Position numbers and translations under genes: made by a program. Of a stretch of 37,287 bases of DNA, positions 1 through 37,287 are shown piece by piece. This stretch comes from Oscillatoriales cyanobacterium PMM_0080. GTDB taxonomy: Bacteria; Cyanobacteriota; Cyanobacteriia; Cyanobacteriales; Microcoleaceae. Location of the stretch: positions 1 through 37,287 of the forward strand of contig CASBQF010000018.1 in NCBI GenBank assembly GCA_949127775.1, in the 5' to 3' direction. Below the pieces are notes generated by a model, which was given only the letters and a program-made list of their open reading frames with translations, had not been told where the DNA came from and searched no databases. The stretch's first letter is position 1. Each line of letters starts with the position of its first letter.

Positions 1-2043
1 ACAATCAATTCAATGGACAGTGGAACAGGCATCTTGCCTGTTTCTTTGGGCGGGCAAGATGCCCACCCCACATCACATAAAACTTCTGAAAGTTCAGAAG
101 CAGACGAATTGTGGTTTTTTAGTTTTGCAGAAACTCAAGCCGCCCAGCAGGAAAACCAACTGCCAATTAAACCGCGAATCATTCAAACAATCGAACAGTT
201 AAACGAATTAGTCGAACTACTGGAAACATTCACCGACAAAAATTCACCCGTGGCGTGGGATACCGAAACCACCGCATTGGAACCGCGAGACGCCGAATTA
301 GTCGGAATTGGCTGCTGTTGGGGAACCGGAGAACAAGATTTAGCATACATTCCCACCGGACACAAAACGGGGACAAATTTGGACAAAGCCACGGTTTTAA
401 ACGCTTTGCGTCCGATTTTGGAGAGCGAGAGTTATCCGAAGGCGCTGCAAAATGCTAAATTTGACCGATCGATCCTGCGCTGTCAAGGAATCAAACTCGC
501 CGGAGTCGTATTCGACACCATGCTAGCCAGTTACGTACTCAACCCAGAAACTAGCCACAGCCTCAGCGAATTGTCAAGGAAATACTTAGGCATTGTCGCC
601 AAAAGTTACAAAGAATTAGTACCAAAAAACAAAACAATTGCTGACATCAGCATTCCCGAAGTAGCTAAATACTGCGGCATGGATGTTCATACTACATTTC
701 AGTTAGTAGGCAAACTTAAAGCCGAATTGGATAAAGCTGATGAAGCTAGCTTTCCCGAAAAAACTTTGCACGGGTTACTGCTAGAAGTAGAACAGCCTTT
801 AGAACCAATTTTAGCAGAAATAGAATACTGTGGAATTCGCATTGATTCAGCTTACCTGCAAGAACTATCCCAGCAGCTAGAAAAGAGATTAGCACAACTC
901 GAAGAAAATACCTATGAAGCAGCCGGGAGAAAATTCAATTTAGCTTCGCCAAAACAACTAAGCGAAATCTTGTTAGAAAAAATCCCCGATGAGTTTCAAA
1001 AAAAGTCTCGCAAAACCAAAACTGGATACTCTACCGATGCCGCTGTCTTGGATAAATTGCAAGGAGATCATCCGATTGTAGACGATTTATTAGAACACCG
1101 AACCTTATCCAAATTAAAATCAACTTACGTCGATGCTTTGCCGCAGTTAGTGCGTGCGGATACCGGGCGAGTCCATACAGATTTCAACCAAGCTGCAACT
1201 GGTACGGGAAGGCTTTCTTCTTCCAATCCAAATTTACAAAATATTCCCATTCGTACCGAATTTTCGCGGCAAATTCGCAAGGCTTTTTTACCAGAAGCAG
1301 GTTGGCTGATGGTGTCGGCTGACTATTCTCAAATTGAACTGCGAATTTTGGCTCATTTGAGTCAAGAACCTGTGTTAATCGAAGCTTACCAAAATAACCG
1401 AGATGTGCATACTCTGACGGCTCAACTGCTGTTTGAAAAAGAGGAAGTCACACCAGATGAAAGACGGTTTGGTAAAACGATTAATTTTGGCGTAGTTTAT
1501 GGTATGGGGGCGATCAAGTTTGGTCGATCGATGGGCAAGACTTCCAAAGATGGCAAAGAGTTTATTGCGAAATTCAACCAGCGCTACAGCAAAGTCTTTG
1601 AATTTTTGGAGAAAGTAAAAAAAGAGGCGATCGCCCTCGGCTACGTTACCACAATACTCGGCCGCCGCCGCTATCTAACATTCGACAAAAATGGCAGCCT
1701 CCAGCGCTTAAGAGGCCAAAATCCTGAAGACATTCACTCCGAACAACTGGCGCGCCTCAGCAGAGACGACGCCCAATCTTTGCGCGCCGCAGCCAACGCT
1801 CCCATTCAAGGCTCCAGTGCTGATATCATTAAACTTGCCATGATTGAGGTACAGAAAATTTTGCAAAACTATCAGGCGCGACTGTTGCTGCAAGTTCACG
1901 ATGAATTAATCTTTGAAGTACCTCCCGATGAATGGGAAGAATTGCAGCCCAAAATTAGAACTGCGATGGAAAATGCTCTGCCGCTTAGCGTACCGCTAAT
2001 AGTTGATATCCACGCGGGGCAAAATTGGATGGAAACAAAATAG
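1..2043 (+). CDS. polA: DNA polymerase I, 3' part (5' end outside window)
   Basis: This is a family A DNA polymerase for gap filling and Okazaki fragment maturation. The frame is open to base 1, so the Met at 13 is probably not the start; the 5' nuclease domain expected in a cyanobacterial PolA should lie to the left. Counting from that Met, a 3'-5' exonuclease domain shows DTET (residue 83), NAKFD, and YCGMD motifs, so the proofreading residues look intact. The polymerase domain follows, with motif A DYSQIELR, motif B RRFGKTINFGVVYG and motif C VHDELIFEV near the C-terminus. The linker ahead of the exonuclease domain encodes GTGILPVSLGGQDAHPT, which is the translation of a dispersed DNA repeat. 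The methyltransferase gene starts 39 bases downstream, so the two may be cotranscribed. Confidence 0.96.
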   Translation, partial: TINSMDSGTGILPVSLGGQDAHPTSHKTSESSEADELWFFSFAETQAAQQENQLPIKPRIIQTIEQLNELVELLETFTDKNSPVAWDTETTALEPRDAELVGIGCCWGTGEQDLAYIPTGHKTGTNLDKATVLNALRPILESESYPKALQNAKFDRSILRCQGIKLAGVVFDTMLASYVLNPETSHSLSELSRKYLGIVAKSYKELVPKNKTIADISIPEVAKYCGMDVHTTFQLVGKLKAELDKADEASFPEKTLHGLLLEVEQPLEPILAEIEYCGIRIDSAYLQELSQQLEKRLAQLEENTYEAAGRKFNLASPKQLSEILLEKIPDEFQKKSRKTKTGYSTDAAVLDKLQGDHPIVDDLLEHRTLSKLKSTYVDALPQLVRADTGRVHTDFNQAATGTGRLSSSNPNLQNIPIRTEFSRQIRKAFLPEAGWLMVSADYSQIELRILAHLSQEPVLIEAYQNNRDVHTLTAQLLFEKEEVTPDERRFGKTINFGVVYGMGAIKFGRSMGKTSKDGKEFIAKFNQRYSKVFEFLEKVKKEAIALGYVTTILGRRRYLTFDKNGSLQRLRGQNPEDIHSEQLARLSRDDAQSLRAAANAPIQGSSADIIKLAMIEVQKILQNYQARLLLQVHDELIFEVPPDEWEELQPKIRTAMENALPLSVPLIVDIHAGQNWMETK
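21..72 (+). repeat. Dispersed GGAACAGGCATC..GGGCGGGCAAGATGCC repeat inside polA
   Basis: The sequence has a palindromic core AGGCATCTTGCCTG followed by GGGCGGGCAAGATGCCCACC. It is read in-frame by polA. A related copy lies at 18436-18482 beside mutS. In cyanobacterial proteins the translated form (TGILPV...GQDAHPT) is a familiar sign of this repeat family; that link is from memory, not from a search. Confidence 0.75.
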
Positions 2044-2082
2044 ACAGTAACAACCGCACTTTTTGGAGAAAAAATTAAGATT

Positions 2083-3000
2083 ATGGCAGCAGAATCAATA
2101 CCTTCATGGCAGGATTTAACTAATTTAAAAAAGCGTGCCGCCGATTTACAATTATGCTTTTCTCAAGCGGCTCAAGAAATGCAATCCGGGGGTACTCCTT
2201 TCTCTCAAGCCCTGGTTGAAGAATTAGCCACGTACCGCGAAGATTTCAATCAACTGCGGAGAAAAGTACAGAAATTTTTCAGCCCACAAAGGCAACTTCG
2301 AGAGAATTCGTCTCTACAAGATATCGAAAGATTGCTCCTAAAAGCAGAAGTAGCAAATATTCCGGTTTGGCATCACTGTATTGATTTAGGTTGCGGAGTC
2401 ATCACTCCGGGCGGCGGCAAAACTTCTTCTCCCGAAACTGAACAAAAAATAGGACTTCCCGAAAGTTTAGCAGGAATGACTGTTTTAGATGTCGGTGCTT
2501 GGGATGGATTCTACTCTTTTGCGGCCGAAAAGCGGGGGGCTAAGCGCGTTTTGGCAACTGATTCTTTTGTTTGGCAATCCCCCGATGTGGGCAAGGGAGG
2601 ATTTGAATTGGCCCGCAGAGTGCTAAACTCTCAAGTTGAGGATATGGAGATAGACGTGCTCGACCTTTCGCCGGAGAAAGTAGGGGTTTTTGATTTGGTT
2701 TTGTTGTTGGGAGTGCTTTATCATATGCGTCATCCTCTGCTGGCTCTCGATCGCGTTTTCAGTGTCACGGGCAAACAGTTAATATTAGAAACTCACGTTG
2801 ATATGCTCAATTGTGAAAGGCCGGCAGCGGCGTTTTACTCTGGCCGCGAACTGAACAATGACCCGACGAATTGGTTCGGGCCAAATGCTCTAGCAGTGAA
2901 AGGGATGTTGGAAAGTGCGGGATTCCGCGACATTAAGCTGGTTAATACTTCGCAGGCTAGTGGTACGTGCGCCCGGATGGTTTTTCATGCTTGGCGGTAG
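2083..3000 (+). CDS. CmoB-like SAM-dependent methyltransferase (DUF1698 type)
   Basis: A 305-aa class I SAM-dependent methyltransferase. Residues 1-90 form a mostly helical N-terminal region. The SAM-binding motif I is VLDVGAWDGFYSF (about residue 130), preceded by a W-H rich segment, and followed by a LLLGVLYHMRHPLLAL segment typical of the Methyltransf_9/CmoB family. CmoB itself carboxymethylates the wobble uridine of tRNA; whether this homologue does so cannot be told here, since many cyanobacterial members of this family act on other substrates. A TGGAGA ribosome binding site lies 13 bases before the ATG. It directly follows polA in the same direction. Confidence 0.8.
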   Translation: MAAESIPSWQDLTNLKKRAADLQLCFSQAAQEMQSGGTPFSQALVEELATYREDFNQLRRKVQKFFSPQRQLRENSSLQDIERLLLKAEVANIPVWHHCIDLGCGVITPGGGKTSSPETEQKIGLPESLAGMTVLDVGAWDGFYSFAAEKRGAKRVLATDSFVWQSPDVGKGGFELARRVLNSQVEDMEIDVLDLSPEKVGVFDLVLLLGVLYHMRHPLLALDRVFSVTGKQLILETHVDMLNCERPAAAFYSGRELNNDPTNWFGPNALAVKGMLESAGFRDIKLVNTSQASGTCARMVFHAWR

Positions 3001-3047
3001 GGAAAGGCTGAAAGTGCATAAATGTAAACTGATAGAGAGACCAAAAT

Positions 3048-3614
3048 ATGAGCCGAACCAAAATCACCCTTTCCCCTCTAATCACCAGCTTAAGTGCAGT
3101 TGTTCTGCTGTTGCTAACCTTCGGATGCCAACAAAAATTCGCCGCTAATAACTATGCTGTAAAACGAATCAGCGATGGTGACACTCTTGTTGCCAGTGAT
3201 GCCGCTGGAAAAGATATCAAAGTGCGTTTTGCCTGCATAGATGCACCGGAAATTCCGCACACAAATGCTGAGAAAAATAGCAAAGCATCAGCACAAAAAA
3301 ATCAATTTAAGTGGGGAAATCAATCATTTCAAAGAACTCAGCAGCTAGTGAAAGAAGGAGGCAATCGCGTCGTTTTGACAGTCACCGATACTGACCGCTA
3401 TGGTCGTCAAGTCAGCGAAGTTCGCTTGCAAAATGGCACATTTGTACAAGAAGTTTTGACCCGTGAAGGATTAGCAATGGTCTATCGTCCTTATTTGAAA
3501 AACTGTCCGAGTGCAAGTATTCTGGAACAAGCGGAAGCCGAAGCTAAAAAAAGTCGGCGTGGTGTTTGGGGCGATTCCAAGTTTGTTCCTGCATGGGATT
3601 TTCGTAAAAAATGA
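3048..3614 (+). CDS. Secreted or membrane-anchored thermonuclease-like protein (SNase fold)
   Basis: A 188-aa protein with a hydrophobic N-terminus (residues 10-27, ending TFGC) that could be a signal peptide or a weak lipobox. The rest is a staphylococcal nuclease-like domain: VKRISDGDTLVA, then RFACIDAPE carrying the usual catalytic Arg and Glu, and DTDRYGRQV carrying the second catalytic Arg. Family members cleave DNA or RNA with calcium and usually act outside the cytoplasm. The C-terminal KKSRRGVWG segment is typical of bacterial SNase proteins. It lies 47 bases after the methyltransferase. The domain call is strong; substrate and location are inferred. Confidence 0.88.
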   Translation: MSRTKITLSPLITSLSAVVLLLLTFGCQQKFAANNYAVKRISDGDTLVASDAAGKDIKVRFACIDAPEIPHTNAEKNSKASAQKNQFKWGNQSFQRTQQLVKEGGNRVVLTVTDTDRYGRQVSEVRLQNGTFVQEVLTREGLAMVYRPYLKNCPSASILEQAEAEAKKSRRGVWGDSKFVPAWDFRKK

Positions 3615-3615
3615 T

Positions 3616-3657
3616 TTGGTTATTGGTTATTGGTTATTGGTTATTGGTTATTGGTTA
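3616..3657 (+). repeat. TTGGTTA x6 tandem repeat
   Basis: Six perfect 7-bp copies of TTGGTTA begin just after the nuclease stop codon. Such heptanucleotide arrays are common in filamentous cyanobacteria and can change copy number by slippage. Confidence 0.95.
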
Positions 3658-3670
3658 TTTGTGAATTTTG

Positions 3671-3718
3671 CCCTGTTTGTCCCATGCCCTGTTTGCCCCA
3701 TGCCCTGTTTGGGCCATG
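3671..3718 (+). repeat. 16-bp tandem repeat, three copies
   Basis: Three near-identical units of the form CCCTGTTTGNCCCATG stand in a row 13 bases after the heptamer array. They differ at one or two central positions. No gene function is visible; the 3615-3826 gap consists largely of these two arrays. Confidence 0.92.
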
Positions 3719-3826
3719 ACCAATTCCCAATTCTCAACAAATGTGATAGGCTTCCAGATAAATCAATAGCCCGCTAAGAAAAGCAGTCTATTGCAATCAC
3801 CCAAAAACGAATATTAGGGAACATCC

Positions 3827-4348
3827 ATGAATATCAAAAATCTAGTTATTTCCGGCCTTGTCCTGCTCCTCGGTACTGCAATTGTAGGAAAAGCTATTGC
3901 TCAAGAACTGACGGAGGAGCAAAAAACTGTTACTTGTCGCTTAAAAACAGAAGTTGACCAACGCAAAAGCAACGGTCAAAAGTTGGTATTTGTACCATTG
4001 CTAGGCACTGTTCGCAAGCAAGTTTCATCTCCTTTTCGAGCCACGCTACATCCCGATATGGAGTATACTTTTGTTGCTACTTGCGACGGTAACTGCAAAG
4101 ATTTAAGCCTAACTCTTAAGGATGTAAACGGTATGGAAATCGCTGCGAGTCAAAAGACAGGCGAACTCGCAACAATCTCTTTTACTCCGCCATCCCAAGG
4201 CGAATATCAAATTACTGCTAAGCCTGGGGAATGCACGAAGGAAGAGGGTTGCAGTTTCAGTATGGGAATTTTCGTTCCCGCAAGTGCTAGCGTACCTAAT
4301 GCTTCAAAGATTCCTGCTGAAATAGCACCATTTCGACTTTGCCAGTAG
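3827..4348 (+). CDS. Secreted hypothetical protein
   Basis: A 173-aa protein of unknown function. It has a clear Sec signal peptide: basic MNIKN, a hydrophobic stretch to about residue 22, and an AIA-Q cleavage site near residues 24-26. The mature part has six Cys (CRLK, CDGNC, CTKEEGC and a C-terminal CQ) that could form disulfides in the periplasm. The stretch HPDMEYTFVATCDGNCKDLSLTL and the later TISFTPPSQGEYQITA look like a beta-sandwich of the kind found in pre-peptidase C-terminal or carbohydrate-binding folds; this is an impression only. It is flanked by a repeat-filled gap and a terminator, so it is probably transcribed alone. Confidence 0.75.
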   Translation: MNIKNLVISGLVLLLGTAIVGKAIAQELTEEQKTVTCRLKTEVDQRKSNGQKLVFVPLLGTVRKQVSSPFRATLHPDMEYTFVATCDGNCKDLSLTLKDVNGMEIAASQKTGELATISFTPPSQGEYQITAKPGECTKEEGCSFSMGIFVPASASVPNASKIPAEIAPFRLCQ

Positions 4349-4373
4349 AGGAAGATTCATAACTTTTAAGCTC

Positions 4374-4403
4374 ATCCCCTGCACTGAAGTGCGGGGGATT
4401 TTA
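4374..4403 (+). terminator. Rho-independent terminator-like hairpin
   Basis: ATCCCC and GCACT pair with AGTGC and GGGGAT around a GA loop with one mismatch, followed by TTTT. It sits 26 bases after the secreted hypothetical gene. A similar CCCCCG hairpin ends pyk. Confidence 0.75.
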
Positions 4404-4412
4404 GATATACTT

Positions 4413-4445
4413 TTAACAATTAACAGTTAACGGTTAACAATTAAC
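4413..4445 (+). repeat. TTAAC-rich degenerate tandem repeat
   Basis: TTAACAATTAACAGTTAACG and similar units repeat about every 7 bases, in the gap before the histidine kinase. A related AACAGTCAACAGTCAAC run lies near 13590. Nothing else is visible in the 4404-4592 gap. Confidence 0.8.
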
Positions 4446-4592
4446 TATACGCATAACTCCTCCAAACTGCCTGTGTCGATCGACCTGTGGAACCCTGCAA
4501 AGACCCCATCACTACCAAAATCAGCCCCTAAGTCATAACTTTCTTTACCGTCAGGCAGGCATCAATTAGAATATAGATAGTGCCTCTCAAGG

Positions 4593-6329
4593 GTGACGAG
4601 TACATTTCCCATGTCTGTAACCTTAGCCTTGAAAAATCAACTCCAGAACCCTCCTCAAAAAGGGTTGAAAAGTCTGTTTAGTCGCCTGGGTATCAGGCAG
4701 AAAATCGGCTGCGGATACGCCTTGGTCATTGGTATTGCCATTTTGGGTGCTGTGGCGGGACGGGGAGTAGAATCCTATCACAAGCAGCAAGTTAGAGAAA
4801 AACTGGCGATCGACCGAGAGAAAGCCGAAATCCTGACCAATCTCAATAATACGGTGCAGGAAGTCAGAATTCACCAGCAAGAGCTGGCGAGTCTAGTCGC
4901 AAAACCGCAAATTTTCGATCGCGAACGATCGGAATTTCTGACTCGCGTTGCTCAGATGAGTGGACAACTCGAACAACTGCAAGCCCAGCCACCGACGAAC
5001 AATCCCGAGATTGCCAAAGACTACGAACTGTTGCAACAGTTCGCTGAAGTCAACGTCAAGACTGTAGAGTCATACTTTGAACAAGTACAAAAATTGTTGG
5101 CGAATGCAAAGTTATCTGGTTTGAATCCGAAGCAGCGACAGGCCCTCACGCGGAATTTAAACAATTTTATGACTGGCGAAACCGCTTTTAAACTCGAACA
5201 GTTTTCGCTAGATTCAGCCAAACTCGCAGGCAACTTTCGCGATAAAGCGGACGAGGCATTTAGAACCTACGAAAAAGCTGAAAAACTCGGAAGTCTAATT
5301 CTGGTTTGCTCTTTGTTGATATCAGCAACGATCGCAGCAATACTGGCAGTATATACCAGTCGTGCGATCGCCCGCCCGCTAGAAGCGACCACCCTGATCG
5401 CTCAGCGAGTTACCGAAGAATCAAACTTTGACCTACAAGTACCCGTCACTACCTCTGACGAAGTGGGAATGCTGGCAGTTTCCCTCAACGAACTAATTCA
5501 GCGGGTAGCAGAATATACAGAAGACTTGCAGGAAGCAAAAATAGCAGCCGAAGCTGCCAACCGCTCCAAAAGTGCGTTTTTGGCCAACATGAGCCACGAA
5601 CTGCGTACCCCCCTGAATGCCATCATCAACTACAGCGAAATGCTGCAAGAAGATGCTCAAGATTCCGGTTCTGAAGATTTTCTCCCCGACTTAGAAAAAA
5701 TTCAAACCGCAGGCAAACATTTGCTCGACATGATTAGCGACATCCTCGATATTTCTAAAATAGAAGCCGGTCACGTTACCCTCTATTTAGAAAACTTCGA
5801 CGTGGCGACAATGATTGAAGAAGTGATGACTACGGCTCAACCGCTAGTAGAAAAAAAAGGCAATGCTTTAGCACTAAAAACCAAAGGCGAACTCGGTACA
5901 ATGTACGCCGATCAGCCAAAAGTGCGGCAAATCCTTCTCAACTTGCTCAGCAATGCTGCCAAATTTACCGAGAAAGGCGTCATTACAATTGGAATAGAAA
6001 GAATTCAAACTCAAAGAAAAAAATCAACTAAGTATAAGAAAAATAATCCTGAAGTTTTATCGGGTTCAGCTTACAATTATCCAATTCTAATTTTTCGAGT
6101 TAGCGATACGGGAATTGGCATGACGGATGAGCAGTTGGAGCAGATATTCAAACCTTTTACTCAAGCTGATGCTTCGACTACCCGTAAGTATGGAGGTACT
6201 GGTTTGGGATTGACAATTAGTCAGCGTTTGTGTCAAATTCTGGGCGGGGAAATTAGTGTAGAAAGCCAGGATGGTAAAGGTTCTACTTTTACTGTCCGTC
6301 TACCGGAACGGGTGGTGATGCAAGTTTGA
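4593..6329 (+). CDS. Membrane sensor histidine kinase (HAMP-HisKA-HATPase)
   Basis: A 578-aa two-component sensor kinase. Two membrane segments (about residues 37-57 and 230-255) bracket a helical periplasmic sensor region of about 170 residues. A HAMP linker follows ([11 protein letters not shown] to [11 protein letters not shown]), then a short coiled coil. The HisKA box [16 protein letters not shown] places the phospho-accepting His at about residue 335. The ATPase domain has [12 protein letters not shown] (N box), DTGIGM (G1), FKPFTQAD (F box) and [10 protein letters not shown] (G2). There is no receiver domain and no adjacent response regulator, so its partner must be elsewhere. The GTG at 4593 and the ATG at 4611 are both possible starts; neither has a convincing ribosome binding site. 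Confidence 0.94.
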
Positions 6330-6422
6330 AGGATATCAGTGGAATGCGATCGCGCGATCCTCTTCGAGGGCTTCGCCAACGTACAATCATAAATCAGTAA
6401 AATAGAAAGTGAAAAATCGAAA

Positions 6423-6629
6423 ATGACTAATGGTCGCTCCGAACCCAACCCAGAAGAAAACACCTCTCGGCACGCTGTAACTGAGCGCTGGCGCTGTAGG
6501 AAGATGCAGGAAAAGTACGGTTGGAAGTTGCTAGGAATAGAACGCACCGGAGACGACACCCTCAAGTACAATTGCGTATTTGAAGGCGAAACTCAGTTTC
6601 CCGACTATATGGACGACAAGGAGGAATAA
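6423..6629 (+). CDS. Small hypothetical protein
   Basis: A 68-aa soluble, charged protein that I do not recognise as a named family. Its centre reads WRCRKMQEKYGWKLLGIERT, followed by a likely beta hairpin and an acidic tail. It ends three bases before the next gene, and its last codons carry that gene's AAGGAGG ribosome binding site, so the two are almost certainly cotranscribed and translationally coupled. The compact operon structure is the best evidence that both are real. Confidence 0.65.
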   Translation: MTNGRSEPNPEENTSRHAVTERWRCRKMQEKYGWKLLGIERTGDDTLKYNCVFEGETQFPDYMDDKEE

Positions 6630-6632
6630 ACA

Positions 6633-7016
6633 ATGGGCAAGTACATCGTTTTTAGAGCTGACTGGACTGAGGAAAAAGGTGCAGAAAATAGACTGCTAGC
6701 GCATACGGGAATGCTTACCGACATTCTTGCCGAACACTTCGACTCTTCTAACCTGCCAATTCCTCAACCGGGGTACAGATTTCGAGAATTTCACAGGATA
6801 GAAAAGTTTGCCGATCCAGAATTTCCCGCTGCGAGCACGCACAGCCGAGTAGGAGACTGGGAAGTCGTCAGAGTTCAAACTTACTCGGAAGATTTACCTA
6901 GCGGAGACTTTGAGACAATTGTCGTGTGCTATTGCAGGTTCGCACCCGTAAATACTCCCCTCGAACCGATGCCGCAGATTCAAATTGCCCCTGAGTTACA
7001 GAAAATACAGGTTTAG
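6633..7016 (+). CDS. Hypothetical protein, second gene of a two-gene operon
   Basis: A 127-aa soluble protein with no domain I can name. It contains a conserved-looking block (PGYRFREFHRIEKFADPEFP) and ends in a Pro-rich tail. A strong AAGGAGG site lies ahead of the ATG, inside the end of the preceding gene. There are no membrane segments or signal peptide. Function unknown; joint expression with the 68-aa protein suggests that they act together. Confidence 0.75.
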   Translation: MGKYIVFRADWTEEKGAENRLLAHTGMLTDILAEHFDSSNLPIPQPGYRFREFHRIEKFADPEFPAASTHSRVGDWEVVRVQTYSEDLPSGDFETIVVCYCRFAPVNTPLEPMPQIQIAPELQKIQV

Positions 7017-7134
7017 GAGGTATTTTTTCTAAGTTAGACTTCTTGCATAAATCTTTGATTAATTGATTTACCGCTGATTTAAGGACGCAAATCCTTCTAA
7101 AATAGTTGGCGAATGAGTGCAAGAATTTTAGAGA

Positions 7135-7341
7135 TTAATTATTGAGTAATCCTAATATTCTCTTCACCTCTGCTAATGGTACAGAAGGCTGATTTGCTTC
7201 TTCCTCTTTGGCGGCCCTCAAATCCATCAAATCTTCTATGTCAGCAGTTAATTCTTGCAGTGCTTCAAATTCTTCATAAGGAATCACGGCAAATTCTTTT
7301 TTGCCGTTTTTGGTAATAAACTCAGGATGTAACGGAATCAT
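7135..7341 (-). CDS. Phd/YefM-like antitoxin, apparently orphan
   Basis: A 68-aa protein with the hallmarks of a Phd/YefM antitoxin: an N-terminal beta-rich DNA-binding part (FITKNGKKEFAVIPYEEFEAL) and an acidic helical C-terminus (ELTADIEDLMDLRAAKEEEANQP). An upstream in-frame ATG at 7383 exists, but GGAGG lies eight bases ahead of the ATG at 7341, which decides the start. Such antitoxins usually precede a RelE/ParE or Doc toxin; the 118 bases downstream hold no ORF of that size, so the toxin is absent here. Confidence 0.8.
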   Translation of the reverse strand: MIPLHPEFITKNGKKEFAVIPYEEFEALQELTADIEDLMDLRAAKEEEANQPSVPLAEVKRILGLLNN

Positions 7342-7399
7342 CGATATTTCCTCCAGGTATTTAAGAGTAATACCAATTTTCAAAACTTCTGCAACATTA

Positions 7400-7464
7400 G
7401 TAGGGTGCGTCGCTATGAGATTTTTGATATTTCCCTAGGGATTTTTTAGGGCGACGCACCCTAC
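7400..7464. repeat. 65-bp palindromic element with GTAGGGTGCGTCGC ends
   Basis: Perfect 14-bp inverted ends, GTAGGGTGCGTCGC and GCGACGCACCCTAC, enclose an AT-rich centre. Related copies lie at 32601-32662 and 32725-32789. The 7342-7618 gap also holds a CGATCGCC run near 7517; no gene is visible there. Confidence 0.88.
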
Positions 7465-7618
7465 GAATACTTAAGCGACATAGGACGGAAATACCTATCT
7501 TAATATAGGGGAACACCGATCGCCCGATCGCCATTAATTACCTACAATGATAATTATACGGGCGATCGAGCTTTTGCCCCTACAGTATCGCTCTTTTGAA
7601 TTCAGGGAATTAAAATTT

Positions 7619-10234
7619 ATGCAACCGAATAACCCAAACCAATTTACCGAAAAAGCCTGGGAAGCCCTCGCCCGCACGCCAGAAGTTGTCAAAGCTGCCC
7701 AGCAGCAACAGCTAGAAAGCGAACACTTGATGAAGGCTTTGCTGGAACAAGAATCTGGACTGGCTAGCAGCTTATTTAAAAAAGCAGGCGTACCATTAGC
7801 CAAATTGCGCGATCGTACTGATGAGTTTATCAACAGTCAGCCAAAAATCTCTGGAACCGGTGGCAATGTCTATCTCGGCCGTTCCTTGGACACTTTACTC
7901 GATCGGGCTGAAACTTATCGAAAAGACTACGGTGATGAATTTATCTCGATCGAACACCTGATACTAGGGTACATCAAAGATGACCGCTTTGGCAAAAATT
8001 TGTTACAAGAATTTAAACTAGATGAAACCAAACTCAAAGAAATAATTACCCAAGTCCGGGGGAAGAACAAAGTGACCGATCAAAATCCAGAAGGCAAATA
8101 CGAAGCGCTGGAAAAATATGGCCGAGATTTGACAGAAGCAGCGCGTCAAGGCAAACTCGATCCAGTCATCGGACGAGATGACGAAATCCGTCGCACGATT
8201 CAAATATTGAGCCGCCGCACCAAAAACAACCCCGTATTAATCGGGGAACCGGGAGTAGGAAAAACTGCAATCGCCGAAGGACTCGCCCAACGAATTATCA
8301 CCGGAGATGTGCCACAATCTCTCAAAGACCGACAATTAATCAGCTTAGATATGGGTGCATTAATTGCCGGTGCAAAATTCCGGGGAGAATTTGAGGAACG
8401 TTTGAAAGCGGTGCTCAAAGAAGTGATGGATAGTAATGGCAAAGTCATCCTATTTATTGATGAAATTCACACTGTTGTCGGTGCCGGTGCAAGTCAAGGA
8501 TCGATGGATGCTGGCAACTTGCTGAAACCGATGTTAGCGAGGGGAGAATTGCGCTGTATCGGTGCTACTACTCTCGATGAATACCGCAAGTATCTAGAAA
8601 AAGATGCAGCCCTAGAACGCCGTTTTCAACAAGTTTATGTTGACCAGCCGACAGTTGAAGATACTATCTCAATTCTGCGAGGTTTGAAGGAACGATACGA
8701 AGTTCACCACGGTGTTAAAATTTCCGATAATGCGTTAGTGGCGGCGGCTACTTTGTCAACTCGATATATTAGCGATCGCTTCCTTCCTGACAAAGCCATT
8801 GATTTGATGGACGAAGCGGCAGCTAAACTCAAAATGGAAATTACTTCCAAGCCGGAAGAACTAGACGAAATCGATCGCAAGGTTTTGCAGCTAGAAATGG
8901 AAAGATTGTCGCTGCAAAAAGAAAGCAATGCTGCATCGATCGACCGTTTGGAAAGACTAGAAAAAGACTTAGCAAATCTCAAGGAACAGCAAAGCGGCTT
9001 GAATGCGCAATGGCAATCCGAAAAAGGTGTCATCGACAGCATTCAAAAAATCAAAGAACAGATAGATAAGACGAACATTGAAATTCAACAAGCAGAACTA
9101 AAATACGATCTTAACCGTGCTGCCGAGTTGAAGTATGGCACATTAACCGAGTTACACAAACAACTGGAAGAAGCGGAAGCTAAGCTGACAGCAAGTCAAA
9201 TTACAGGTAAAACTCTGCTGCGGGAAGAAGTCACCGAATCTGATATTGCTGAGATTATTTCTAAGTGGACGGGAATTCCGATTAGCAAGTTAGTTGAATC
9301 GGAAATGCAGAAACTTTTGCACTTGGAAGATGAACTACACAAGCGGGTAATTGGACAGGATGAAGCGGTGACGGCGGTTGCAGATGCAATTCAGCGATCG
9401 CGCGCAGGTTTAGCTGACCCAAATCGTCCGGTTGCTAGTTTTATTTTCCTTGGCCCCACGGGTGTTGGTAAAACGGAATTAGCCAAAGCATTAGCGTCTT
9501 ATCTGTTCGACACCGAAGAGGCGATCGTGCGAATTGATATGTCGGAATATATGGAAAAACACGCAGTTTCGCGGTTAATTGGTGCGCCTCCGGGATACGT
9601 CGGCTACGATGAAGGTGGACAATTAACTGAGGCTGTGCGTCGCCGTCCTTACTCGGTGATTCTATTCGATGAAATCGAGAAAGCGCACCCGGATGTCTTC
9701 AATATTATGCTGCAAATTCTGGACGATGGCCGCGTTACTGATGCTCAAGGTCATACGGTAGACTTTAAGAATTCTGTAATTATTATGACATCAAATGTCG
9801 GCTCTCAATACATTTTAGATGTGGCGGGAGATGAGGAACAAATGCGGAGTCGGGTAATGGAGTCGATGCGGGCTACTTTCCGCCCAGAATTCTTGAACCG
9901 GATTGATGAGATGATTATTTTCCACAGTTTGACTAAGCCTGAATTGCGGCAGATTGTGCTGTTGCAAGTTAAGCGCTTGGAAAAACGTTTGGCCGATCGC
10001 AAAATGTCGCTGAAATTGTCGGAATCGGCGATCGACTTTTTAGCAGAAATAGGATTTGACCCGGTATATGGTGCGCGGCCTTTGAAACGGGGAATTCAAC
10101 GGGAGTTGGAAACGCAAATGGCGAAGGGTATTTTGCGGGGAGATTTTGTGGATGGGGATACAATTTTTGTGGATATCGAGAATGAAAGATTGGCGTTTAA
10201 AAGGCTGCCGGCTGGGTTGGTAATTGCAAAATAA
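7619..10234 (+). CDS. clpB: ATP-dependent disaggregase ClpB (ClpB1-like)
   Basis: An 871-aa Hsp100 chaperone that extracts polypeptides from aggregates together with DnaK/DnaJ/GrpE in the cytoplasm. The order is an N-domain (residues 1-150, two Clp repeat motifs), AAA1 with Walker A GEPGVGKT near residue 205 and Walker [11 protein letters not shown], a coiled-coil middle domain (about 410-530, rich in E/K/Q), and AAA2 with Walker A GPTGVGKT near 605, the pore loop [11 protein letters not shown] and Walker [12 protein letters not shown]. Its N-terminus ([16 protein letters not shown]) resembles the heat-inducible ClpB1 of Synechocystis as I remember it. An upstream in-frame ATG at 7547 adds 24 residues that do not fit the family, so the ATG at 7619 is preferred. 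Confidence 0.97.
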
Positions 10235-10239
10235 CAGTA

Positions 10240-10347
10240 GTAAGGTGCACATTTCGCACCCTACTTTGCCCCAAGTAATGGTAAGGTGCGCAATGCGCAC
10301 CTTACAGTGGTTCTGCGTAGTCGTAAGGTGCGCATTGCGCACCCTAC
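10240..10347. repeat. Three 25-bp palindromes (GTAAGGTGCGCA..)
   Basis: Palindromes at 10240-10264, 10281-10305 and 10323-10347 share GTAAGGTGC...GCACCYTAC. The last two are nearly identical and each is followed by AGTGGTT. They lie between clpB and the shared terminator. Confidence 0.88.
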
Positions 10348-10369
10348 AGTGGTTTTTTAATGCCATACA

Positions 10370-10404
10370 AAAAAACCCGGCTTCTCAAAGAAACCGGGTT
10401 TTTA
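10370..10404. terminator. Bidirectional terminator between clpB and crtR
   Basis: AAACCCGG and TT pair with AA and CCGGGTTT around CTTCTCAAAGAA, with an A run on the left and a T run on the right. It lies between convergent clpB and crtR and suits both strands. The AAACCCGGTTTCT motif recurs at 22216 and 34395-34546. Confidence 0.85.
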
Positions 10405-11295
10405 TTACTCAGACGCTTTCTTGTGATGCAACCTAATCCCTAAAAAGATGTCATATATAAAACTCCAAAAGTCTTTTCTCCCTTCCAATATTCCCAGACT
10501 TTGAGGAGAACCCTTCTCATCCAATAGCGGCTTTACAGCTTCATAAGCAGGCTTGTAATTGTACCAAGGAATGGAAGGCCATAAATGATGAATCAGATGA
10601 TAATTCTGACCCAAAATTAAGACATTGAGAATCGCATTTGGATAGACTCTAGCATTTTTCCAGCGATCCCGATCGTGAAACGGACGGTGCGGTAAATAAT
10701 CAAAAAATAACCCCAACGCTAACCCCACCACCAAAGCCGGAGAAAACCAAAAATTCAGTACATAACCTAAATGGTCGTATTGAATCGAGATATACACGAT
10801 CGCAATCACAAACAAGCGACTAAAAAACCATTCCCACAGTTCATTTTTTCGCCATAGCTTGCGCTTAAAAAAGAAAATCTCGTGGTAAAAAAACCTCGCA
10901 GCAATTAGCCACAGAGGCCCACCAGTCGAAACATAATGATCTGGGTCGTTTTCTGGATCGTTAACGTGGGCGTGATGCTGCATATGTACCCGTGTAAACA
11001 CCGGATAAGCAAAACCCAACATCAGCGCACTACCATGTCCCAAAATAGCGTTCATCCTGCGATCGCGATGGGCACTATTGTGAGACGCATCGTGAATCAC
11101 TGTGCCCGCGATGTGCAAAGCCAACACATTCAGTGAAAAACAGCACCATTGGGGCCAGTTTCCGTACCAAAAACCCACAAACGAAATTGCGATAATCGCT
11201 AGTGCACTCAAAAACAGTAGCAGCGTCGGATTCAAGTCACCCGGAGGACTTAGAAACTCTTTCGGCACTGTCAGCGGCCGTCCTGCCTCCGACAT
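10405..11295 (-). CDS. crtR: Beta-carotene hydroxylase
   Basis: A 296-aa membrane-bound di-iron hydroxylase that adds 3-OH groups to beta-ionone rings on the path to zeaxanthin. It belongs to the fatty acid desaturase-like CrtR type of cyanobacteria. The histidine clusters are HDASHNSAH, HMQHHAH and HLIHH, as expected for this family, and several long hydrophobic segments span the membrane. The N-terminal TVPKEFLSPPGDLNPT matches cyanobacterial CrtR as I remember it. A GTG at 11307 is in-frame, but AAGGAG sits 11 bases ahead of the ATG at 11295, which I chose. Desaturases share the His boxes, but the overall pattern and length fit CrtR better. Confidence 0.93.
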   Translation of the reverse strand: MSEAGRPLTVPKEFLSPPGDLNPTLLLFLSALAIIAISFVGFWYGNWPQWCCFSLNVLALHIAGTVIHDASHNSAHRDRRMNAILGHGSALMLGFAYPVFTRVHMQHHAHVNDPENDPDHYVSTGGPLWLIAARFFYHEIFFFKRKLWRKNELWEWFFSRLFVIAIVYISIQYDHLGYVLNFWFSPALVVGLALGLFFDYLPHRPFHDRDRWKNARVYPNAILNVLILGQNYHLIHHLWPSIPWYNYKPAYEAVKPLLDEKGSPQSLGILEGRKDFWSFIYDIFLGIRLHHKKASE

Positions 11296-11472
11296 CTTTG
11301 TTAACACTCCTTAATATTTCACCCTTGCGTAGTATAAGATACCAGACTCTAAATAGTAAAGTTTTGTGAAATAATAGGCATTTAGTAATTCAGACAAAAA
11401 AAGGGAACCACCAATATCCAATACTTCGGATACCCAGTTCCGCCCGCGTAGCGGTGCCCGCCCGCGAAGCGT

Positions 11473-11500
11473 CGCCCGATCGCCCGATCGCCCGATCGCC
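11473..11500 (+). repeat. CGCCCGAT tandem repeat (HIP1-like)
   Basis: About 3.5 copies of CGCCCGAT, creating overlapping CGATCG words. It lies in the 11308-11752 gap between divergent crtR and pyk. That gap otherwise holds a short GC-rich direct repeat at 11440-11475 and presumably both promoters; I see no gene in it. Confidence 0.85.
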
Positions 11501-11752
11501 CAATTCCCATCGGTATATCTGTATATTTGTCAAGGATTAAATCTAAAGTCATTTTGAAGAAAAGCCGATCGCACTGAAAAGATTATCGATCGGTAATAAA
11601 GTCAGATATTCTAGAGTGTGGCGAATTCCTACTGTTCGTGACGATCGACAAACTTTTAAGAATTAAGACGTGCATCATTGGTTGTAGTAATCAATAGCAA
11701 AAACTTAGCCGAAATTTAAACAATAAATCCTCCAGCCACCCCATTTCAATTC

Positions 11753-13540
11753 ATGCAACTGCAAAAAGCCCTACGCCGAACCAAAATAGTCGCCACCATT
11801 GGCCCAGCTACTTCTGACCCACAAGTGCTGCGCCAGCTTATAGAAGCCGGTGCGACAACTTTGCGACTCAACTTTTCCCACGGAACAGAAGCAGACCACG
11901 AGCGCAGCATCCGCTTAATCCGGCAAACATCCTTTGAACTCAACCAACCGGTTGCCATCCTCCAAGACCTCCAAGGCCCGAAAATTCGTTTAGGCCGCTT
12001 TGAAACAGGGTCGATAGTTGTCAAAAACGGCGAGCCTTTTATTTTAACCAGCCGCCCGGTTCCAGGCACCGAGTTAATTTCGTCCGTCACCTACGAACCT
12101 CTAGCAGAGGAAGTGACCGAGGGTGCAGTGATTCTACTTGACGACGGGAAAGTGGAAATGGTCGTCGAAAAAGTAGACCGCAATTCCCGCGAATTGTACT
12201 GTCGCGTCGTTGTTGGGGGCCCACTTTCCAACAACAAAGGCGTGAATTTTCCCGGTGTTTATCTGTCAATTAAAGCCCTGACAGATAAAGACCGCAAAGA
12301 TTTAATGTTCGGACTCGACCAAGGTGTCGATTGGGTAGCACTGAGCTTTGTGCGGAATCCCCAGGATATGCTCGAAATTAAGGAACTGATAGCCAGTGCG
12401 GGTAAGCAAGTACCGGTGATCGCGAAGATCGAAAAGCACGAGGCGATCGAGCAAATGGAGGAAATCCTGGCTCTTTGTAACGGCGTGATGGTCGCGCGGG
12501 GCGATTTGGGAGTAGAACTTCCCGCCGAAGACGTGCCGATTTTGCAAAAGCGATTGATTGCAACTTCTAATCGCATGGGGATTCCGGTAATTACCGCTAC
12601 CCAGATGCTCGACAGCATGGTCAACAATCCTCGTCCTACCCGCGCCGAGATTTCGGACGTAGCAAACGCGATTCTGGATGGAACAGATGCGGTGATGCTC
12701 TCGAATGAAACTGCTGTCGGCAATTTCCCCGTCGAAGCAGTAGCGACGATGGCGAGAATTGCGGTGCGGATGGAGAGGGAAGGAATTAGGGGCAATATTA
12801 GGAATGTAGAAGATATTGGTCGATCGATCACCAACGGCATCAGTCAAGCCGTCAGTCAAATTGCCGAACAGTTGAACGCAGCAGCAATTATGACACTGAC
12901 AAAAACTGGTGCTACAGCCCGAAATGTCTCCAAGTTCCGCCCCAAAACCCCAATTTTGGCAGTTACTCCCCACGTAGATGTAGCCCGACAACTGCAACTC
13001 GTTTGGGGTGTAAAGCCTCTATTAGTGCTAGATTTGCCCTCCACCGGTCAAACATTTCAATCTGCAATCAATGTCGCCCAAGAAAAACAGCTAGTCTGCG
13101 ACGGAGATTTGGTAGTGATGACAGCCGGTACTCTGCAAGGAGTCTCTGGCTCAACTGATTTAATTAAAGTTGAGATGGTGACAGCAGTTTTAGGCACAGG
13201 AACCGGTGTCGGTTTGGGTTCGGTGAGCGGCATGGCCAGAGTTGCTCGCACTGCTGCGGATGTGGCGAATTTCCACCCAGGAGACATTTTGGTAGTAGAA
13301 CGCACCAGCGCCGATTTTGTCGAAATGATTCGGAAAGCGGCTGGTGTGGTAACAGAGGAGGAAAGTTTGACCTCCCATGCGGCGATTATCGGTTTGCGCT
13401 TGGGTGTGCCGGTGATGGTTGGTGTGGAGAATGCCACGCGGGTAATTCGGGACAAAACTATGCTGACGCTGGATATGCAGCGGGGTTTAGTTTATTCCGG
13501 GGCTAGAGCGGGCGGGACTGATGGGGAATTAGCCGTTTAA
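11753..13540 (+). CDS. pyk: Pyruvate kinase with C-terminal PEP-utiliser mobile domain
   Basis: A 595-aa glycolytic enzyme converting PEP and ADP to pyruvate and ATP in the cytoplasm. The TIM barrel starts with RRTKIVATIGPAT and LRLNFSHG, holds the catalytic Lys in PVIAKIEKHEAIE, and shows MVARGDLGVELP and the signature region ITATQMLDSM. The beta barrel B domain interrupts it after the first third. The C-terminal allosteric domain runs to about residue 475. An extra PEP-utilising mobile domain follows (GDILVVERTSADFVEMIRKA, then TSHAAIIGLRLGVPVMVG), a form known in cyanobacteria and bacilli. No strong ribosome binding site precedes the ATG. It is followed by a clear terminator. Confidence 0.97.
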   Translation: MQLQKALRRTKIVATIGPATSDPQVLRQLIEAGATTLRLNFSHGTEADHERSIRLIRQTSFELNQPVAILQDLQGPKIRLGRFETGSIVVKNGEPFILTSRPVPGTELISSVTYEPLAEEVTEGAVILLDDGKVEMVVEKVDRNSRELYCRVVVGGPLSNNKGVNFPGVYLSIKALTDKDRKDLMFGLDQGVDWVALSFVRNPQDMLEIKELIASAGKQVPVIAKIEKHEAIEQMEEILALCNGVMVARGDLGVELPAEDVPILQKRLIATSNRMGIPVITATQMLDSMVNNPRPTRAEISDVANAILDGTDAVMLSNETAVGNFPVEAVATMARIAVRMEREGIRGNIRNVEDIGRSITNGISQAVSQIAEQLNAAAIMTLTKTGATARNVSKFRPKTPILAVTPHVDVARQLQLVWGVKPLLVLDLPSTGQTFQSAINVAQEKQLVCDGDLVVMTAGTLQGVSGSTDLIKVEMVTAVLGTGTGVGLGSVSGMARVARTAADVANFHPGDILVVERTSADFVEMIRKAAGVVTEEESLTSHAAIIGLRLGVPVMVGVENATRVIRDKTMLTLDMQRGLVYSGARAGGTDGELAV

Positions 13541-13549
13541 CTAATTCTG

Positions 13550-13577
13550 ATCCCCCGCAGAAAGTACGGGGGATTTG
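13550..13577 (+). terminator. Terminator after pyk
   Basis: ATCCCCCG pairs perfectly with CGGGGGAT across a 9-base loop, 10 bases after the pyk stop. The T run is short, so efficiency is uncertain. Confidence 0.75.
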
Positions 13578-13659
13578 ACCTATTTATTTTTGTTAACAGT
13601 CAACAGTCAACACTACTTGATTTTTTATATCTGTTGTGTTAATATTCAAAATTGTCTGT

Positions 13660-13731
13660 GCCGATGTAGCTCAGGGGTAGAGTATTCGATTCGTAATCGA
13701 ACGGTCGTGGGTTCAAATCCCACCATCGGCT
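13660..13731 (+). tRNA. trnT-CGU: tRNA-Thr (anticodon CGU)
   Basis: A 72-base cloverleaf folds fully: acceptor GCCGATG/CATCGGC, D stem GCTC/GAGT, anticodon stem TTCGA/TCGAA with loop TTCGTAA (anticodon CGT at 13692-13694), and T stem GTGGG/CCCAC with loop TTCAAAT. The discriminator is T and CCA is not encoded, as is common in cyanobacteria. It reads ACG codons. Confidence 0.97.
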
Positions 13732-13755
13732 TACAAAGAAACACCTATTTTCAAG

Positions 13756-13789
13756 GGTTATACAGCTTATGAACGCTGTATAACCTTTT
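13756..13789 (+). terminator. Terminator for the tRNA gene
   Basis: An 11-bp perfect stem, GGTTATACAGC with GCTGTATAACC, an 8-base loop and then TTTT. It begins 25 bases after the tRNA and should end that single-gene transcript. Confidence 0.88.
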
Positions 13790-13829
13790 GGTGTTGCTGA
13801 GAAAGGAGTATGATTTGCTTCGGAAATTT

Positions 13830-13863
13830 AGAGTAGGGGCAATTCATGAATTGCCCCTACTCT
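13830..13863. repeat. Perfect 34-nt palindrome
   Basis: The sequence reads the same on both strands, with arms AGAGTAGGGGCAATTCA and its complement and no spacer. It can form a cruciform or a tight hairpin. The surrounding 13790-14038 gap holds no gene. Confidence 0.95.
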
Positions 13864-14038
13864 TTCATTTCAGGGATTACTATAGCGAGTGAATCATACC
13901 GATCGCTCTTACCATCCAAGTAAACCCCAAAACGGCTCTAAATCTCAGCTTGTGGCGAGCTAGGTGCAACAAATCATCGTTGATTTAACATATAGTGCCC
14001 GGAGTTGGCAAGATTGTCGATCGTACTCAGCTTGAGTT

Positions 14039-14755
14039 ATGACTGATTCGGAGTCACATCAGTCACAAGGAGAGCCCGTGAAATATTTTTCAGTAGTAAT
14101 GTATTTGCTGCGGGAACGGCAACAGTTTCTCGAAGAAATTCGCGACGGTGTTAAGCTCAAATCTAAAATTTTTGGTTTATTAATTTCTAGCATCCTCTTT
14201 TTTGCCATTTACGGCGCAATCTTAGGTGCATCTAGTACGTGGATGCAATGTCTGGTTTCAGCAATTAAGTTACCAGCGCTTTACTTACTGACGCTGATTA
14301 TCTGCTTTCCCACACTGTACTTTTTTAATGTCATGTTTGGTTCAAAACGAACTTTTGAGCAGTATTTGACATTGTTGATGACATCAATGGCAATGATTAG
14401 CGTTTTGCTGTTTGGATTTGCACCTGTCAGTCTCTTTTTTCTCCTCAGCAGTACCAATTACAACTTTTATCTACTGTTGAATGTTGCTATTATGGCAATC
14501 ACAGGATTTTTGGGAGTAAGTTTCATATATCAAGGAATGCACTTTCTATCCGAACAAGATGCCGAAGGCAAAGACATCAGGCTAAATATTTTGCGCTTCT
14601 GGTTGGGACTTTATGCGTTTGTTGGTAGTCAATTAGGATGGACGCTGAGACCGTTTTTTGGCGCACCAGGACAAGCTTTTCAACTATTTCGAGGCCGAGA
14701 CAGCAATTTTTATCTGAGTCTGTGGGATTCAATTAGGTCTCTGGGAGGATTTTAA
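14039..14755 (+). CDS. Polytopic membrane protein, first of a pair
   Basis: A 238-aa inner-membrane protein with about five hydrophobic spans (roughly residues 44-65, 76-97, 108-133, 138-160 and 185-203). The N-terminus is polar, with RERQQFLEEIRDGVKLKSK just before the first span. Similar cyanobacterial proteins have been auto-labelled as actin-binding WH2 proteins, a name with no visible support here. Function unknown. The next gene starts 29 bases later with a good ribosome binding site, so the two are likely an operon. The ATG has only a weak site. Confidence 0.8.
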   Translation: MTDSESHQSQGEPVKYFSVVMYLLRERQQFLEEIRDGVKLKSKIFGLLISSILFFAIYGAILGASSTWMQCLVSAIKLPALYLLTLIICFPTLYFFNVMFGSKRTFEQYLTLLMTSMAMISVLLFGFAPVSLFFLLSSTNYNFYLLLNVAIMAITGFLGVSFIYQGMHFLSEQDAEGKDIRLNILRFWLGLYAFVGSQLGWTLRPFFGAPGQAFQLFRGRDSNFYLSLWDSIRSLGGF

Positions 14756-14784
14756 TTCATGCCAAGTTAAGGAGATTTCAAATA

Positions 14785-15492
14785 GTGATACAAGCAGATT
14801 TAGATGAGTTGAGAATTTCCGAGAAAGAGTTGGAAGATTTGAGCGGAATAGCTTTAAGTGACGGTTTTGTAGCAGATTTTTACCGACCTGCTGCACTCCG
14901 AGATCCCAAAAAGCTGTTTGCTCTTTTGTTGAATGAGTTGCTGATATTTTGCGTAACATTAGTTGTTTCGCTGCCTATTGCTTTACTGACTAATCAACAT
15001 ACAGTTGGCCTTAGTGATACTGAAATACTTGTCCGGGTTTTGCAAATAACTTTAGGTTTGTCACTGGCGATTGCTGTTGCTTGGAATGTTTATAAATGGG
15101 TGAAGGCAAAGCCTCTACAAACTCTGGCCGGTCTGCTCGATGAAGTTGAGAAGTATCAGGAAGTAATTAAGGCTTTAGATATTATCGATCGCCTAACGGC
15201 TGCTGGCAATCTACAAGCCAATTTAATTAATCGAGCAGATGCTATTGAAGCGTTACAGATTACTAGGGAAAGTTTAGTCTGTGCTTTGCGGACAGAAAGA
15301 ATTATGAGGGAAAACAAGGATTTTATCGATCGCCGTTACGAGTTATTTGCTAATATTGAAAGTAATTTGGCTGCATTGATGGCCGTCAATGTGAGCGATC
15401 GGGCGACTGAATACGGGCGGTTGCTAAATGAGGCTCTGGAAATTGGGATGAGCGTGCACAAAGAGGTAAGAAAGTTGCAAAATGGCAAGTAA
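14785..15492 (+). CDS. Membrane protein of unknown function, second of a pair
   Basis: A 235-aa protein with two hydrophobic spans (about residues 49-70 and 80-103). A helical cytoplasmic C-terminal half is rich in Leu, Glu and Ala with coiled-coil character (LLDEVEKYQEVIKALDIIDRL and onward). It starts with GTG: AAGGAGA lies nine bases upstream and there is no suitable ATG, so the start is well supported. It presumably works with the polytopic protein encoded just ahead of it. I do not recognise a named domain. Confidence 0.8.
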   Translation: MIQADLDELRISEKELEDLSGIALSDGFVADFYRPAALRDPKKLFALLLNELLIFCVTLVVSLPIALLTNQHTVGLSDTEILVRVLQITLGLSLAIAVAWNVYKWVKAKPLQTLAGLLDEVEKYQEVIKALDIIDRLTAAGNLQANLINRADAIEALQITRESLVCALRTERIMRENKDFIDRRYELFANIESNLAALMAVNVSDRATEYGRLLNEALEIGMSVHKEVRKLQNGK

Positions 15493-15507
15493 ATTCAAAT
15501 TACAGGT

Positions 15508-15664
15508 TCGTAGTCAGGACTTTAGTCCTTCCATCAGGTTTGTAGTGAGGACTTTAGTCCTTCCATCTAAGTTTTAAATGACAGGTTCGCAGTCAGGTTT
15601 GTAGTGAGGACTTTAGTCCTTCGATCTGAGTTTTGAAGGACTAAAGTCCTTACTACAAACCTTT
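15508..15664. repeat. Cluster of GTAGTGAGGACTTTAGTCCTTC repeats
   Basis: Three direct copies and one inverted copy of a unit with palindromic core AGGACTTTAGTCCT fill the gap between the convergent membrane-pair operon and mutS. The inverted copy can pair with its neighbour to form a long hairpin that could end transcription from both sides. Related single copies occur at 22845-22875 and, degenerate, at 24063-24093. Confidence 0.92.
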
Positions 15665-15677
15665 TTTGGTTAGAATT

Positions 15678-18305
15678 TTAATCATCGAAAATATCCAATT
15701 GTTGACCCTCAGACTCTTTTTTACCATTTTTTTTAACACCTTTCCGCAGCCCGATCGCAATTTTGCTGTGTTTCTCAATCTGCTTCATCACCTGTCTCGC
15801 CCTGTCAATCACCGACGGCGGTAAACCAGCCAATCTCCCCGCTTCAATTCCGTAAGACTTGTCAGCACCGCCGGGCTGAACTTGGTGCAAAAATACGATT
15901 TGATCCGGCAATTCTTTCACCGTCACCTGATAATTTGCCACATTATCCAAAATAGAAGCTAACTCATTCAATTCGTGATAGTGAGTTGCAAAAATCGTCC
16001 GCGCCCGAATCTCATTTGCTAAATATTCCGCCACAGACCAAGCAATCGAAAGTCCGTCAAACGTCGCAGTTCCCCTGCCAATTTCATCTAACAAAACTAA
16101 TGATTGCGCAGTCGCGTGATTCAGAATATTTGCAGTTTCATTCATTTCTACCATAAACGTAGACTGACCAGTTGCCAAATCATCCACCGCGCCGACGCGG
16201 GTAAAAATACGATCGCAAATTCCTAAAGTCGCAGCTTTCGCTGGCACAAAACTCCCCATCTGCGCCATTAACTGAATCAAACCCACCTGCCGCAAATAAC
16301 AGCTTTTGCCGCTAGCATTCGGCCCGGTTAAAATGATTAAATCTGGGCGGTTTAGCGATTCTTCCCGACCCAGGAAAGCCGAATTCGGGACAAAAAATCC
16401 CGGCGGTAAAGACTTTTCTACCACCGGATGACAACCTTCGATAATTTTAATTTCCCGACTTTCAAGCATATTCGGGCGGCAGTAATTCTGATAAACAGCT
16501 ACTTCCGCCAAACCGCACAAAACATCGGCCGCCGCCACCGCGCGGGAAACATTGCGAATAATTTCGGCGTGCTCTCCTACCTCGGCACGCACTTTAGCAA
16601 AAATATCATATTCAAGTTGATTTAAATCTTCTCGCGCCGTCAGAATTCGCACTTCTCTTTCTTTTAATTCTTCAGTGCTATAGCGTTCTTCATTTGTAAG
16701 AGTTTGCTTGCGGGTGTACTCATTTGGTACTTGGTCTATTTTCGATTTTGTAATGCTGATGTAATAGCCGAAAGCTTTATTATAGCCGACTTTTAAATTA
16801 GAAATTCCGGTGCGCTTTCTTTCATTTTCTTCCAGATCAGTCATCCATGCCAAGTCGGTGGATGCACTTTGGCGCATTTCATCTAGCATGGGATTAATGC
16901 CCGATCGAATTAAACCTCCTTCTTTTAAATGAATCGGCGGTTCGTCTACTAAATGAAGGTGAATTTTAGTTGCTAATTCTTCGAGAAGTGGCGGTACATT
17001 TTGTAGTGCTTTCAAATAGGGCGATCGCCCTTGAGCAGCCACAACAGCCAATTCCGGCAGTTTCGAGAGCGAATCAGCCAAAGCGACTAAATCCCGAGCG
17101 CTAGCTGTGCCAGAACCAGCGCGGCCTGTCAGTCTTTCGATGTCGTAAATTTGGCGCAGTAACTGCTGCAAATCTTGGCGCAGAGAGTGCTCTTCTACTA
17201 ACTCTTGAATCGTGTCATGTCGGGCGCAAATGCCTTTAATGTTGAGCAAAGGTTGCAGTACCCAACGGCGCAAAGCGCGGCCTCCCATTGCGGTGCTGGT
17301 TTTGTCTATAGCCCACAGCAGCGAACCGTGAAAAACCCCATCTCTCACTGTTTGAGTAATTTCAAGATTGCGGCGGGTTTGGTAGTCGAGTATCAGAAAA
17401 TCGGTGAGAGTGTAAGTGTGCAATCTTTGCAAAGAAACTGCTTTTTCCTTTTGAGTTTCTTCGAGATATTGCAGCAAGCCGCCGGCGGCGCGCACTGCGA
17501 GAGAAAGGTGTGCGCATCCCATCCCTTCGAGCGATCGCACTTTGAACTTTTGCAGGATTCTCTGTTTTGCTTCGGACAAAGTAAACGGAATTTGCGATCG
17601 CAAAGAATAGCAAAACGAATTCGGCAAACAGTCGGGTAAATACTTCGATTTCTCTCCCGGCCTCAACATACTCGCCAAGTCCGGCGCATTAGTCGGCACC
17701 AAGACTTCCGAAGGCTGCAAGCGCAGCAATTCTAGAGTTAATTGTTCTAAACTGTCGGCTTGAGTAGTGACGAATTCTCCAGTAGAAATATCTGTATAAG
17801 CCAATCCCCAATGTTCCCCAGCGATGACAATTGCTGCTAAAAAGTTATTTTGACGGGGTTTCAGCATTCCATCATCTGTCAAAGTTCCAGGAGTCAAAAT
17901 CCGGGTAATTTCTCGCTTGACTTGACGGCCTTCTCTAGCGGCGATCGAGGCATCTTCAACTTGGTCACAAACTACTACAGCATAGCCTTTTTCTACTAAC
18001 ATTGAAGTGTAGCGATCGAGGGCGTGGTGTGGAACTCCCGTCATCGGTACTCTGCCGATTTCTTTGCCACTTTCTTTGCTAGTACAAACAAGTTCTAATT
18101 CCCGCGAAATCGTAACGGCATCTTGGAAAAAACACTCAAAGAAATCTCCGACTCGAAAAAATAAAAGTGCGTGAGGATATTGTTCTTTCACCTCAACATA
18201 CCGCTGCATCATTGGTGTCAGCTTGCTGAATTCTAGGAGGCTATAGTCGGCATTGTGGATATTGGCTTGATTGGGATCTGTTGGGGTAGATGCAGTGTAA
18301 GGCAT
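15678..18305 (-). CDS. mutS: DNA mismatch repair protein MutS
   Basis: An 875-aa mismatch recognition ATPase, acting on DNA with MutL. The mismatch-binding domain I carries the Phe-X-Glu motif in [12 protein letters not shown], followed by connector, lever and clamp domains. The ATPase has Walker [10 protein letters not shown], the STFMVEMNE signature, Walker [12 protein letters not shown] and the ATHYHEL motif. The C-terminus ends in a LDIFDD tail. An in-frame ATG at 18449 would add 48 residues, but the first codons would be encoded by a dispersed repeat and the stretch does not resemble the family. The ATG at 18305 ([10 protein letters not shown]) fits other cyanobacterial MutS N-termini better. 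Confidence 0.96.
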
Positions 18306-18435
18306 AAAAGGCGATCGATAAACTTCAATCTTTAATAACTTTACCGCAAGCTCGCCATTTATCCCAAGTTTATGAGATACCACATTTTTTTGCTCCGCGT
18401 CGCCGATCCGGGCGCTTGTACCCAAGCTGCTTTCT

Positions 18436-18482
18436 TGTGGAACAGGCATCCTGCCTGTTCAAGACGGGCGGGACATCCCACA
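18436..18482 (+). repeat. Dispersed GGAACAGGCATCCTGCC repeat upstream of mutS
   Basis: It shares GTGGAACAGGCATC, TGCCTGTT and GGGCGGG with the repeat inside polA. Its minus strand contains the alternative upstream mutS ATG. The rest of the 18483-18826 gap holds only an 8-bp stem-loop at 18735-18760 (AGATACAT/ATGTATCT) and no gene. Confidence 0.75.
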
Positions 18483-18826
18483 AACTGGTGGAAGTTATTT
18501 AATTCTCATTCCTTAGTACAAATTTGAGCTTCTCCAAATAAGATCACTTTAGTGTTGATAACTGGGTGCATCTCATTTCTGTAAATGTATTTGTATGGGC
18601 GAATCATTACGGCACTAAATCTCTGGTTCTCACTAAATCGTTTGCCGGAATGCTTCGCCCTTGAATTCGTTGAGAGACACCCTGATAACTTCCAAAAGAT
18701 AGATTAGATAGATTTTTAAATCATAACTTTGGATAGATACATCTAAAATTTTATGTATCTAAAATTCAAATATCGAACAAAATTGTCCTCAAGCCATAAC
18801 TTACATTCAACTGATCAGGAGAAACT

Positions 18827-19036
18827 ATGTTTTTACAAGAAAAAGAATCAGGCGATTTGATAGAAATTCTCGATGTAGATGGTTTAATTAGCCCTGCTCT
18901 AACTGAGGTATTGGGACGAAATCAAGCAGGTGAAGAAGAGCAAGAACCGGCGAAGTTTCAGAAGAGTAAATTGATTTTTCCCTCCGGTGAAGTTTTGCCG
19001 CGCTGCTGGACTGAGAAAAATTATAAAACTAATTAA
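18827..19036 (+). CDS. Small acidic hypothetical protein
   Basis: A 69-aa protein with an AGGAGA ribosome binding site six bases ahead of the ATG. It begins with a compact segment (DLIEILDVDGLISPALTEVLGR) followed by an acidic linker and SKLIFPSGEVLPRCW. It resembles short proteins commonly present and sometimes called acetyltransferase-like in cyanobacteria, though no such domain fits in this length. It stands alone between mutS (divergent) and the convergent RNA-repair pair. Function unknown. Confidence 0.7.
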   Translation: MFLQEKESGDLIEILDVDGLISPALTEVLGRNQAGEEEQEPAKFQKSKLIFPSGEVLPRCWTEKNYKTN

Positions 19037-19156
19037 TTTCAGGGAAACTTCCAACCTGATATAGTAGTCGCCAAGCCTATACGCTCACGCTCGCGAAGCG
19101 TCACCAGAAAGTGTCATCTTAACCGTCTTGGCGGTTGCTATACGGTTACTATACCT

Positions 19157-19189
19157 AGATGCCCGACTTTTTTGAGAAGTCTGGCATCT
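19157..19189 (-). terminator. Hairpin downstream of the RNA-repair pair
   Basis: AGATGCC and GACTT pair with AAGTC and GGCATCT with one mismatch. It lies 14 bases past the HD-Pnk stop. The T run is in the loop rather than after the stem, so I call it a likely rather than certain terminator. Confidence 0.55.
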
Positions 19190-19202
19190 CGATCGTTGGA
19201 GA

Positions 19203-20357
19203 CTAATTGTTAACTATTCGATCGACTTGATGCGCTTCTGTAATGTCTGGAATGTCGAGCCGCGCAGCTAATTTGCGAATGACTGTTTCGGGTACTGCTG
19301 TGGGGCGCGATCGATTCCGCCGCAATACTTCCTCCAAAGGAACTTCCAGATAAATAATCCGAATTCGCGCTTGATAATCAGCAAAAAAATTAATTAATTG
19401 CTGGCGCATTTGTTTGGTTGTATTAGTAGCATTCCAGATAAAAGAACGCCCCAATCTCATATATTCCCGCGCTCTGTTTTTGGCTTCCATGATTACATTG
19501 CCAGGAGTTTCGTCGGGAGGAATGTTCATCTCTTTTCGCAGCGCGTCCAGCGAAATTATCGGCAATCCGGGCAGATTTTCTTTGATCCAATAATCTTTAC
19601 CACTTCCAGGCAATCCCGACATCAAAATTACTTCGCATCTAGTATCGTCAAATGCTTCGTAATCGGGATTGCCGTTGAATGCGCGGAAGTAGATAAATCG
19701 GCTGTGTGCTGAGGGGAATTGTCGGGGAGAATTCAAACAATTATTTTCTTGACAAAACTCCCGAAATAGTTCTATTTTATCGAGCAGTTCTTGTTTGTCG
19801 GCGCAGTGGCGGCCGCGCACGTCTGCTTCTGCTAAAAGTGCCAGAAAATCGCAGCGGACAACTTGACTGACTTTAATTACCGACTGCTGCGGGTTGGGTT
19901 TGTCTAGCAGCCAGATTGGTAAACTGCCGAATTGGACGATCGCCCCAATAGCCTCCCGAATGCTAAACTGCACCGGCGGGTCAAATTGAGATAAAATTTG
20001 TCTAACCATCCTCGCACCTTGACGGGCGTGACCTTTCGAGCTAATTCTGCCATCTGCCTCTATCTTTGTAAAAGCAGGTTTTGCGACATCGTGCAGCAAG
20101 GCGGCAGCAAAAAGCATCGAACGCTCTTGTTGAGGTAATTGACGCCACTTTGGGGAAGATATTAAGGCTTCGCAGACCATTTTGGTATGAATTAAGACAT
20201 CCCCTTCAGCATGATAAATAGGGTCTTGCTGGCATCCTTTGAGGTTGTCAATCCAGTCGAAATGTGTTTGAATGCTGTCCCAGTCGATCGAGTAATCGGG
20301 CGGTTCGGGACAAAAGGGAAAAGTCCAAGTTGCGGATGGTGATAATAGAGCAGTCAT
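19203..20357 (-). CDS. HD-Pnk: HD phosphoesterase fused to polynucleotide 5'-kinase
   Basis: A 384-aa bifunctional nucleic acid end-healing enzyme. The N-terminal HD domain has His49, His57, the HD pair at 89-90 (LLHDVAKP) and His110. The C-terminal P-loop kinase has GLPGSGKD at 248-255, IWNATNT at 307-313 and the lid arginines RNRSR at 347-351. Runella slithyformis HD-Pnk, of this same architecture, is known to remove 3'-phosphate and 2',3'-cyclic phosphate and to phosphorylate 5'-OH ends, and its relatives often sit in operons with an ATP-dependent ligase. That is exactly the arrangement here: the ligase gene lies 102 bases upstream on the same strand. An AGGTGA site precedes the ATG. Confidence 0.9.
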   Translation of the reverse strand: MTALLSPSATWTFPFCPEPPDYSIDWDSIQTHFDWIDNLKGCQQDPIYHAEGDVLIHTKMVCEALISSPKWRQLPQQERSMLFAAALLHDVAKPAFTKIEADGRISSKGHARQGARMVRQILSQFDPPVQFSIREAIGAIVQFGSLPIWLLDKPNPQQSVIKVSQVVRCDFLALLAEADVRGRHCADKQELLDKIELFREFCQENNCLNSPRQFPSAHSRFIYFRAFNGNPDYEAFDDTRCEVILMSGLPGSGKDYWIKENLPGLPIISLDALRKEMNIPPDETPGNVIMEAKNRAREYMRLGRSFIWNATNTTKQMRQQLINFFADYQARIRIIYLEVPLEEVLRRNRSRPTAVPETVIRKLAARLDIPDITEAHQVDRIVNN

Positions 20358-20425
20358 GGTTTCACCTGTTTGTTAATAACGTAATTTCTTAGTCCGCGCA
20401 CCATCCGGACATTGTTTGTGTAGAA

Positions 20426-20453
20426 GCGGTTTCAACCGCCGACTCTTAAGAGT
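20426..20453. other. Two small hairpins between ligase and HD-Pnk genes
   Basis: GCGGTT/AACCGC (loop TC) and the palindrome ACTCTTAAGAGT lie in the 102-base spacer. On the plus strand a TTTTT run follows. On the transcribed minus strand there is no T run, so processing or stability roles are as likely as attenuation. Confidence 0.5.
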
Positions 20454-20459
20454 TTTTAA

Positions 20460-21245
20460 CTAAAATTTAAATAAATCTGCACCGGGACGTAGAATATTCG
20501 GTATAATTGGGCGATTCAACCAATGTCCTTCAGCATTTTTAATCGCTGTTAAAAAGCTGGCGCGCACGTACTTGTAACGCGCCTTGACAATTCCGTCTTC
20601 TTCTATTTTAATATACAAACCTTCCATAATCTCGCTATTGTCAGTTTCTTTCAAACACCGCTCTTCATCTAATCCCATTTCCCGACAGCAGGAGCGCAAC
20701 CGCTCCAAATGTCCCGGTTGAATAAAATTAGATTTATCCATCAACTGCATCATTTGCTTGGGCGATTTCAAAACTCCCGAAAACAGCACTGGAACTGACA
20801 CTAACGGCAATGCAGATAACAATTTTTTTCGAGCTTCTGTACTCAAAAATTGACTGGTTTCTAAGTCCAGCACGTCGTATTCCATAAAGTAGTGCGGCAG
20901 AAAGTCATAAAAAACAGTGTGTTTGGCATATAGCCATTCTCCGTACAAAATATAGCGGTTTGTCAGCACTTCTTGTAGCTGGCCGCTGAGACTGAAAGCC
21001 CACTGTTTGAATAAGTTAAAATGTTTTTCTCTCGGCCCGCCCGTGAGAAAGTGACCGCGGCTTTGCAGCAGCATTTGCCCGTCTGGGGCGAAGCTGATGC
21101 CTGTATTTGCGCCGTCTACCTTTTCTTCTATAATTAGAGGGCGATCGTAAATAGCGCCAAATGGTGCGCTGTCGAGGTCTTCATCTCCCGGCCCGAAGCG
21201 CGAACCTTCGATGTGATAAGTTCTGGGATATTTAACAATTTCCAT
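20460..21245 (-). CDS. ATP-dependent RNA ligase (Rnl2-like)
   Basis: A 261-aa nucleotidyltransferase that seals 5'-phosphate and 3'-OH ends. The motifs appear in order: motif I EKVDGAN with the adenylated Lys42, SRGH (62-65), LYGEW (100-104), FMEYDV (120-125), motif IV EGLYIK (208-213) and motif V KARYKYVR (221-228). It lacks DNA-ligase OB-fold and zinc domains, so a small RNA ligase is the best fit; sealing of nicked DNA cannot be excluded. The track to a TTG at 21251 adds two residues, but the ATG at 21245 is preferred. It is the first gene of the pair with HD-Pnk, giving a heal-then-seal set. Confidence 0.9.
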   Translation of the reverse strand: MEIVKYPRTYHIEGSRFGPGDEDLDSAPFGAIYDRPLIIEEKVDGANTGISFAPDGQMLLQSRGHFLTGGPREKHFNLFKQWAFSLSGQLQEVLTNRYILYGEWLYAKHTVFYDFLPHYFMEYDVLDLETSQFLSTEARKKLLSALPLVSVPVLFSGVLKSPKQMMQLMDKSNFIQPGHLERLRSCCREMGLDEERCLKETDNSEIMEGLYIKIEEDGIVKARYKYVRASFLTAIKNAEGHWLNRPIIPNILRPGADLFKF

Positions 21246-21327
21246 AACCAAATTTAAATTTTAGATTTTCGAGGCTATCCAATCCATTTAACCATTATAA
21301 TTTAGTTATCACAAAGGAACACATATT

Positions 21328-22197
21328 TTGAAATCTCAAAACTTCCAGAACATATCATCAGCAATTGCTGGGATTCTATTAGTAGGCGCGCTACTACTCG
21401 GATTCAACTCTTTTGTTGTCATTAATCCAGGTGAAGCAGGGGTAGTCAGCGTTTTAGGAAAAGCCACAGATGGAGCACTATTAGAAGGATTTCACTTCAG
21501 ACCCCCACTGATATCCAAGGTTGACGTGTATGATGTAACAGTCCAAAAATTTGAAGTTCCCGCCCAGAGTGCAACTAAAGACCTTCAGGATTTAAATGCG
21601 AGTTTTGCCATCAATTTTCGCCTTGATCCTAACAAAATAGTTGATGTCCGAAGGACTCAAGGAACATTGGAGAATATAGTTTCAAAAATCATTGCTCCTC
21701 AAACGCAAGAAGCATTTAAAACAGCGGCTGCACTGAGAACTGCTGAACAATCTATTACTCAAAGAAGTGAACTCAAGCGAGATTTTGATTCTGCGCTGAA
21801 GGAAAGGCTATCAAAGTATGATGTAATAGTGCTTGATACGAGTGTTGTTAACATTCGATTTTCCCCAGATTTCGCGAAAGCAGTTGAGGAAAAACAGGTA
21901 GCGGAACAGCGGGCGCAAAGAGCCGTGTATGTCGCTCAGGAAGCCGAACAAGAAGCTCAAACTGACATTAACCGCGCTCAAGGTAGGGCAGAAGCTCAAA
22001 GGCTTTTGGCTGAAACTTTGAAGGCTCAAGGTGGGGATTTGGTGCTACAAAAAGAGGCAATTGAAGCTTGGAGAAGCGGCGGCGCTCAGATGCCAAAAGT
22101 GTTGGTTATGGGCAGCGGTTCGAGTCGGGTTCCTTTCATTTTTAATATGAGCGACTTTCAGGAAGAAGCCGATCGCAAAAAAGTCACCAGTAATTAA
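21328..22197 (+). CDS. SPFH/prohibitin family membrane protein
   Basis: A 289-aa protein anchored by one N-terminal membrane segment (about residues 10-32) and followed by an SPFH (band 7) domain: VVINPGEAGVVSVLGKATDG, then EGFHFRPPLISKVDVYDV. After it comes a long charged coiled coil (VEEKQVAEQRAQRAVYVAQ and onward). Relatives form large membrane-bound oligomers that control proteases and membrane organisation. A TTG start is used: AAAGGA precedes it and no ATG lies nearby in-frame. It is divergent from the RNA ligase with only 82 bases between starts, so the two promoters share that space. Confidence 0.9.
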   Translation: MKSQNFQNISSAIAGILLVGALLLGFNSFVVINPGEAGVVSVLGKATDGALLEGFHFRPPLISKVDVYDVTVQKFEVPAQSATKDLQDLNASFAINFRLDPNKIVDVRRTQGTLENIVSKIIAPQTQEAFKTAAALRTAEQSITQRSELKRDFDSALKERLSKYDVIVLDTSVVNIRFSPDFAKAVEEKQVAEQRAQRAVYVAQEAEQEAQTDINRAQGRAEAQRLLAETLKAQGGDLVLQKEAIEAWRSGGAQMPKVLVMGSGSSRVPFIFNMSDFQEEADRKKVTSN

Positions 22198-22215
22198 AAT
22201 AGGACTTATAGTAAG

Positions 22216-22246
22216 AAAACCGGTTTCTAGCGAGAAACCGGGTTTC
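22216..22246 (+). terminator. Hairpin after the SPFH gene (AAACCGGTTTCT family)
   Basis: AAAACCGGTTTCT pairs with AGAAACCGGGTTT across a four-base loop with one mismatch, 18 bases after the stop. It belongs to the same hairpin family as 10370-10404. Confidence 0.7.
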
Positions 22247-22402
22247 CTCAGAAAGCGTGCATAAGTCTTATGAGAGTTACCGGAGTATGCTACACTTCTG
22301 AAGGTCAAAATATAACGACAGCTTGAAACCTGTCGCTATAAAAGCGAAGTCCGCAATTCAAATGCAGACAACACACTCATTTTAGAAAGTAAGGAAAAAA
22401 TC

Positions 22403-22822
22403 ATGACCCGCGCGATTATGGAAACGAACAAAGGCACAATCAATTTGGAATTGTTTGATGCAGAAGCGCCTAACACAGTCAAGAATTTTGTTGACTTGGC
22501 AGAAAAAGGTTTTTACGACGGATTAGCGTTTCACCGAGTCATTCCTAACTTTATGGTTCAAGGTGGCTGTCCAAAAGGTACTGGAACCGGCGGCCCCGGC
22601 TACAAAATCAAGTGTGAAATCAACTCCAAAAAACATATGGCAGGAACTTTATCGATGGCTCATGCAGGTAAAGATACGGGCGGCAGCCAATTCTTTATTT
22701 GCCATTCTCCCCAGTCGCATTTAGATGGAGTTCACACAACTTTTGGCCAAACTGAGGATATGTCTGTAGTCAATGCGATCCGCCAAGGCGACAAGATTAT
22801 TTCGCTCAAAATCGAGCATTAA
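22403..22822 (+). CDS. Cyclophilin-type peptidyl-prolyl cis-trans isomerase
   Basis: A 139-aa single-domain cyclophilin with no signal peptide, so it should act in the cytoplasm. The catalytic and substrate-binding blocks are [13 protein letters not shown] (Arg and Phe of the active site), GTLSMAHAG and GGSQFFIC, with HTTFGQ near the end. It is short because it lacks the usual insertions of eukaryotic forms. AAGGA lies nine bases ahead of the ATG. A decayed copy of its last 17 codons lies downstream at 23991-24041. Confidence 0.95.
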
Positions 22823-23069
22823 TCCTCATTAATTACTTTCGTTTGTAATAAGGACTTTAGTCCTTGTTACAACGAATTAAATACTAAATATATATATCTA
22901 ATAAGTTATAGTTTGGGATTCAAGAGGATTCTGTTATCAATGGGCGATCGACCTTATTTGCTCGTATGACTTTTTTTGTAAACTTTTGCGATCGATATAT
23001 TGCTCCTGAGATAAGTAATGATATAAAAGAAATATATTTCAGATCGGCAATTAAAAAAGTGAAATTAGT

Positions 23070-23966
23070 ATGCTCAATAGAGGTTTGAGAAAAATAAAAA
23101 GAGAAGCTTCTCTGCTTCAATCTAGCTTATCTTATAAGTGGAGACTTTTTCAACACGTCAAAAAATTACCTGCACTGAATCCGACGAATCAGTCTATTGT
23201 CGAGGCTCTTAGGAAGGAAGGGGCTTTTATTACTTCTCTACAAGATTTGTCATTGCCAATGAATGAACAACTTTTGGATGCAGTGAAGGCGATATTACCT
23301 CATAATCCAAAATCTCCGGCTTTTGAAGATCAATATGTTTATCATGTTAATTCAGCAGAAATTATCAAATATTCAGAAATCTTTTTATGGGGTCTTCAAG
23401 AGCGGTTATTTGACATTGCTGAAAATTATCTTGGGGTTCCGGTTGCTTACCGGGGTTTGTTTTTTCAGAAAGATTTTGCGAACGAACAACAGGTACATAC
23501 AAGATTGTGGCATAAAGACCCTGAAGATCATAGACTCCTCAAAATAGCTGTTTACTTGAATGATGTGAATCCTGAAAGTGGGCCGTTTGAATATATTCCA
23601 AAGCATTTCAATTCTCAGTTAAGCCCTCTCAAACGAAAACTTTTATTTTCTGACGCAGAAGTAGCGGAACATTTAGACCAATCAAATTGGGTTTCATGTA
23701 CAGGGCTAGCAGGTACTGTTGTCTTTTTCGACTCTCACCATGTTTTTCATCGCGGTAAGATGCCTGTCAAGTCACACCGCGACGCAATATTTTTTAATTA
23801 TCACTCTAGACAACCGATTAAAGTGTTTTCTGATCATTGGAAAGCTCCTTTTTCACCAGATGAGTTACTCGTGCTTTCAAAAACTCTTTCTCCACGCCAG
23901 AAAGAATCAGTTTTTTGGTGGGAAAATGGTGCGGAGTCATTCCAGCCAAAGTTGATGGCTAGGTGA
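23070..23966 (+). CDS. Phytanoyl-CoA dioxygenase (PhyH)-like oxygenase
   Basis: A 298-aa putative Fe(II)/2-oxoglutarate-dependent oxygenase. The iron-binding triad is visible as the HKD in RLWHKDPEDH (about residue 150) and the distal His in HHVFHRGKMPVKSHRDAIFFNYHSR, whose Arg would hold 2-oxoglutarate. The centre VYLNDVNPESGPFEYIP is typical of PhyH proteins. The substrate cannot be told; no biosynthetic partner adjoins. The base composition is AT-richer than in its neighbours and it is wedged between the intact cyclophilin and a fragment of a second copy, which suggests later insertion. The ATG has a weak ribosome binding site. Confidence 0.85.
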   Translation: MLNRGLRKIKREASLLQSSLSYKWRLFQHVKKLPALNPTNQSIVEALRKEGAFITSLQDLSLPMNEQLLDAVKAILPHNPKSPAFEDQYVYHVNSAEIIKYSEIFLWGLQERLFDIAENYLGVPVAYRGLFFQKDFANEQQVHTRLWHKDPEDHRLLKIAVYLNDVNPESGPFEYIPKHFNSQLSPLKRKLLFSDAEVAEHLDQSNWVSCTGLAGTVVFFDSHHVFHRGKMPVKSHRDAIFFNYHSRQPIKVFSDHWKAPFSPDELLVLSKTLSPRQKESVFWWENGAESFQPKLMAR

Positions 23967-23990
23967 AACATTTAATCAAGGAAAGGGGAA

Positions 23991-24041
23991 GTGAATCCTA
24001 TCCGCCAAACCGACAATATTATTTCATTGATCGAGTATTGA
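23991..24041 (+). pseudogene. Decayed duplicate of the cyclophilin 3' end
   Basis: The 17 codons translate as VNPIRQTDNIISLIEY followed by a stop, against [17 protein letters not shown] at the end of the cyclophilin gene, with one codon lost. The similarity continues past the stop to about 24093, matching 22823-22880 including the GTTTGTARTAAGGA repeat. The upstream part of the second copy is absent. Confidence 0.85.
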
Positions 24042-24113
24042 CTCTCAGTAATTGAGTTTTGTTTGTAGTAAGGATTAAAGTTCTTATTATAAACTTAACT
24101 CGGTTAAATTGAA

Positions 24114-24713
24114 TCATTCATCTTCAAGGGAAATGTCTAACTGTTCAATCTCCAAATCTTCTTCCTCATCTTCATAATTAAATTCCAATCTGCTCTGTTT
24201 AATAATTTCTTTCAATATTCTATTTAAATATCCTTTGGCAATAGCCTCTTCAAATCTTTCGATAAGAATAGCAACATTAATTATTTCTTCTATACATTCC
24301 ATGTAACGTGAAACTATTGCATTTATTGAATACTGTTTTCGAGCTTGGACTTCGATTTTAGATTTAATTTCAATATCAGAATCTGAAGATTTAACGACAA
24401 ATGTTATCGGATACTTTTCAATTTTATCAATGTCTAGGAAATATTTATTCATATCTACAGTTTCTGTCACCTGAAAAAACCGTCCTAGGGGTTTCATTAC
24501 AAAGTCAATTCCCCCATCATTTGCATTTGTCCTACCTGTTTTAAACAGTTTTAAATTTTCTTGCTGGAGCTGATCAACCTCATAACCCCAATAAATTGAT
24601 CGGTCACTATAGTAGTATTTTAATATACTATAGCTGACAATCTCGAAGATTCTAGCATCTACCGTTGGTGCGAGTATTTGTTTAATAAATTCTATTACTT
24701 GAGCCTCTGTCAA
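24114..24713 (-). CDS. Putative restriction endonuclease, C-terminal part (split by amber codon)
   Basis: A 199-aa open stretch in the same frame as the ORF at 24825-25259; the in-between codons (24714-24824) are also open, so only one TAG at 24825-24827 separates them. It contains NANDGGIDFVMKPLGRFFQVTE, which fits a PD-(D/E)XK-like nuclease core (D...E with a Q-V strand), and ends in an acidic tail (EDEEEDLEIEQLD). Its nominal start is a TTG without a ribosome binding site, so independent translation is doubtful. Its position behind a methyltransferase makes it the likely restriction subunit. The family is not one I can name. Confidence 0.65.
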   Translation of the reverse strand: MTEAQVIEFIKQILAPTVDARIFEIVSYSILKYYYSDRSIYWGYEVDQLQQENLKLFKTGRTNANDGGIDFVMKPLGRFFQVTETVDMNKYFLDIDKIEKYPITFVVKSSDSDIEIKSKIEVQARKQYSINAIVSRYMECIEEIINVAILIERFEEAIAKGYLNRILKEIIKQSRLEFNYEDEEEDLEIEQLDISLEDE

Positions 24714-24824
24714 TGCTTGAGCCTCTTTACAAAGTTGAAGAAATTTTTCAAAGCTATCTCTCTTAGCTTCAACGTAGGCGTCAATAATTTGAATTACTGT
24801 TTCGGCTATATTATGTACGTTTTC

Positions 24825-25259
24825 CTAAATTTTAACTTTTAATAAATTCTCGTTAAACCAATACCTGCTAGTTTTCGGATTTCTCAGAATTGGGATGAAG
24901 TCACAAGTCGGAAAATATCTTTTAAATTCTTCATTAAGTCTGTGGTTCAAAGCATGGTTTTGAAGCTTTTGTCCAAACGGTAATTCGCGCTGTCTCTTCA
25001 AAATATTTGTATAAACGGCACCTTCATAATCTGAATACATCTCGCTTTGATGAAAATCTCTTGAAAAATAGTCTTCAACTAAAACATATATAGCGTATAA
25101 ATTGGCAAAACTCCCTCTTGATTTTGAGCCTTTATTTGCAGATTTAGTTTTGATATTCAAATATTGAATTAGCTCGCTTCCAGCAAATACTTGTTCACCA
25201 GCAGCACCAAAGTTTTCTTGTAAAACTTTTTTAATTGTTTTTGTAAATTCGTGTTCCAT
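24825..25259 (-). CDS. Putative restriction endonuclease, N-terminal part (ends at in-frame TAG)
   Basis: A 144-aa ORF starting four bases after the methyltransferase stop, so the genes are cotranscribed. The sequence (FAGSELIQYLNIKTK, SFANLYAIYVLVEDYF, NPKTSRYWFNENLL) looks like the N-terminal part of a type II restriction enzyme. It ends at TAG and the frame continues open for 236 more codons; the joined protein would be 380 residues with the TAG as one of them. Either the nuclease gene is inactivated by a nonsense mutation, or readthrough occurs, or the base is a sequencing error. Confidence 0.65.
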   Translation of the reverse strand: MEHEFTKTIKKVLQENFGAAGEQVFAGSELIQYLNIKTKSANKGSKSRGSFANLYAIYVLVEDYFSRDFHQSEMYSDYEGAVYTNILKRQRELPFGQKLQNHALNHRLNEEFKRYFPTCDFIPILRNPKTSRYWFNENLLKVKI

Positions 25260-25263
25260 TTTA

Positions 25264-26115
25264 TCAAAATTGTAAATTGAGTGTTAGTTGTTTTGGTGAA
25301 CTTGCAAGTGAATTGACTTCGGAGCTTTGAGCCTGCTGATTGTCATCAGAAGTAATCTGTAATCTATTTAATCCTATTTCTACATATTTTTCTTGTAATT
25401 CTATTCCGACTGACTTTCTATTAAGTTTTTTGGCAACAAATGATGTAGTAAAAGTTCCAGAAAATATATCTAGTACAACGTCTCCCTCGTTACTACTTGC
25501 TTTAATAATTCTTTCTAACAAAGATGTTGGTTTTTGGGTAGGATGATCTTCATATTGGGGCATACGATATCTGACTCTCGGAAACTCCCATACATTACCT
25601 GGAACTTTTTCAGAATTATATACTGATGGTGTAGACTTGCGGTAATCCATTAATTTTCTGACAGATCCAGTTTTTGCTTCTACCAAAATATCTGAGGAAT
25701 TAAATGTATAATTTCGTTTGTCTTTGACACAATATAAAATAGGTTCGTACAGAGAACCATAATATTTTTTTGCTTGGACACCCGAACTGTCATAATACCA
25801 CACTATGCGAGAAAGAATTGTCAAACGATCGCGCAAATATATATCAAAGTAAGGCATACATTGAGTGGATGCCATCAAATACAAGCTGCCGTTTTCCTTG
25901 AGCTTATCAATACATAAATTCAACCAAGTATAACTCCATTCTAAATAAGCACTTTCAGATTCCCACTTATCTTTAAAACCATTGAAGTCCTTGCCAATAT
26001 TATAGGGAGGATCGGCAAAAATCAAATCAATTGAGTTGTCTTGAATTTCACTAGAAAGGACTTCTAATGCATCTCCCAATATGAGCTTGTGTCTGTCTAC
26101 TTCAAAGATTTTCAT
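25264..26115 (-). CDS. DNA adenine-N6 methyltransferase, YhdJ-like (beta class)
   Basis: A 283-aa methyltransferase transferring a methyl group from SAM to adenine in DNA. The catalytic DPPY motif is at 35-38 and the SAM-binding FSGT is at 218-221, the order of the beta class. Long stretches (SRIVWYYDSSGVQAKKYYGS, EAKTGS, KVPGNVWEFPRVRY, HPTQKP) match what I remember of E. coli YhdJ, which methylates ATGCAT. The same target is plausible here but unproven. A TTG at 26184 would overlap the preceding gene; the ATG at 26115 has AAAGG upstream and fits the family. It is followed closely by a broken putative endonuclease. Confidence 0.92.
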   Translation of the reverse strand: MKIFEVDRHKLILGDALEVLSSEIQDNSIDLIFADPPYNIGKDFNGFKDKWESESAYLEWSYTWLNLCIDKLKENGSLYLMASTQCMPYFDIYLRDRLTILSRIVWYYDSSGVQAKKYYGSLYEPILYCVKDKRNYTFNSSDILVEAKTGSVRKLMDYRKSTPSVYNSEKVPGNVWEFPRVRYRMPQYEDHPTQKPTSLLERIIKASSNEGDVVLDIFSGTFTTSFVAKKLNRKSVGIELQEKYVEIGLNRLQITSDDNQQAQSSEVNSLASSPKQLTLNLQF

Positions 26116-26180
26116 TTTGCCTAACCTTTTCCAATCAATACGTACTCTTGTCGGATATAGTTGATATTTACCAGAAATAT

Positions 26181-27305
26181 TCAATACAGTTCATACTTGA
26201 GCAAAGTACACGGAATCGACCCATTGTAAACTGGAATCCGCTTTGATGTCCTGAGTCCAACTTGTTTCCCCAACTCCTTATTTCCTGTCAAAATAAACGC
26301 ATTCCAACCTTTAAAACGCTGCTTGAAAATATCGCCTAACATTTTATAAAGTTCTCCCAATTCCGCCGCATCTCCCAGTCGCTCTCCGTAGGGAGGATTG
26401 CAAATCAGAATGCCACTGTCTGATGGTGGTTCCAACTCGGATAACTCGGTTCTAGCAAACTGAATTTTACCTGCAAGACCTGCTTGTTGTGCATTGGTAC
26501 GAGCTTGGGTTAACATATCAGAATCGCGATCGCATCCTACGACTATTTGCTTAAGTTCTGGTAATTCGCTATTTTCCGCTTCGGCCCACAATTTATCCCA
26601 TAAAGGTTCGTCAAAATCCCGCCAAGTCATAAATCCAAACTTTTCTCGAAACAATCCTGGTGCAATATTTAAGGCTTTTAAACTGGCTTCTAAAGGTAAG
26701 GTTCCAGAACCGCACATTGGATCTAAAAAAGGCAAATCAGGTGTCCATTCTGCCATATCCAATAAAGCAGCAGCTAGGGTTTCTTTGAGGGGAGCTAGCC
26801 CTACCGCAGGCCGATATCCGCGTCGGTGCAAACTGCCGCCGGAACTGTCTAAACTTAAGATACCTCGATCGCGATGAATGTGAATATTGATCAGCAAATC
26901 GGGATTTTCGACATCGACACTCGAACGCTTGTTGAATTGATGGCGCTGTTGGTCGGCGATCGCATTTTTGACCTGCAAAGCTGTAAAGTGAGTATGATTT
27001 AGCTTGTCGTTGCCACCTGTACAGTTGACTGCTAGGGTGTTATCAGGATTTAGGTATTCGTCCCAAGGAATTCTCTGGACTGCGCCGTAGAGCATATCTG
27101 AGTTGTAGCACTGAAATTCGGCGATCGGCATTAGCACTCGAAAAATTGTTCTCGACCACAGATTGACGCGGTACAATAAAGTGCGATCGCCCGAAAAGTA
27201 CACACCTGTAAAATCTGGCCGTACATCCTGCGCGCCTAAACGTTCTAATTCTTGGGCGGCGATAGTTTCTAATCCGCGCGCCACTGTAGCAAAGTATTGA
27301 TTCAT
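26181..27305 (-). CDS. THUMP-domain rRNA methyltransferase (RlmL-like)
   Basis: A 374-aa class I RNA methyltransferase. The N-terminal half holds a ferredoxin-like and THUMP RNA-binding region (YFATVARGLETIAAQEL and DNTLAVNCTGGNDKLNHTHF). The C-terminal half has SAM motif LDPMCGSGTLPLEA and catalytic ICNPPYGERLG. The family modifies guanine N2 in 23S rRNA (RlmL of E. coli, whose N-terminal half this matches in length) or related RNAs. It lies immediately upstream of the restriction-modification genes on the same strand, but its function is housekeeping. Confidence 0.93.
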   Translation of the reverse strand: MNQYFATVARGLETIAAQELERLGAQDVRPDFTGVYFSGDRTLLYRVNLWSRTIFRVLMPIAEFQCYNSDMLYGAVQRIPWDEYLNPDNTLAVNCTGGNDKLNHTHFTALQVKNAIADQQRHQFNKRSSVDVENPDLLINIHIHRDRGILSLDSSGGSLHRRGYRPAVGLAPLKETLAAALLDMAEWTPDLPFLDPMCGSGTLPLEASLKALNIAPGLFREKFGFMTWRDFDEPLWDKLWAEAENSELPELKQIVVGCDRDSDMLTQARTNAQQAGLAGKIQFARTELSELEPPSDSGILICNPPYGERLGDAAELGELYKMLGDIFKQRFKGWNAFILTGNKELGKQVGLRTSKRIPVYNGSIPCTLLKYELY

Positions 27306-27315
27306 TAGTTAATTG

Positions 27316-27357
27316 TTATTTGTTAGTGGTTATTTGTTAGTGGTTATTTGTTAGTGG
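27316..27357. repeat. 14-bp tandem repeat, three copies
   Basis: Three perfect copies of TTATTTGTTAGTGG lie upstream of the RlmL-like gene start. Confidence 0.95.
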
Positions 27358-27766
27358 TTTCTACTGACATCTGACAACTGACTGATAACCATAGTAGCTG
27401 GTTTTAATCCTAAGTATCCCAAAAATTACTCTACCTTAAGATAGATGCGTTGGTTCCCAAAAAGTTCTAGATATTTTTAAGGAAATTTGTCAACAAGCGA
27501 TCGCACTTGTTCTCTTTTGTGCGTAAGGGCGATCGGGCTAACTCACAACGGATATATCTTCAACGTCTCGCTGTACAAGGAATTCAGCTCTATTCTCCAG
27601 ACTATGGCAAAGTACGATCCCATCTTCTTATTGAAAAGTATTATTAACTACTTGCGCTATTTATTGACTTCATGCTAGGCTACTGAAAACTGAAAGTTAA
27701 ATCCCAAACATCATAGCCAGGGAAGACTTCAGCTAAACAGGTGTATCACAACAATTGGAGACAATT
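27358..27766. other. Gap upstream of the 50-aa peptide gene
   Basis: No gene can be supported. One plus-strand frame stays open from 27471 to 27647 and reads like protein (RANSQRIYLQRLAVQGIQLY), but it lacks an ATG and a ribosome binding site. A different frame gives a 63-aa ORF with even less support. The promoter for the peptide gene should lie in the last 150 bases. Confidence 0.4.
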
Positions 27767-27919
27767 ATGTCAAAGCAAATTAACGGATCGGCTCTCAAAC
27801 TGTCCCGCGCTAGCAAAATCCAAGTAGAAGTCAAGGAAATTGCCAAGCACGTCACAACGAAGAATAGCTCTTCTATGCTCAATGTTGATGCCGATGGCAG
27901 TGATGTTAGCAACGAATAA
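27767..27919 (+). CDS. 50-aa peptide, candidate RiPP-like precursor
   Basis: A short ORF with GGAGA seven bases ahead of the ATG. The N-terminal part (1-33) is basic and helix-prone (SALKLSRASKIQVEVKEIAK), like a leader. The last 17 residues are different in character: three Ser, then MLNVDADGSDVSNE, rich in Asp, Asn and Ser. The next gene on the same strand encodes a JmjC-type hydroxylase, an enzyme class that hydroxylates Asp, Asn, Arg or His side chains, so the peptide is a natural candidate substrate. There is no Cys and no double-Gly site, so a lanthipeptide or sactipeptide is unlikely. The RiPP reading is inference. Confidence 0.65.
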   Translation: MSKQINGSALKLSRASKIQVEVKEIAKHVTTKNSSSMLNVDADGSDVSNE

Positions 27920-27950
27920 TTGCAGATTTTCTTGTTAGATTTCGCATCCT

Positions 27951-27984
27951 CAAGCAAGGATTAATAGATTTTACTCCTTGCTTG
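27951..27984 (+). other. Stem-loop between peptide gene and hydroxylase gene
   Basis: CAAGCAAGGA pairs perfectly with TCCTTGCTTG over a 14-base loop. There is no T run after it, so partial termination, mRNA processing or 3' end protection of the peptide message are all possible. Confidence 0.7.
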
Positions 27985-28060
27985 CGGGATTACCATCAGG
28001 GTATTACCCATAAAAATTGCTTTTTTCAAGAATTATTGATAATAATTATTAGCAAGAAAT

Positions 28061-29209
28061 ATGCGATCGATCGCCAACCTTTTACAACCATACAATCTCC
28101 AAGAATTTTTAGACAACAACTGGACTTACAAAGCAGTTGTAATTCCCAGCGAAGGTAATAAAAGTTTTGCACATCTATTCTCCTGGGAAAAACTCAACTA
28201 TATCCTGAATTTTCACCAACTAAAATATCCCGACATTCGCTTATCAATAGGAGGAAAAGTTCTTGATGAAATCGCAAACGCTAATTTGATTAAATCTTGC
28301 CAATCGGGAGCAACTTTAATCATCAATGAAGTACACAAACTAATTCCAGAAATCGCTAACTTTGCAGCGGAAATAAAGTCAGACTTTGGCTATGCAAATC
28401 AAGTAAATGCTTACTGTTCATGGCCAGAAAAACAAGGATTTGATTCCCACTATGACACCCACGAAGTTTTTATATTACAAGTAGACGGAATCAAGCAGTG
28501 GTATGTATTTGAAGACACAATCAAGTATCCGCTGAAAGAGCAAAAATCTTCAGCTTTTCCACCACCCGAAACCGCAGCATATTTAAACTGCACTTTACAT
28601 CCAGGGGATGTGCTTTATATACCGCGAGGACATTGGCATTATGCAGTTGCTGGCGACGAACCATCGCTGCATTTAACATTGGGAATACATTGCAAAACCG
28701 GAATTGACCTGTTAGAATGGTTGGTAGGTGAACTGCGCGAACAATCAGAATGGCGCAAGAGTTTACCATTGCGAACAAACGCAGATTCGATCAATGCAAA
28801 TGTCAACAACTTAATTGCCCAATTGCACAGCTATACAAACAGTGAAAATATGGCAAATGAGTATAGTAGCTATCTGGATAGTTTAGGAAATCCAGTTGCC
28901 AAATATTCTTTGCCTCATCAAGCAGGATTTAACATTTTTCCCTATGGTGTGCAAACCAAATTTAGAATTCCCCAGTTTCAACGAGTCAGAATTCACGAAT
29001 TACCTGATGGGTGCGGATACAAAATCGTTGTTGCAGGTAAGGAAGTATCTGTGAGAGGAGTCACAGCTAAATTTATGGACAATTTATTCAGTATGGAGTT
29101 TTTTACTGGGGAGGATGTGATGGATTGGTTGCCGGATTATGATTGGGAAATAGATGTAGTTCCGCTTTTGTCGCAACTGGTAGTTGACGGAATTATTTTT
29201 GTTGGTTAA
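28061..29209 (+). CDS. JmjC/cupin-type 2-oxoglutarate hydroxylase
   Basis: A 382-aa putative Fe(II)/2-oxoglutarate protein hydroxylase. The JmjC core shows the iron-binding HYD at 130-132 (FDSHYDTHEVF) and the distal His in IPRGHWHYAV (191 or 193), with KQWYVFE between them. Length and the C-terminal winged-helix-like segment (GEDVMDWLPDYDWEIDVVPLLS) recall the bacterial ribosomal oxygenase YcfD/RoxA group, which hydroxylates an Arg of a ribosomal protein. Its neighbour, however, is a 50-aa peptide gene 141 bases upstream. The ribosome binding site is weak, which would keep enzyme levels below those of the peptide. Confidence 0.85.
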   Translation: MRSIANLLQPYNLQEFLDNNWTYKAVVIPSEGNKSFAHLFSWEKLNYILNFHQLKYPDIRLSIGGKVLDEIANANLIKSCQSGATLIINEVHKLIPEIANFAAEIKSDFGYANQVNAYCSWPEKQGFDSHYDTHEVFILQVDGIKQWYVFEDTIKYPLKEQKSSAFPPPETAAYLNCTLHPGDVLYIPRGHWHYAVAGDEPSLHLTLGIHCKTGIDLLEWLVGELREQSEWRKSLPLRTNADSINANVNNLIAQLHSYTNSENMANEYSSYLDSLGNPVAKYSLPHQAGFNIFPYGVQTKFRIPQFQRVRIHELPDGCGYKIVVAGKEVSVRGVTAKFMDNLFSMEFFTGEDVMDWLPDYDWEIDVVPLLSQLVVDGIIFVG

Positions 29210-29241
29210 AACTGAGATGTTGCACCCGGATTCAAAAACTT

Positions 29242-29300
29242 GTAGGGGCGGGTTCACCAATAACTTTAAAAGGTGCAGACAAGTTAAATAAACCCGCCCT
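29242..29300. repeat. Palindromic element with GGGCGGGTT ends
   Basis: GTAGGGGCGGGTTCACC at the left pairs through GGGCGGGTT with AACCCGCCC at the right. It is the first of four related elements between here and 31172, in inverted orientation to the others. Confidence 0.85.
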
Positions 29301-29418
29301 CACCCACAAAAAAGCCCCTGATTGAGAATGGTACTCTTCGCTGAGTTAAAACTGGAGAAGAAAATAAGTTTTGATACATGGGTTGTGAAAAAACATAACG
29401 TATACAATGAGGTAAGTA

Positions 29419-30441
29419 ATGATGGATAAGTTTTTTTGTGCTGATGCTGCTAAATGCGCTCAAGAGGATATTATTGGTACAGCGAGTAATTACCAAACCT
29501 ATGTATTGATTGAATGCTGTTTACCTTGGGAGTCGGAAGCTTTCAACTCAAAGCAAGTTCCCCAAAATCTCAGGGATTTGGTAGAGGAAGTAGAACATTC
29601 AAAGCAAAAAATTCGCTTTTTGTTAATCAATAGTGACAAACATAAATCTGCGAATCAGCGCAAAATCTTGATTTATAACAACAAACATCAAGAACTTTTT
29701 GGTGGCTATGAAAAGCACGAATTTAATGTAGATGATATTGACAAAGTAGCGGGAATTGTCAAAAGCTATTTAGCTGGAGAAGTGCCTGGTTGCGAAGTTG
29801 AAAATAACTCAAGTAGAGATATTTTGGTTTGTACTCACGGTAGTCATGATATGTGTTGCGCGAGGTATGGGAATCCTTTTTATGCTGAAGCAACAGGTTT
29901 GGTTTCGGAGTTAGGATTGGATGATGTTCGTGTTTGGAGATCCAGTCATTTTGGGGGACATCGGATGGCACCGACTGCGATCGATTTGACTGATGGGAGA
30001 TATTACGGAAATCTCGATCGCACTTCGTTGCAGTCAGTTTTAACACGCACTGGCGATATTCAATGTTTGAATAAAGTTTACCGTGGTTCGGGAGTTTTGT
30101 CAAGCCCAGTCCAAGTTTTGGAGAGAGAGTTAATCATGCTTTACGGGTGGGATTGGTTTAATTATAAAGTCGCCAGCACAATTATCGATTTAGATACAAA
30201 AAATGATGCTTTCTTGGCTGAAATTACCTTTGAGAAAGCAGATGGCACTTATAGTTATCGTGCCGATTTGGTGAAGGATGAAATCAAAACTGTTCGACTC
30301 AAAGGTTCCTGTGGTGCTCAGAAAGAGTCGGAATTTGTCAAGTATTCTGTAGAAAATCTCCATTTTTACTCGAAAAATGAGGATTTAAAGTTTGTGATTC
30401 CTCCTGCTGTTTTGATGGCAAAAATGGTCGAAGCCATGTAA
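29419..30441 (+). CDS. Sucrase/ferredoxin-like (Apd1-type) thioredoxin-fold iron-sulfur protein
   Basis: A 340-aa protein of the Suc_Fer-like family. The thioredoxin-like ferredoxin domain carries CTHGSHDMCCARYG (Cys138 and Cys147, spaced by eight) and SHFGGHRMAPT (His177 and His181, spaced by three). This is the same Cys2His2 pattern that binds the [2Fe-2S] cluster in yeast Apd1 and Aim32. A redox or electron-transfer role is therefore likely. GAGGT lies ahead of the ATG at 29419; a second ATG follows at once. It is codirectional with the JmjC gene but 209 bases away with a repeat between them, so a shared transcript is uncertain. Confidence 0.88.
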   Translation: MMDKFFCADAAKCAQEDIIGTASNYQTYVLIECCLPWESEAFNSKQVPQNLRDLVEEVEHSKQKIRFLLINSDKHKSANQRKILIYNNKHQELFGGYEKHEFNVDDIDKVAGIVKSYLAGEVPGCEVENNSSRDILVCTHGSHDMCCARYGNPFYAEATGLVSELGLDDVRVWRSSHFGGHRMAPTAIDLTDGRYYGNLDRTSLQSVLTRTGDIQCLNKVYRGSGVLSSPVQVLERELIMLYGWDWFNYKVASTIIDLDTKNDAFLAEITFEKADGTYSYRADLVKDEIKTVRLKGSCGAQKESEFVKYSVENLHFYSKNEDLKFVIPPAVLMAKMVEAM

Positions 30442-30477
30442 GATTTTGTCCTATTGATCGCGCACAATACATAAGCC

Positions 30478-30537
30478 GGGGCGGGTTTTTGAGATTGTCG
30501 GTTTTTGGCAAATATTGTTTGTGAACCCGCCCCTACA
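30478..30537. repeat. GGGGCGGGTT..AACCCGCCCC element
   Basis: Inverted ends of 10 bp surround GATTGTCG and GGCAAATATTGTTTGTG. It lies between the convergent ferredoxin-like and GNAT genes, where the stem could end transcription from both sides. Confidence 0.88.
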
Positions 30538-30541
30538 GGCA

Positions 30542-30979
30542 TCATGGTTGAATTTGTAATTGCATAAATATATGCGGAATTCCTAGGAAATCAAAGGGAT
30601 TTTCTTGTTCGACAAATCCGATTCTTTGATAAAATTTAATGGCGTTAATTCGAGATTTAAGTCTTAAAGTTTTGAGATGTTTTGCTTGAGCTTTTGTGAT
30701 TAATTTTTCAATTAGTTTAGTGCCAATTCCCTGATTTTGAAATTCAGGAAGTACCGCAACGTAACTGATACTTCCTAATTCTGGGGATAATTCTCGCAGT
30801 CTGGCTGAAGCAATGATTTGCCGATCGCACATTCCAATTAAATGCACAGCGCCATCCTCGTGATTGTCCCTTTCGCTGCCCTTTTCCATGCCCAGGGGCG
30901 ATCGCAAAACCAGCCACCGCTGATCGAACATTTCTGCTAATTCCTGTTGGTTGTTGACTTCACGGATGTCTAGTAGCAT
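30542..30979 (-). CDS. GNAT family N-acetyltransferase
   Basis: A 145-aa acyl-CoA-dependent acetyltransferase. The central beta strand and acetyl-CoA-binding loop read SYVAVLPEFQNQGIGTKLIEKL (the Q-N-Q-G-I-G pattern). INAIKFYQRIGFVEQ is the typical motif B end, and LGIPHIFMQLQI closes the fold. The substrate cannot be inferred. It faces the ferredoxin-like gene and is separated from tldE by two repeat elements, so it is likely a single transcription unit. Confidence 0.88.
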   Translation of the reverse strand: MLLDIREVNNQQELAEMFDQRWLVLRSPLGMEKGSERDNHEDGAVHLIGMCDRQIIASARLRELSPELGSISYVAVLPEFQNQGIGTKLIEKLITKAQAKHLKTLRLKSRINAIKFYQRIGFVEQENPFDFLGIPHIFMQLQIQP

Positions 30980-31023
30980 TTTTCGATTAGATTAAAGAGG
31001 TAGATTGCAATTTACTATTGGGT

Positions 31024-31085
31024 GGGGGCGGGTTTATTTAGATTGTCGATTATAGGCAATTATTGTTGGTGAACCCGCCCCTACA
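31024..31085. repeat. GGGGCGGGTT..AACCCGCCCC element, second plus-orientation copy
   Basis: It matches 30478-30537 and 31113-31172, with internal GATTGTCG and GGCAATTATTGTTGGTG conserved. Confidence 0.88.
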
Positions 31086-31112
31086 GGATAAATTACTCGC
31101 ATTAATCTCGGT

Positions 31113-31172
31113 GGGGGCGGGTTTAGGAGATTATGGGTTTTAGGCAATTATTGTTGGCGAACCCGCCCTACA
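31113..31172. repeat. GGGGCGGGTT..AACCCGCCC element, third plus-orientation copy
   Basis: It starts 28 bases after the previous copy in the same orientation and shares GGCAATTATTGTTGG. It lies just past the tldE stop codon. Confidence 0.88.
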
Positions 31173-31191
31173 AATTATGGTAAATATGGAG

Positions 31192-32541
31192 TTACAAACT
31201 ATCAGTAATACTCGTGAAATTAAATGCTTTCACGCGCACTCCGGGCACGACACTACCGCCGTAACGTTTCGCCTCGGTAAGGGCATCGACATCGCGCAAC
31301 ATATCAGGTAAAACTTGATTGAAACGGAAATTTTTAATCGGATAAACAATCTTACCATTTTCAATCCAGAAAGTACCGTCGCGAGTCATTCCTGTTACTT
31401 CCGATGTTTTCGGATTGACATAGTTGACATACCATGCCCGACTGACAAAAATTCCGCGTTCAGTTTGAGCGATTAAATCTGCTATACTTTGGTCGGAACC
31501 TGTCATCACGATCGGGTAATAACTACCTTTTGCTTCTTTGCCTTTTTGTGCGGCCCAGTAGCGGGAATAAGACAAACTTTGAGGAATGCCATTTTTGATG
31601 ATTTCCAAATAGTTATTGCTCAATCCATCGCCGAAAAAATTATTCGATCGCAATAAAGGATGACTTGGATCGCGCTGTACCTGCACTAACGGGCTGAAAA
31701 GTTGTTCGCCAGCGCGGTTTCCAGCGGGTTTTCCGGCTGCATCTGCGATCGACATAAACGATCGCCCTTCATCCGCCGCCCGCGCATCCATTCCCCAAAT
31801 AATCCACGGTAGCAAGTCCGCAAACGCAGCGCCATCAAAGATGACAGGATACACGCCGGGAGTGATTTCACGGGGGTTGCGGGAGGCCTTGGCGCGATCG
31901 ACAACTTGTGCTGCTAATGCCGCTACTGGTAGTTGATTGATACCCCAAGCCGTGCTTTCCGTCCAGCTAGAACCGTCTCCAATGCGGGCTGTAAAGCCGA
32001 AATTCGCCTCTGTAGACTGATTGCAGGCGCGGAGTCCAGTTGACGAGGCGATCGCGAACAACGAAGCCTCAGCGCTCAAAGTACCCGAAGCATCTGCGCC
32101 TGCTTGAGATGCGATCGCACAAGCTTGTCGTACCATTTCAGCGCGGGCTAGGGGCGATACAGAGGCTGTTGCTGCATCGAACGCCGGCCGTGGTGAATCG
32201 TAGGTTTGAGGGGGTAGCAAGGGCATCCATTCGGGGTCTGCGGGGGCAATTTTGGCTAGTTCTTGCGATCGTTTGACTGTTTGGGCGATCGCATCTTCAT
32301 CAAAATCTGTCACAGATGCAGAAGCGCTTTTGTTACCGAAATAGCTAGTAATGTTGAGGCTAAATACAGTCTTGCTAATATTTTGGCTGATTTGATTTTC
32401 CGAAAATCTCGAAAGAGATTCTTCGCCAGTTGAGAGACTGACAAATACTGCTTCGGCTTCGGATTGTTTGACAATTGAATCTAGCAGAGACAATGCTCTA
32501 TCTTCACTTAAAATTGCGGGAGATGTTGTTGTTGCAGTCAT
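31192..32541 (-). CDS. tldE: TldE/PmbA-family protein
   Basis: A 449-aa member of the TldD/PmbA superfamily, the non-catalytic partner type. It lacks the HExxxH zinc motif found in its neighbour. The family fold is visible in SRFSENQISQNISKTVFSLN and ITPGVYPVIFDGAAFADLL, and in RDGTFWIENGKIVYPIKNFRFNQ. With TldD it forms a heterodimeric metalloprotease that degrades unfolded peptides and trims leader peptides, as in microcin B17 and some other RiPPs. A 300-base repeat-rich gap separates it from tldD on the same strand. No ribosome binding site is obvious. Confidence 0.9.
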   Translation of the reverse strand: MTATTTSPAILSEDRALSLLDSIVKQSEAEAVFVSLSTGEESLSRFSENQISQNISKTVFSLNITSYFGNKSASASVTDFDEDAIAQTVKRSQELAKIAPADPEWMPLLPPQTYDSPRPAFDAATASVSPLARAEMVRQACAIASQAGADASGTLSAEASLFAIASSTGLRACNQSTEANFGFTARIGDGSSWTESTAWGINQLPVAALAAQVVDRAKASRNPREITPGVYPVIFDGAAFADLLPWIIWGMDARAADEGRSFMSIADAAGKPAGNRAGEQLFSPLVQVQRDPSHPLLRSNNFFGDGLSNNYLEIIKNGIPQSLSYSRYWAAQKGKEAKGSYYPIVMTGSDQSIADLIAQTERGIFVSRAWYVNYVNPKTSEVTGMTRDGTFWIENGKIVYPIKNFRFNQVLPDMLRDVDALTEAKRYGGSVVPGVRVKAFNFTSITDSL

Positions 32542-32600
32542 AATTGATAATTGGATGGTAATTTGTAATCGCAGATATCAGGTAGATTGACGCAGTATCT

Positions 32601-32789
32601 GTAGGGTGTGTCGCCATCGACAATCTCTAAAAAACCGCCAAAATCTCATAGCGACGCACCTTCTGTCATGCCATAAACAAGCTTCCTACAATCTTTTTTG
32701 GGGTTTGTGTATTCCACGCAATGTGTAAGGTGCGTCGCTATCAGATTGTAGGTTAAACTTAGGGATTTTTATCAGGCGACACACCCTAC
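32601..32789. repeat. Two palindromic elements of the GTAGGGTGCGTCGC family
   Basis: Copies lie at 32601-32662 and 32725-32789, with ends GTAGGGTGTGTCGC/GCGACGCACC and GTAAGGTGCGTCGC/GCGACACACCCTAC. The second is followed by CGAATACT, as is the copy at 7400-7464. The rest of the tldD-tldE gap holds another common repeat, TCTGTGTTCTCTGCGCCCTC, near 32797-32826. Confidence 0.85.
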
Positions 32790-32841
32790 GAATACTCTCT
32801 CTCTGTGTTCTCTGCGCCCTCTGTGGTTAAATCATTCCGAA

Positions 32842-34329
32842 TTAAGCCCTTCCCCCAATTTGAATATCCCTAACTCGCACCGGCACACAAGCATGAGTCA
32901 TTTGAGCAACCTGCATCGGTTCACCTTTTCCACACATATTCGTACCACATTGTACCCGTTCGGAAGCAGGGCCTATCGCATCTACTTGATTCCAGAAATC
33001 CGTGCTCATCGAATGATAAGTTACATCCTTCAACATTCCGACAACCTTACCTTTTTCCACCTTCCAGAAAGCATTGCCACCGAATTGGAAATTGCGCCGC
33101 TGTTGGTCAATTGAAAAACTGCCAATACCATCAATTAAAATCCCATCTTCCGTATCAGCAATCATCTCATCCAAAGTAGCAGTATGACTGCCGCCATCCG
33201 GGCCCGGTTCCAATCCCAAATTAGGAATTCTGACCATCGGTACACTCGACCAACTATCAGCGCAGGCAGAACCGTTGCTGCTACCACGTCCGAGGCGATA
33301 AGCTGTTTCTCTATCAGTCAGATAATCAACTAAAATTCCATCCTTGACAACGTACCAATCCTGTGATTTTACGCCCTCATCATCGTAGCCCATTGTACCG
33401 CGGCCGGCAGGTTGAGTCCGATCGCACTTAAAGTTCACCCAAGGTGCAGCGTATTGCAGCTTATGCAATTTATCAGTAGTCGCAAAGCTTGTGCCAGCAA
33501 AATTAGATTCGTAGCCGTAAACTCGGTCTAATTCCGTGGGATGTCCGACGGATTCGTGGATTGTCAGAAACAAATTTGTCGGCTTCAGAATCAGGGATTT
33601 GCAAATACCAGCAGGGACTTTCGGCGCTGCGACTTTCTCAATCGCTTCGGCTGCAACTCGTGCGACTTGACTCAATAAATCATCGGGATTAATATGTTCG
33701 TAACCGATGTTTAGGGGCGGGCGTTCGTAACTGCGACTTTGGGCATCGCCGCCCGCAATTGCCGTACAGCCAAAACCGGGATAGCTACGGTAGATTGTTT
33801 GTTCGATTAGCGAGCCTTCTGTGGACGCAAAAACCTTGTCTTCGCGGTTTACCTGCAAAAAAGAATAAGCTTTTTTGATGCCTTGTGAATCGTGGGCTAG
33901 CAGGCGCTCGTTGATGGTTAATAGGAGTTCGGCTTTGTCAGCCACGGGTACAGAAAATGGGTCAATTGCGATCGGAGTAATGTAAGTATCGACATATTTT
34001 TCGACAGGTACTAAGCGCACCGGTTCCTGTTGAGTCAAGCGGCTGCCTTTAGCAATTTCCACAGCCAAAGCGACGATTCTGGCAACCTCTGCGGGTGTTT
34101 TGTTGTGACTTGCAGCAAAGCCCCAAGCGCCGTCTAGCAAGACTCGCACGCCAAAACCGGAACTTACATTATCGGAGATATTGCTTAAAGATCGATCGCG
34201 CGCATACAAACTTTGCCGTCGGTAAGTGCAAAAACGCACGTCACCATATTCGCATCCAGATTTCTGAATCAAATCTACAGCCAAATTTGCTAACTCGTTA
34301 GCAGAAACTTTTGCGGTTAACAGTACCAT
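32842..34329 (-). CDS. tldD: TldD-family metalloprotease
   Basis: A 495-aa zinc protease. The catalytic motif HESVGH (His258, Glu259, His263) and the following TELDRVYGYE are intact. The C-terminal FWKVEKGKVVGMLKDVTYHS and CGTNMCGKGEP segment supplies the usual third zinc-ligand Cys region. TldD with TldE cuts unstructured peptides in a shared chamber in the cytoplasm. The gene is upstream of tldE on the same strand, as expected for a functional pair. Its N-terminus (MVLLTAKVSANELANLAVDL) fits the family. Confidence 0.94.
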   Translation of the reverse strand: MVLLTAKVSANELANLAVDLIQKSGCEYGDVRFCTYRRQSLYARDRSLSNISDNVSSGFGVRVLLDGAWGFAASHNKTPAEVARIVALAVEIAKGSRLTQQEPVRLVPVEKYVDTYITPIAIDPFSVPVADKAELLLTINERLLAHDSQGIKKAYSFLQVNREDKVFASTEGSLIEQTIYRSYPGFGCTAIAGGDAQSRSYERPPLNIGYEHINPDDLLSQVARVAAEAIEKVAAPKVPAGICKSLILKPTNLFLTIHESVGHPTELDRVYGYESNFAGTSFATTDKLHKLQYAAPWVNFKCDRTQPAGRGTMGYDDEGVKSQDWYVVKDGILVDYLTDRETAYRLGRGSSNGSACADSWSSVPMVRIPNLGLEPGPDGGSHTATLDEMIADTEDGILIDGIGSFSIDQQRRNFQFGGNAFWKVEKGKVVGMLKDVTYHSMSTDFWNQVDAIGPASERVQCGTNMCGKGEPMQVAQMTHACVPVRVRDIQIGGRA

Positions 34330-34375
34330 AGTTATTCGTCGTTCGTCGTTGGTTATCCATGATTATAGCGCTACT

Positions 34376-34546
34376 TGGATGTGCGTGGTGGCGAGAAACC
34401 GGGTTTTTGTACCGCAGATGATGGCGGATGTACGCTGATGAACGCAGATGAATTTTGGATGTGCGTGGTGGTGGCGAGAAACCGGGTTTTTTCCAGAATA
34501 GTTGGTTACAGTCGGAGATATTGCCAAAAACCCGGTTTCTGAGATT
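34376..34546. repeat. Direct repeat of GGATGTGCGTGGTGG and AAACCGGGTTT hairpin motifs
   Basis: About 32 bases at 34376-34408 recur at 34455-34490 with a three-base insertion. Both contain GCGAGAAACCGGGTTTTT, and an inverted AAAAACCCGGTTTCTGAG stands at 34530-34546. The block between aminotransferase and tldD could end the aminotransferase transcript. Confidence 0.85.
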
Positions 34547-34571
34547 TTTTGTGCAAAATCTCAATTAAATC

Positions 34572-35876
34572 TCACTCCAATCCCTGCAAAACCGTAGTCA
34601 AAATTTCCAAAAGAATGTCGATATGTTCCTTCTCAATAATCAACGGAGGCGACAAAGCAATAATATCACCAGTAGTCCGAACCAGCAACCCCTTTTCAAA
34701 ACACTGCAAGAAACAATCAAAAGCCCGTTTTCCTGGCTTCCCAGGAATAGATTCCAACTCAATTCCCGCCACAAGTCCGAGATTCCGCACATCAATTACA
34801 TGGCGCACACCCTTCAAAGAATGAACCGCATTTTCCCAATAATCAGCCAACTTATCAGCCCGTTCAAACAGCCTTTCTTCCTCATAAATATCCAGCGTCG
34901 CCAAAGCAGCCGCACAGGCCAGCGGATGCCCAGAATAAGTATAACCATGAAAAAGCTCGATCGCATTTTCGGGAGCATTCATAAAAGCATCATAAATTCC
35001 CTCCTTCACAAACACCGCCCCCATCGGCACAGTACCATTAGTTATCCCCTTCGCCGTCGCCACAATATCGGGAACCACCCCAAAATATTCAGTAGCAAAA
35101 CTCGAACCCAACCTGCCAAATCCGGTAATTACTTCATCAAAAATCAGCAGAATTCCGTACTTGTCACAAATCGCTCTGAGCCTTTCCAAATAACCCTTTG
35201 GCGGAATCAAAACCCCCGTAGAACCAGCCACAGGTTCCACAATTACCGCCGCAATATTAGACGCATCATGCAAAGCGACAATTCGTTCCAATTCATCCGC
35301 CAAATGCGCGCCCCATTCCGGTTGTTTGCGACTAAAAGCATTATGTTCGAGATTGTGAGTGTGAGGCAAATGATCGACTCCCGTCAACAAACTGCCAAAC
35401 ATTTTACGGTTTGTACCGATACCACCGACAGAAATCCCCCCAAAACCAACGCCGTGATAACCACGTTCCCTACCAATCAATCTTTGGCGAGTTCCTTCAC
35501 CTCTAACTCGATGATAAGCAATCGCAATTTTTAGAGCAGTTTCGACTGATTCTGAACCAGAATTAGTGAAGAAAACGCGATCGAAATTACCCGGCATCAT
35601 CTTCACCAAACGATCTGCTAATTCAAACGCGCCTGGATGTCCCATCTGAAAAGGTGGCGCATAATCGAGAGTCGATACTTGCTTGTGAATTGCCTCAATA
35701 ATTTTCGGGCGACAGTGGCCTGCATTCACGCACCAAAGCCCCGCAATTCCATCTAAAATTGAGCGATTATCGTCGGTTGTAAAGTGCATATCTTTGGCAG
35801 AAGCCAAGATGCGAGGATTGGCTTTAAACTGTCGGTTTGCAGTAAATGGCATCCAGTAAGCGTCTAGATTTGTCAT
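34572..35876 (-). CDS. Omega-amino acid:pyruvate aminotransferase (class III)
   Basis: A 434-aa PLP-dependent transaminase. LDAYWMPFTANRQF at the N-terminus, HLPHTHNLEHNAFSRKQPEWG, DASNIAAVIVEPVAGSTGVL, LIFDEVITGFGR and the Schiff-base Lys in ATAKGITNG all match the Pseudomonas omega-amino acid:pyruvate (beta-alanine:pyruvate) aminotransferase as I recall it. It moves an amino group from beta-alanine or similar omega-amino acids or amines to pyruvate. No catabolic genes adjoin apart from a distant adenosine deaminase-like gene. It is probably transcribed alone. Confidence 0.9.
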   Translation of the reverse strand: MTNLDAYWMPFTANRQFKANPRILASAKDMHFTTDDNRSILDGIAGLWCVNAGHCRPKIIEAIHKQVSTLDYAPPFQMGHPGAFELADRLVKMMPGNFDRVFFTNSGSESVETALKIAIAYHRVRGEGTRQRLIGRERGYHGVGFGGISVGGIGTNRKMFGSLLTGVDHLPHTHNLEHNAFSRKQPEWGAHLADELERIVALHDASNIAAVIVEPVAGSTGVLIPPKGYLERLRAICDKYGILLIFDEVITGFGRLGSSFATEYFGVVPDIVATAKGITNGTVPMGAVFVKEGIYDAFMNAPENAIELFHGYTYSGHPLACAAALATLDIYEEERLFERADKLADYWENAVHSLKGVRHVIDVRNLGLVAGIELESIPGKPGKRAFDCFLQCFEKGLLVRTTGDIIALSPPLIIEKEHIDILLEILTTVLQGLE

Positions 35877-35981
35877 ATTTTTTTATCTTTTATCTTGATA
35901 CTTTTGTATCAAAACTATAACTTGTTACCGATTGCCGATCGACCGACACTTATTATAATTTTACAAATAACTCTTTTAACC

Positions 35982-36107
35982 AAACCGCGAAGACGCAAAG
36001 AGCGCGAAGGAAGATAAGAAAGAGCTTTTTCTCATTTTCAAGTCAAGTCTTTTCCTGAAAATATCTTCCTCTTTCTCTTCCTTCTCTTCCTTCGTGCCTT
36101 CGCGGTT
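35982..36107. repeat. AACCGCGAAGACGCAAAG..CTTCGCGGTT inverted repeat
   Basis: The left arm AACCGCGAAGACGCAAAGAG (continuing to GAAGGAAG) is partly complementary to CTTCCTTCGTGCCTTCGCGG at 36085-36106, across a CT-rich centre. This is a repeat type seen widely in cyanobacterial intergenic DNA. No gene lies in 35877-36127. Confidence 0.8.
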
Positions 36108-36127
36108 CGTTAAATAGATATTATTTG

Positions 36128-37168
36128 CTAATTCTCGATCGCACCAACCGACTCATTCTGCAACAAACCAGTCAACATCTTCACAGGCCTCTCCCCGTAG
36201 GGCCACGCAAAAGCATGACGGAAAGCCGCATCTTGACACGCTTGCAACTGCCGAAAATCAATGATATCCAGAGTTAACAAATTCTCGTACTCAAAAGGCA
36301 GCCGCACGTTGTGCAATCCCGCGTTGTCAGTGCAAATGGCAATATCGACACCAGCTTCAAAACATCGATCGAACACAACCTTCAATTCCCGCATATCCTG
36401 TAACGTCCCTGTTTTGAGATAGGTAGTCGGGCAAACCTCCAAGCATTGACCCCTACGCGCCACCTCTGGCAACAGTTCGGGATATTTTAACGGAATTTGA
36501 ATCCCGTGACCGATACGCATCAGATAGGGCAGAAGTTCGGGATAACAGCCAGATGTAGTTTCGTAGAGGTGTCCGGTTGTCTTAATGCCGATCGACCTTG
36601 CGTACTCATACAATCCCACAAACTCATCCAGGCGATCGCCAATAGCAGCATCGCCGCCCGCAAGATCGATCGCACAAACATACTCTCCCATCTGCGCGGC
36701 CAAATCAACGATCGCCCGATTCACCTCATAGGGCAAACGCGAGTGCATACACAAAATTTGGCTGGTAACAATCGGACAATCGGTAATTTGACTTGCCTTA
36801 CCCACAACCTGTACAATCTCTGCCATCAAATCAATGCGTTTTGACTGATCCAAATGCTCAGGAGTCCGCAAATAAGGCGTATAGCGCAACTCCAAATAAG
36901 CCAAATTTTCAAACACATAAGCGCCCCGCATCAACCGATAGATGAAATAAGGCAAAGTCTCAACAGTTTGAACACTTTCTACCAGCGTGTGCAATTCCAG
37001 ATACTCATCCAGAGTATTGCGCGGACGAGTGTAAAAATCCTCAAACTCCGAGTATGCTTGAAATCGGCTAGCTATTTCAGCATTGTGGTGGCGATCGAAA
37101 TACCGCCACAGCACCCTAGGAACCACAGAACCACCCAGATGGCGGTGCAACTCAGCGTGTAAAGTCAT
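36128..37168 (-). CDS. Adenosine deaminase family protein
   Basis: A 346-aa TIM-barrel metallo-hydrolase. The zinc-binding ELHRHLGGS stands at the N-terminus, followed by TTGHLYET (third His), IGHGI and CTDNAGLHN (the Asp ligand), in the order of adenosine and AMP deaminases. LAYLELRYTP is typical of the family. The exact substrate (adenosine, adenine or a modified nucleoside) cannot be told, and DLAGGD replaces the more usual motif only slightly. Its reading direction is away from the right edge of the window and its start is at 37168. Confidence 0.88.
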   Translation of the reverse strand: MTLHAELHRHLGGSVVPRVLWRYFDRHHNAEIASRFQAYSEFEDFYTRPRNTLDEYLELHTLVESVQTVETLPYFIYRLMRGAYVFENLAYLELRYTPYLRTPEHLDQSKRIDLMAEIVQVVGKASQITDCPIVTSQILCMHSRLPYEVNRAIVDLAAQMGEYVCAIDLAGGDAAIGDRLDEFVGLYEYARSIGIKTTGHLYETTSGCYPELLPYLMRIGHGIQIPLKYPELLPEVARRGQCLEVCPTTYLKTGTLQDMRELKVVFDRCFEAGVDIAICTDNAGLHNVRLPFEYENLLTLDIIDFRQLQACQDAAFRHAFAWPYGERPVKMLTGLLQNESVGAIEN

Positions 37169-37170
37169 GC

Positions 37171-37202
37171 GATTTTAGATTTTAGATTTTGGATTTTAGA
37201 TT
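37171..37202. repeat. GATTTTA tandem-like repeat upstream of the deaminase gene
   Basis: About four copies of ATTTTAG/ATTTTGG follow the deaminase start codon region directly. The window then ends in a pyrimidine run (37254-37287) built of CCCATTCTCC and CCCTCTCC units. Confidence 0.8.
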
Positions 37203-37287
37203 GAAGAATTGGGAATGACTTACAGGATAATAAAGAAGATTGCAATAGACTATCCCATTCTCCCCCTCTCCCCCTCTCCCATTCTCC

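Follow-up and report, generated by a model that had tools for sequence, protein, structure and literature searches.

An Asp-tailed peptide gene inherited with a JmjC oxygenase gene in cyanobacteria suggests an RiPP-type operon

In the window, by which we mean the whole stretch of 37,287 nucleotides from Oscillatoriales cyanobacterium PMM_0080 that was analysed here, a gene for a 50-amino-acid peptide and the JmjC oxygenase gene downstream of it belong to a pair that is inherited together, a conclusion that we hold to be close to certain. We think it fairly probable that the pair forms part of an RiPP-type operon, in which the leader of the peptide docks on an RRE-like domain of the JmjC protein and the Asp-rich tail is hydroxylated. 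A sequence-only reading had described the 50-amino-acid ORF with its ribosome binding site, a 10-bp stem-loop and the JmjC gene on one strand, and these elements were borne out at their coordinates; as the extent of a unit the description holds for peptide, stem-loop and JmjC, and it left out a third, Suc_Fer-like gene. The features referred to below are the following.

27757-27761, plus strand: Shine-Dalgarno-like sequence GGAGA, 5 nt upstream of the ATG
27767-27919, plus strand: precursor peptide gene, 50 aa (MSKQ...VSNE), based on recurrence and purifying selection
27812-27841, plus strand: leader recognition motif SKIQVEVKEI, residues 16-25, based on the profile of 70 precursors, pN = 0 in codons 14-27 and a strand at 19-24 in an AF2 model
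27875-27916, plus strand: putative core or tail, MLNVDADGSDVSNE, based on Asp in the last 20 residues of 70/70 tails
27887-27898, plus strand: D-A-D-G motif inside the putative core or tail
27951-27984, plus strand: 10-bp stem with a 14-nt loop between the peptide and enzyme genes, based on a hairpin consensus
28061-29209, plus strand: JmjC_2 (PF08007) Fe(II)/2-oxoglutarate oxygenase gene, based on Pfam, alignment, AF2 and Foldseek
28958-29206, plus strand: C-terminal domain of the JmjC protein, about residues 300-382, a putative RiPP recognition element, based on DSSP of the AF2 model
29419-30441, plus strand: Suc_Fer-like (PF06999) gene, third of the unit, Pfam E 9.7e-30
31192-32541 and 32842-34329, minus strand: TldD/PmbA metallopeptidase gene pair, based on Pfam

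Selection on the peptide ORF was measured in the window and 11 close relatives, that is, in 12 Microcoleus-group sequences from which L060, one codon shorter, was left out. As expected of a gene, and as the sequence-only reading had proposed to check, the ORF is conserved at the codon level: its pN/pS is 0.24 (pS 0.278, pN 0.066), it has no internal stop in any of the 12 sequences, and codons 14-27, which contain the motif, show zero non-synonymous change. For the JmjC gene, computed on 8 of the same 12 sequences, pN/pS is 0.18. Mean DNA identity to the window reaches 89% in the peptide ORF as against 60% in the 200 bp upstream and 60% in the gap before the JmjC gene, and many of the relatives' precursor ORFs have GGAG in their upstream bases. 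The window peptide matched no NCBIfam or Pfam model at E 0.1, while 33 other precursors scanned in the same way gave some low-complexity or weak matches. Short ORFs are common, 49 of at least 30 aa overlapping positions 26000-31500, which would leave room for a chance ORF beside an unrelated enzyme; selection at the codon level, recurrence and position refute this explanation, and we reject it.

The recurrence was followed in several sets of genomes. A precursor-like ORF lies upstream of the JmjC gene on the same strand in 39 of 41 named contigs, a count obtained with a regular expression to which a few literal strings, including those for Streptomyces and for L098, were added after inspection of the loci. 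The gap measures 75-456 bp, and in the window it is 141 bp long and holds the perfect 10-bp hairpin. The 39 paired contigs range from cyanobacteria to Streptomyces and a deltaproteobacterium (L098), and the two misses are L079, with only 150 bp of upstream sequence, and L084; the closest named relatives of the window's JmjC protein come from the filamentous cyanobacterium 'Phorm 6' (94%), Tychonema (89%) and Microcoleus (88%). A precursor profile built from 34 precursors and searched in 282 genomes of the order (E <= 0.01) matched 36 genomes, 34 of which also encode JmjC, and in 34/34 of these both lie on one contig with a match-to-match gap of 96-988 bp (median 169). Both matches without JmjC are weak (G422, E 0.0025; G578, E 0.0077). 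JmjC itself occurs in 70 of 291 genomes of the order (E 1e-10), and Fisher's test of co-occurrence gave a P of 6e-22, a figure that ignores kinship and combines two slightly different genome draws. The 36 JmjC genomes without a profile match were missed in part because longer precursors score poorly, and several precursors were then found there by eye. Of the 15 genus genomes present in both listings, 9 have precursor and JmjC and 6 have neither. Thus, the pairing suspected from position alone was confirmed, in that a precursor with a conserved leader and a variable tail recurs beside JmjC homologues, and, as in RiPP loci, a modifying enzyme stands beside its precursor and is inherited with it.

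Beyond these sets the pair thins out. Outside the cyanobacteria it seems to be rare: among 247 genomes of the phylum to which L098 belongs, JmjC matched only L098's own genome and one weaker, and among 296 genomes of the class that includes the Streptomyces locus L094, only L094's own. A further JmjC search matched 21 of 373 genomes; it added L253 and L260 with precursor-like ORFs, L262 and L264 without, and L263, which is cut at the contig start. Viral relatives of the JmjC protein show 21-31% identity among the best 80 of 188, and the plasmid relatives, mostly Streptomyces cupin proteins, are all below 60% identity in 20 of 58 records. At 40 loci precursors were picked by eye, and 22 of the 40 have one (that of L227 was taken from L049); among these 40, none was seen at the 11 loci L211-L221. 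The remaining seven, JmjC loci inside the clade, likewise gave no precursor, namely L084 (on the same contig as L223), L190, L192, L193, L206, L222 and L224. A motif scan of 16 held-out loci had its best match at the expected place in nine, one of which, L095, is a false motif, and it missed L084, L093, L098 and four Streptomyces loci.

In a midpoint-rooted tree of 87 JmjC sequences, the nine precursor-less loci L211-L219 fall outside with a support of 1.00, and the alignment of their proteins to that of the window is confined to about residues 4-237; the precursor-less L220 and L221 are placed, weakly, beside L098 and L241 (support 0.45). Inside the tree, precursor types mostly track JmjC clades, the label 'Sec' there standing for a length above 73 aa with no signal-peptide test. 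A separate arrangement was observed at L233, where the JmjC relative has no leader-motif precursor: a 121-aa ORF upstream of it (8544-8909, minus strand) combines a start of double-glycine-like type with D-V repeats (DVDIEVDVDLNFDANVDVDID); a GGxGxD-repeat protein is encoded nearby at 5303-7057.

A Suc_Fer-like homologue follows JmjC in 26 of the 41 named loci, one of them the deltaproteobacterial L098, where JmjC shares no more than 32% identity with the window's. It was not found in the other 15, which comprise L072, cut by the contig end, four Streptomyces loci, six loci with N-S-repeat precursors (L087, L088, L090, L093, L095, L096) and L082, L084, L085 and L097. Within the window's genus the distribution is patchy: JmjC is present in 15 of 29 genomes and Suc_Fer in 16, the two agreeing in 28 of 29, with G559 the sole genome that has Suc_Fer without JmjC. 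In G540 (L243) and G584 (L244), rlmL adjoins the GNAT gene and there is no match to any of the three unit genes. A second copy of the arrangement was found in G1139 (L241), where JmjC (31.6% identical to the window's) and Suc_Fer (33%) stand side by side and where, by eye, two tandem precursor-like ORFs lie upstream of this second-type JmjC; such a separate copy speaks clearly for joint action of the three genes. We therefore regard a precursor-JmjC-Suc_Fer unit in many lineages as well supported. At L098 the stretch 7102-9951 continues after Suc_Fer with a 305-aa ORF that matched nothing in Pfam, followed by an ABC transporter gene, so the unit there may be a fuller pathway.

The anatomy of the peptide was read from 70 unique precursors, a set that excludes the later-found peptides of L241, L253 and L260 and whose motif anchors were read off the sequences themselves. 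The commonest letters of the leader motif are R-A-S-K-I-Q-V-E-V-K-E-I, and its hydrophobic positions alternate (I in 59/70, V or I in 56/70, V or I in 69/70, I or L in 58/70), as would befit a beta strand. The share of Asp is 1.8% of the residues through the end of the motif versus 14.5% beyond it, and Asp alone is represented among the final 20 positions of every one of the 70 tails; D-x-D-G is present in 36 of them. The second, divergent precursor-like ORF of L241 has no Asp at all. Short Asp-tail precursors are found in Microcoleus, Moorena, Symploca, Brasilonema and others. In Nostoc, Fischerella and others the precursors are longer, with D/N/Q/Y or N-S repeats and, judged by eye, mostly a Sec-like start; those of Streptomyces carry ..PNLEVDQKDV. 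In some precursors a tail unit is repeated two or three times, as NFDADGGDR is three times in L226. The Sec-like precursor of L260, a cyanobacterium outside the window's order, ends in ..RDYDANRDDNRDARYDYRPGRRSRGGS, and its ORF starts 519 bp upstream of JmjC. Lanthipeptide-like chemistry was rejected, as Cys accounts for 0.2% of residues beyond the motif, and so was Arg or His as a universal target, the window tail having neither.

Between genera, then, a gene-encoded precursor combines a conserved leader with a variable core, as RiPP precursors do; the variation lies between genera rather than within the Microcoleus group, because the tail pN/pS there is 0.13. This conservation within the group would also suit a peptide that is a small functional protein, for example a metal-binding protein or an oxygen-responsive partner, whose hydroxylation is regulatory and which undergoes no leader removal and yields no natural product. 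Such a role would agree with a three-gene unit that contains neither protease nor transporter, with the low-complexity, polymer-like character of many tails, with the resemblance of the longer versions to secreted Asp/Asn-repeat proteins, and with the JmjC relatives NO66 and YcfD, which modify standing proteins. We nevertheless consider it unlikely, since from genus to genus the tail varies and expands by repeats while the leader motif stays, which is the usual pattern of a precursor, and the ABC transporter gene downstream at L098 also argues against it.

The enzyme matches JmjC_2 (PF08007) with 89.8 bits, the gathering cut-off being 22 (E 1.3e-25). In an alignment of 30 sequences H130, D132, H191 and H193 are invariant, and H130, D132 and H193 are the predicted H-x-D ... 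H iron triad. An AF2 model made from 30 sequences (pLDDT 87.3, pTM 0.68) was matched by Foldseek to NO66 (E 7e-25), MINA53, YcfD and YxbC. NO66, MINA53 and YcfD are side-chain hydroxylases. Sequence-profile matches to PDB proteins span positions 3-285 at most, with the exception of 2k19 over positions 242-319, which is at chance level (E 0.58), and residues 288-382 have no Pfam match. According to DSSP of the AF2 model, this C-terminal part has strands at 309-313, 319-324 and 327-332 and helices at 336-342, 350-356 and 362-375, with a short additional strand at 347-349 between the first two helices. The order bbb-aaa of secondary structure elements defines an RRE in the available part of PMC12710340, and by this order the C-terminal domain is a putative RiPP recognition element. 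A separate 90-aa copy of this domain with its own ATG was noticed at L238 (3349-3621, minus strand), downstream of JmjC and adjoining a 52-aa partial copy and Suc_Fer, with a three-repeat precursor in the same stretch; it might serve recognition on its own, or else be left over from a duplication.

Since the best fold matches are ribosomal oxygenases, the JmjC protein might itself be one, with the peptide only its regulator or inhibitor. We find this very improbable in view of the patchy distribution in the genus (15 of 29 genomes), the absence of the unit as a block in L243 and L244, a C-terminal domain unlike the one of NO66 or YcfD in sequence, and co-inheritance with a variable-tailed peptide. 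As to the peptide's side of the contact, peptide, gap and enzyme share a frame, and their read-through was folded in AF2: residues 19-24 formed a strand, where the sequence-only reading had expected a helical front, and within peptide and gap only residues 14-25 reached a pLDDT of at least 50 (block means 64 and 51). This strand fits pairing with another strand, in what is a single low-confidence model.

For the RiPP-type operon that we favour, we propose the following course. The modelled leader strand S-K-I-Q-V-E-V-K-E-I would dock on the RRE-like domain that the model shows at the C-terminus of the JmjC protein, and docking would place the tail, rich in Asp (..NVDADGSDVSNE), at the Fe(II)/2-oxoglutarate centre, where the enzyme would most likely convert one or more Asp to 3-hydroxyaspartate. 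Among possible targets Asp is the strongest candidate because it is present in all 70 tails and the nearest folds are side-chain hydroxylases; the Asp-free second precursor of L241 counts against it. Where present, the Suc_Fer-like protein would probably be a redox partner that keeps the iron reduced or performs a second oxidation, a role suggested by the family name only. A peptidase encoded outside the unit would then remove the leader, with the TldD/PmbA genes at 31192-34329 as a candidate, and variants with a Sec signal might be exported instead as modified peptides. The product would perhaps bind metal or calcium, as D-x-D-G and the Asp-rich repeats suggest.

A leader-directed RiPP could also be subject to a different oxidation of its tail by JmjC, such as a cross-link, a desaturation or hydroxylation of Asn, Ser or Glu. 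Enzymes of the 2-oxoglutarate family perform many oxidations, 2OG-dependent macrocyclization in RiPPs appears in a title cited by PMC12710340 (ref. 45), BipG acts on Orn and not Asp in the available excerpts of the biphenomycin papers, and the L241 peptide without Asp points the same way; as Asp alone occurs in the last 20 positions of 70/70 tails, and as NO66, MINA53 and YcfD, which are nearest in fold among solved structures, are designated side-chain hydroxylases, we regard a different oxidation as rather unlikely. A bolder version of the hydroxyaspartate reading, which we put forward as tentative and on balance doubtful, is that of a widespread new RiPP class defined by one JmjC-RRE fusion enzyme that, by hydroxylation under guidance of the leader, turns Asp-rich repeats (D-A-D-G, D-Y-D, D-Q-N) into poly-3-hydroxyaspartate peptides binding calcium or iron; the class would then parallel, by a ribosomal route, the D-x-D-G calcium peptides and the beta-hydroxyaspartate siderophores.

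The inverted repeat between the peptide and JmjC genes (27951-27960/27975-27984) is perfect over 10 bp with a 14-nt loop and has no T run after it. A hairpin consensus was obtained across 13 sequences with a covariation term of only -0.11, and the hairpin is probably an expression element. An Rfam scan of 27000-31000 found no RNA family or riboswitch at the gathering score, and promoter and terminator scans gave no more hits than in shuffled sequences. A dispersed short repeat occurs in both orientations at about 29237-29309, 30478-30537 and 31016-31085, one copy sitting between the JmjC and Suc_Fer genes, and blastn found several copies in L243 and other relatives.

Among the neighbouring genes, the GNAT gene at 30542-30979 was rejected as a fourth member on the evidence of the genus genomes, because it is present without JmjC in G540, G559, G584 and G1143 and lies on a different contig from JmjC in G195, G1135 and G1139. 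TldD/PmbA enzymes trim some RiPP precursors. The TldD/PmbA pair was also rejected as part of the unit, since its two genes lie close to JmjC in no more than 8 and 7 of the 41 named loci, all from close relatives; its first gene persists in L243 and L244, next to the sites that lack the unit, and so appears to encode an enzyme of general cell function, not one specific to the unit. Further upstream, two minus-strand ORFs at 24114-24713 and 24825-25259 correspond to one 381-aa ORF in L242, so this gene appears broken; it is in two pieces in L062 as well, adjoins a DNA methylase gene (25264-26184) and is possibly the restriction partner of the methylase.

Compared with known systems, the nearest RiPP chemistry is that of biphenomycin, where BipG/BpmG and PbsQ are JmjC/cupin hydroxylases (PMC12707348, PMC12257519) and, as given in the available parts of these papers, the likeness lies in a JmjC-type 2OG enzyme and a hydroxylated residue on a ribosomal precursor. 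BipG is described there as a gamma-ornithine hydroxylase, not one acting on Asp, and the window tail, unlike biphenomycin, has no Arg or Orn source. The biphenomycin clusters, in the same excerpts, carry a TldD-type gene and add an MNIO, an arginase-type enzyme and a B12 radical SAM enzyme, none of which was found by Pfam among the eleven window ORFs of 23070-34329, where JmjC is the only clear modifying enzyme.

The ribosomal oxygenases NO66, MINA53 and YcfD share the JmjC fold. By sequence, the window protein matches NO66 over positions 3-239 and YcfD over 14-285; its C-terminal domain is unmatched, and, unlike them, it is linked to a small peptide gene. YxbC of B. subtilis (1vrb, 7zcc) is JmjC_2-like as well (profile E 2e-20), with a match only to position 263. 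Calcium-dependent lipopeptides carry a D-x-D-G motif and are nonribosomal; the likeness, which includes D-A-D-G, extends over four residues only.

That the sequence-only reading could name no described class for such a peptide-JmjC pair agrees with the literature: among the matches listed, in a search that left subscription journals mostly outside, no published description of the peptide family or class was found, and an RiPP-like family with a lone JmjC-RRE enzyme and its precursors is most likely undescribed. Among the closest published systems are the fusions of JmjC PF08007 with an RRE in fish and algae reported in PMC12710340 (2025), whose accessible text also places the closest bacterial JmjC homologues in RiPP-like contexts. 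These fusions have in common with the window protein a bbb-aaa domain joined to JmjC_2, whereas precursor, leader motif, tail, third gene and class are described here and not in the accessible text of that paper. If our reading is right, a stand-alone JmjC oxygenase that carries its own leader-binding domain would define an RiPP family, dozens of natural substrate variants with one to many tail repeats would be at hand for tests of residue choice by JmjC enzymes, and cyanobacterial genomes could be searched with the leader motif. It would likewise supply bacterial substrates for JmjC-RRE fusions which, in the accessible text of PMC12710340, are recorded, eukaryotic ones included, with no partner peptide.
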